Shown here in pieces: positions 1 through 54,859 of a DNA stretch of 54,859 nucleotides. Source of the DNA: Agarophyton chilense (lineage: Eukaryota; Rhodophyta; Florideophyceae; Gracilariales; Gracilariaceae); contig JARGXX010000124.1 of assembly GCA_030374765.1 (NCBI GenBank), positions 1 through 54,859 on the forward strand. The letters are read 5' to 3'. Every line of letters begins with the position of its first letter. Positions within the stretch are counted from its first letter, which is position 1. The translations under genes and the position numbers were made by a program. The notes beneath the pieces were generated by a model. That model did no database searches. It was not told the DNA's origin and worked only from the letters and a program-made list of their open reading frames with translations.

Positions 1-41
1 TTGTCTAATTCAGCCCTACGAGCTCTTCCCATCATTTGCAT

Positions 42-714
42 TCACAACGTGAGCGCAGGTTAGGTAAAGGAAAAGGAAGAAGAGGGGGAAAAGACGAGAA
101 GAAGAGAAAAATAAAAGAAGAGAAACAAAGGAAGGTAGTCAGCCTTGACAATTTACTTCGATCGTTGGCGACCGTCATTGAAAACTATATCTACCTCGCA
201 CGCAGTTCCGCCGCCGGTGCTGACCGTCGGCGGGTCACCCACGTCTCACACCTTGCCACTGTGCGACGAGGAGTTGCGCGCCAAAACAATTTCAAACATG
301 AAGCATATCAAATAAAAACTCAAAAAAATCATCCAAAGTGGTGCGCCAGTGCCAACCACCCGCGCAGCCCAGATTCGGCTGTTACGGCCAAACCCCGTAT
401 CCAGCCCACATTCGCACATTCTCTCCAACTGCATAGCCCGTGCTCATTCAGCGCTCTCGTCCAATCAAATCGCTCCACTTGGGCCGAAGCCCCAACACGC
501 CCCATTAGAACCAGACCACTTGTCCATACCACGTTGCATGAGGGCATTTGCAGTAGCCAATCAGATGGCCGTTTCACGTTGAGATTGAGATGAGGCGCAT
601 ATGCGTTTTTCCGCGGAGGGTGCCCAAAAGTGCCCATGCTTAAATCCACTTTTTGTTTTCCACTATTTCCAACACTCCAAAGGGCTTGGGGGCACAGTCG
701 ACCAAACCTCAACA
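42..714 (-). repeat. 3' LTR of copy A
   Basis: 673-bp direct repeat of 5924-6598, lacking one C in a C run near 360. In element sense it begins TGTTGAGG and ends GTTGTGA. Both ends are fixed by the TGCAT duplication. Confidence 0.95.
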
Positions 715-3700
715 CTCCTCCTCGACTGGTCGGCCAAGTCCAACACGGTCCGCGTTATTGTTGTGAAGACCTGGGCCAAGTGGTTTAGTTAAGAAGTCCG
801 CATCATTGTCTTCACTTGGAACGTACGTCACATTGATGTGACAATCCTTGACTAGTTCCCGAACGAAGTGCAACTTAACGTCAATGTGCTTAGCGCGACC
901 CGACGGACAGCGTTCACCAGTTGCCCAGTCAATGGCGCACTGGTTGTCCGAACGAATGGGCACAGCACCTTGCACTTTCCATCCAATCTCCTTAAGCACA
1001 CGCTTCAACCAAATGACCTCCTGACACGCAAGCGTCAAAGCATAATACTCGGCCTCGCCGGTAGACAACGCCACCGAAGCCTGTTTTCTTGCGCCCCACA
1101 TACATGTCGCTTTGCCAAGCTTCACTAAGAAACCAGACATTGACTTGCGATCACGCGTGTCCGCAGCGTAGTCAGAGTCAACGTACGCCTCCAGTTTCAC
1201 CATGCCAGAGTGATAGTGCACACCATGTTCAGTTGTACCGCGAAGGTAACGAAGAACCCGCTTTGCTGCCTTGTGACAGTAGGCCGTGGGCGATTTCTGA
1301 AAACGAGCCAAGATTAGGACGGGTGCTAATATATCCAACCGAGTTCTCAGTGCCAAATACAAAAGCGATCCAATGATCTGCTGGTACAGCTGAGTATCCT
1401 GGATGGATTTGTCTTTCTCAGATGTCCACCCGGTAAAAAAAGATTCTACCATAGGGGTGCATGCCGGCTTGGATCGCTGAAACCCGAAACGGCGCAACAC
1501 GCTTTCCGTGTACAGTGACTGACCAAGATACAGCGACACAGGTCGACCATCTGAATCTAAAGTCCATTTGAATTCAACGCCGAGGTACAAGTTCACTTCG
1601 TCCGCCACACGCAGCTCGTAAAACGACTTAAGCTCCTCCAAAATCGCATCACGTTCCATGGCAGAAGTTGTGAATATTAGCAAGTCATCCACATAAACTA
1701 GCACGAACGCATCCTCATTGCTCTCGTTTTGGCGGCGAAACACGCAAGGTGCACTCGGTAACTCTTCAAAACATATGCTTTTCATATCCTCGCATAGTTT
1801 GTTGTGCCATGCCAAGTGCGCTTGCTTCAGTCCATAGATAGCCTTGAGCAATTTGAAGCATCGTGAAGTCACGCCAGGTATACCTCGAGGTGACATGATC
1901 CACACATCTTCCTCAAGTTCGCCATTGAGAAACGCAGTCTTCACATCCACCTGTACCACATACATGCGCAAGCATAACGTCAGATACAAGAATATGCGAA
2001 CCAAAGAGAACGAAACAACTGGTGCATAAGTCTCCATGTAGTCCTGACCATATGTTTGGTGGTTTCCACCGGCTACAACACGAGCCTTAAAACGTTCAAC
2101 TGACCCATCAGCATTGCGCTTTACCTTCAGTATGACGTGAGTTGGTAGTGGTTGTGAAGCAGGAGAGTCATCAGGTTTCCAAGTTTGCTTCGACTCCAAT
2201 GATGAAAACTCTTCATCGACGGCTGCTTGCCACATGGTACGCTCCTCCGCACTGGCGGACATTGCCTCCTTGAGTGAGGGCTCATCACTAGTAGTGACTT
2301 TGACTTGCGATGTACAGTGAGTAGACCCTGCCATGAACCACCTCAGAGGTTGACGGCGCGTGCGCCGCGGGTAGCGTGGTTCCGTATCAGCGTTGGCAGA
2401 TGTATCAAGGTCATCAGCAGCACTTTCGTCATCACTTTCGGAATCCTGTGCATCGTCTTCATTGCTGCCGGAGTCTGACTCCGACTGCCTGAGTGTTGGA
2501 ATCAGGTGCGAGGATCCGTCATGAACCACCTCCTCCTCAACATTATCCACGGAGAAGGTATCCGATTCGTCATCAATGCTATCACATAATCCCATATCAG
2601 AGCTATAGTCAGCATCTGACGCACTTTCATCATCCATGTAGTTGGCAAGAGATGATGCGCCAGGGAACTTGGATTCATCAAAAGTAACATGTCGTGACTC
2701 AATAATACGCGGAGTACCATCATTATCAACGACGAGTACCTTGTACACACCATGCTCAAGAGTCTCCAAGTACACTCCCTCAAGTGCACGAGACTCGAAC
2801 TTGGGTCCACGCGGAGTCCTTAGCACGAATGCAGTGCATCCAAACACACGCACGTGCTTCAACAAAGGTTTATTTCCAGTTACCAGAAAGTAGGGACTGT
2901 TGTTAACAGTAGAATGTTGCACTCGATTACGCACAAAGATAACATGTTTCAGCGCATATGGCCACAAACATTCTGGTAGATCGGCTTGGATCAGCAACGA
3001 TCGAGCAGCTTCCACCATGGTACGATTGATGCGCTCAGCTATAGCGTTGTGTTCGGGGGTGTATGGAGCAGAGAAAGAAGTGAGGCCATGTTCTGCTGCC
3101 CAGTTCTCTTGCAGGGCAATATATTCTTCTGCACCGTCCGAGTGCAAACTTTTGATATGCACTCCTCCAAGCTGCTTAAACTTTGCCGCAATACCCACAA
3201 ACACATCACTAAGAGCACTGCGATGGATCACCAGACCTAGGAACACATACCGTGAGTGATCATCGAGGAATGTACATGCATATTGAAACTTTTCCGGAAA
3301 AGACTTTTCCAGAGGACCTATAATATCCGAGTGCACAATGTCACCAACCGCGGATGCATGTTCAAAGTGACCTGGGAACGGAAGCTTATGAGCCTTGCCA
3401 AGTCGACATGCTCGGCATACCTCCTCCATGTCACACAAGTGCGGCACTCCATCTGCGTACTTGTGTACATGTTGCAGATCACGTTGGTTGATGTGAGCCA
3501 GTCGTCGGTGCCACAGTTGAGTCTCCGTAGACTTTGTCGAAAGCGCAAGTTCCACGCCAGCATGCCCTAAAGGTTGAGGCAGTGTGTACATGCGAGATAC
3601 CTTGTCACGATCACCAATGCCCACCTCAAAACCATTTGACTCTAGCGTCAAACGTACACTATGACGACCGAAGAGCGACTCAATACCTTTGTCGGCCAAA

Positions 3701-5010
3701 CACCCGGTTGAAACCAAGTTGTATCCCAGAGCGGGGGTCAGTAGGGCATCACTCAGACGTATGTTCGCATTGTCCAAAGGAATGATCACCTCTCCGCGTT
3801 GTTTAGATACAACAGATGTGTTATCGGCAAGCATCACTGTCCTTTCGTCGCAAGGTTCAAGTGAACCGGGCACGAACGCACAAACAGAATGGAAGCAATG
3901 TACTGTCGCACCGCTGTCTGCGTAGGTACTCAGGTCATTCGGCGGAACTATAGTGGTCCTTTCCACAGTTGCACCAGCAATTTCGATTTTTCCAGACTTT
4001 CCAGAAGACTTGCTCGAGGCGCTTCTACCACTACTGCCACCCATTCGCTTGGGTTGTGGCGACAGTTTATCGAGGATACTCTGCGGCAAGTGGTTGTCCG
4101 GGTTGTCCGGATTCATAAAGCAACGATCTTGTGTGTGTCCATCGCGATCACAGAAGTCGCAATGATGTCCATTGCTCGATCCAGAACGATCAAATGATGA
4201 CGATCTCAAGGCGGCAGCAAGTGCACGAGCAGTAGACTCAATGTCGGAGTGACCATCAGACTCCTCATCTTCGTTGTTTGCACTACTGCGGGTACGATTA
4301 GTCGATTCAGAATGTCGACCAGATTTTTTCCTGCCCTTCTTCTTGCGACGTGAACTACGTCCAGACGGCCTTGCAGACACCTGTTTCGCGTTGTATTCAT
4401 CTATGAGGGTCGTGGCCACGTAGTCCCATGTAAGCTCAGCGATATCCTTGGTTCGAAGAGCTGCAGCAGTAGACTCCAGTGTGCAATTGGGATCAATAGA
4501 AGCAAGTAACATGGGAGCTTTGTGCGACTCGGGTACTGCCGCATCCTTTCCCATGCGCTCTAACTGAGCAAATAACGCCGTGTACTGGTCCACATAGCCT
4601 GACATATTCTGACCATTGTATCCCATACGGAATAGTTGAGTCTGCACAGCAATTCTGGATACAGTACGATTGGACGCATACCGTGCATCAAGTAATGCGA
4701 GCATGCGCGCCGGGTCGTCGTCGACATCCATGACCACACGAAGTGGCGCATCACCCAAGGCGCATATTATGATTCCACATGCCTTCTCGCGCTTGGCGAC
4801 AACTCGAGCGCTATCAATAGCGGTATCCGATGTTGCTTCAGTAGTTGCTGAATATCCAGAATCGGATTCCACAACGTTCCACACACCTTTAACACGGCAT
4901 GCAGCACGAAGGCGATGGCGCCATAGGGCATAATCATCACCACGCCTTCCATGAAAACGAGGGATTTTCATCCCGGTAGTACTTTCGGATTCCATTTCCG
5001 TGTCCGACAT
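709..5010 (-). CDS. Copia Gag-Pol polyprotein, family 1 copy A (1433 aa)
   Basis: Single-frame polyprotein for particle assembly, processing, cDNA synthesis and integration. Visible order: Gag about 1-210; Lys/Arg-rich stretch 217-232; CCHC zinc knuckle C284-C297; aspartic protease motif DSG at 365-367; HHCC integrase zinc-binding residues H501, H506, C532, C535; integrase acidic residues D562, D625, E659; acidic linker 795-870; reverse transcriptase with YVDD at 1106-1109; RNase H with D1278, E1319 and D1355 regions. No frameshift or internal stop. The start ATG at 5010 lies about 900 bp after the primer site. The final Cys codon and the stop TGA lie in the first six bases of the LTR. This copy differs from the others at residues 564 (Ile), 637 (Trp) and 897 (Thr). 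Trp637 lies between two integrase catalytic residues. Confidence 0.96.
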   Translation of the reverse strand: MSDTEMESESTTGMKIPRFHGRRGDDYALWRHRLRAACRVKGVWNVVESDSGYSATTEATSDTAIDSARVVAKREKACGIIICALGDAPLRVVMDVDDDPARMLALLDARYASNRTVSRIAVQTQLFRMGYNGQNMSGYVDQYTALFAQLERMGKDAAVPESHKAPMLLASIDPNCTLESTAAALRTKDIAELTWDYVATTLIDEYNAKQVSARPSGRSSRRKKKGRKKSGRHSESTNRTRSSANNEDEESDGHSDIESTARALAAALRSSSFDRSGSSNGHHCDFCDRDGHTQDRCFMNPDNPDNHLPQSILDKLSPQPKRMGGSSGRSASSKSSGKSGKIEIAGATVERTTIVPPNDLSTYADSGATVHCFHSVCAFVPGSLEPCDERTVMLADNTSVVSKQRGEVIIPLDNANIRLSDALLTPALGYNLVSTGCLADKGIESLFGRHSVRLTLESNGFEVGIGDRDKVSRMYTLPQPLGHAGVELALSTKSTETQLWHRRLAHINQRDLQHVHKYADGVPHLCDMEEVCRACRLGKAHKLPFPGHFEHASAVGDIVHSDIIGPLEKSFPEKFQYACTFLDDHSRYVFLGLVIHRSALSDVFVGIAAKFKQLGGVHIKSLHSDGAEEYIALQENWAAEHGLTSFSAPYTPEHNAIAERINRTMVEAARSLLIQADLPECLWPYALKHVIFVRNRVQHSTVNNSPYFLVTGNKPLLKHVRVFGCTAFVLRTPRGPKFESRALEGVYLETLEHGVYKVLVVDNDGTPRIIESRHVTFDESKFPGASSLANYMDDESASDADYSSDMGLCDSIDDESDTFSVDNVEEEVVHDGSSHLIPTLRQSESDSGSNEDDAQDSESDDESAADDLDTSANADTEPRYPRRTRRQPLRWFMAGSTHCTSQVKVTTSDEPSLKEAMSASAEERTMWQAAVDEEFSSLESKQTWKPDDSPASQPLPTHVILKVKRNADGSVERFKARVVAGGNHQTYGQDYMETYAPVVSFSLVRIFLYLTLCLRMYVVQVDVKTAFLNGELEEDVWIMSPRGIPGVTSRCFKLLKAIYGLKQAHLAWHNKLCEDMKSICFEELPSAPCVFRRQNESNEDAFVLVYVDDLLIFTTSAMERDAILEELKSFYELRVADEVNLYLGVEFKWTLDSDGRPVSLYLGQSLYTESVLRRFGFQRSKPACTPMVESFFTGWTSEKDKSIQDTQLYQQIIGSLLYLALRTRLDILAPVLILARFQKSPTAYCHKAAKRVLRYLRGTTEHGVHYHSGMVKLEAYVDSDYAADTRDRKSMSGFLVKLGKATCMWGARKQASVALSTGEAEYYALTLACQEVIWLKRVLKEIGWKVQGAVPIRSDNQCAIDWATGERCPSGRAKHIDVKLHFVRELVKDCHINVTYVPSEDNDADFLTKPLGPGLHNNNADRVGLGRPVEEEC

Positions 5011-5350
5011 ATTTCAGTCTGTTATCCACGAAGCAGATAGAACGGAACCAAACGAAATTAATTAGTAGAGGGAAGCAGAGTGAGGGACTCAATGCCTTGG
5101 GAAGTTTAAGAAAAGGGCCACGAGCAGTGATGAATTCGTGGCCGAGCTTGCCCGAACGGAGTATCCCAACTCAAACGTTCGACAGCGAGGACGACAGCGG
5201 AGACTTTTGACGTAGCCTGCAACGCTCACCGAGACGCGTCTCGTACGCGATCACAAGCGGAGCTCGGGTGCTCCCACGCTTGGAGTATACTCACGGGCAG
5301 TGGCAGAAGGCGTACCCGGAACAGACAAACTTCTCGACTTCGGGTTGAAA

Positions 5351-5534
5351 CTTCTTGATTGAACCTACCGAGACTTGCTCGAGGTAGGCGGGCGCACTGG
5401 CGGGAGAAACTACCTCCGCTACCCTAAAGGATGATCCCCTGGACCCTGGTTACTCTCTCCAGGTGAGGTACGCTTTGATTACCTACCGAACTCTGCGCAC
5501 TTCAGAGTCCGGCGCTTTTAGTCCCTACGAGGCG
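5351..5534 (-). promoter_or_regulatory. Structured 5' leader block of copy A
   Basis: Minus-strand equivalent of the leader block described at 21436-21619 in copy B: several hairpins, then TTTAGGG, then CAGTGCGCCCG. It lies between the primer site and gag. A related block occurs in family 2 at 33697-33867. Function unknown. Confidence 0.6.
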
Positions 5535-5909
5535 TCCCAAGGAGGGGTGTCGTCAAGATACACTTCCCCCAGTTGACCCAAGCTAGCCTCTTGCGGGAAA
5601 GTAGCGCGGTCGTGCGGTGTAGTACGGTTGCTCCTACACTTCCAAGCCCAATTCATCGACCTCCGTACTCTACGGACGGAGAGCAGGATTTGGCAGACTT
5701 CCCGGTCTCGTGCCAAGGGGGTACTAACAAACGCGATATGTTTTCGCCACCAAGGAGGAAGTCCGCAGGGTACACGCCTGTCGCAAAACAAAATAACTTC
5801 TTGAATCCAGATGAGCGTTAGTCGTAGATCGCGCACCTGTCGCAGTAGGGAATCTTCTTGAATCCAAATAAATGTTAGTAGAGCGTGACGTCTGCGAAGA
5901 GTCGACGCT

Positions 5910-5923
5910 CTGGGCCCATAACC
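5910..5923 (-). other. Primer-binding site of copy A
   Basis: Sense-strand GGTTATGGGCCCAG directly after the 5' LTR. It is complementary to the anticodon arm of eukaryotic initiator tRNA-Met, so priming is probably by a half-tRNA as in Drosophila copia, not by the tRNA 3' end. Confidence 0.85.
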
Positions 5924-6598
5924 TCACAACGTGAGCGCAGGTTAGGTAAAGGAAAAGGAAGAAGAGGGGGAAAAGACGAGAAGAAGAGAAAAATAAAAGA
6001 AGAGAAACAAAGGAAGGTAGTCAGCCTTGACAATTTACTTCGATCGTTGGCGACCGTCATTGAAAACTATATCTACCTCGCACGCAGTTCCGCCGCCGGT
6101 GCTGACCGTCGGCGGGTCACCCACGTCTCACACCTTGCCACTGTGCGACGAGGAGTTGCGCGCCAAAACAATTTCAAACATGAAGCATATCAAATAAAAA
6201 CTCAAAAAAAATCATCCAAAGTGGTGCGCCAGTGCCAACCACCCCGCGCAGCCCAGATTCGGCTGTTACGGCCAAACCCCGTATCCAGCCCACATTCGCA
6301 CATTCTCTCCAACTGCATAGCCCGTGCTCATTCAGCGCTCTCGTCCAATCAAATCGCTCCACTTGGGCCGAAGCCCCAACACGCCCCATTAGAACCAGAC
6401 CACTTGTCCATACCACGTTGCATGAGGGCATTTGCAGTAGCCAATCAGATGGCCGTTTCACGTTGAGATTGAGATGAGGCGCATATGCGTTTTTCCGCGG
6501 AGGGTGCCCAAAAGTGCCCATGCTTAAATCCACTTTTTGTTTTCCACTATTTCCAACACTCCAAAGGGCTTGGGGGCACAGTCGACCAAACCTCAACA
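5924..6598 (-). repeat. 5' LTR of copy A
   Basis: 675-bp partner of the LTR at 42-714, with eight instead of seven A residues in one run. It is followed by the TGCAT duplication at 6599-6603. Confidence 0.95.
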
Positions 6599-6603
6599 TG
6601 CAT

Positions 6604-7748
6604 GACGTCCATTGAAAGAAGTTCAACCTCGAAGGCACATGATGTCCTTGGCTGCCTGAAAGCTCTCTTTGGCTAAATGCAGCTGCTGTTGAACGGTGGT
6701 GGTGATAGAAGAGAAGGGTTTGGGGAAGGAAGGGAACATATCCATTGGGAGTTGGGAGGGAACGGGAAATGGGGTCGGGGGGTGGAACACAAGAATGAGC
6801 AGCGGCAGGGGTTGACGGTGTGAACAACGGCGGGAATAAGCGCAGAGTGTAGAGATGCTGTGCGCTGGTGTAGGGTATAGCACTGCACGGAGGCACATAA
6901 TCGTTTCAAGTCGACACAGAGGATCGATATGAACAGAGCGAACGACGTGCGCAGCATATCGTTGTGCAGTGCTGTAGCCCCAGTTCAAACATCAACTTGA
7001 CCAACCTGACCCCCAGAAAACTGCACCAGCAATAGGACAAGCAGTCCCAGCCCGTTTAAGTTCCAACTGATTTTTTTCCTCTGTAACCAATCGTTTTGTC
7101 CAAACTTCCGATGCCCAGGCCCTTCTGCATCTCTGTTTCAACCAGCCAAACCTGCACCGTCGCCTGTCTCAAACCAATAGCAGAAAAAGATCACAACGAT
7201 GCTCACTCAATTTATCTCCCTCCCCCGCACCCAGCCCTCGCAATTTCCATTGAGGGCAGCCCACTGATCAATTGTTGCCCTGGTAACAAGAGATAATCTT
7301 CCAGGGTTCCAGGTTACACGTGTAAAGTCAGCGCCAAACATCATCGAACTCTCACCGCCACCACGCTCATCGCTGTTCGAGTGGCAAACGATCTCCTCGC
7401 CCGGAGCAGCATTCCCCCTATTCACCGCAGCGCCCTTCTCCACCATATCAACGGCGGACATGACTTCCCCCGCAATGCAACGCCAACGGAGCTGTTTTCC
7501 GCCCGCATTTCTCTTGGCCCTGCCACTCACTGCCTCCTATCGTGCTGTGCATTTGCACTCGTCGTGCGTCATGGTCTCGAATTCGGGAAGTTGCACAGTA
7601 TTGTACTGATAGAGGGCTAGGAGGTCACATGTCACGGAGGACCAGATCAGATAGAACCTATACAGCGACAACCAGATTTCGTAACTCCCCACGAGAACCT
7701 TCTCAATCACTAAGCTGGAAGATACGTGCGTCTCGTGCGTCAGGCATA
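6604..7748. other. Intergenic, no recognisable gene
   Basis: Unique-looking DNA between copy A and the aspartic protease relic. Open frames here are short, start mostly at non-ATG codons, and resemble no family I know. No RNA gene, repeat or transposon end was seen. Confidence 0.5.
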
Positions 7749-9220
7749 TCATTCTGTTGGAGCTGGCATATATTTTTTCGTCAGTTGAACGTATTTCTGA
7801 TCACTATAGTCGTCTTTGTTTTCATCCAGATCATCACTGGCAGCCAATGAATAAGCCGATGGATGCTCGTACATTGCGTTATTCAGACTGCGTTGAATGC
7901 AAAGTACTATGAAAAAAGGCGTGAGCAAACCAGTGACGAGTGCACTAAAACGTCCTGCGTACACACCGAACATTAAAGCCGCCTGAGGTCGCATCTGATA
8001 CAGGAAAGCAGCAACGATGCAATGGGGATATGTAATGATACCAAGAGTTGACTGTGACTGGTGAAATGTATGTGAAGGATAGTCGAACGCAAGGAGTGTC
8101 GCTGCTGCGGCGCACTCTCCGCATTGTGTCTAAGAATAACAGTTTGTGCCCGCGCCGCAACACGGTACTGACGCCACAAATCCAAGACGCTTTTTTTGTA
8201 ATCGTAGTGTGTAAACCAGCGCTGCATTATGTTTGTCCCGAAGATGACATCTGTTCCATCTTGTATTTCCTTCATGGCCATGAATCCCACACAGCGGTAT
8301 CCAGCGTTTCCAGGCTTGTTGATTGGACAAATGTAGTCTGTGGGTCGCAATTGCATGTCTAAAGAGCCATTTGAAATCAAATGGAACACTGAGGAAGGCA
8401 TCTTTTCGAGCTCCTCGTCAGGAAGCCGTGTACAGGTGGAGGGTATGAACTTGGAACGCTCTTGACACAATTCTTTTACATCGCAGCGATGTGGTATTAT
8501 TTGATCCAGAATGAGCACAGTGGCTCCCTCAGATACAACAACATGCGTCGTAACACTGTCTAGAATACCCGAACGCAAGTTGGGAATACTAAGCTGGCGA
8601 TCGCCAATATTGATTATGTTGGAGATGTTCTTGGTACAGTAAGAGGGCTGGTCCGAAACATCAAGGGGTACATGCTTTTTGGCGGAGCGCTGCCAAGCGA
8701 TGCATCGTAGTCGCCAAAGATCGCAAGGCCGCCTGACGCAGCGCAGCAGATGAAAAAACTATCCGCGATGGCGCCCGTCTTGACCACCTGTTACAGAGGA
8801 TGCTCATCGCAGGTGGGATTACATGCGAGTGATTTTCACGCTATACCGAGAATTTCATCCACCATGTTGCGCTTAAAATCAGTGATGTCATCAACAATTC
8901 CGCCAGACGGGACAAGGTCGTTCAAATAGACAATTAGACGCCATGATGGCAACAAAAGGAGCTATTGTGCCGATTTGATCAGCACATACCATACATTGCC
9001 CGGAATGTGTTCGGCTCGCTGACCCCTTCCGGCGATTGCCGCAAGTGATAATTCTCTCAAACCAGCCTTCCCCACTATTTAGATTGTAAATGGAATATTC
9101 TCTGCTGTTGTCGGATGCTCGGACCACCAGTTCTTCATTTTCTTCTTCAGAAAGGCGTCCTCGATCGGCAGATGAAGAACTTTTACAAGACATTGACTCT
9201 TTGTATTTGACCCAACGTGT
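7749..9220 (-). pseudogene. Pepsin-type aspartic protease with C-terminal membrane anchor, decayed
   Basis: A minus-strand frame (about 8935 down to 8200) reads as the middle and second lobe of an A1-family aspartic protease: a DEILGIA-type motif, then TGAIADSF, GGLAIFGDYD, the second catalytic region ILDS-V-TTHVVV, and the closing IFGTNIMQRWFTHYDY motif. A further frame (7749-7994) has a hydrophobic segment ALVTGLLTPFFIVLCI and a polar tail, consistent with a membrane anchor. Damage: in-frame TGA and TAA between the DEILGIA and TGAIADSF motifs, a frameshift near 7990, at least one more near 8940, and the catalytic Gly replaced by Val (codon at 8552-8554). No first-lobe DTG was found. Upstream residues to about 9220 are a weaker match. 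Likely a dead host gene; extensive unrecognised introns are a less likely alternative. Confidence 0.7.
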
Positions 9221-10218
9221 TCTAGAACGCGGTTCTACTTGTCAGTAAACATTTCTAATGCCTCTAATAACAGATAATTCTCATTTTCTACCCATACATT
9301 TTGATTAGAGTCTTCTGCACCTCCCTGGCCCACAGTCAAATTCATCTGAATAAAATCTCAAGGTTTTATATACGATGCATGTCTATCAGCCTTGTAGCAA
9401 GAAACACAAAGATCGACATCTATTACATTAAATACTCGCTTTGTGTGAGGAGAATAACTTATCTGACTCATACCATATCAGATCCTGTATCCAAATTTTT
9501 TTCGTTTGAAACACCTAGAACAATAGCTGTCCCCAACACACGCTTGTCTACAAGCTGCCGTCAACTCATTGCCAGAAACAGAAACGTGTTGCTGTAAGAT
9601 GTACGCTCAGGGTGGGACATCCATTCTCACAGCCTACACTCAGGAGAACATTTCTTAATAACCACAACAATAATTTTTATTGCTACAGAAATATAGAACT
9701 ACAAAAGTGATTGCAGCTTTTTCGGGAGTCACTTGTGAGGAATAGTACAGCTTAAACGCCAGCATCCCTCGAGTAAATGTTTAGAAGAAAAGGAGGTTTT
9801 TCAAAAGAACCATCTAGACAATCTGGCTCATGGAGAGCTTCTAACTAACTAATGTAGCAAGACGTTTCTCACCATGGCGAAAAGCATATCGGACCTGCTC
9901 CTCGCACTTCAAAATCGCAGTTTTAGCCCAGCGTAGTCCAAATAGCTTTACACAGCACGCAACTACGTCCTCATTTGCACATGCCGAAGGGGCCTGCTTC
10001 TCCATTATGCAACCATTCGTCCCATAAAACCAACTGTTCTGATTAAAGGTACACACTCAAACTAATCCACTAATCCAGAGTGACTTGACGTTTGCCAGCA
10101 ACGTCAACCCTAAATACCTTCTTCTGTTCCAAATAAGGAATGCATCCCAACCCGGCCTCTGAAGGCGTGTATGGCGCTGTAGACGAATTAGGATAACGTC
10201 ATAGCCCCCGACGATGCA
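9221..10218. other. AT-rich intergenic region
   Basis: About 1 kb between the divergently oriented protease relic and the secreted-enzyme gene. No coding frame, repeat or RNA gene could be supported. It should contain the promoter region of the gene at 10332. Confidence 0.45.
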
Positions 10219-10224
10219 TATAAA
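10219..10224 (+). promoter_or_regulatory. Candidate TATA box
   Basis: TATAAA within GCATATAAACTC, 108 bases upstream of the ATG at 10332. With initiation about 30 bases downstream this gives a 5' leader of roughly 80 bases. Position and sequence only; no expression evidence. Confidence 0.4.
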
Positions 10225-10331
10225 CTCACATAGACGATGCCATCACAGCCATCTCTCCACAATATTCTCACCTGACTGCGCAGCACTGCTACTTATTTTC
10301 ACTACTACTCTACTAACTATTGCCCTAACAA

Positions 10332-13016
10332 ATGTCTCCCCTCCGCTTATTCACTGTCACTGCCTCTCTTTCCGCTCTTCTCGTTATCGTTCTTTCCGCT
10401 CATGTATCTCTGGAAGAATCAGAAACTTTTATACAAAATCCGAATAGGGTCGCCACCTTCATGAAGTCTGCGCCTCATTCTTCTTTGTTTGGTAAAGCTG
10501 CTGTCACTCCTGCTCCAGCAGCTGCTTTCAAACCGGGTATTCACCCTCGCATTCTTTTTGACGACCACGGATGGCTCCAGCTTTTGGAGCGTTATTCCAA
10601 CGCCGGTACATTCGACCTGCACACTTCCTGGTCGTTTTTCAACCGTCGAGCATCTCGCCACCTCGCCGACTCGAGTCCCGTTATAAGAACACTGGCTCAC
10701 ATGGAACGCAACGGCGAAACTACACTCTACACAGGAGATGAGGATCTTTCCTCTTCTTCGCAGCAAGAGCTCGATGCATTGCACCCGCTTGCAAACCATA
10801 TCATGAACATGTCCGAGGGTTATCATCAGAGCTTCTTCATTTGCGCGGTGTGGGCCAGCGTGAACGAGAAGGTTGTTCAGGAACGGGGTGAAAGAGAGTC
10901 ATTCATGACCACGACAGTTGACGACTGCGTGAAGGCGTCTGTTGCATGGGCAAAAGTGCTCCTCGCCCATCGCGCTGTCAACTGCGCCGGGAAGTGCCCA
11001 AATGGAGACGGAGCCCAACGAGCTTTTCTGTGGGACGAAGATCGGTGGTTCGAAGTGTCCAATGACTGGTTTTCCGCCGGGTCCTCATTGGCACTCACCC
11101 TCGATGCTTTGTACGATCGGTTCTCCAGCGACGAACAACGAATCGTGCTCAGCGCCCTAGCGCTGCTCATGTACAAACAGACGTCGTGGGGAACTGCTCT
11201 CCAAAGCTCCCGAAAATCTCCCAACGCCGCCCAGCACCCTCACCGCATCTTCAGCAACTGGGCCTTGTATCATGGCCACCTCTACATTACAAATCTGGTC
11301 CTTGAGGGCGAGACCAACTTCGACGCATATGCGAGCTCCGTGATGTCGTCGAGTGGCGACACAGGCTTCAACAGCGGACTCAACCACCGCTTTACCGCCC
11401 TCATCGAAGCATACATGACCCACGCTGTGTATCCCGATGGGGCGACGTTCGAAGACGCCTACACGTACTTCATCGCGCTTCGCGAAGGATCGCTGGCGCT
11501 CGTGGCCGCTGAACGCCGAGGGCTTCGCGTCATGGACACCGATCGCTTTCGCGGCCTCATCCACAACGTGGCCCAAATGATGGAGCCGTGGCAGTGCGCC
11601 CGCATTGTTGGTCACTCGTCGGGCGGCGGCATGTCGTATCCCGCGTGGGCCGCCCTGTTCAAGTACGCGTATCCTGACGGCGCACTCCCGCAAATGGTGT
11701 GGAAGCAAAGGATGGGGAAGCACTTCAAAAACAACAGCCCTTGTCGCATTCAATGGGGGCAGGTTCTCTTACACGTCACTGTTCTTGGCTTGGAGCACGG
11801 AACATCGACGTACGCTGAGTCCCCACAAGGATTGGAGAAGGAGTTTTTGCAACACTTCCCGCTCTCATACTTCAGCCCCCGTCGGGGACTGCTGATCGCC
11901 AGAGGCAGTGAAGCCGAGAACGCCATATACGTGCACTTTGATGCGCGTCCCGATGCGATATTCCCAGGGCACGACAACGCGGACCGAGGTATATTCACGC
12001 TTACCGCTTTCAAAACGGCATGGATTGACGATCACGTGTGGAACAAGAACATCGATTCCAGAAAGCACTCGCTCATGCACATCGACGGGCTCGCTCAAGA
12101 TGCGAAGGCGCCCTCCGTAGCCATGGTTGCAGTCGAAGACAATGGGCGAGAGGTCGTTGCGACGGCCAACTTGACTTACGCATACAACGTGCAGTGGGCA
12201 AGAAACTGGCCGTTTGACAAAGCCCCAATGACGGCTGTAACCGTCACCGAAGAGGACGGCTCATCGAGGCTAATCGGAAAGCGCTTCGATATGGCGGAGT
12301 ATGGACACCCGCACGATTTTGGATGGCCCGCCGACGACGACGGAGCAGATCTGGGATTCACTCGAGATCAATTCAACATGCACGGGGACCCCGATGTTGG
12401 ATTCAGAGGCATGTGGGTCTGGAAGAGCAACTATCGCGAAGCTGCCTTGGACTGGATGGTGCGCTCCGTGGTGTTGAACCGAGGCGTTGCAGGACCTGGA
12501 TTCTTCATGGTTGTTGACTCCACCCGGGTGTCCGGGGGCGCTTCGAATCACAAGTTTGAATCGTATCTGATGTTGGGTGATCTGGTGCAAGTAGACGCGG
12601 ATTCATCGGGCTGCGATGGGAACACGTGCCGCATTGTTCTGAGCGATGAAGGAATTGCCCAGGTCGACATCCACGTGATATCGACAGGACACTCAATATC
12701 ATACCGCACGGAAGAGTTCACGAGCGACAAACGGCATGAAAGGCTTATCATCCGAAGCGACAACGAGCAAGAAGAGCTCTTCTGGATCGCGTTCCACCCA
12801 CACATCGGAGAGCCGGAACGATTCTCGATGGATCAGGACCCAAACGGAACTTCAGTGACAGTGATCTACGACGATGAAGAGTTCCTTTACAGCATTGATT
12901 CCGATACACACGCAGTTGTACAGGGTGACGCGGCTGCAAAAAGCCCGCTTTCCTCTCCCAGTTCATCCCCAGAACCATCTCCGTCATACAGTGCCTCACC
13001 CAGCATTTCCGTATAA
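10332..13016 (+). CDS. Secreted heparinase II/III / dermatan-sulfate-epimerase-like protein (894 aa)
   Basis: Intronless gene starting at ATG 10332. Residues 1-24 form a signal peptide, so the product should enter the secretory pathway. Recognisable features: HPRILF at 71-76, the entry motif of the polysaccharide lyase/epimerase alpha-toroid superfamily; an alpha-helical region about 90-460 containing NWALYHGHLYI (309-319) and YPDGATFEDAYTY (367-379), resembling the catalytic YxEG-type loop; GHDNADRGIFTL (546-557), typical of the following beta-sandwich domain; then a Ser/Pro-rich tail 871-892. These families act on uronic-acid or sulfated polysaccharides. In carrageenophyte red algae, galactose-2,6-sulfurylases have been described as having this kind of domain, so carrageenan modification is a plausible but unproven role. 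It is the only intact non-transposon gene in the window. The stop codon falls inside the Ser/Pro tail; see the next entry. Codon 1 is supported by the TATA box and the absence of an earlier in-frame ATG. Confidence 0.85.
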   Translation: MSPLRLFTVTASLSALLVIVLSAHVSLEESETFIQNPNRVATFMKSAPHSSLFGKAAVTPAPAAAFKPGIHPRILFDDHGWLQLLERYSNAGTFDLHTSWSFFNRRASRHLADSSPVIRTLAHMERNGETTLYTGDEDLSSSSQQELDALHPLANHIMNMSEGYHQSFFICAVWASVNEKVVQERGERESFMTTTVDDCVKASVAWAKVLLAHRAVNCAGKCPNGDGAQRAFLWDEDRWFEVSNDWFSAGSSLALTLDALYDRFSSDEQRIVLSALALLMYKQTSWGTALQSSRKSPNAAQHPHRIFSNWALYHGHLYITNLVLEGETNFDAYASSVMSSSGDTGFNSGLNHRFTALIEAYMTHAVYPDGATFEDAYTYFIALREGSLALVAAERRGLRVMDTDRFRGLIHNVAQMMEPWQCARIVGHSSGGGMSYPAWAALFKYAYPDGALPQMVWKQRMGKHFKNNSPCRIQWGQVLLHVTVLGLEHGTSTYAESPQGLEKEFLQHFPLSYFSPRRGLLIARGSEAENAIYVHFDARPDAIFPGHDNADRGIFTLTAFKTAWIDDHVWNKNIDSRKHSLMHIDGLAQDAKAPSVAMVAVEDNGREVVATANLTYAYNVQWARNWPFDKAPMTAVTVTEEDGSSRLIGKRFDMAEYGHPHDFGWPADDDGADLGFTRDQFNMHGDPDVGFRGMWVWKSNYREAALDWMVRSVVLNRGVAGPGFFMVVDSTRVSGGASNHKFESYLMLGDLVQVDADSSGCDGNTCRIVLSDEGIAQVDIHVISTGHSISYRTEEFTSDKRHERLIIRSDNEQEELFWIAFHPHIGEPERFSMDQDPNGTSVTVIYDDEEFLYSIDSDTHAVVQGDAAAKSPLSSPSSSPEPSPSYSASPSISV

Positions 13017-13220
13017 ACAACGCCGTCTTTGTCTGCTTCGCCGAGCCCGCAGCCCCCGGCTTCTCAAAGTGCATCTCCAGCTCTGTCTTCCTCGACGTTG
13101 CGGTTTGTGGTCCATGCCCCAAGCTCTCCATCTCCAAGCCCATCAACTGCCCACGCCCCGAAACCAAAGCGCTGGAGACCAAAGTGGTGGCAGAGGCGTA
13201 GGTGGTGGAGGCGCAACTGA
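13017..13220 (+). other. In-frame continuation of the secreted-enzyme gene after its stop
   Basis: After TAA at 13014-13016 the same frame stays open for 67 codons to TGA at 13218-13220. It keeps the Ser/Pro-rich composition and ends in a strongly basic, Trp-rich tail (KPKRWRPKWW, then RRRWWRR). Uninterrupted composition across the stop suggests the tail once belonged to the protein, and that TAA is a recent nonsense change, a sequencing error or a readthrough stop. A basic Trp-rich end could bind sulfated cell-wall polymers (inference). Confidence 0.5.
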
Positions 13221-13319
13221 TGGAGACGTAATAATTCCTCCAAAATGTACATTTACTGATTTGTATAGCTAGCTTTGGTAGATGATGTGGAATCAAACTA
13301 ACTCCCACCTAACTCTGTA

Positions 13320-13325
13320 AATAAA
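13320..13325 (+). terminator. Candidate polyadenylation signal AATAAA
   Basis: AATAAA 304 bases after the stop of the secreted-enzyme gene and 100 bases after the end of the in-frame tail. The second spacing would be normal for a compact 3' UTR. Motif only. Confidence 0.4.
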
Positions 13326-13452
13326 GTCCACCCACATAACAACTAGCTGCACGCCGTATAGCAATCGCATATAGATACCTCAAAATAGTGAATGGAAAAA
13401 CTTCAAGGAAGGCATGACGTGTTGTTGACTCCACATGTGGTGACAAACCATA

Positions 13453-13987
13453 TTGTATGAATACCACAGCTACCTAAACCGAAGCATTAAGCGCCCTCTG
13501 TTTGTTCCTAGTGTCGTTCATGTCTTGAAAGTGCCTAAAAGTAAGAAGAACAAGCAGAAGAGAGTCAAAAGTAAATGCCGGCTTGCTTTATTCACTGCGT
13601 GGAGCATTCCGATCGCTGTAATTTTAGTAGTAACTTCAAGCGCGATATACAGCAATACACAAATGACCATACCTGCACATGCACTTTTCAATCCAGCTCA
13701 GGAAAACACCGAAATAGTGCCACTCAAATATTGTCCAGGTCCGTCCGTTCTCGCACGTTGAGAACGAGCTGTATGACTCGCGCTTAAAAAAGCGTTCGTT
13801 GAAGAAGATTGAAACAAGTCTCTCCTGTTGCAATGCAAAATGGCGTGTGTTGCAACACGCAAATGCCTTTGCCCTTGTGCGGGCTCGACAAATGTACAGC
13901 ATTGCGAAGAGTGCCTTGAACGTTCGAAGACGCCTGAAACAGCCCTGTCTAGTATTCGTTAAGCTCTTGACGACGGTTTACGAATAG
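13453..13987 (+). pseudogene. Possible type II membrane protein relic, unidentified
   Basis: Two partly overlapping frames look coding-like. The first (to 13761) has a Lys/Arg-rich stretch followed by a hydrophobic segment from about LALFTAWSIPIAVILVV, the pattern of a signal anchor. The second (about 13718-13987) is open for 90 codons with a basic, alpha-helical-looking composition. A +1 shift near 13720-13740 would join them. No good ATG was found and no family is recognised. Could be chance. Confidence 0.2.
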
Positions 13988-14589
13988 GAGGCTAGCAAAC
14001 AGCTTTGCAACCAACTGCCCCGAACGACTACCTAGTTAGACTAGAAACTGGAGTACTAATAAAAAAATTCTGACACGCCTTGGCCTCCATCTTGGACGGC
14101 CAGCGACGACCCAGAGGATTCCCAAACTCTATAAAAACCTTCTGTAGCGCACGCCACCCACCACAATTAGGATAGCACCCAAAGTAGACACAAGCATTGT
14201 GGGTAGCGTCCCAAGCCGGGACACAGTAGACACCCACGATAAATATTTAAGACTGCTCTAAGTTACATCTCAGTAAACGAGGGCATCGAACCCACTACAC
14301 TACAACTTTGCATTTTCGTGGACGCCAACCGCTGCGGCAACAGCACACCTTCTCTCAACATACGAATGGGACCTTCCAACACCCATAAGCGAGATCTATG
14401 TTGGGTAAGCATGTGCATCCTGCTGCGACTGGAAGTAGAGAATCCAAGAGTGACATTAGCGATCGATTAAAGAGAGTTCGAGAGTTTCGACTTTTTATAT
14501 ATCCATTGGAAAGCTGTTGATACTACAACCATTCTGGCGTCTAGCGAACCCGTTGCCCCTGCATCGGGAACCCAGCGTTGCCCAAAAAG
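13988..14589. other. Intergenic, no recognisable gene
   Basis: No convincing gene, RNA or repeat. A short plus-strand frame near 14320 faintly resembles a SET-domain end but lacks the key residues. The truncated family-1 copy G begins at about 14590. Confidence 0.4.
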
Positions 14590-17500
14590 AGTAACTCGCT
14601 GTGCATCCAATCATACAGTCTCTTGCATAGCGGTTCAAACTCAACTGTTTTGTATGTCTTACACTGGTCAGAACATGTCAAATTATGTTGATCAGTACAA
14701 AGCCTTGTTCAGTCAACTAAAGCGCATGGGAAAGAAAGCTGCGATAACTGAATCGCATAAAGCTCCGATTATGCTTGACTCCATTGACTCTAACAGCACG
14801 CTGGAGTCTACTGCTGCTGCTCTGCGTACAAAAGAAATTGCGGAACTCACGTGAGCATATGTAGCAACTACTCTCGTCGACGAGGACAATGCAAAGCAAG
14901 TACCTCCCAAGGCTACCGGAAGAGGCTCACGTCCTAAGACGAAGGGCCGGATCAAATTCAGAAGTAGGTCGTCTGAAATGTCTGGAAAGAATGAAATGGC
15001 AGGTGTGACTGTGGGCATAAGTACCCTTACTTCGCAAAATGACCTTATCACCTATGCAGATAGTGGTGCCACAGCACATTGCTTACACTCATCTTCTGCA
15101 TTCGTCCCTATATCAGTGCACCCATGCGAGAAGAGGACTGTGATGCTAGAGGACAATACATCGCTTGAAGCCAAACAATGCGGAGAGGTGATAATCCCGT
15201 TTGATTTGCGAACTTTCGTCTCACCAGTGTGCTGCTGCTTCCCAGTGTTAAATACAACTTAGTTTCTACGGGGTGCCTAGCAGACAAAGGTATCGAATCG
15301 AACTTCTCTCGCCACACTGTACGACTGATATTTGAATCGAATGGGTTGGAAATCGGCGTTGGACTCCGCCATGGGAACTCTGGCATGTACATGTTACCTG
15401 ACCCAATTGTGCCCGCAACCCCTGATCTTTTATTTGCGACGAAATCTACGGAGACACAACTCTGGCCCCAACGACTTGCTCACATCAACCCACGTGACCT
15501 CAGGGAGGTGCAAAATTATGATAAAGGAGTACCATCCCTGTCTGAAATGGAGGAAGTGTGCCGGACATGTCGACTTGGTAATGATCATAAGCTTTCGTTC
15601 CCAGGCCACTTTGAGCATGCAGCTGCAGTTGGCGGCATTGTGCAATCGGATAGTGTTGGTCCCCTGGATATTTCCTTTCCTGATGGGTTTCGGTCTGCAT
15701 GTATTTTTCTTGACGACCATTCTCGATATGCTTTCATTGCTTTGATAACGCATCACACTGACATTAGCGATGTACTGGACGGAGTTAAAGTAAAGTTGAA
15801 TCATCTTGGAGGTGTAGGTATCAAGAGTTTGCATTCCGACGGAGCTTAAGAGTACAAATCACTGCAACAAAACCTGGCTGAACTGCACGGCATTACCTCT
15901 TTCTCTGCTCCTTACACTCCCCGGCAAAACGCGATTGCATGACGCATCAACCGCACCATGTAGGAGGCTGCCACATCCTTACTGCTTCAGGCAAGTTTAC
16001 CCGAGTGCTTGTGGCCGTATGAATTGAAGCATGTTATCCATGTGCGTAACCGCGTGCGGCATTCCTCTGTAGACAATACCCCATACTTTATGGTCACTGG
16101 CCACCAGCCATCACTTAAACATGTGCCTGTGTTTGGATGGACGGCATTTGTGCTGAGGACTCCAAGTGGATCCAAGTTCGAGTCTCGGGCACTTGAGGGA
16201 GTGTACTTGGAGACTCTTGAGCATGGAGTTTACAAGGTACTTGTTATGGATAACGATGGTACTCCACGCATTGTTGAGTCTCGGCATGTCACTTTTGATG
16301 AATCTCAGTTTCCCGGCTCGCTGTCGGTTATTCATTACATGAAAGATGAACTAAGTTCGGACGATGATTACAACGGTGATGTCGGCTCTGATGACGCCGT
16401 GGATGATGCATCCGATGCCATCTCAATCGACGGCATTGTAGACGAAGCAGTTTTCCACAAAGAAGGTAGTTCAACACCAGCGTTGGCTCAGCTCCAGTCT
16501 GATTCTGCGGATGATGAAGAAGAAGTGGTAGGCTGCGGAAGTAATGAAGAACTGTTCCCAAATCAATCAGAAGCTCCTCACAACTCTAATACGGAACTTC
16601 GTTACCCTTCTTGCACTCGTCGTGAACCGCGAAGGTGGTTCATGGCTGGATCTGCTCAGTGTACTTTGCATATAATAGTAACGACTAGCGACGAACCCAC
16701 CCTAATAGAGGCAATGTTTGCCATCGTGGAGGAGCGTAATCTATGGCAGGCTGCAATTGATGAGGAGTTCTCATCGCTAGAGTCGAAAGGAACGTGGAAG
16801 CCTGATAACTCTCCCGTTTCTCAACCACTACCGAGTCATGTGGTCTTTCGAGTCAAACGCAATGCAAAAGGGGCAGTGAAACGTTTCAAGGCTCGAGTGG
16901 TTGCAGGTGGAAACCACCAAACGTTTGGTGAAAACAACATGGAAACCTATGCCCCAGTTGTTTCATTCACAATGGTTCGCATTTTCCTGTACCTGACGCT
17001 GTGCCTGCACATGCATGTCGCACAAATAGATGTGAAATCGGCGTTTCTCAATGGTGAACTGGAGGACGATGTGTGGATTATGTCTCCTCGAGGTATACCT
17101 GCAGTCCCTGTCTCGATGCTTCAAATTGCGCAAAGCCATCTACGGGCTGAAGCAGGCACGCTTAGCATGGCACAAGAAGCTATGTGACTACTTGAAAAGC
17201 ATAGTGTTCGAGCAGTTACCAAGTGCATCATGTGTGTTTCGCCGGCGCAATAATTACGATGAGAATGCATTTGTGTTCGTTTACGTAGATGACTTGCTGA
17301 TATTCACAACCTCCATCGAAGAACATTCTGTGATAATGCAGGAGCTGAAGTCCTTGTATGAGCTTCGTGTAGCAGAAGAGGTAAACTTGTTCCTTGGTGT
17401 TGAGTTGAAATGGACTTTGGATTTGAAAGGTCGACCTCTCTCGTTATACCTTGGCCAGTCTCTCTACACAGAGAGTTTTCTGCATCGCTTTGGGTTTGAA

Positions 17501-17966
17501 CTATCAAAACCTGCTTGCACACCCATGGTCAAGTCATTCTCCACAGGGTGGGCAGCCGAAGCAGACAAGTCGATACAAGATCTGCTTCTGTACCAGCAGA
17601 AGATTGGATCCCTGCTCTACTTGGCGCGTCGTACCCGAATGGATATATTGGCACCTGCTCTGATCTTGGCTCGCTTCCAGAAATCAGCTGCAGCCTACTG
17701 CCATAGAGCAGTGAAGCGCGTTCTACGTTATCTTCGAGGCACGTCTGGGCGTGTTGTACAGTTACAGTCTGGTAGTTTGGAATTGCAGGCGTACGTTGAC
17801 TCTGATTCCGCAGGTTACCGTACTGATCGCAAGTCCATGTCCGAATTTCTGGTGAAGCTCGGAGATGCAACATGTGCATGGGGCGCAAGGAAGCAGGCTT
17901 CAGTAGCTTTGTTTACCGGAGAGGCAGAGTATTATGCGTTGACACTTGCCCTGCGCTCACGTTGTG
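14590..17966 (+). pseudogene. Degenerate family-1-like Copia element, copy G
   Basis: 5'-truncated relative of family 1, starting within gag (match to the PSNRT/TQLF region). Stops include TGA for a Trp codon in gag (about 14851) and TAA after the integrase HSDGA motif (about 15847), plus further stops near 15940-15965. Frameshifts occur near 15210 and 17100. The CCHC zinc-knuckle region is missing between about 14945 and 14970. Integrase, reverse transcriptase (YVDD near 17286) and RNase H up to the GEAEYYAL motif remain recognisable. It then jumps at about 17949 to the final 17 bases of the LTR (TGCGCTCACGTTGTGA), so the end of RNase H and almost the whole 3' LTR were deleted. Clearly older than copies A-D and Z. 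Confidence 0.88.
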
Positions 17967-18468
17967 ATTGGCGGTACCGAAGCCTGGAACAAACAAACAA
18001 CGGTTCCTTGTAGATCTGCCAGAAACAAATGCCAGAACGCTCCCTCTACTGTCAGGGATGCTTCATCTGGAGTCCATGCTTCAAGACTGTATCCAAAGCA
18101 AGTGCTTTGCGAACATTTATTTCGTGCATGGCTATTGGCAAATACCGCTCGATACTGCCTCTCAAGAAATCATGGCAATACATACTCCAGATGAAGTTTA
18201 TGTCCCGGTTAGTATACTGCAAGGAGGAAAAGACTCTGGGCACCATTTCCAGTCTGTTACCAGTGAACACTTTGCTGAGAGGGTGAAGCGTGTGATACAG
18301 TGGTTAGACGATTTTGTGATGTACGCGAAATCCGAGGAGAACCTGCTCGAGGACACTGAAGCTTTCGTAATTGTCTGTAAGGAGGTAGGCTTCAAAATAA
18401 ACCCCGCTAAGTTTTGGTTTTTCTGCAAGGAAGCACAGTTATGCGGTAAGATCTTATCAGGAGAAGGG
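17967..18468 (+). pseudogene. Ty3/Gypsy reverse transcriptase remnant
   Basis: About 167 open codons of a Ty3/Gypsy-type reverse transcriptase: VPKPGTNKQRFLVDL start, GYWQIPLD, the active-site block VIQWLDDFVMYAK, and GFKINPAKFWFFCKEAQLCG near the end. The frame is open throughout, but both ends are cut by family-1 LTR termini (17966 and 18469). The YxDD box reads WLDD. No LTR, integrase or gag of this element is in the window. It appears to be the target into which copies G and E inserted. Confidence 0.8.
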
Positions 18469-18962
18469 TCACAACGTGAGCGCAGTTATAAAAAAGGAAA
18501 AGGAAAAGGAAATGGAGGGGAAAGGAACAGAAGAAGAGAAAAGCAAAAACAAGAAAAAACAAGTGAAGGTAGTCAGCCTTGACAATTTACTTGGATCCTC
18601 GACGACCGTTATTGACAACTATATCTACGTTGCACGCACTTCCGCCGCCGGTGCTGACTGTAGGCGGGTCACCAACGTCTCAAAGCTTACCACTGTGCGA
18701 CGAGGAGTTGCGCGCCAAAATAAATTCAAACCTAAACACATCAAATAAAAACTCAACAAATCATACAAAGTGGTGTGCCAGTGCCAACCGCCCTGCACAG
18801 CCCAGATTCGGCTGTTACGGCCAAACCCAGTATCCAGCCCCCATTCCCACATTCTCTCCAACTGCATAGCCCGTGCTCATTCAGCGCTCTCGTCCAATCA
18901 GATCGCTCCAATTGGGCCGAATCCCCAACAAGCCCCATTAAAACCAGACCACTTGTCCATAC
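18469..18962 (-). repeat. 3' LTR of old copy E, left part
   Basis: Diverged family-1 LTR starting TCACAACGTGAGCGCAG on the plus strand, with several substitutions and a longer purine-rich stretch. It is interrupted at 18962 by element F and resumes at 30650; together the parts are 678 bp. CATAC at 18958-18962 is repeated at 30645-30649. Confidence 0.88.
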
Positions 18963-19325
18963 AGTGAATAACCGATTTTGTTCTGAAGGCACTTGGTGAG
19001 ACACACCGATAGTTTAATTTCTTGTCTCTATATATAGTAATTCCTGATTCACGTAAAACATGCATAGAAGCGTAAATCCAGTTCCCATAGACCTATTACA
19101 CAGCAGGAGGTCTGCTGAACTTCATACTGCTAAGGATGACCTCATAATTCAAGTTGTCATCTTCATACTGTGTCACTCTGTCTGACAATTCAAAGATTGA
19201 ATTGTTACCTTGTTACCGACACGAAATGGCAGCAAAGCTGATCATCAAAATTACACGCATTTGCACTGCCTTCATATCATCTCATACATGGTCAATTAGT
19301 GATGGCGAAGCACCGAATACTAATT
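18963..19325 (-). repeat. 3' LTR of element F
   Basis: 363-bp match to 30279-30644, containing a TATATATAG-like TATA region. Bounded by CATAC on the left and the polypurine tract on the right. Confidence 0.85.
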
Positions 19326-19334
19326 CCCTCTCTT
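19326..19334 (-). other. Polypurine tract of element F
   Basis: Sense-strand AAGAGAGGG immediately before the 3' LTR, the expected primer for plus-strand DNA synthesis. Confidence 0.7.
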
Positions 19335-19349
19335 GCTTCGACTGGATGG

Positions 19350-20372
19350 TTACTGATGTACTAGTTGTACACCCATTGACCTTCTGTGTTTCTCAAAAAC
19401 GGATCGGAGCAGTGGCTTGATTAGAATGTCAGCAACCATTTCTGCCGTTGTGCAATACACCAATCTGAGATGACCCTTGGTGACGTGTTCTCGAACAAAG
19501 TTCTTCCGTATTGAAACATGTTTAGCGTGCCGAACTCCATCTGTTCCCCAGATGATTGCCCCTTGATTATCCCCGTGAACATCAGTAGTAGCATCTTGAA
19601 TCTGTCCCAGTTCTCTCAAGAGATTTGGCGCCCACAGTATCATCTTAGTCGCTTAACTCATCGCAATAAACTCAGCTTCTGTCGTAGAAAGGGCGACACA
19701 TGATTGCTTCAAAGTTCTCCAGCATACAGTGGTTTCACCAAGCTTCAACAGAAAACCTGTTGTAAACTTCCTGTCTTGTCGGTCACCACCCCAATCCGAG
19801 TCGCAGTAACCCATCAAATTCGCACACGCACTGTTCAACTTCAATCCATAGTGCTGCGAGCCACGGAGATATCGCAGTACCCTTTTGAGATGAACAAAAT
19901 GAGCTCTCCGCGGAGCAGAGGTATGTCTGCACAAGATACCAACGGCTGCACTGATGTCCAACCTCGTTCTAGTAGATAGGAACAGTATGCACCCAAGGAT
20001 TTCTTGGTATTCCTTGCGATCAACAACATCCGTAGAGTCCTCTTCAAATTCTTTCAACGCTGCAGTACTCATTGGTGTGACAACCGGCTTACAGTTATCC
20101 ATACGAAAGCGTTGCAGTACTTGCTGTATGTAGTGATGCTGAGATAGCCACGCGTTTCTTCCATCTCGAATGAATCTGACACCCAAGAATGACTGAAGTC
20201 GTCCGAGATCTTTTACGTCAAGGTGGTTTCCGATTTCCTTCTTGATTACTCCAATTTCATGTTCAGACTCTCCAATAAAAAGTATGTCATCGACATATAG
20301 CAGCAACCATACACCACCTCTTCGAAAAATGCAACTGTCCGATACCAATCTGGTGAATCCAATCGTTCTCAT
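19350..20372 (-). pseudogene. Element F polyprotein, C-terminal part (reverse transcriptase end, RNase H)
   Basis: Continues the polyprotein of 26935-30195 beyond copy B: SDSCIF, then active-site LLYVDDILF, PVVTPMST, CDSDWGGD, SCVALSTTEAEF and the RNase H end (DNQGAI, HVSIRKNFVRE, ADILIKPL). The frame is unbroken except for one TAA at 19653-19655, where a Glu codon would be expected after EFIAMS; the frame continues in phase to the normal stop at 19350-19352. TSD CTCAT at 20368-20372 marks the copy B junction. Confidence 0.9.
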
Positions 20373-21046
20373 TGTTGAGGTTTGGTCGACTGTGCCCCCA
20401 AGCCCTTTGGAGTGTTGGAAATAGTGGAAAACAAAAAGTGGATTTAAGCATGGGCACTTTTGGGCACCCTCCGCGGAAAAACGCATATGCGCCTCATCTC
20501 AATCTCAACGTGAAACGGCCATCTGATTGGCTACTGCAAATGCCCTCATGCAACGTGGTATGGACAAGTGGTCTGGTTCTAATGGGGCGTGTTGGGGCTT
20601 CGGCCCAAGTGGAGCGATTTGATTGGACGAGAGCGCTGAATGAGCACGGGCTATGCAGTTGGAGAGAATGTGCGAATGTGGGCTGGATACGGGGTTTGGC
20701 CGTAACAGCCGAATCTGGGCTGCGCGGGGTGGTTGGCACTGGCGCACCACTTTGGATGATTTTTTTGAGTTTTTATTTGATATGCTTCATGTTTGAAATT
20801 GTTTTGGCGCGCAACTCCTCGTCGCACAGTGGCAAGGTGTGAGACGTGGGTGACCCGCCGACGGTCAGCACCGGCGGCGGAACTGCGTGCGAGGTAGATA
20901 TAGTTTTCAATGACGGTCGCCAACGATCGAAGTAAATTGTCAAGGCTGACTACCTTCCTTTGTTTCTCTTCTTTTATTTTTCTCTTCTTCTCGTCTTTTC
21001 CCCCTCTTCTTCCTTTTCCTTTACCTAACCTGCGCTCACGTTGTGA
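20373..21046 (+). repeat. 5' LTR of copy B
   Basis: 674 bp, TGTTGAGG to GTTGTGA. Contains two reversed CCAAT boxes (CTGATTGGCT, TTGATTGGAC), the palindrome GCATATGC, and a pyrimidine-rich tract near the 3' end. Confidence 0.95.
20449..20587 (+). promoter_or_regulatory. Upstream LTR block shared with family 2
   Basis: About 140 bp collinear with family-2 LTR 32139-32276. Shared strings in order: CATGGGC, TTTTGG, GGAAAA, GCATATGCG, ATCTCAACGTGAA, GATTGGCTACTGCAAATG, CATGCAA, ACAAGTGGT. Probable U3 promoter or enhancer module; function not shown. Confidence 0.6.
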
Positions 21047-21060
21047 GGTTATGGGCCCAG
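21047..21060 (+). other. Primer-binding site of copy B
   Basis: GGTTATGGGCCCAG directly after the 5' LTR, complementary to the initiator tRNA-Met anticodon arm. Confidence 0.85.
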
Positions 21061-21089
21061 AGCGTCGACTCTTCGCAGACGTCACGCTC

Positions 21090-21193
21090 TACTAACATTT
21101 ATTTGGATTCAAGAAGATTCCCTACTGCGACAGGTGCGCGATCTACGACTAACGCTCATCTGGATTCAAGAAGTTATTTTGTTTTGCGACAGG
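21090..21193 (+). repeat. Two-unit tandem repeat in the family-1 leader
   Basis: Units of about 57 bases, each with a (T/G)ACTAAC motif (21090-21096, 21147-21153), TGGATTCAAGAAG (21104-21116, 21161-21173) and TGCGACAGG (21126-21134, 21185-21193). Present in all family-1 leaders. The ACTAAC-to-AAG layout resembles a branch point followed by a 3' splice site, but splicing is unproven. Confidence 0.6.
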
Positions 21194-21435
21194 CGTGTAC
21201 CCTGCGGACTTCCTCCTTGGTGGCGAAAACATATCGCGTTTGTTAGTACCCCCTTGGCACGAGACCGGGAAGTCTGCCAAATCCTGCTCTCCGTCCGTAG
21301 AGTACGGAGGTCGATGAATTGGGCTTGGAAGTGTAGGAGCAACCGTACTACACCGCACGACCGCGCTACTTTCCCGCAAGAGGCTAGCTTGGGTCAACTG
21401 GGGGAAGTGTATCTTGACGACACCCCTCCTTGGGA

Positions 21436-21619
21436 CGCCTCGCAGGGACTAAAAGCGCCGGACTCTGAAGTGCGCAGAGTTCGGTAGGTAATCAAAGCGT
21501 ACCTCACCTGGAGAGAGTAACCAGGGTCCAGGGGATCATCCTTTAGGGTAGCGGAGGTAGTTTCTCCCGCCAGTGCGCCCGCCTACCTCGAGCAAGTCTC
21601 GGTAGGTTCAATCAAGAAG
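21436..21619 (+). promoter_or_regulatory. Structured 5' leader RNA block (family 1)
   Basis: Noncoding block upstream of gag. By-eye stems: CCGGACTCTG with CAGAGTTCGG (21458-21484); AGGTA with TACCT; CCTGG (21507-21511) with CCAGG (21521-21525); GCGGAG (21551-21556) with CTCCCGC (21564-21570); CCTACC (21582-21587) with GGTAGG (21601-21606). Unpaired anchors TTTAGGG (21542), CAGTGCGCCCG (21571) and TTCAATC (21607) recur in family 2 in the same order, with identical spacing between the first two. Candidate packaging, dimerisation or translation signal. Confidence 0.6.
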
Positions 21620-21959
21620 TTTCAACCCGAAGTCGAGAAGTTTGTCTGTTCCGGGTACGCCTTCTGCCACTGCCCGTGAGTATACTCCAAGCGTGGGAGC
21701 ACCCGAGCTCCGCTTGTGATCGCGTACGAGACGCGTCTCGGTGAGCGTTGCAGGCTACGTCAAAAGTCTCCGCTGTCGTCCTCGCTGTCGAACGTTTGAG
21801 TTGGGATACTCCGTTCGGGCAAGCTCGGCCACGAATTCATCACTGCTCGTGGCCCTTTTCTTAAACTTCCCAAGGCATTGAGTCCCTCACTCTGGTTCCC
21901 TCTACTAATTAATTTCGTTTGGTTCCGTTCTATCTGCTTCGTGGATAACAGACTGAAAT

Positions 21960-24900
21960 ATGTCGGACACGGAAATGGAATCCGAAAGTACTACCGGGAT
22001 GAAAATCCCTCGTTTTCATGGAAGGCGTGGTGATGATTATGCCCTATGGCGCCATCGCCTTCGTGCTGCATGCCGTGTTAAAGGTGTGTGGAACGTTGTG
22101 GAATCCGATTCTGGATATTCAGCAACTACTGAAGCAACATCGGATACCGCTATTGATAGCGCTCGAGTTGTCGCCAAGCGCGAGAAGGCATGTGGAATCA
22201 TAATATGCGCCTTGGGTGATGCGCCACTTCGTGTGGTCATGGATGTCGACGACGACCCGGCGCGCATGCTCGCATTACTTGATGCACGGTATGCGTCCAA
22301 TCGTACTGTATCCAGAATTGCTGTGCAGACTCAACTATTCCGTATGGGATACAATGGTCAGAATATGTCAGGCTATGTGGACCAGTACACGGCGTTATTT
22401 GCTCAGTTAGAGCGCATGGGAAAGGATGCGGCAGTACCCGAGTCGCACAAAGCTCCCATGTTACTTGCTTCTATTGATCCCAATTGCACACTGGAGTCTA
22501 CTGCTGCAGCTCTTCGAACCAAGGATATCGCTGAGCTTACATGGGACTACGTGGCCACGACCCTCATAGATGAATACAACGCGAAACAGGTGTCTGCAAG
22601 GCCGTCTGGACGTAGTTCACGTCGCAAGAAGAAGGGCAGGAAAAAATCTGGTCGACATTCTGAATCGACTAATCGTACCCGCAGTAGTGCAAACAACGAA
22701 GATGAGGAGTCTGATGGTCACTCCGACATTGAGTCTACTGCTCGTGCACTTGCTGCCGCCTTGAGATCGTCATCATTTGATCGTTCTGGATCGAGCAATG
22801 GACATCATTGCGACTTCTGTGATCGCGATGGACACACACAAGATCGTTGCTTTATGAATCCGGACAACCCGGACAACCACTTGCCGCAGAGTATCCTCGA
22901 TAAACTGTCGCCACAACCCAAGCGAATGGGTGGCAGTAGTGGTAGAAGCGCCTCGAGCAAGTCTTCTGGAAAGTCTGGAAAAATCGAAATTGCTGGTGCA
23001 ACTGTGGAAAGGACCACTATAGTTCCGCCGAATGACCTGAGTACCTACGCAGACAGCGGTGCGACAGTACATTGCTTCCATTCTGTTTGTGCGTTCGTGC
23101 CCGGTTCACTTGAACCTTGCGACGAAAGAACAGTGATGCTTGCCGATAACACATCTGTTACATCTAAACAACGCGGAGAGGTGATCATTCCTTTGGACAA
23201 TGCGAACATACGTCTGAGTGATGCCCTACTGACCCCTGCTCTGGGATACAACTTGGTTTCAACCGGGTGTTTGGCCGACAAAGGTATTGAGTCGCTCTTC
23301 GGTCGTCACAGTGTACGTTTGACGCTAGAGTCAAATGGTTTTGAGGTGGGCATTGGTGATCGTGACAAGGTATCTCGCATGTACACACTGCCTCAACCTT
23401 TAGGGCATGCTGGTGTGGAACTCGCGCTTTCGACTAATTCTACGGAGACTCAACTGTGGCACCGACGATTGGCTCACATCAACCAACGTGATCTGCAACA
23501 TGTACACAAGTACGCAGATGGAGTGCCGCACTTGTGTGACATGGAGGAGGTATGCCGAGCATGTCGACTTGGCAAGGCTCATAAGCTTCCGTTCCCAGGT
23601 CACTTTGAACATGCATCCGCGGTTGGTGACATTGTGCACTCGGATATTGTAGGTCCTCTGGAAAAGTCTTTTCCGGAAAAGTTTCAATATGCATGTACAT
23701 TCCTCGATGATCACTCACGGTATGTGTTCCTAGGTCTGGTGATCCATCGCAGTGCTCTTAGTGATGTGTTTGTGGGTATTGCGGCAAAGTTTAAGCAGCT
23801 TGGAGGAGTGCATATCAAAAGTTTGCACTCGGACGGTGCAGAAGAATATATTGCCCTGCAAGAGAACTTGGCAGCAGAACATGGCCTCACTTCTTTCTCT
23901 GCTCCATACACCCCCGAACACAACGCTATAGCTGAGCGCATCAATCGTACCATGGTGGAAGCTGCTCGATCGTTGCTGATCCAAGCCGATCTACCAGAAT
24001 GTTTGTGGCCATATGCGCTGAAACATGTTATCTTTGTGCGTAATCGAGTGCAACATTCTACTGTTAACAACAGTCCCTACTTTCTGGTAACTGGAAATAA
24101 ACCTTTGTTGAAGCACGTGCGTGTGTTTGGATGCACTGCATTCGTGCTAAGGACTCCGCGTGGACCCAAGTTCGAGTCTCGTGCACTTGAGGGAGTGTAC
24201 TTGGAGACTCTTGAGCATGGTGTGTACAAGGTACTCGTCGTTGATAATGATGGTACTCCGCGTATTATTGAGTCACGACATGTTACTTTTGATGAATCCA
24301 AGTTCCCTGGCGCATCATCTCTTGCCAACTACATGGATGATGAAAGTGCGTCAGATGCTGACTATAGCTCTGATATGGGATTATGTGATAGCATTGATGA
24401 CGAATCGGATACCTTCTCCGTGGATAATGTTGAGGAGGAGGTGGTTCATGACGGATCCTCGCACCTGATTCCAACACTCAGGCAGTCGGAGTCAGACTCC
24501 GGCAGCAATGAAGACGATGCACAGGATTCCGAAAGTGATGACGAAAGTGCTGCTGATGACCTTGATACATCTGCCAACGCTGATACGGAACCACGCTACC
24601 CGCGGCGCACGCGCCGTCAACCTCTGAGGTGGTTCATGGCAGGGTCTGCTCACTGTACATCGCAAGTCAAAGTCACTACTAGTGATGAGCCCTCACTCAA
24701 GGAGGCAATGTCCGCCAGTGCGGAGGAGCGTACCATGTGGCAAGCAGCCGTCGATGAAGAGTTTTCATCATTGGAGTCGAAGCAAACTTGGAAACCTGAT
24801 GACTCTCCTGCTTCACAACCACTACCAACTCACGTCATACTGAAGGTAAAGCGCAATGCTGATGGGTCAGTTGAACGTTTTAAGGCTCGTGTTGTAGCCG

Positions 24901-26261
24901 GTGGAAACCACCAAACATATGGTCAGGACTACATGGAGACTTATGCACCAGTTGTTTCGTTCTCTTTGGTTCGCATATTCTTGTATCTGACGTTATGCTT
25001 GCGCATGTATGTGGTACAGGTGGATGTGAAGACTGCGTTTCTCAATGGCGAACTTGAGGAAGATGTGTGGATCATGTCACCTCGAGGTATACCTGGCGTG
25101 ACTTCACGATGCTTCAAATTGCTCAAGGCTATCTATGGACTGAAGCAAGCGCACTTGGCATGGCACAACAAACTATGCGAGGATATGAAAAGCATATGTT
25201 TTGAAGAGTTACCGAGTGCACCTTGCGTGTTTCGCCGCCAAAACGAGAGCAATGAGGATGCGTTCGTGCTAGTTTATGTGGATGACTTGCTAATATTCAC
25301 AACTTCTGCCATGGAACGTGATGCGATTTTGGAGGAGCTTAAGTCGTTTTACGAGCTGCGTGTGGCGGACGAAGTGAACTTGTACCTCGGCGTTGAATTC
25401 AAATGGACTTTAGATTCAGATGGTCGACCTGTGTCGCTGTATCTTGGTCAGTCACTGTACACGGAAAGCGTGTTGCGCCGTTTCGGGTTTCAGCGATCCA
25501 AGCCGGCATGCACCCCTATGGTAGAATCTTTTTTTACCGGGTGGACATCTGAGAAAGACAAATCCATCCAGGATACTCAGCTGTACCAGCAGATCATTGG
25601 ATCGCTTTTGTATTTGGCACTGAGAACTCGGTTGGATATATTAGCACCCGTCCTAATCTTGGCTCGTTTTCAGAAATCGCCCACGGCCTACTGTCACAAG
25701 GCGGCAAAGCGGGTTCTTCGTTACCTTCGCGGTACAACTGAACATGGTGTGCACTATCACTCTGGCATGGTGAAACTGGAGGCGTACGTTGACTCTGACT
25801 ACGCTGCGGACACGCGTGATCGCAAGTCAATGTCTGGTTTCTTAGTGAAGCTTGGCAAAGCGACATGTATGTGGGGCGCAAGAAAACAGGCTTCGGTGGC
25901 GTTGTCTACCGGCGAGGCCGAGTATTATGCTTTGACGCTTGCGTGTCAGGAGGTCATTTGGTTGAAGCGTGTGCTTAAGGAGATTGGATGGAAAGTGCAA
26001 GGTGCTGTGCCCATTCGTTCGGACAACCAGTGCGCCATTGACTGGGCAACTGGTGAACGCTGTCCGTCGGGTCGCGCTAAGCACATTGACGTTAAGTTGC
26101 ACTTCGTTCGGGAACTAGTCAAGGATTGTCACATCAATGTGACGTACGTTCCAAGTGAAGACAATGATGCGGACTTCTTAACTAAACCACTTGGCCCAGG
26201 TCTTCACAACAATAACGCGGACCGTGTTGGACTTGGCCGACCAGTCGAGGAGGAGTGTTGA
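21960..26261 (+). CDS. Copia Gag-Pol polyprotein, family 1 copy B (1433 aa)
   Basis: Full-length, uninterrupted polyprotein, nearly identical to copy A and with the same domain order (Gag, CCHC, DSG protease, HHCC/DDE integrase, YVDD reverse transcriptase, RNase H). Copy-specific residues include Thr401 and Asn493. Leu637 and Val564 agree with the majority of copies, unlike copy A. The ATG at 21960 follows a 913-base leader. The stop TGA at 26259-26261 lies in the 3' LTR. All catalytic motifs are intact, so this copy is potentially active. Confidence 0.97.
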   Translation: MSDTEMESESTTGMKIPRFHGRRGDDYALWRHRLRAACRVKGVWNVVESDSGYSATTEATSDTAIDSARVVAKREKACGIIICALGDAPLRVVMDVDDDPARMLALLDARYASNRTVSRIAVQTQLFRMGYNGQNMSGYVDQYTALFAQLERMGKDAAVPESHKAPMLLASIDPNCTLESTAAALRTKDIAELTWDYVATTLIDEYNAKQVSARPSGRSSRRKKKGRKKSGRHSESTNRTRSSANNEDEESDGHSDIESTARALAAALRSSSFDRSGSSNGHHCDFCDRDGHTQDRCFMNPDNPDNHLPQSILDKLSPQPKRMGGSSGRSASSKSSGKSGKIEIAGATVERTTIVPPNDLSTYADSGATVHCFHSVCAFVPGSLEPCDERTVMLADNTSVTSKQRGEVIIPLDNANIRLSDALLTPALGYNLVSTGCLADKGIESLFGRHSVRLTLESNGFEVGIGDRDKVSRMYTLPQPLGHAGVELALSTNSTETQLWHRRLAHINQRDLQHVHKYADGVPHLCDMEEVCRACRLGKAHKLPFPGHFEHASAVGDIVHSDIVGPLEKSFPEKFQYACTFLDDHSRYVFLGLVIHRSALSDVFVGIAAKFKQLGGVHIKSLHSDGAEEYIALQENLAAEHGLTSFSAPYTPEHNAIAERINRTMVEAARSLLIQADLPECLWPYALKHVIFVRNRVQHSTVNNSPYFLVTGNKPLLKHVRVFGCTAFVLRTPRGPKFESRALEGVYLETLEHGVYKVLVVDNDGTPRIIESRHVTFDESKFPGASSLANYMDDESASDADYSSDMGLCDSIDDESDTFSVDNVEEEVVHDGSSHLIPTLRQSESDSGSNEDDAQDSESDDESAADDLDTSANADTEPRYPRRTRRQPLRWFMAGSAHCTSQVKVTTSDEPSLKEAMSASAEERTMWQAAVDEEFSSLESKQTWKPDDSPASQPLPTHVILKVKRNADGSVERFKARVVAGGNHQTYGQDYMETYAPVVSFSLVRIFLYLTLCLRMYVVQVDVKTAFLNGELEEDVWIMSPRGIPGVTSRCFKLLKAIYGLKQAHLAWHNKLCEDMKSICFEELPSAPCVFRRQNESNEDAFVLVYVDDLLIFTTSAMERDAILEELKSFYELRVADEVNLYLGVEFKWTLDSDGRPVSLYLGQSLYTESVLRRFGFQRSKPACTPMVESFFTGWTSEKDKSIQDTQLYQQIIGSLLYLALRTRLDILAPVLILARFQKSPTAYCHKAAKRVLRYLRGTTEHGVHYHSGMVKLEAYVDSDYAADTRDRKSMSGFLVKLGKATCMWGARKQASVALSTGEAEYYALTLACQEVIWLKRVLKEIGWKVQGAVPIRSDNQCAIDWATGERCPSGRAKHIDVKLHFVRELVKDCHINVTYVPSEDNDADFLTKPLGPGLHNNNADRVGLGRPVEEEC
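26247..26255 (+). other. Polypurine tract inside the coding sequence
   Basis: GAGGAGGAG directly before the 3' LTR, also encoding the three Glu codons before the last Cys. The same arrangement occurs in copies A, D and Z. Confidence 0.7.
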
Positions 26262-26929
26262 GGTTTGGTCGACTGTGCCCCCAAGCCCTTTGGAGTGTTG
26301 GAAATAGTGGAAAACAAAAAGTGGATTTAAGCATGGGCACTTTTGGGCACCCTCCGCGGAAAAACGCATATGCGCCTCATCTCAATCTCAACGTGAAACG
26401 GCCATCTGATTGGCTACTGCAAATGCCCTCATGCAACGTGGTATGGACAAGTGGTCTGGTTCTAATGGGGCGTGTTGGGGCTTCGGCCCAAGTGGAGCGA
26501 TTTGATTGGACGAGAGCGCTGAATGAGCACGGGCTATGCAGTTGGAGAGAATGTGCGAATGTGGGCTGGATACGGGGTTTGGCCGTAACAGCCGAATCTG
26601 GGCTGCGCGGGGTGGTTGGCACTGGCGCACCACTTTGGATGATTTTTTTGAGTTTTTATTTGATATGCTTCATGTTTGAAATTGTTTTGGCGCGCAACTC
26701 CTCGTCGCACAGTGGCAAGGTGTGAGACGTGGGTGACCCGCCGACGGTCAGCACCGGCGGCGGAACTGCGTGCGAGGTAGATATAGTTTTCAATGACGGT
26801 CGCCAACGATCGAAGTAAATTGTGAAGGCTGACTACCTTCCTTTGTTTCTCTTCTTTTATTTTTCTCTTCTTCTCGTCTTTTCCCCCTCTTCTTCCTTTT
26901 CCTTTACCTAACCTGCGCTCACGTTGTGA
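26256..26929 (+). repeat. 3' LTR of copy B
   Basis: 674-bp partner of 20373-21046, followed by the CTCAT duplication. Confidence 0.95.
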
Positions 26930-26934
26930 CTCAT

Positions 26935-29900
26935 GACCGATAGCCATTTGTCATGCCACAACCGTGGCGCTTGCTTGAGTCCATAAGGTTCACGGCACAA
27001 CTTGAGAACTTCGTTTGTTCGGCAGACATCTACCCCCTCTGGTGGTGTTATGAACACATCGTCATCAATTGCCTCATGTAAAAACGCCGTAGTGATATCC
27101 ATTTGATGTATGGCATATCCCTTCTGGACAGCAACTGCCAAAGACAAACGAATAGACGAGAAGTCCACCACAGGGGCGAACGTTTGGTCCACATCACCTT
27201 GCAAGTAACCTCGAACGACAAGTCTGGCTTTATGACCGATCACTTCACCAGCCTCATTGAGTTTCCAAACAAAAACAAACCTTGTTGACAGAAGTTTCAT
27301 TTCCTTCTGAGCAGCGACAACTTTCCATGTACCATGCTTCCTTAGTGATCTTAACTCATAATGAATAGCTTCTTTCCATTCCAAGGCATCTGGAATTGAC
27401 ATAGCCTCCTGCACTGTAGAAAGGTTTTTAATATGGTTCATATCCTCCAATTTCCAGGCGGTGTTCGCAGAGCCTGGACTGTAAAAAGATGGTTGTCTTC
27501 TTGCACGCCTGGGATACCTCGCTTCAGCACATTCATCCGAGTCATCTTTCTCACCATCGGCATGTTCTGTTTCCACCTGTGACTGAGATTGTGTCTGTGG
27601 ATAATGTGTCAGCTGATCTGCATCTTCTGGTGATAACTGCAAATCTTCTCCTCCATTATTAGTCTGCGTTCCTTCTTCAGGCTGCTCCTGCTCCTGCACC
27701 ACAGATTCTCCTTGATTAGATGCTTCAACAGGACTTGTCCTCTCAGAAATGTTGCGAACCATAGGTGTGTCATTTTCAAGGAACTGTACATTTTCTTCAT
27801 CAGCTTCCTCTTTCCATCCACGAGCCGGACACTTGTCTTCTACAATTAGCACGTCTCGTGCAATGAGAGACGTTCGTCGAGAAGGAATCCAGAGCTTGTA
27901 CTGCTTGTTATCCATACAGTTTAGCACAATACCTATTTCAGATTTAGAATCAAGTATCTTTCGTAGGTCTTTGGGTATATGATGCCATTCTAAGCATCCA
28001 AATACTCTGAAGTGAGCAACTGAGGGCTTCGAACCAGTCATTAACTCATATGTAGTCCGGCTCTTATCTCTTGGGCAGTGGAACATGTTCTGAATTTTAG
28101 CAGCGTACACAACAGCTTCGGCCCAAATCCTTGGTAGAAAAGAATATTCCAACATAGCACGAGCAGATTCCATAATGGTACGGTTTGCTCTTTCTGCAAC
28201 ACCGTTGAGATTGGGAGCATATGAAGGTGTCATTGTATGTTCAATACCTTTCTCTTTGAGATAGCCAGCTAGGGCTATAAATTCTCCTCCATTGTCCGAG
28301 TGCACTCTCTTAACTGAGCAATCGAACATGCGCTCCGACCAAGCATGGTACCAGATGAAATTGCTACGAACTTCGCTCTTGCGAGTGATTGGAATCACTG
28401 TAATGTGACCGGAATAGTCATCAACAAAGATAACAAAGTACCGTGCTCCAGAGTGAGAAGGAACAGACATAGGACCACAGACGTCTGAGTGCACCACTGA
28501 GCACTTCTTGGTGGCTCGAAATTTGTTTTGGCGTAAAGATTGCTTGGTCTGCTTACCCTTCACACAATCAGAACAATGACCGCCTGAATTTCGATCTAAT
28601 CGAAGGTTTAATCCAGTTACTGCATTCGTTCGGAGCAATCTTCTGATCCTTTCAGGATGAGAATGACCCAACCTTGCGTGCCATAGATCCATGTCTGCCT
28701 TGGAAGCATCGGAGTAAGAACTAGATCGAGCAACATGTGCGTGCCCAATTATAATAGGATTGCAACTTATAGTAAACACACCATTGTGCTTTCTCCCTTG
28801 AAATTGAAGAAGACCATAAAATAACCCAACACACTTCACAGAGTTGAAGTTAGTTTCGTATCCATCATTGCATAACATAGCACAAGAGACGAGGTTCGAT
28901 TTCAGATCTGGTACGTATAACACATTTCTCAGGGTGATTTGTCTTGTGTAAAAATCTCCAACCTCTCCCATTTCTGTCTCCAACCGCAAAGTTCCACGGT
29001 GAGTTGCAAAAATCATCTTGCCATTTCCCAAAAGAATAGCCTTACGTCCAATGGTTTCAATGTCTTGGAGCCACTCTTTGCATTTTATCATATGGTCCGA
29101 AGCACTGGAATCCAAGAGAAATCCATTCCAGCTCTTGCCCATAAAACTAGTCGCAGTTGTAGCAGCAATCTCGTACTCTTCGTTGGTAGACAGATTGAAT
29201 TCATCATCTTGTGCTGCAGAAGAGTAGCACTGTTCATATGAATGCCTCACTCTGAAGCACTCAAGAGAATTCGCATGATCTGGTTCCTGCCGAGGTGGTT
29301 TACCGAGAGCCGTGTCTTTCTCTACAGTACTTTCGTCATTTGCAAATGCATAAAACAGCTGAGCAGTCTGTGCTATCCCGGCACCTTCAGTTGTAAAGTG
29401 CATTTCATCTGAAGAATCATACATCCTCTTCTTTTTCTTCAAAGGACAGTTCTTTGCGATGTGACCGATCTTATGGCATTCAAAGCATCTGCGTTTTTCA
29501 ACAAAACGCCTAGTTTTCGGCTCCCCATACTGTCGTCTATGGCGAAAACAACCACTGCTGGCAGTTAAGGCTTGACTCTGATCTTGGCCTTTGACGTCAG
29601 AAGAGTTTCCAGTTCGAGACACACCCTCTTCATACTCTTGCAGCAATCTTGCTGTCGCAGTCTCCCAGCCGAGTGACTCTTGCACAGTCTGCAGTGAGAC
29701 CACGATGTGACCATAAGGGGAATGGTTTTTATCACCAAACGAAGCCAACAGCATTGCGACTTGGAGGTTTTCGGAGATAGCGCTATTCATCGCCGCTAAG
29801 CGATTAAATATGTCTTCATAGCCATCAATGTAATAGGCCATTGACTGTCCTTTGTAGCTCATCCGAGATAGTTTAGATTGAAGCTGAACTCTCGTCGTGG

Positions 29901-30195
29901 TGTTTGAGACAGCATATCCATCTCTCAGACGGCTCCACATCCGGTTTGGGTTGTGGTTCTCCGCCAGACAGAGCCTCAGTGGCCTATCACCAAGTCCTTG
30001 AATAAGTATCGCCCTTGCAGTAGCTACCGCTTTGGCAGTTTCCTCGTCAAGTTCCACATCATCATCAAAAACATCAGCTGTAACAACATACAGTACCTCC
30101 TTTGCTTGCAGTGCTGCTTCCATCCGAGCAGCCCATAGATGAAAATCTTCTCCTGGCTTTCCCAAGAGTTTGTGCACTTTCTTACTGTCCTCCAT
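26935..30195 (-). pseudogene. Element F Gag-Pol, N-terminal part
   Basis: ATG at 30195, only about 70 bases after the primer site. Gag about 1-200; CCHC knuckle C237-C250 (CFECHKIGHIAKNC); protease motif at 362-364 reads DSS instead of DSG/DTG (codon AGT at 29104-29106); HHCC and integrase core with HSDVCGP, HSDNGGEF and GVAERANR; reverse transcriptase start through YGLKQAPRLWHDKW. Cut at 26934 by copy B; the remainder is at 19350-20372 in phase. Protein clearly distinct from families 1 and 2. Confidence 0.92.
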
Positions 30196-30264
30196 TCTGG
30201 AAAGAAATGATGTGAAAGGTTGCCTCTGGGGATGCGAGGGACGTTCTTACGAGGATGCGTTAGG

Positions 30265-30278
30265 CTGGGCCCATAACG
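30265..30278 (-). other. Primer-binding site of element F
   Basis: Sense strand reads CGTTATGGGCCCAG directly after the 5' LTR: the same initiator-tRNA anticodon-arm complement as the other families, with the first G changed to C. Confidence 0.75.
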
Positions 30279-30644
30279 AGTTAATAACCGATTTTTTTTT
30301 TCTGAAGGCACTTGGTGAGACACACCGATAGTTTACTTTCTTGTCTCTATATATACTAATTCCTGATTCACGTAAAACATGCATAAAAGCGTAAATCCAG
30401 TTCCCATAGACCTATTATATAGCAGGAGGTCTGCTGATCTTCATACTGCTAAGGATGACCTCATAATTCAAGTTGTCATCTTCATACAGTGTCACTCTGT
30501 CTGACAATTCAAAGATTGAATTGTTACCTTGTTACCGACACGAAATGGCAGAAAAGCGGATCATCAAAATTACACGCATTTGCACTGCCTTCATATCATC
30601 TCATACATGGTCATTTAGCGATGGCGAAGCACCAAATACCAATT
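30279..30644 (-). repeat. 5' LTR of element F
   Basis: 366-bp partner of 18963-19325, with substitutions scattered along its length. Followed by CATAC at 30645-30649. Confidence 0.87.
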
Positions 30645-30649
30645 CATAC

Positions 30650-30833
30650 CACGTTGCATGAGGGCATTTGCAGTAGGCAGTCAGATGGCCGATTCACGTT
30701 GAGATTGAGATGAGGCGCATATGCGTTTTCCCTGGAGGGTGCCTAAAAGTGCCCATGCTTAAATCCACTTTTCGTTTTCCACTATTTCCATCACTCCACA
30801 GGGCGAGGGGGTACAGTCGCCCAAACCTCAACA
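30650..30833 (-). repeat. 3' LTR of old copy E, right part
   Basis: Completes the LTR begun at 18469-18962. Starts CACGTTGCATGAGGGC and ends CCTCAACA like other family-1 LTRs, with several substitutions. Confidence 0.87.
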
Positions 30834-31684
30834 CTTCTCCTTGACTGCTCCGCCGAGTCCAACACGGTCCACATTATTGTTGTGAAGACCTGGGCCAAGT
30901 GGTTTAGTGAAGAAGCCCGCATCATTGTCTTCACTTGGAACGTACGTCACATTTTTGTGGCTTTCCTTGACAAATTACCGAATGAAGTGCAACTTAACGT
31001 CAATGTGCTTAGCGCAACCCGAAGGACAGCGTTCACCAGTTGCCCAGTCAATGGCGCACTGGTTGTCCGAACGAATGGGCACAGCACCTTGCACCTTCTT
31101 TCCAATCTCCTTAAGCAAACGCTTTAACCAAATGGCCTCCTCACACGCAAGTTTCAAAGCATAATACTCGGCCTCGCCGGTAGACAAGGGCACCGAAGCC
31201 TGTTTCCTTGCGCCCTACATACATCTCGCTTTGCCAAGCTTCACTAAGAAACCAGACATGGAATTGGGATCACTTGTGTCCACAGCGTAGTCAGAGTCAA
31301 CGTACGCCTCCAGTTTCACCGTTCCAGATTGATAGGGCACACCATGTCCAGTTGTACCGCGAAGATAACGAAGAACCCGCTTTGCCGCCCCGAGTAAGTA
31401 GGCCGGGGGCGATTTCTGGAACCGAGCCAAGATTAGGGCGGGTGCTAATATATCCAACCGAGTTTTCAGTGCCAAGTACAAAAGTGATCTAATGATCTGC
31501 TGGTACAGCTGAGTATCCTGGATGGATTCGTCTTCCTCAGATGTCCACCCGGTAAAAAAGACTCTACCATAGGAGTGCACGCCGGTTTGGATCGCTGAAA
31601 ACAGAAATGGCGCAACACGCTTTCCGTGTCCAGTGACTGACCAATATACAGCGACACAGGTCGACCATCTGAATCTATAGTCCT
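30834..31684 (-). pseudogene. Copy E internal remnant (reverse transcriptase end and RNase H)
   Basis: Minus-strand family-1-like sequence covering the end of reverse transcriptase and RNase H: TSEEDESIQDTQLYQQ, YLRGTTGHGV, AYVDSDYAVDT, STGEAEYYAL and RSDNQCAIDWATGERCPSG. Broken by stops and frameshifts (for example near 31210 and 31560). Ends abruptly at about 31684 against family-2 RNase H in the opposite orientation, so everything upstream of this point in E is gone. Confidence 0.88.
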
Positions 31685-32068
31685 GCACTTTCTAGTGCTG
31701 AAGCTGAGTATTTGAGTCTGTGCAGTGGTTTCAAAGAGGCCATCTGGCTTAGGCGTTTGTGGAATGGCATCGGCATAGTCATTGGAGTAGATGTGGACGA
31801 TTCGGTAAAGTTGCTTGTTGAACCAACGCCTTTATATGTTGACAACCAAGGGTGCATTGACCTTGCCCGAAATGGCGTTGTCAAGAAGCGTACCAAGCAT
31901 ATCGACATTCGTTTTCACTTTACTCGAGAAGCTCTACGTGACAAGTCGATTGTGTTGTTCTACTGCCCTACCGATTGCATGACTGCCAATATGCTCAACA
32001 AACCAATTTGCCGTGTGAAGCTCAAGAGGTTCCGTGAAGACAGTGGCGTTCGACACCTAGACCTTTGA
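31685..32068 (+). pseudogene. Family-2 Copia RNase H end (upstream unit)
   Basis: Open frame in RNase H starting ALSSAEAEYLSL, then EAIWLRRL, YVDNQGCIDLA and KHIDIRFHFTRE, to a TGA at 32066-32068, followed by a polypurine tract and LTR. It is the 3' end of a unit lying upstream of the family-2 element at 33972, truncated on its left by the junction with copy E. Confidence 0.88.
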
Positions 32069-32078
32069 ATTCAGTGAC

Positions 32079-32088
32079 AGAGGGGGGG
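32079..32088 (+). other. Polypurine tract of family 2
   Basis: AGAGGGGGGG directly before the LTR at 32089. It shows that this LTR is the 3' LTR of the upstream unit. Confidence 0.85.
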
Positions 32089-32776
32089 TGTTGGCTGTTG
32101 ACCCTGTGCTGTCACTGAAAACCAAAAGTGCAGGGGAACATGGGCTGTTTTGGAGGGTGCCTCTGGAAAAGTGCATATGCGTGACAGTCGGATCTCAACG
32201 TGAACTCGGGCTGTGATTGGCTACTGCAAATGTGCACATGCAATGTGGTGTGTACAAGTGGTATGGCACTATTGGGTTTGTCTGTGGTACACGTGTGTAC
32301 GTGGTCTACGTGTACTACTGTGCACGCTGTTCAACATGTCCAGCTGGTGTTCTATGAACACATCTCACAAGGTGTAACGAATGTACTTGGAGAAGAGACG
32401 TGACATGTGTATTACAGGAGACTTGGTGTACTGTGCTGGAACGTGAATGTGTATGGAGGCGGATTGCAAGTAGTGTGTGCTGGCATATTGAATTTGTCCA
32501 CACGTCAGTGTAATTATGGGCTGTGCACTGTATATTGCCTTGTTGTGCGCTGCAATGAACATTGACTAGGGTTAATGTCATGCTTGAATATGATTGGTAG
32601 TATTGAGTGTCCCTGCTTTGTAGTCTAGGATTTACTTTGGGTTGGAGTCTAGACAGCTGACGTTTTGAAGTAGTATATAAGTGAAAGTTTGAGCGCCTCC
32701 AAGTAAATCCAAGCCAGAGCTGGCGAACTTCGTTTTCATTCCCTCAACCTTTCCTTCAGCATTTCCCAATCCAACA
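32089..32776 (+). repeat. Family-2 LTR shared by two units
   Basis: 688 bp with perfect terminal inverted repeat TGTTGG...CCAACA. Preceded by a polypurine tract and followed by a primer-binding site, so it is both the 3' LTR of the upstream unit and the 5' LTR of the downstream one. Includes TATATAAG near 32677 as a likely TATA box. Confidence 0.9.
32139..32276 (+). promoter_or_regulatory. Upstream LTR block shared with family 1
   Basis: Collinear with 20449-20587 of family 1 at roughly 75% identity by eye; includes GCATATGCG, ATCTCAACGTGAA and GATTGGCTACTGCAAATG. The rest of the two LTRs looks unrelated. Confidence 0.6.
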
Positions 32777-32790
32777 GGTTATGGGCCCAG
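32777..32790 (+). other. Primer-binding site of family 2
   Basis: GGTTATGGGCCCAG directly after the LTR, identical to family 1. Confidence 0.85.
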
Positions 32791-33971
32791 CCCCGCTGAC
32801 CTCTGCCGTATAGTTCGTCTCTCACCGCTGTCCCGCACCACCGTTCACCCGTTTCGCTGTTCTATTCTCTTCGTTTCCGCCGTAGTAGCCGTTTCGTCGG
32901 GTGTGTGACCGTAGCGTGGGTTGGTGTTGGTATTTTCTTTCGGTCTTGCGTTCCTCCCTGAGGGCATTGTGGTGGTAGTGGTTGGACGTTTTTATCGTGA
33001 TTGTGTTTGGGTGCTCGTTGTTGCCCGTGTTTGTCGATCGCTATCCGTTTCGTTTGGTCTCTCCTCTTTCGTTGTTTTGTGGATCCCCGCGTCGTGTTTG
33101 CGGGTTCTGATCGGAGAAATTGAGGACCGTGTTTGTTGAAGTCTGGACCTGTAGTTCTTGGCTCAGCGTTTGTGTGTGTTTGTGTGTTTGGTCTGCATCT
33201 TTGCCTGTGCGACGAGCGGTTGATCCGAGGTACTTTGGGTGATTCCTTGTACTCGGGGACGTTAGCCTGGCGGCTTGAACCAAAGCAGGTGTACTGTCAA
33301 GCGGGTTCCCCACTGGTCCTTTTAGGGCGGATAACAGTGACGGTCGAAAGATCTGGTTGAACTTTGCGGGTGCATTTGTGGACGGGGTGCCGTGGCGCAC
33401 TGCATTTGGCTGGTTGTTTGACTTTGTGTGTGAGCCCGACCTTTGTGGTTGGGCACTTGGACTGTTGTGAACAGCATCCATAAGGAGCTTTTGATCCGCT
33501 GTACGCGGGGAGGCGACGTTTCGAAGGCTGACCTCCTTTTCAGGATCAGGCCGCGTGCGATCTTCATTGATTGCTCGTTAGAAGCGTATCTTGGTGTTGA
33601 AGTAGCTTCGGTTTGGAGGTCGCGCTAGTTCCTGGAAGAGGCCAGAGAGAGCCAACTTGGTGAATGGATATCTTCGGTCGTTAACCATCTTCTGGAAGCC
33701 TCGTAAGGAGCAACGCGCCTTCTCCTTGTGACGTGGGAGGAGGTAGACTGCAGAAAACCGTTATCTACCCAGAAGAGCTCTGGGGGCCAGGGGTCCGACC
33801 TTTAGGGACGCGGGTATAGGAAGCCCTGCCAGTGCGCCCGCAGACTATTGTCTGTTCAATCTTGAAGAATTATTTGTTGTTTTTACTTTGTTGTTGTTGT
33901 CTGTTGTTGTTGTTAACTTGTCTATTGCTGTCAAGCCATCTCTCTCGGCCTCTTGTGACACTTTGCACAAC
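32791..33971 (+). promoter_or_regulatory. Family-2 5' leader with structured block
   Basis: About 1.2-kb noncoding leader. The part at 33697-33867 mirrors the family-1 block. Stems: CCTTCTCC (33718) with GGAGGAGG (33736); GTAGA with TCTAC; CCAGA with TCTGG; GCGGG (33810) with CCTGC (33825); CAGAC with GTCTG (33841-33854). Anchors: TTTAGGG (33801), CAGTGCGCCCG (33830), TTCAATC (33855). A GTCTTG/GTTGTT-rich stretch lies at 33876-33916 just before gag. Confidence 0.6.
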
Positions 33972-35633
33972 ATGGATTCGTTCAGTGGGGTGAAAATCGA
34001 AAAGCTGGTTGAGGATAACTTCCACGTATGGAAGCAGAAGATTGAGCTGCTGCTTGCACTCAAGGACCTCGACGGCCACCTCGACTCTGTTAGACCCACT
34101 GACGAAGATGAGCTGTCGACTTGGAAAAAGAAAGATGCCAAGGCCAGAGCTATTATTGGTCTCACACTCAGTGATGAGCATTTAGATCATGTGCGGGACG
34201 CCGACAACGCTGCCGATATGTGGAAAGCCATTTGCGATGTGTTCCAACGCAAGACTCTGCTCAACAAAATCAACGCCCGACGGTCCTTCTACTCTGCCAA
34301 GATGCGTGATGATGAGAAGATGCTACAGTTCATCAACCGTGTACGTCATCTGGCATCAGACCTGAAGTGTATGGACGTTGTTGTTGAGGAGGAGGACATC
34401 GCTATGGCCATCCTATGCGGACTTCCGGAAAGATTCGAGCACCTCATCGTCGCAATTGATACCACGATTGGCGATCGTCAACTCACTCTAGAGTTTGTGA
34501 AGAGTCGTCTGCTGCAAGAAGAGCAGCGAATGAACGATCGTGCCAAGGAGGAGCCTGGTGGAAGTGAGGCAGCTTTGGTTGGCAGGCAGTCGCGATGGAA
34601 GAACATCGAGTGTCATTATTGTCATAAGAAGGGTCATATCCAGAGAAACTGTTTCAAGAAGCAACGTGATGGGGCTAACAGGAATCAGGTCGGTGCTGCT
34701 CACCCAACTGTCAATACTGAGCTCAGCGATGAGCGAGGTACGGGTGGCAACGACTCTGACTTTGTATGTCTCATTGCTACCGGCTCTGATAAAGCCACGA
34801 AGACTGACTGGATTGTTGACTCTGGGGCTACTGCCCACATGACTTTTGACGAATCCATGTTCCAAACATATGATAGTAAGGTGTCTTCTGGCGTTAGCAT
34901 CGGTAATGATTCCAAACTAGAGTCTGTTGGTCGCGGTAGTGTGGAGCTTGATTTGATTGTGGAAGGGTCAAAACGAAGGTGCCAGCTGAAGCATGTTGTT
35001 TATGTACCGAATTTAAGATACCATTTGCTTTCTGTATCGGCGAATTGTGATGTGGGGTGCAAAGTAGTGTTTGAAAAAGAGAAGGTATGTGTATACAAGG
35101 GGTCAAAAGTGGTTGCCTTGGGGCGCCGCGTCAAAGGCCTATACTACCTTTGCACTGCTGCACACCATTGTACAGATGTAAACAGCGCACTTGTGTCGGA
35201 CTTGTCACTATGGCATGCTCGAATGGCTCATGTGAATGTGGATGGTATCAAGCATATGGCTCGAAACAAGGTTGTGTCAGGGCTCAATGTAGACGTTGCG
35301 CAGGATTCAGATGTGTGTGGCTCATGTATAGTAGGAAAAGCAACCCGTGCTACGACTCTCAAGCAAGGGGGGGAACGAGCAAAACACGTACTGGAACTTG
35401 TTCACTCCGATGTGTCAGGTCCAGTAAGTGTGAAATCCTTGGGAGGCTCGCACTACTTCGTCACATTCATCGATGATCACAGTCGTTTCTGCTTCTTCTA
35501 CATGCTCAAAACTAAGGATGAGGTGTTCCAGATGTTTCTAAGGTGGCTCAAGTTTGTTCAAAACCAAACCGGCAGACAAATGAAAACCATTACCGCACGG
35601 GAGTGTGTGCTCAAAGCATTGCGCACTGACAAC
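33972..35633 (+). pseudogene. Family-2 Copia Gag-Pol, first 554 codons
   Basis: ATG 33972; the frame is also open upstream but without an ATG. Gag about 1-200 (UBN2-type); CCHC C214-C227 (CHYCHKKGHIQRNC); protease DSG 283-285; integrase zinc residues H415, H420, C449, C452; integrase D480 (VHSDVSGP) and D553 (LRTDN). Uninterrupted until the 19-kb cluster cuts it one codon after D553. It resumes in phase at 54642. No damage apart from the insertion, so the element was intact, or nearly so, when hit. Confidence 0.93.
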
Positions 35634-36308
35634 TCACAACGTGAGCGCAGGTTAGGTAAAGGAAAAGGAAGAAGAGGGGGAAAAGACGAGAAGAAGAGAA
35701 AAATAAAAGAAGAGAAACAAAGGAAGGTAGTCAGCCTTGACAATTTACTTCGATCGTTGGCGACCGTCATTGAAAACTATATCTACCTCGCACGCAGTTC
35801 CGCCGCCGGTGCTGACCGTCGGCGGGTCACCCACGTCTCACACCTTGCCACTGTGCGACGAGGAGTTGCGCGCCAAAACAATTTCAAACATGAAGCATAT
35901 CAAATAAAAACTCAAAAAAAATCATCCAAAGTGGTGCGCCAGTGCCAACCACCCCGCGCAGCCCAGATTCGGCTGTTACGGCCAAACCCCGTATCCAGCC
36001 CACATTCGCACATTCTCTCCAACTGCATAGCCCGTGCTCATTCAGCGCTCTCGTCCAATCAAATCGCTCCACTTGGGCCGAAGCCCCAACACGCCCCATT
36101 AGAACCAGACCACTTGTCCATACCACGTTGCATGAGGGCATTTGCAGTAGCCAATCAGATGGCCGTTTCACGTTGAGATTGAGATGAGGCGCATATGCGT
36201 TTTTCCGCGGAGGGTGCCCAAAAGTGCCCATGCTTAAATCCACTTTTTGTTTTCCACTATTTCCAACACTCCAAAGGGCTTGGGGGCACAGTCGACCAAA
36301 CCTCAACA
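35634..36308 (-). repeat. LTR a (left outer LTR of cluster)
   Basis: 675 bp, with the same eight-A run as the LTR at 5924-6598. Left neighbour is the ACAAC duplication. Confidence 0.95.
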
Positions 36309-37015
36309 CTCCTCCTCGACTGGTCGGCCAAGTCCAACACGGTCCGCGTTATTGTTGTGAAGACCTGGGCCAAGTGGTTTAGTTAAGAAGTCCGCATCAT
36401 TGTCTTCACTTGGAACGTACGTCACATTGATGTGACAATCCTTGACTAGTTCCCGAACGAAGTGCAACTTAACGTCAATGTGCTTAGCGCGACCCGACGG
36501 ACAGCGTTCACCAGTTGCCCAGTCAATGGCGCACTGGTTGTCCGAACGAATGGGCACAGCACCTTGCACTTTCCATCCAATCTCCTTAAGCACACGCTTC
36601 AACCAAATGACCTCCTGACACGCAAGCGTCAAAGCATAATACTCGGCCTCGCCGGTAGACAACGCCACCGAAGCCTGTTTTCTTGCGCCCCACATACATG
36701 TCGCTTTGCCAAGCTTCACTAAGAAACCAGACATTGACTTGCGATCACGCGTGTCCGCAGCGTAGTCAGAGTCAACGTACGCCTCCAGTTTCACCATGCC
36801 AGAGTGATAGTGCACACCATGTTCAGTTGTACCGCGAAGGTAACGAAGAACCCGCTTTGCTGCCTTGTGACAGTAGGCCGTGGGCGATTTCTGAAAACGA
36901 GCCAAGATTAGGACGGGTGCTAATATATCCAACCGAGTTCTCAGTGCCAAATACAAAAGCGATCCAATGATCTGCTGGTACAGCTGAGTATCCTGGATGG
37001 ATTTGTCTTTCTCAG
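36303..37015 (-). pseudogene. X piece: family-1 polyprotein C-terminus
   Basis: Encodes the last 235 or so residues (from KDKSIQDTQLYQQ through RNase H to the LTR-borne stop), then stops at CTCAG (37011-37015) where LTR b begins in the opposite orientation. The missing upstream part is found, inverted, as C. At the marker where D and Z read GCACACTGG, this piece reads GCGCACTGG like copies A and B. Confidence 0.93.
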
Positions 37016-37689
37016 TGTTGAGGTTTGGTCGACTGTGCCCCCAAGCCCTTTGGAGTGTTGGAAATAGTGGAAAACAAAAAGTGGATTTAAGCATGGGCAC
37101 TTTTGGGCACCCTCCGCGGAAAAACGCATATGCGCCTCATCTCAATCTCAACGTGAAACGGCCATCTGATTGGCTACTGCAAATGCCCTCATGCAACGTG
37201 GTATGGACAAGTGGTCTGGTTCTAATGGGGCGTGTTGGGGCTTCGGCCCAAGTGGAGCGATTTGATTGGACGAGAGCGCTGAATGAGCACGGGCTATGCA
37301 GTTGGAGAGAATGTGCGAATGTGGGCTGGATACGGGGTTTGGCCGTAACAGCCGAATCTGGGCTGCGCGGGGTGGTTGGCACTGGCGCACCACTTTGGAT
37401 GATTTTTTTGAGTTTTTATTTGATATGCTTCATGTTTGAAATTGTTTTGGCGCGCAACTCCTCGTCGCACAGTGGCAAGGTGTGAGACGTGGGTGACCCG
37501 CCGACGGTCAGCACCGGCGGCGGAACTGCGTGCGAGGTAGATATAGTTTTCAATGACGGTCGCCAACGATCGAAGTAAATTGTGAAGGCTGACTACCTTC
37601 CTTTGTTTCTCTTCTTTTATTTTTCTCTTCTTCTCGTCTTTTCCCCCTCTTCTTCCTTTTCCTTTACCTAACCTGCGCTCACGTTGTGA
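37016..37689 (+). repeat. LTR b
   Basis: 674-bp plus-strand family-1 LTR preceded by CTCAG and followed by a primer site. It is the 5' LTR of internal segment C. Confidence 0.95.
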
Positions 37690-37703
37690 GGTTATGGGCC
37701 CAG
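37690..37703 (+). other. Primer-binding site of segment C
   Basis: GGTTATGGGCCCAG directly after LTR b. Confidence 0.85.
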
Positions 37704-38078
37704 AGCGTCGACTCTTCGCAGACGTCACGCTCTACTAACATTTATTTGGATTCAAGAAGATTCCCTACTGCGACAGGTGCGCGATCTACGACTAACGCTC
37801 ATCTGGATTCAAGAAGTTATTTTGTTTTGCGACAGGCGTGTACCCTGCGGACTTCCTCCTTGGTGGCGAAAACATATCGCGTTTGTTAGTACCCCCTTGG
37901 CACGAGACCGGGAAGTCTGCCAAATCCTGCTCTCCGTCCGTAGAGTACGGAGGTCGATGAATTGGGCTTGGAAGTGTAGGAGCAACCGTACTACACCGCA
38001 CGACCGCGCTACTTTCCCGCAAGAGGCTAGCTTGGGTCAACTGGGGGAAGTGTATCTTGACGACACCCCTCCTTGGGA

Positions 38079-38262
38079 CGCCTCGTAGGGACTAAAAGCG
38101 CCGGACTCTGAAGTGCGCAGAGTTCGGTAGGTAATCAAAGCGTACCTCACCTGGAGAGAGTAACCAGGGTCCAGGGGATCATCCTTTAGGGTAGCGGAGG
38201 TAGTTTCTCCCGCCAGTGCGCCCGCCTACCTCGAGCAAGTCTCGGTAGGTTCAATCAAGAAG
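38079..38262 (+). promoter_or_regulatory. Structured 5' leader block of segment C
   Basis: Near-identical copy of the block at 21436-21619. Here the shared CCTCGTAGGGA string is intact, while copy B reads CCTCGCAGGGA. Confidence 0.6.
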
Positions 38263-38602
38263 TTTCAACCCGAAGTCGAGAAGTTTGTCTGTTCCGGGTA
38301 CGCCTTCTGCCACTGCCCGTGAGTATACTCCAAGCGTGGGAGCACCCGAGCTCCGCTTGTGATCGCGTACGAGACGCGTCTCGGTGAGCGTTGCAGGCTA
38401 CGTCAAAAGTCTCCGCTGTCGTCCTCGCTGTCGAACGTTTGAGTTGGGATACTCCGTTCGGGCAAGCTCGGCCACGAATTCATCACTGCTCGTGGCCCTT
38501 TTCTTAAACTTCCCAAGGCATTGAGTCCCTCACTCTGCTTCCCTCTACTAATTAATTTCGTTTGGTTCCGTTCTATCTGCTTCGTGGATAACAGACTGAA
38601 AT

Positions 38603-41600
38603 ATGTCGGACACGGAAATGGAATCCGAAAGTACTACCGGGATGAAAATCCCTCGTTTTCATGGAAGGCGTGGTGATGATTATGCCCTATGGCGCCATCG
38701 CCTTCGTGCTGCATGCCGTGTTAAAGGTGTGTGGAACGTTGTGGAATCCGATTCTGGATATTCAGCAACTACTGAAGCAACATCGGATACCGCTATTGAT
38801 AGCGCTCGAGTTGTCGCCAAGCGCGAGAAGGCATGTGGAATCATAATATGCGCCTTGGGTGATGCGCCACTTCGTGTGGTCATGGATGTCGACGACGACC
38901 CGGCGCGCATGCTCGCATTACTTGATGCACGGTATGCGTCCAATCGTACTGTATCCAGAATTGCTGTGCAGACTCAACTATTCCGTATGGGATACAATGG
39001 TCAGAATATGTCAGGCTATGTGGACCAGTACACGGCGTTATTTGCTCAGTTAGAGCGCATGGGAAAGGATGCGGCAGTACCCGAGTCGCACAAAGCTCCC
39101 ATGTTACTTGCTTCTATTGATCCCAATTGCACACTGGAGTCTACTGCTGCAGCTCTTCGAACCAAGGATATCGCTGAGCTTACATGGGACTACGTGGCCA
39201 CGACCCTCATAGATGAATACAACGCGAAACAGGTGTCTGCAAGGCCGTCTGGACGTAGTTCACGTCGCAAGAAGAAGGGCAGGAAAAAATCTGGTCGACA
39301 TTCTGAATCGACTAATCGTACCCGCAGTAGTGCAAACAACGAAGATGAGGAGTCTGATGGTCACTCCGACATTGAGTTTACTGCTCGTGCACTTGCTGCC
39401 GCCTTGAGATCGTCATCATTTGATCGTTCTGGATCGAGCAATGGACATCATTGCGACTTCTGTGATCGCGATGGACACACACAAGATCGTTGCTTTATGA
39501 ATCCGGACAACCCGGACAACCACTTGCCGCAGAGTATCCTCGATAAACTGTCGCCACAACCCAAGCGAATGGGTGGCAGTAGTGGTAGAAGCGCCTCGAG
39601 CAAGTCTTCTGGAAAGTCTGGAAAAATCGAAATTGCTGGTGCAACTGTGGAAAGGACCACTATAGTTCCGCCGAATGACCTGAGTACCTACGCAGACAGC
39701 GGTGCGACAGTACATTGCTTCCATTCTGTTTGTGCGTTCGTGCCCGGTTCACTTGAACCTTGCGACGAAAGGACAGTGATGCTTGCCGATAACACATCTG
39801 TTGTATCTAAACAACGCGGAGAGGTGATCATTCCTTTGGACAATGCGAACATACGTCTGAGTGATGCCCTACTGACCCCCGCTCTGGGATACAACTTGGT
39901 TTCAACCGGGTGTTTGGCCGACAAAGGTATTGAGTCGCTCTTCGGTCGTCATAGTGTACGTTTGACGCTAGAGTCAAATGGTTTTGAGGTGGGCATTGGT
40001 GATCGTGACAAGGTATCTCGCATGTACACACTGCCTCAACCTTTAGGGCATGCTGGCGTGGAACTTGCGCTTTCGACAAAGTCTACGGAGACTCAACTGT
40101 GGCACCGACGACTGGCTCACATCAACCAACGTGATCTGCAACATGTACACAAGTACGCAGATGGAGTGCCGCACTTGTGTGACATGGAGGAGGTATGCCG
40201 AGCATGTCGACTTGGCAAGGCTCATAAGCTTCCGTTCCCAGGTCACTTTGAACATGCATCCGCGGTTGGTGACATTGTGCACTCGGATATTGTAGGTCCT
40301 CTGGAAAAGTCTTTTCCGGAAAAGTTTCAATATGCATGTACATTCCTCGATGATCACTCACGGTATGTGTTCCTAGGTCTGGTGATCCATCGCAGTGCTC
40401 TTAGTGATGTGTTTGTGGGTATTGCGGCAAAGTTTAAGCAGCTTGGAGGAGTGCATATCAAAAGTTTGCACTCGGACGGTGCAGAAGAATATATTGCCCT
40501 GCAAGAGAACTTGGCAGCAGAACATGGCCTCACTTCTTTCTCTGCTCCATACACCCCCGAACACAACGCTATAGCTGAGCGCATCAATCGTACCATGGTG
40601 GAAGCTGCTCGATCGTTGCTGATCCAAGCCGATCTACCAGAATGTTTGTGGCCATATGCGCTGAAACATGTTATCTTTGTGCGTAATCGAGTGCAACATT
40701 CTACTGTTAACAACAGTCCCTACTTTCTGGTAACTGGAAATAAACCTTTGTTGAAGCACGTGCGTGTGTTTGGATGCACTGCATTCGTGCTAAGGACTCC
40801 GCGTGGACCCAAGTTCGAGTCTCGTGCACTTGAGGGAGTGTACTTGGAGACTCTTGAGCATGGTGTGTACAAGGTACTCGTCGTTGATAATGATGGTACT
40901 CCGCGTATTATTGAGTCACGACATGTTACTTTTGATGAATCCAAGTTCCCTGGCGCATCATCTCTTGCCAACTACATGGATGATGAAAGTGCGTCAGATG
41001 CTGACTATAGCTCTGATATGGGATTATGTGATAGCATTGATGACGAATCGGATACCTTCTCCGTGGATAATGTTGAGGAGGAGGTGGTTCATGACGGATC
41101 CTCGCACCTGATTCCAACACTCAGGCAGTCGGAGTCAGACTCCGGCAGCAATGAAGACGATGCACAGGATTCCGAAAGTGATGACGAAAGTGCTGCTGAT
41201 GACCTTGATACATCTGCCAACGCTGATACGGAACCACGCTACCCGCGGCGCACGCGCCGTCAACCTCTGAGGTGGTTCATGGCAGGGTCTGCTCACTGTA
41301 CATCGCAAGTCAAAGTCACTACTAGTGATGAGCCCTCACTCAAGGAGGCAATGTCCGCCAGTGCGGAGGAGCGTACCATGTGGCAAGCAGCCGTCGATGA
41401 AGAGTTTTCATCATTGGAGTCGAAGCAAACTTGGAAACCTGATGACTCTCCTGCTTCACAACCACTACCAACTCACGTCATACTGAAGGTAAAGCGCAAT
41501 GCTGATGGGTCAGTTGAACGTTTTAAGGCTCGTGTTGTAGCCGGTGGAAACCACCAAACATATGGTCAGGACTACATGGAGACTTATGCACCAGTTGTTT

Positions 41601-42196
41601 CGTTCTCTTTGGTTCGCATATTCTTGTATCTGACGTTATGCTTGCGCATGTATGTGGTACAGGTGGATGTGAAGACTGCGTTTCTCAATGGCGAACTTGA
41701 GGAAGATGTGTGGATCATGTCACCTCGAGGTATACCTGGCGTGACTTCACGATGCTTCAAATTGCTCAAGGCTATCTATGGACTGAAGCAAGCGCACTTG
41801 GCATGGCACAACAAACTATGCGAGGATATGAAAAGCATATGTTTTGAAGAGTTACCGAGTGCACCTTGCGTGTTTCGCCGCCAAAACGAGAGCAATGAGG
41901 ATGCGTTCGTGCTAGTTTATGTGGATGACTTGCTAATATTCACAACTTCTGCCATGGAACGTGATGCGATTTTGGAGGAGCTTAAGTCGTTTTACGAGCT
42001 GCGTGTGGCGGACGAAGTGAACTTGTACCTCGGCGTTGAATTCAAATGGACTTTAGATTCAGATGGTCGACCTGTGTCGCTGTATCTTGGTCAGTCACTG
42101 TACACGGAAAGCGTGTTGCGCCGTTTCGGGTTTCAGCGATCCAAGCCGGCATGCACCCCTATGGTAGAATCTTTTTTTACCGGGTGGACATCTGAG
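38603..42196 (+). pseudogene. Segment C: family-1 polyprotein lacking its C-terminus
   Basis: Open from ATG to residue 1198 (FTGWTSE), covering Gag, protease, integrase and reverse transcriptase, then ends at CTGAG (42192-42196) against LTR c. The frame runs on through LTR c as a meaningless 132-codon extension to 42592. RNase H is missing, so the copy is defective. Carries Phe259 (TTT), as D does, where A, B and Z have Ser. Confidence 0.93.
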
Positions 42197-42870
42197 TCAC
42201 AACGTGAGCGCAGGTTAGGTAAAGGAAAAGGAAGAAGACGGGGAAAAGACGAGAAGAAGAGAAAAATAAAAGAAGAGAAACAAAGGAAGGTAGTCAGCCT
42301 TGACAATTTACTTCGATCGTTGGCGACCGTCATTGAAAACTATATCTACCTCGCACGCAGTTCCGCCGCCGGTGCTGACCGTCGGCGGGTCACCCACGTC
42401 TCACACCTTGCCACTGTGCGACGAGGAGTTGCGCGCCAAAACAATTTCAAACATGAAGCATATCAAATAAAAACTCAAAAAAATCATCCAAAGTGGTGCG
42501 CCAGTGCCAACCACCCCGCGCAGCCCAGATTCGGCTGTTACGGCCAAACCCCGTATCCAGCCCACATTCGCACATTCTCTCCAACTGCATAGCCCGTGCT
42601 CATTCAGCGCTCTCGTCCAATCAAATCGCTCCACTTGGGCCGAAGCCCCAACACGCCCCATTAGAACCAGACCACTTGTCCATACCACGTTGCATGAGGG
42701 CATTTGCAGTAGCCAATCAGATGGCCGTTTCACGTTGAGATTGAGATGAGGCGCATATGCGTTTTTCCGCGGAGGGTGCCCAAAAGTGCCCATGCTTAAA
42801 TCCACTTTTTGTTTTCCACTATTTCCAACACTCCAAAGGGCTTGGGGGCACAGTCGACCAAACCTCAACA
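42197..42870 (-). repeat. LTR c
   Basis: 674-bp minus-strand LTR; 3' LTR of D. Private change GAAGACGGGG in place of GAAGAGGGGG. Left neighbour CTGAG is the complement of the CTCAG beside LTR b. Confidence 0.95.
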
Positions 42871-45800
42871 CTCCTCCTCGACTGGTCGGCCAAGTCCAAC
42901 ACGGTCCGCGTTATTGTTGTGAAGACCTGGGCCAAGTGGTTTAGTTAAGAAGTCCGCATCATTGTCTTCACTTGGAACGTACGTCACATTGATGTGACAA
43001 TCCTTGACTAGTTCCCGAACGAAGTGCAACTTAACGTCAATGTGCTTAGCGCGACCCGACGGACAGCGTTCACCAGTTGCCCAGTCAATGGCACACTGGT
43101 TGTCCGAACGAATGGGCACAGCACCTTGCACTTTCCATCCAATCTCCTTAAGCACACGCTTCAACCAAATGACCTCCTGACACGCAAGCGTCAAAGCATA
43201 ATACTCGGCCTCGCCGGTAGACAACGCCACCGAAGCCTGTTTTCTTGCGCCCCACATACATGTCGCTTTGCCAAGCTTCACTAAGAAACCAGACATTGAC
43301 TTGCGATCACGCGTGTCCGCAGCGTAGTCAGAGTCAACGTACGCCTCCAGTTTCACCATGCCAGAGTGATAGTGCACACCATGTTCAGTTGTACCGCGAA
43401 GGTAACGAAGAACCCGCTTTGCTGCCTTGTGACAGTAGGCCGTGGGCGATTTCTGAAAACGAGCCAAGATTAGGACGGGTGCTAATATATCCAACCGAGT
43501 TCTCAGTGCCAAATACAAAAGCGATCCAATGATCTGCTGGTACAGCTGAGTATCCTGGATGGATTTGTCTTTCTCAGATGTCCACCCGGTAAAAAAAGAT
43601 TCTACCATAGGGGTGCATGCCGGCTTGGATCGCTGAAACCCGAAACGGCGCAACACGCTTTCCGTGTACAGTGACTGACCAAGATACAGCGACACAGGTC
43701 GACCATCTGAATCTAAAGTCCATTTGAATTCAACGCCGAGGTACAAGTTCACTTCGTCCGCCACACGCAGCTCGTAAAACGACTTAAGCTCCTCCAAAAT
43801 CGCATCACGTTCCATGGCAGAAGTTGTGAATATTAGCAAGTCATCCACATAAACTAGCACGAACGCATCCTCATTGCTCTCGTTTTGGCGGCGAAACACG
43901 CAAGGTGCACTCGGTAACTCTTCAAAACATATGCTTTTCATATCCTCGCATAGTTTGTTGTGCCATGCCAAGTGCGCTTGCTTCAGTCCATAGATAGCCT
44001 TGAGCAATTTGAAGCATCGTGAAGTCACGCCAGGTATACCTCGAGGTGACATGATCCACACATCTTCTTCAAGTTCGCCATTGAGAAACGCAGTCTTCAC
44101 ATCCACCTGTACCACATACATGCGCAAGCATAACGTCAGATACAAGAATATGCGAACCAAAGAGAACGAAACAACTGGTGCATAGGTCTCCATGTAGTCC
44201 TGACCATATGTTTGGTGGTTTCCACCGGCTACAACACGAGCCTTAAAACGTTCAACTGACCCATCAGCATTGCGCTTTACCTTCAGTATGACGTGAGTTG
44301 GTAGTGGTTGTGAAGCAGGAGAGTCATCAGGTTTCCAAGTTTGCTTCGACTCCAATGATGAAAACTCTTCATCGACGGCTGCTTGCCACATGGTACGCTC
44401 CTCCGCACTGGCGGACATTGCCTCCTTGAGTGAGGGCTCATCACTAGTAGTGACTTTGACTTGCGATGTACAGTGAGCAGACCCTGCCATGAACCACCTC
44501 AGAGGTTGACGGCGCGTGCGCCGCGGGTAGCGTGGTTCCGTATCAGCGTTGGCAGATGTATCAAGGTCATCAGCAGCACTTTCGTCATCACTTTCGGAAT
44601 CCTGTGCATCGTCTTCATTGCTGCCGGAGTCTGACTCCGACTGCCTGAGTGTTGGAATCAGGTGCGAGGATCCGTCATGAACCACCTCCTCCTCAACATT
44701 ATCCACGGAGAAGGTATCCGATTCGTCATCAATGCTATCACATAATCCCATATCAGAGCTATAGTCAGCATCTGACGCACTTTCATCATCCATGTAGTTG
44801 GCAAGAGATGATGCGCCAGGGAACTTGGATTCATCAAAAGTAACATGTCGTGACTCAATAATACGCGGAGTACCATCATTATCAACGACGAGTACCTTGT
44901 ACACACCATGCTCAAGAGTCTCCAAGTACACTCCCTCAAGTGCACGAGACTCGAACTTGGGTCCACGCGGAGTCCTTAGCACGAATGCAGTGCATCCAAA
45001 CACACGCACGTGCTTCAACAAAGGTTTATTTCCAGTTACCAGAAAGTAGGGACTGTTGTTAACAGTAGAATGTTGCACTCGATTACGCACAAAGATAACA
45101 TGTTTCAGCGCATATGGCCACAAACATTCTGGTAGATCGGCTTGGATCAGCAACGATCGAGCAGCTTCCACCATGGTACGATTGATGCGCTCAGCTATAG
45201 CGTTGTGTTCGGGGGTGTATGGAGCAGAGAAAGAAGTGAGGCCATGTTCTGCTGCCAAGTTCTCTTGCAGGGCAATATATTCTTCTGCACCGTCCGAGTG
45301 CAAACTTTTGATATGCACTCCTCCAAGCTGCTTAAACTTTGCCGCAATACCCACAAACACATCACTAAGAGCACTGCGATGGATCACCAGACCTAGGAAC
45401 ACATACCGTGAGTGATCATCGAGGAATGTACATGCATATTGAAACTTTTCCGGAAAAGACTTTTCCAGAGGACCTACAATATCCGAGTGCACAATGTCAC
45501 CAACCGCGGATGCATGTTCAAAGTGACCTGGGAACGGAAGCTTATGAGCCTTGCCAAGTCGACATGCTCGGCATACCTCCTCCATGTCACACAAGTGCGG
45601 CACTCCATCTGCGTACTTGTGTACATGTTGCAGATCACGTTGGTTGATGTGAGCCAGTCGTCGGTGCCACAGTTGAGTCTCCGTAGACTTTGTCGAAAGC
45701 GCAAGTTCCACGCCAGCATGCCCTAAAGGTTGAGGCAGTGTGTACATGCGAGATACCTTGTCACGATCACCAATGCCCACCTCAAAACCATTTGACTCTA

Positions 45801-47166
45801 GCGTCAAACGTACACTATGACGACCGAAGAGCGACTCAATACCTTTGTCGGCCAAACACCCGGTTGAAACCAAGTTGTATCCCAGAGCGGGGGTCAGTAG
45901 GGCATCACTCAGACGTATGTTCGCATTGTCCAAAGGAATGATCACCTCTCCGCGTTGTTTAGATACAACAGATGTGTTATCGGCAAGCATCACTGTCCTT
46001 TCGTCGCAAGGTTCAAGTGAACCGGGCACGAACGCACAAACAGAATGGAAGCAATGTACTGTCGCACCGCTGTCTGCGTAGGTACTCAGGTCATTCGGCG
46101 GAACTATAGTGGTCCTTTCCACAGTTGCACCAGCAATTTCGATTTTTCCAGACTTTCCAGAAGACTTGCTCGAGGCGCTTCTACCACTACTGCCACCCAT
46201 TCGCTTGGGTTGTGGCGACAGTTTATCGAGGATACTCTGCGGCAAGTGGTTGTCCGGGTTGTCCGGATTCATAAAGCAACGATCTTGTGTGTGTCCATCG
46301 CGATCACAGAAGTCGCAATGATGTCCATTGCTCGATCCAGAACGATCAAATGATGACGATCTCAAGGCGGCAGCAAGTGCACGAGCAGTAAACTCAATGT
46401 CGGAGTGACCATCAGACTCCTCATCTTCGTTGTTTGCACTACTGCGGGTACGATTAGTCGATTCAGAATGTCGACCAGATTTTTTCCTGCCCTTCTTCTT
46501 GCGACGTGAACTACGTCCAGACGGCCTTGCAGACACCTGTTTCGCGTTGTATTCATCTATGAGGGTCGTGGCCACGTAGTCCCATGTAAGCTCAGCGATA
46601 TCCTTGGTTCGAAGAGCTGCAGCAGTAGACTCCAGTGTGCAATTGGGATCAATAGAAGCAAGTAACATGGGAGCTTTGTGCGACTCGGGTACTGCCGCAT
46701 CCTTTCCCATGCGCTCTAACTGAGCAAATAACGCCGTGTACTGGTCCACATAGCCTGACATATTCTGACCATTGTATCCCATACGGAATAGTTGAGTCTG
46801 CACAGCAATTCTGGATACAGTACGATTGGACGCATACCGTGCATCAAGTAATGCGAGCATGCGCGCCGGGTCGTCGTCGACATCCATGACCACACGAAGT
46901 GGCGCATCACCCAAGGCGCATATTATGATTCCACATGCCTTCTCGCGCTTGGCGACAACTCGAGCGCTATCAATAGCGGTATCCGATGTTGCTTCAGTAG
47001 TTGCTGAATATCCAGAATCGGATTCCACAACGTTCCACACACCTTTAACACGGCATGCAGCACGAAGGCGATGGCGCCATAGGGCATAATCATCACCACG
47101 CCTTCCATGAAAACGAGGGATTTTCATCCCGGTAGTACTTTCGGATTCCATTTCCGTGTCCGACAT
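42865..47166 (-). CDS. Copia Gag-Pol polyprotein, family 1 segment D (1433 aa)
   Basis: Complete uninterrupted polyprotein with all catalytic motifs, as in copies A and B. Markers: Phe259, shared only with C; GCACACTGG near 43091 and the CTTCTTCAAG string near 44066, shared only with Z. Under the inversion model D is a chimera of two elements, its 3' part related to Z and its 5' part from the original X. Stop TGA in LTR c. Potentially translatable from LTR d. Confidence 0.96.
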   Translation of the reverse strand: MSDTEMESESTTGMKIPRFHGRRGDDYALWRHRLRAACRVKGVWNVVESDSGYSATTEATSDTAIDSARVVAKREKACGIIICALGDAPLRVVMDVDDDPARMLALLDARYASNRTVSRIAVQTQLFRMGYNGQNMSGYVDQYTALFAQLERMGKDAAVPESHKAPMLLASIDPNCTLESTAAALRTKDIAELTWDYVATTLIDEYNAKQVSARPSGRSSRRKKKGRKKSGRHSESTNRTRSSANNEDEESDGHSDIEFTARALAAALRSSSFDRSGSSNGHHCDFCDRDGHTQDRCFMNPDNPDNHLPQSILDKLSPQPKRMGGSSGRSASSKSSGKSGKIEIAGATVERTTIVPPNDLSTYADSGATVHCFHSVCAFVPGSLEPCDERTVMLADNTSVVSKQRGEVIIPLDNANIRLSDALLTPALGYNLVSTGCLADKGIESLFGRHSVRLTLESNGFEVGIGDRDKVSRMYTLPQPLGHAGVELALSTKSTETQLWHRRLAHINQRDLQHVHKYADGVPHLCDMEEVCRACRLGKAHKLPFPGHFEHASAVGDIVHSDIVGPLEKSFPEKFQYACTFLDDHSRYVFLGLVIHRSALSDVFVGIAAKFKQLGGVHIKSLHSDGAEEYIALQENLAAEHGLTSFSAPYTPEHNAIAERINRTMVEAARSLLIQADLPECLWPYALKHVIFVRNRVQHSTVNNSPYFLVTGNKPLLKHVRVFGCTAFVLRTPRGPKFESRALEGVYLETLEHGVYKVLVVDNDGTPRIIESRHVTFDESKFPGASSLANYMDDESASDADYSSDMGLCDSIDDESDTFSVDNVEEEVVHDGSSHLIPTLRQSESDSGSNEDDAQDSESDDESAADDLDTSANADTEPRYPRRTRRQPLRWFMAGSAHCTSQVKVTTSDEPSLKEAMSASAEERTMWQAAVDEEFSSLESKQTWKPDDSPASQPLPTHVILKVKRNADGSVERFKARVVAGGNHQTYGQDYMETYAPVVSFSLVRIFLYLTLCLRMYVVQVDVKTAFLNGELEEDVWIMSPRGIPGVTSRCFKLLKAIYGLKQAHLAWHNKLCEDMKSICFEELPSAPCVFRRQNESNEDAFVLVYVDDLLIFTTSAMERDAILEELKSFYELRVADEVNLYLGVEFKWTLDSDGRPVSLYLGQSLYTESVLRRFGFQRSKPACTPMVESFFTGWTSEKDKSIQDTQLYQQIIGSLLYLALRTRLDILAPVLILARFQKSPTAYCHKAAKRVLRYLRGTTEHGVHYHSGMVKLEAYVDSDYAADTRDRKSMSGFLVKLGKATCMWGARKQASVALSTGEAEYYALTLACQEVIWLKRVLKEIGWKVQGAVPIRSDNQCAIDWATGERCPSGRAKHIDVKLHFVRELVKDCHINVTYVPSEDNDADFLTKPLGPGLHNNNADRVGLGRPVEEEC

Positions 47167-47506
47167 ATTTCAGTCTGTTATCCACGAAGCAGATAGAACG
47201 GAACCAAACGAAATTAATTAGTAGAGGGAAGCAGAGTGAGGGACTCAATGCCTTGGGAAGTTTAAGAAAAGGGCCACGAGCAGTGATGAATTCGTGGCCG
47301 AGCTTGTCCGAACGGAGTATCCCAACTCAAACGTTCGACAGCGAGGACGACAGCGGAGACTTTTGACGTAGCCTGCAACGCTCACCGAGACGCGTCTCGT
47401 ACGCGATCACAAGCGGAGCTCGGGTGCTCCCACGCTTGGAGTATACTCACGGGCAGTGGCAGAAGGCGTACCCGGAACAGACAAACTTCTCGACTTCGGG
47501 TTGAAA

Positions 47507-47690
47507 CTTCTTGATTGAACCTACCGAGACTTGCTCGAGGTAGGCGGGCGCACTGGCGGGAGAAACTACCTCCGCTACCCTAAAGGATGATCCCCTGGAC
47601 CCTGGTTACTCTCTCCAGGTGAGGTACGCTTTGATTACCTACCGAACTCTGCGCACTTCAGAGTCCGGCGCTTTTAGTCCCTACGAGGCG
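47507..47690 (-). promoter_or_regulatory. Structured 5' leader block of segment D
   Basis: Same multi-hairpin block as 21436-21619. The leader also has a private C-to-T change near 47306 (CTTGTCCGAA). Confidence 0.6.
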
Positions 47691-48065
47691 TCCCAAGGAG
47701 GGGTGTCGTCAAGATACACTTCCCCCAGTTGACCCAAGCTAGCCTCTTGCGGGAAAGTAGCGCGGTCGTGCGGTGTAGTACGGTTGCTCCTACACTTCCA
47801 AGCCCAATTCATCGACCTCCGTACTCTACGGACGGAGAGCAGGATTTGGCAGACTTCCCGGTCTCGTGCCAAGGGGGTACTAACAAACGCGATATGTTTT
47901 CGCCACCAAGGAGGAAGTCCGCAGGGTACACGCCTGTCGCAAAACAAAATAACTTCTTGAATCCAGATGAGCGTTAGTCGTAGATCGCGCACCTGTCGCA
48001 GTAGGGAATCTTCTTGAATCCAAATAAATGTTAGTAGAGCGTGACGTCTGCGAAGAGTCGACGCT

Positions 48066-48079
48066 CTGGGCCCATAACC
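48066..48079 (-). other. Primer-binding site of segment D
   Basis: Sense GGTTATGGGCCCAG adjoining LTR d. Confidence 0.85.
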
Positions 48080-48753
48080 TCACAACGTGAGCGCAGGTTA
48101 GGTAAAGGAAAAGGAAGAAGAGGGGGAAAAGACGAGAAGAAGAGAAAAATAAAAGAAGAGAAACAAAGGAAGGTAGTCAGCCTTGACAATTTACTTCGAT
48201 CGTTGGCGACCGTCATTGAAAACTATATCTACCTCGCACGCAGTTCCGCCGCCGGTGCTGACCGTCGGCGGGTCACCCACGTCTCACACCTTGCCACTGT
48301 GCGACGAGGAGTTGCGCGCCAAAACAATTTCAAACATGAAGCATATCAAATAAAAACTCAAAAAAATCATCCAAAGTGGTGCGCCAGTGCCAACCACCCC
48401 GCGCAGCCCAGATTCGGCTGTTACGGCCAAACCCCGTATCCAGCCCACATTCGCACATTCTCTCCAACTGCATAGCCCGTGCTCATTCAGCGCTCTCGTC
48501 CAATCAAATCGCTCCACTTGGGCCGAAGCCCCAACACGCCCCATTAGAACCAGACCACTTGTCCATACCACGTTGCATGAGGGCATTTGCAGTAGCCAAT
48601 CAGATGGCCGTTTCACGTTGAGATTGAGATGAGGCGCATATGCGTTTTTCCGCGGAGGGTGCCCAAAAGTGCCCATGCTTAAATCCACTTTTTGTTTTCC
48701 ACTATTTCCAACACTCCAAAGGGCTTGGGGGCACAGTCGACCAAACCTCAACA
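48080..48753 (-). repeat. LTR d, shared by D and Z
   Basis: 674 bp. 5' LTR of D (primer site on its left) and 3' LTR of Z (coding end and GAGGAGGAG tract on its right). No target duplication on either side, the signature of a tandem unit formed by LTR recombination. Confidence 0.95.
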
Positions 48754-51700
48754 CTCCTCCTCGACTGGTCGGCCAAGTCCAACACGGTCCGCGTTATTGT
48801 TGTGAAGACCTGGGCCAAGTGGTTTAGTTAAGAAGTCCGCATCATTGTCTTCACTTGGAACGTACGTCACATTGATGTGACAATCCTTGACTAGTTCCCG
48901 AACGAAGTGCAACTTAACGTCAATGTGCTTAGCGCGACCCGACGGACAGCGTTCACCAGTTGCCCAGTCAATGGCACACTGGTTGTCCGAACGAATGGGC
49001 ACAGCACCTTGCACTTTCCATCCAATCTCCTTAAGCACACGCTTCAACCAAATGACCTCCTGACACGCAAGCGTCAAAGCATAATACTCGGCCTCGCCGG
49101 TAGACAACGCCACCGAAGCCTGTTTTCTTGCGCCCCACATACATGTCGCTTTGCCAAGCTTCACTAAGAAACCAGACATTGACTTGCGATCACGCGTGTC
49201 CGCAGCGTAGTCAGAGTCAACGTACGCCTCCAGTTTCACCATGCCAGAGTGATAGTGCACACCATGTTCAGTTGTACCGCGAAGGTAACGAAGAACCCGC
49301 TTTGCTGCCTTGTGACAGTAGGCCGTGGGCGATTTCTGAAAACGAGCCAAGATTAGGACGGGTGCTAATATATCCAACCGAGTTCTCAGTGCCAAATACA
49401 AAAGCGATCCAATGATCTGCTGGTACAGCTGAGTATCCTGGATGGATTTGTCTTTCTCAGATGTCCACCCGGTAAAAAAAGATTCTACCATAGGGGTGCA
49501 TGCCGGCTTGGATCGCTGAAACCCGAAACGGCGCAACACGCTTTCCGTGTACAGTGACTGACCAAGATACAGCGACACAGGTCGACCATCTGAATCTAAA
49601 GTCCATTTGAATTCAACGCCGAGGTACAAGTTCACTTCGTCCGCCACACGCAGCTCGTAAAACGACTTAAGCTCCTCCAAAATCGCATCACGTTCCATGG
49701 CAGAAGTTGTGAATATTAGCAAGTCATCCACATAAACTAGCACGAACGCATCCTCATTGCTCTCGTTTTGGCGGCGAAACACGCAAGGTGCACTCGGTAA
49801 CTCTTCAAAACATATGCTTTTCATATCCTCGCATAGTTTGTTGTGCCATGCCAAGTGCGCTTGCTTCAGTCCATAGATAGCCTTGAGCAATTTGAAGCAT
49901 CGTGAAGTCACGCCAGGTATACCTCGAGGTGACATGATCCACACATCTTCTTCAAGTTCGCCATTGAGAAACGCAGTCTTCACATCCACCTGTACCACAT
50001 ACATGCGCAAGCATAACGTCAGATACAAGAATATGCGAACCAAAGAGAACGAAACAACTGGTGCATAGGTCTCCATGTAGTCCTGACCATATGTTTGGTG
50101 GTTTCCACCGGCTACAACACGAGCCTTAAAACGTTCAACTGACCCATCAGCATTGCGCTTTACCTTCAGTATGACGTGAGTTGGTAGTGGTTGTGAAGCA
50201 GGAGAGTCATCAGGTTTCCAAGTTTGCTTCGACTCCAATGATGAAAACTCTTCATCGACGGCTGCTTGCCACATGGTACGCTCCTCCGCACTGGCGGACA
50301 TTGCCTCCTTGAGTGAGGGCTCATCACTAGTAGTGACTTTGACTTGCGATGTACAGTGAGCAGACCCTGCCATGAACCACCTCAGAGGTTGACGGCGCGT
50401 GCGCCGCGGGTAGCGTGGTTCCGTATCAGCGTTGGCAGATGTATCAAGGTCATCAGCAGCACTTTCGTCATCACTTTCGGAATCCTGTGCATCGTCTTCA
50501 TTGCTGCCGGAGTCTGACTCCGACTGCCTGAGTGTTGGAATCAGGTGCGAGGATCCGTCATGAACCACCTCCTCCTCAACATTATCCACGGAGAAGGTAT
50601 CCGATTCGTCATCAATGCTATCACATAATCCCATATCAGAGCTATAGTCAGCATCTGACGCACTTTCATCATCCATGTAGTTGGCAAGAGATGATGCGCC
50701 AGGGAACTTGGATTCATCAAAAGTAACATGTCGTGACTCAATAATACGCGGAGTACCATCATTATCAACGACGAGTACCTTGTACACACCATGCTCAAGA
50801 GTCTCCAAGTACACTCCCTCAAGTGCACGAGACTCGAACTTGGGTCCACGCGGAGTCCTTAGCACGAATGCAGTGCATCCAAACACACGCACGTGCTTCA
50901 ACAAAGGTTTATTTCCAGTTACCAGAAAGTAGGGACTGTTGTTAACAGTAGAATGTTGCACTCGATTACGCACAAAGATAACATGTTTCAGCGCATATGG
51001 CCACAAACATTCTGGTAGATCGGCTTGGATCAGCAACGATCGAGCAGCTTCCACCATGGTACGATTGATGCGCTCAGCTATAGCGTTGTGTTCGGGGGTG
51101 TATGGAGCAGAGAAAGAAGTGAGGCCATGTTCTGCTGCCAAGTTCTCTTGCAGGGCAATATATTCTTCTGCACCGTCCGAGTGCAAACTTTTGATATGCA
51201 CTCCTCCAAGCTGCTTAAACTTTGCCGCAATACCCACAAACACATCACTAAGAGCACTGCGATGGATCACCAGACCTAGGAACACATACCGTGAGTGATC
51301 ATCGAGGAATGTACATGCATATTGAAACTTTTCCGGAAAAGACTTTTCCAGAGGACCTACAATATCCGAGTGCACAATGTCACCAACCGCGGATGCATGT
51401 TCAAAGTGACCTGGGAACGGAAGCTTATGAGCCTTGCCAAGTCGACATGCTCGGCATACCTCCTCCATGTCACACAAGTGCGGCACTCCATCTGCGTACT
51501 TGTGTACATGTTGCAGATCACGTTGGTTGATGTGAGCCAGTCGTCGGTGCCACAGTTGAGTCTCCGTAGACTTTGTCGAAAGCGCAAGTTCCACGCCAGC
51601 ATGCCCTAAAGGTTGAGGCAGTGTGTACATGCGAGATACCTTGTCACGATCACCAATGCCCACCTCAAAACCATTTGACTCTAGCGTCAAACGTACACTA

Positions 51701-53049
51701 TGACGACCGAAGAGCGACTCAATACCTTTGTCGGCCAAACACCCGGTTGAAACCAAGTTGTATCCCAGAGCGGGGGTCAGTAGGGCATCACTCAGACGTA
51801 TGTTCGCATTGTCCAAAGGAATGATCACCTCTCCGCGTTGTTTAGATACAACAGATGTGTTATCGGCAAGCATCACTGTCCTTTCGTCGCAAGGTTCAAG
51901 TGAACCGGGCACGAACGCACAAACAGAATGGAAGCAATGTACTGTCGCACCGCTGTCTGCGTAGGTACTCAGGTCATTCGGCGGAACTATAGTGGTCCTT
52001 TCCACAGTTGCACCAGCAATTTCGATTTTTCCAGACTTTCCAGAAGACTTGCTCGAGGCGCTTCTACCACTACTGCCACCCATTCGCTTGGGTTGTGGCG
52101 ACAGTTTATCGAGGATACTCTGCGGCAAGTGGTTGTCCGGGTTGTCCGGATTCATAAAGCAACGATCTTGTGTGTGTCCATCGCGATCACAGAAGTCGCA
52201 ATGATGTCCATTGCTCGATCCAGAACGATCAAATGATGACGATCTCAAGGCGGCAGCAAGTGCACGAGCAGTAGACTCAATGTCGGAGTGACCATCAGAC
52301 TCCTCATCTTCGTTGTTTGCACTACTGCGGGTACGATTAGTCGATTCAGAATGTCGACCAGATTTTTTCCTGCCCTTCTTCTTGCGACGTGAACTACGTC
52401 CAGACGGCCTTGCAGACACCTGTTTCGCGTTGTATTCATCTATGAGGGTCGTGGCCACGTAGTCCCATGTAAGCTCAGCGATATCCTTGGTTCGAAGAGC
52501 TGCAGCAGTAGACTCCAGTGTGCAATTGGGATCAATAGAAGCAAGTAACATGGGAGCTTTGTGCGACTCGGGTACTGCCGCATCCTTTCCCATGCGCTCT
52601 AACTGAGCAAATAACGCCGTGTACTGGTCCACATAGCCTGACATATTCTGACCATTGTATCCCATACGGAATAGTTGAGTCTGCACAGCAATTCTGGATA
52701 CAGTACGATTGGACGCATACCGTGCATCAAGTAATGCGAGCATGCGCGCCGGGTCGTCGTCGACATCCATGACCACACGAAGTGGCGCATCACCCAAGGC
52801 GCATATTATGATTCCACATGCCTTCTCGCGCTTGGCGACAACTCGAGCGCTATCAATAGCGGTATCCGATGTTGCTTCAGTAGTTGCTGAATATCCAGAA
52901 TCGGATTCCACAACGTTCCACACACCTTTAACACGGCATGCAGCACGAAGGCGATGGCGCCATAGGGCATAATCATCACCACGCCTTCCATGAAAACGAG
53001 GGATTTTCATCCCGGTAGTACTTTCGGATTCCATTTCCGTGTCCGACAT
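48748..53049 (-). CDS. Copia Gag-Pol polyprotein, family 1 segment Z (1433 aa)
   Basis: Complete uninterrupted polyprotein with the family-1 domain order and intact CCHC, DSG, DDE, YVDD and RNase H motifs. Ser259 as in A and B. Shares D-type silent markers in RNase H and reverse transcriptase. With LTRs d and e it forms a structurally complete element, and is potentially active. Confidence 0.97.
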   Translation of the reverse strand: MSDTEMESESTTGMKIPRFHGRRGDDYALWRHRLRAACRVKGVWNVVESDSGYSATTEATSDTAIDSARVVAKREKACGIIICALGDAPLRVVMDVDDDPARMLALLDARYASNRTVSRIAVQTQLFRMGYNGQNMSGYVDQYTALFAQLERMGKDAAVPESHKAPMLLASIDPNCTLESTAAALRTKDIAELTWDYVATTLIDEYNAKQVSARPSGRSSRRKKKGRKKSGRHSESTNRTRSSANNEDEESDGHSDIESTARALAAALRSSSFDRSGSSNGHHCDFCDRDGHTQDRCFMNPDNPDNHLPQSILDKLSPQPKRMGGSSGRSASSKSSGKSGKIEIAGATVERTTIVPPNDLSTYADSGATVHCFHSVCAFVPGSLEPCDERTVMLADNTSVVSKQRGEVIIPLDNANIRLSDALLTPALGYNLVSTGCLADKGIESLFGRHSVRLTLESNGFEVGIGDRDKVSRMYTLPQPLGHAGVELALSTKSTETQLWHRRLAHINQRDLQHVHKYADGVPHLCDMEEVCRACRLGKAHKLPFPGHFEHASAVGDIVHSDIVGPLEKSFPEKFQYACTFLDDHSRYVFLGLVIHRSALSDVFVGIAAKFKQLGGVHIKSLHSDGAEEYIALQENLAAEHGLTSFSAPYTPEHNAIAERINRTMVEAARSLLIQADLPECLWPYALKHVIFVRNRVQHSTVNNSPYFLVTGNKPLLKHVRVFGCTAFVLRTPRGPKFESRALEGVYLETLEHGVYKVLVVDNDGTPRIIESRHVTFDESKFPGASSLANYMDDESASDADYSSDMGLCDSIDDESDTFSVDNVEEEVVHDGSSHLIPTLRQSESDSGSNEDDAQDSESDDESAADDLDTSANADTEPRYPRRTRRQPLRWFMAGSAHCTSQVKVTTSDEPSLKEAMSASAEERTMWQAAVDEEFSSLESKQTWKPDDSPASQPLPTHVILKVKRNADGSVERFKARVVAGGNHQTYGQDYMETYAPVVSFSLVRIFLYLTLCLRMYVVQVDVKTAFLNGELEEDVWIMSPRGIPGVTSRCFKLLKAIYGLKQAHLAWHNKLCEDMKSICFEELPSAPCVFRRQNESNEDAFVLVYVDDLLIFTTSAMERDAILEELKSFYELRVADEVNLYLGVEFKWTLDSDGRPVSLYLGQSLYTESVLRRFGFQRSKPACTPMVESFFTGWTSEKDKSIQDTQLYQQIIGSLLYLALRTRLDILAPVLILARFQKSPTAYCHKAAKRVLRYLRGTTEHGVHYHSGMVKLEAYVDSDYAADTRDRKSMSGFLVKLGKATCMWGARKQASVALSTGEAEYYALTLACQEVIWLKRVLKEIGWKVQGAVPIRSDNQCAIDWATGERCPSGRAKHIDVKLHFVRELVKDCHINVTYVPSEDNDADFLTKPLGPGLHNNNADRVGLGRPVEEEC

Positions 53050-53389
53050 ATTTCAGTCTGTTATCCACGAAGCAGATAGAACGGAACCAAACGAAATTAA
53101 TTAGTAGAGGGAAGCAGAGTGAGGGACTCAATGCCTTGGGAAGTTTAAGAAAAGGGCCACGAGCAGTGATGAATTCGTGGCCGAGCTTGCCCGAACGGAG
53201 TATCCCAACTCAAACGTTCGACAGCGAGGACGACAGCGGAGACTTTTGACGTAGCCTGCAACGCTCACCGAGACGCGTCTCGTACGCGATCACAAGCGGA
53301 GCTCGGGTGCTCCCACGCTTGGAGTATACTCACGGGCAGTGGCAGAAGGCGTACCCGGAACAGACAAACTTCTCGACTTCGGGTTGAAA

Positions 53390-53573
53390 CTTCTTGATTG
53401 AACCTACCGAGACTTGCTCGAGGTAGGCGGGCGCACTGGCGGGAGAAACTACCTCCGCTACCCTAAAGGATGATCCCCTGGACCCTGGTTACTCTCTCCA
53501 GGTGAGGTACGCTTTGATTACCTACCGAACTCTGCGCACTTCAGAGTCCGGCGCTTTTAGTCCCTACGAGGCG
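53390..53573 (-). promoter_or_regulatory. Structured 5' leader block of segment Z
   Basis: Same block as 21436-21619, between the primer site and gag. Confidence 0.6.
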
Positions 53574-53948
53574 TCCCAAGGAGGGGTGTCGTCAAGATAC
53601 ACTTCCCCCAGTTGACCCAAGCTAGCCTCTTGCGGGAAAGTAGCGCGGTCGTGCGGTGTAGTACGGTTGCTCCTACACTTCCAAGCCCAATTCATCGACC
53701 TCCGTACTCTACGGACGGAGAGCAGGATTTGGCAGACTTCCCGGTCTCGTGCCAAGGGGGTACTAACAAACGCGATATGTTTTCGCCACCAAGGAGGAAG
53801 TCCGCAGGGTACACGCCTGTCGCAAAACAAAATAACTTCTTGAATCCAGATGAGCGTTAGTCGTAGATCGCGCACCTGTCGCAGTAGGGAATCTTCTTGA
53901 ATCCAAATAAATGTTAGTAGAGCGTGACGTCTGCGAAGAGTCGACGCT

Positions 53949-53962
53949 CTGGGCCCATAACC
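53949..53962 (-). other. Primer-binding site of segment Z
   Basis: Sense GGTTATGGGCCCAG adjoining LTR e. Confidence 0.85.
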
Positions 53963-54636
53963 TCACAACGTGAGCGCAGGTTAGGTAAAGGAAAAGGAAG
54001 AAGAGGGGGAAAAGACGAGAAGAAGAGAAAAATAAAAGAAGAGAAACAAAGGAAGGTAGTCAGCCTTCACAATTTACTTCGATCGTTGGCGACCGTCATT
54101 GAAAACTATATCTACCTCGCACGCAGTTCCGCCGCCGGTGCTGACCGTCGGCGGGTCACCCACGTCTCACACCTTGCCACTGTGCGACGAGGAGTTGCGC
54201 GCCAAAACAATTTCAAACATGAAGCATATCAAATAAAAACTCAAAAAAATCATCCAAAGTGGTGCGCCAGTGCCAACCACCCCGCGCAGCCCAGATTCGG
54301 CTGTTACGGCCAAACCCCGTATCCAGCCCACATTCGCACATTCTCTCCAACTGCATAGCCCGTGCTCATTCAGCGCTCTCGTCCAATCAAATCGCTCCAC
54401 TTGGGCCGAAGCCCCAACACGCCCCATTAGAACCAGACCACTTGTCCATACCACGTTGCATGAGGGCATTTGCAGTAGCCAATCAGATGGCCGTTTCACG
54501 TTGAGATTGAGATGAGGCGCATATGCGTTTTTCCGCGGAGGGTGCCCAAAAGTGCCCATGCTTAAATCCACTTTTTGTTTTCCACTATTTCCAACACTCC
54601 AAAGGGCTTGGGGGCACAGTCGACCAAACCTCAACA
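53963..54636 (-). repeat. LTR e (right outer LTR of cluster)
   Basis: 674 bp, with the CCTTCAC variant also seen in LTR b and the 3' LTR of copy B. Followed by ACAAC at 54637-54641. Confidence 0.95.
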
Positions 54637-54641
54637 ACAAC

Positions 54642-54859
54642 GGTGGTGAATATCTGTCACATCGTTTTACCAAAGAACTTGAACGTCACGGTATTGAGCA
54701 TCAGCGAACTGTGCCTTACAATTCTCAGCAGAATGGACTTGCCGAACGGTTCAACCGCACACTCATGGACTTGGTCAGATCGATGTTATGTCACAAGAAA
54801 TTGCCAAAGCACTTTTGGGCTGAGGCACTGAATGTTGCAGTGTATGTGCGCAACCGTGT
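54642..54859 (+). pseudogene. Family-2 integrase, continuation after the cluster
   Basis: In-phase continuation of 33972-35633, starting GGEYLSHRF and running through PYNSQQNGLAERFNR (catalytic Glu) to AVYVRNR at the window edge. The DNGGEY motif and a D-35-E spacing appear once the cluster and one ACAAC are ignored. Reverse transcriptase, RNase H and the 3' LTR should lie beyond the window. Confidence 0.93.

Follow-up and report, generated by a model that had tools for sequence, protein, structure and literature searches.

A covarying leader RNA common to two unrelated Copia retrotransposon lineages in the red alga Agarophyton chilense

Here, we show that two unrelated lineages of Copia LTR retrotransposons in A. 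chilense, F1 and F2, have in common a homologous structured leader block of ~250 nt, which lies between the primer-binding site and gag. The block is a covarying leader RNA unknown to Rfam that is present in some hundreds of places and has been exchanged between unrelated lineages. To our knowledge, little is known of Copia leader RNAs; a shared covarying leader RNA offers a way to test whether packaging or translation signals are common to different retrotransposon families.

The window, i.e., the whole stretch of 54,859 nt that was analyzed, is one contig (C124) of a genome of 79.8 Mb in 135 contigs, and Copia LTR retrotransposons occupy much of it. F1 has the Copia domain order according to Pfam (gag, rve at residues 555-652 and RVT_2 at residues 943-1188), and residues 214-1322 of F2 match Copia pol; the F2 reading frame is intact at copy L087 (1341 aa). 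The primer site is presumably complementary to the anticodon arm of the initiator tRNA. The relevant features of the window are as follows.

20373..21046, + strand: F1 5' LTR, limits inferred from the repeat; repeated at 26256-26929 and elsewhere
21049..21060, + strand: F1 primer-binding site TTATGGGCCCAG; the AUG inside it opens a 14-codon ORF
21362..21613, + strand: F1 structured block, from leader alignment and consensus fold
21483-21613, + strand: F1 block core, first copy
5357..5487, - strand: F1 block core, second copy
38126..38256, + strand: F1 block core, third copy
47513..47643, - strand: F1 block core, fourth copy
53396..53526, - strand: F1 block core, fifth copy
21960..26261, + strand: F1 gag-pol, 1433 aa
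26908-30195, - strand: F3, with an F1/F2-type primer site at 30265-30276 (-) and an ATG ~70 nt beyond it
32779..32790, + strand: F2 primer-binding site; the AUG inside it opens a 10-codon ORF
33621..33861, + strand: F2 structured block, from leader alignment and consensus fold
33742-33861, + strand: F2 block core, single copy in the window
33972..36176, + strand: F2 gag with the beginning of pol, a truncated frame of 734 aa counted from the ATG

F1 copies are spaced 5883 bp apart, and this spacing recurs in a head-to-tail Copia array at 42197-54636. Elsewhere in the genome, G000:C6:31977-49794 is a head-to-tail array of F2 with a 5939-bp spacing as judged from motif spacing. At 14600-18962, the window also contains a 5'-truncated, F1d-like Copia copy that is 73-76% identical to F1 and has no leader block. 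The ORF at 10332-13016 (894 aa) encodes a protein with 76% identity to a Gracilaria domingensis protein; a copy of CAGTGCGCCCG at 11592 lies inside this ORF and was dismissed as a chance match.

The Smith-Waterman score between the F1 and F2 leaders is 381, whereas 300 dinucleotide shuffles give 124 ± 18 and at most 195 (z 14.1); the leader of F1b, for which one place was found (the truncated copy C2:744649-744929), aligns with those of F2 and F1 with z of 15.8 and 51.8, respectively, against 300 shuffles. An ordered leader common to both families, as proposed in an earlier note on this DNA, is thus found where that note placed it, in five F1 copies and one F2 copy in the window. The extent of the leader had been set too short. 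The likeness of F1 to F2 extends upstream to CGCGCTA..GAGGCYAG..GTCAACT, placing the limits of the block at ~21362-21613 in F1 and 33621-33861 in F2, so that it starts ~75 nt earlier than described. The block begins ~300 nt from the primer site in F1 and ~830 nt from it in F2, and ends 346 nt and 110 nt, respectively, before gag.

Genome-wide, CAGTGCGCCCG has 347 matches compared to 12 for the reversed pattern; the two-part pattern TTAGGG..GC..GCCAGTGCGCC has 263 compared to 0, and AGGCYAG..GTCAACT..GAA, ~190 nt further upstream, has 247 compared to 0. A covariance model of the core, a step suggested in the earlier note, gave 84 matches in 81 sources when the window and 92 loci were searched. 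All 78 matches outside the window, which are not distinct copies because the loci overlap and which lie in loci picked by motif or gag likeness, overlap a leader match. In 62 of these 78, gag follows directly 3' of the leader, and four run off the stretch. The other 12 have no gag detectable by BLASTN, and comprise four in a local array of LTR and leader, three views of the truncated F1b copy and five F1d matches in which gag is too diverged for BLASTN. An F2 variant whose GTCAACT box has two G-to-C substitutions was seen at four among 100 listed places (G000:C27:474375, 495554, 499305 and 503056).

The helices of the block were identified with RNAalifold on 13 copies and on the three lineages F1, F1b and F2. 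In F1 coordinates, they are as follows.

21362-21367 with 21572-21577, + strand: helix P1
21372-21375 with 21445-21448 and 21380-21384 with 21437-21441 (GAGGC/GCCTC), with inner pairs too, + strand: helix P2
21458..21484, + strand: hairpin H1
21486..21504, + strand: hairpin H2
21507..21525, + strand: hairpin H3, loop purine-rich
21528..21547, + strand: hairpin LH, CCAGGGGW-NNN-WCCTTTAGG
21551..21570, + strand: hairpin H4
21571..21581, + strand: CAGTGCGCCCG, the string with 347 genome matches
21581..21607, + strand: hairpin H5, then TTCAATC to 21613

Helices P2, H1, H2, H3, LH, H4 and H5, perhaps closed by P1, are kept by compensatory change. The 16 bases and the TTTAGGG that had been described as a separate linker and string form a single hairpin, LH, the top pair of which is A-U in F1 and U-A in F2. 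The conserved strings are in part helix arms: GCCTC pairs with the upstream GAGGC, and AGTGCG can pair with the upstream CGCGCT to form P1. For P1, sequence variation in the arms is slight and pair probabilities in six single sequences are 0.00-0.24, which makes it the least certain helix. The top of H1, judged by eye, has TGCGCA in F1 and F1b, where it lies partly within the stem, and ACGT in F2, palindromic tetramers being common by chance. In F1b, letters of H1 are changed on both arms with the fold retained. Changes in the palindromic loop among F1 copies match the expectation for CpG decay and were left uncounted.

It is well supported that the block is a structurally selected RNA, in a comparison carried by only three deep lineages (F1, F1b and F2). 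The energy of the consensus fold had a z of −6.6 for 13 copies and −5.4 for the three lineages against 200 column shuffles, with 0 of 200 shuffles as low in either case; a second alignment gave −4.8 and −5.0, and the core only −3.8 and −2.5, and in none of the six tests did more than 1 of 200 shuffles reach as low a value. Lack of covariation had been named beforehand as the result that would speak against a functional RNA; across the six tests, the covariation term was at least as high as in 98-100% of 200 column shuffles (at least 99% for the 13-sequence alignment), while some count measures gave no excess. In the RNAalifold structure of 13 copies, 17 of 49 pairs have two-sided change with pairing kept. 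Between F1 and the F2 copy F2_87, of 64 pairs, 35 are unchanged, 5 are changed on one side, and 15 are changed on both sides yet paired; the other 9 lack pairing in at least one of the two sequences, five of them in H1, H2 and H3, helices in which F2 seems to be misregistered in alignment A5. Stems that change while pairing is kept, as read from the window in the earlier note, are thus borne out across these three deep lineages. In the 13-copy alignment, 95.8% of cells are paired compared to 42-51% when the structure is slid, and there are 17 two-sided pairs compared to 2-5, a comparison that favors the structure since it was derived from that alignment; among 28 distinct core rows, the corresponding values are 88.6% and 31-51%. 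Pairs with two-sided change in the core alignment of 28 distinct rows showed no excess (5 compared to a shuffle mean of 4.8), and further pair types were no more frequent than in shuffles (15 versus 14.8 in the core; 38 versus 38.9 for 13 copies). Taken one at a time, four pieces from the two leaders in the window were no more stable when folded than their shuffles (z −0.57 to +0.46). When single hairpins were shuffled in F1, F1b and F2, H1 had P ≤0.023 and H5 P ≤0.020, while 8 of 12 tests for H2, H3, LH and H4 were not below P 0.025.

The proteins of F1 and F2 differ, as had been noted: their pol sequences are 31% identical over 1194 aa, the same value as between F1 and plant Copia (P0241, P0253), and their Gags show no detectable likeness on the N-terminal side of the zinc knuckle, the BLASTP match beginning only at F1 residue 284. 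In a quick 42-row tree (LG+G4), in which F3 forms a long branch, F2 lies beside Chondrus with plant and insect Copia on its side and F1 opposite. Forcing F1, F1d, F2 and P0045 together in this quick tree costs 1202 log units (p-AU 4e-56), and forcing wider clades costs 466 log units (p-AU 4e-8). By their pol sequences, then, F1 and F2 belong to different Copia lineages, and very probably do not share the block by descent; because the tree rejects a clade of F1 and F2, the leader block appears to have passed between lineages. A Copia ancestor of F1 and F2 that had the block, with loss elsewhere, would account for the identical primer site and order of parts in the two families; it is the least probable of the explanations considered here, given that F2 groups away from F1 and that the block aligns at 57-63% identity between families whose pol is 31% identical.

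Recent recombination of the leader had been raised as an alternative explanation of the likeness. Exchange between lineages is indeed indicated, but it does not look recent, and compensatory change followed it. In alignment A1, the block is 57% identical between F1 and F2, 57% between F1b and F2 and 86% between F1 and F1b (57, 55 and 80% in A5; 63, 62 and 91% in the core alignment A3). Because F1 and F1b are equally distant from F2 in A1, the exchange looks old; apparently it preceded the split of F1 and F1b and was followed by divergence with the shape kept. In three further cases, likeness is higher in the leader than in gag, with identities of 88-93% in the leader and ~72% in gag for F1d, 95-96% and 78% for F1e, and 96% and 88% for the F2 copy L030. 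This is as expected from repeated exchange between co-packaged RNAs; another reading of the pattern is strong selection across the whole leader. In F1d (L058, L060), the leader is 92-93% identical to F1 over window positions 21021-21860, and the likeness has an edge at 21861, where it drops from 58 to 46-47 of 60 letters. Such tracts would suit a block that has no function and is a mere passenger of leader recombination. This explanation is very improbable and largely refuted, since it leaves compensatory change and the block-centered conservation between F1 and F1b and between F1 and F2 unexplained: of 120 letters in the 3' half of the block, F1b keeps 112, compared to 13-33 of 60 in adjoining leader windows.

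Patterns that exclude F1 and F2, and a search with F1b DNA, found no fourth lineage. Pattern CAGTGCGCCCGD had 14 matches (8 F2 copies and 6 unrelated), ..TTCAATCS had 6 (F1b and F1-type copies) and TTAGGGS.. had 0 compared to 1 in the control. Among the 40 scored of 153 candidates, the F1b query returned the one F1b place and 39 at 80-81%. A pattern scan of IMG/VR had one match (L089), which was rejected since it lies between or in phage-like ORFs and has no covariance-model match. F3 has no covariance-model match to the block, and neither do 3 of 154 other primer-site places that were read for 843-860 nt each, a length in which an F2-like block at 842 nt would be missed. Of these three, L091 has a Copia gag from nt 109, L090 a weak match that is not gag and L092 none. 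Absence of the block from short-leader families is therefore based on two cases, F3 and L091.

Both leaders are long, and AUG, unlike CAT, GTA and TGA, is nearly absent from them (21061-21959, ~0.9 kb, in F1; 32791-33971, ~1.2 kb, in F2). The ORF that starts at the AUG of the primer site (ATGGGCCCAG) has 10 codons in all 19 distinct F2 leaders; among 30 distinct F1-type leaders, it has 14 codons in 29 and 33 codons in one. Gag lies ~900 nt (F1) or 1,160-1,190 nt (F2) further downstream. By eye, the primer-site AUG of F3 opens a 4-codon ORF, and that of L090 (base 3 on) a frame of ~60 codons that starts MGP and is not a recognizable Copia gag. After the primer-site ORF, F2 leaders have 0-3 AUGs (none in 12 of 19) and 9-13 CATs, and F1-type leaders have one AUG in 23 of 30 and 2-4 in 7 of 30. 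From base composition, 16.5 AUGs are expected in F2 (L087) and 12.6 in F1, compared to 0 and 1 observed; a first-order Markov model of the window copies predicts 12.6 in F2 and 6.2 in F1, compared to 1 in each (P <1 in 2000 and P 0.012, respectively). No AUG occurs in the 842 nt that precede the F2 block, compared to 8.8 expected, and 0 of 2000 simulations were as low. Among the separate parts, only this one is significant (the part upstream of the block in F1, 1 versus 2.9, P 0.22; the part from the block to gag, P 0.07 and 0.26). The AUG-poor leader fits scanning or re-initiation, by which ribosomes may reach gag after the primer-site ORF of 10-14 codons. In F1, an ORF of 57 codons starts at 21314 and terminates within the block, and F2 has no comparable ORF; a shunt like that of CaMV was rejected, since no short ORF adjoins the block in both families.

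What does the block do? The earlier note listed a packaging or dimerization signal, internal ribosome entry and nuclear export. Our best guess, which we hold tentatively, is that the block is a portable packaging and dimerization element resembling retroviral psi, because of its place, its architecture and the precedent of BARE. As a cis-acting element of the genomic RNA, of psi or dimer-linkage type, it would expose loops (the purine-rich loop of H3 and the palindrome-bearing H1) to nucleocapsid or a second RNA, and RNAs with the block would be dimerized and packaged, across families too. The block probably spread by recombination between RNAs of different families, the simplest route being a template switch while two RNAs in a single particle are reverse-transcribed. 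Against a packaging role, the Gags are unlike, so that a single RNA signal for both would need loose recognition or a host factor; F3 and L091 do without the block despite having the same primer site and gag soon after; and no dispersed derivative reduced to LTR and leader came to light. The sole gag-less array (C1:1036353-1040630, L009-L012), in which 1,393-bp units of LTR plus leader lie beside full copies, was rejected as such a derivative because it is a local tandem.

Use of one block with unlike Gags would also point to a host partner and, thus, to translation or export. The block could recruit host factors or ribosomes, or permit shunting or re-initiation, for the distant gag. Host machinery would suit any Gag and explain an exchange between unrelated families in which the block is alike and the Gags differ; moreover, the short primer-site ORF lies far from gag in F1 and F2, and F3 and L091, in which gag comes soon after the primer site, have no block. 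We nevertheless consider a translation element, although the main rival to packaging, rather unlikely. Ribosomes seem to pass the AUG-free 842 nt upstream of the F2 block, making entry at the block unneeded and disfavoring an obligatory IRES; the distance from block to gag is unequal in the two families; and there is no match to an Rfam IRES. A host protein might instead bind the block for nuclear export, stability or localization. Constitutive transport elements occur in some retroelements, and this function, too, would suit a block common to unrelated elements with unlike Gags; such elements, however, are usually near the 3' end, the block is in the leader, and there is no sign of splicing or export, which makes this function improbable. 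Returning to the element as a whole, it is possible, if somewhat less so than a packaging role as such, that a portable RNA module moves between unrelated LTR retrotransposon lineages and works with unlike Gags, in that way allowing families to share or steal one packaging or translation system.

The view in the earlier note that no element like this has been described agrees with Rfam and with a literature search that reached few subscription papers. In Rfam 15, the window has no match at the gathering score, the F1 leader none at E up to 5, and the F2 leader two matches, both on the minus strand, that score far below the gathering cutoff (20 versus 37 and 17 versus 95 bits). The literature search found no such Copia leader element, with most subscription papers outside its reach. 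In retroviral psi/DIS leaders, the AUG-poor, unspliced stretch from primer site to gag has several hairpins, the loops of which are purine-rich or palindromic. The block resembles them in its multiple hairpins, its AUG-poor leader, its position between primer site and gag, and its purine-rich and putatively palindromic loops. For packaging of MMTV RNA, a purine loop and the primer site matter, according to PMC8096270. The block differs from psi/DIS in that it has no Rfam match, lies ~300 or 830 nt from the primer site, occurs in red-algal Copia elements and has a putative packaging role.

BARE1 and BARE2 of barley are close relatives that share signals. Like F1 and F2, they are Copia elements, and BARE2 is parasitic; according to PMC3735527, BARE2 cannot make Gag and is said to keep its dimerization and packaging signals and to be packaged. 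Unlike in BARE, the seaweed block is common to unrelated Copia lineages and shows compensatory change. The shunt leaders of caulimoviruses and tungroviruses are long and structured, and contain short ORFs as well as a primer site for Met-tRNA (PMC5902531). They have several upstream ORFs and one large stem. The F1 and F2 leaders, by contrast, are AUG-poor and form a row of small helices, and there is no short ORF that adjoins the block in F1 and F2 alike. Finally, template switching of LTR retrotransposons exchanges parts between co-expressed copies (PMC5668417 and PMC1950507). The cases in these two papers seem to be within one family or to be complex insertions, whereas in the seaweed, a leader block is found across two lineages of the superfamily.
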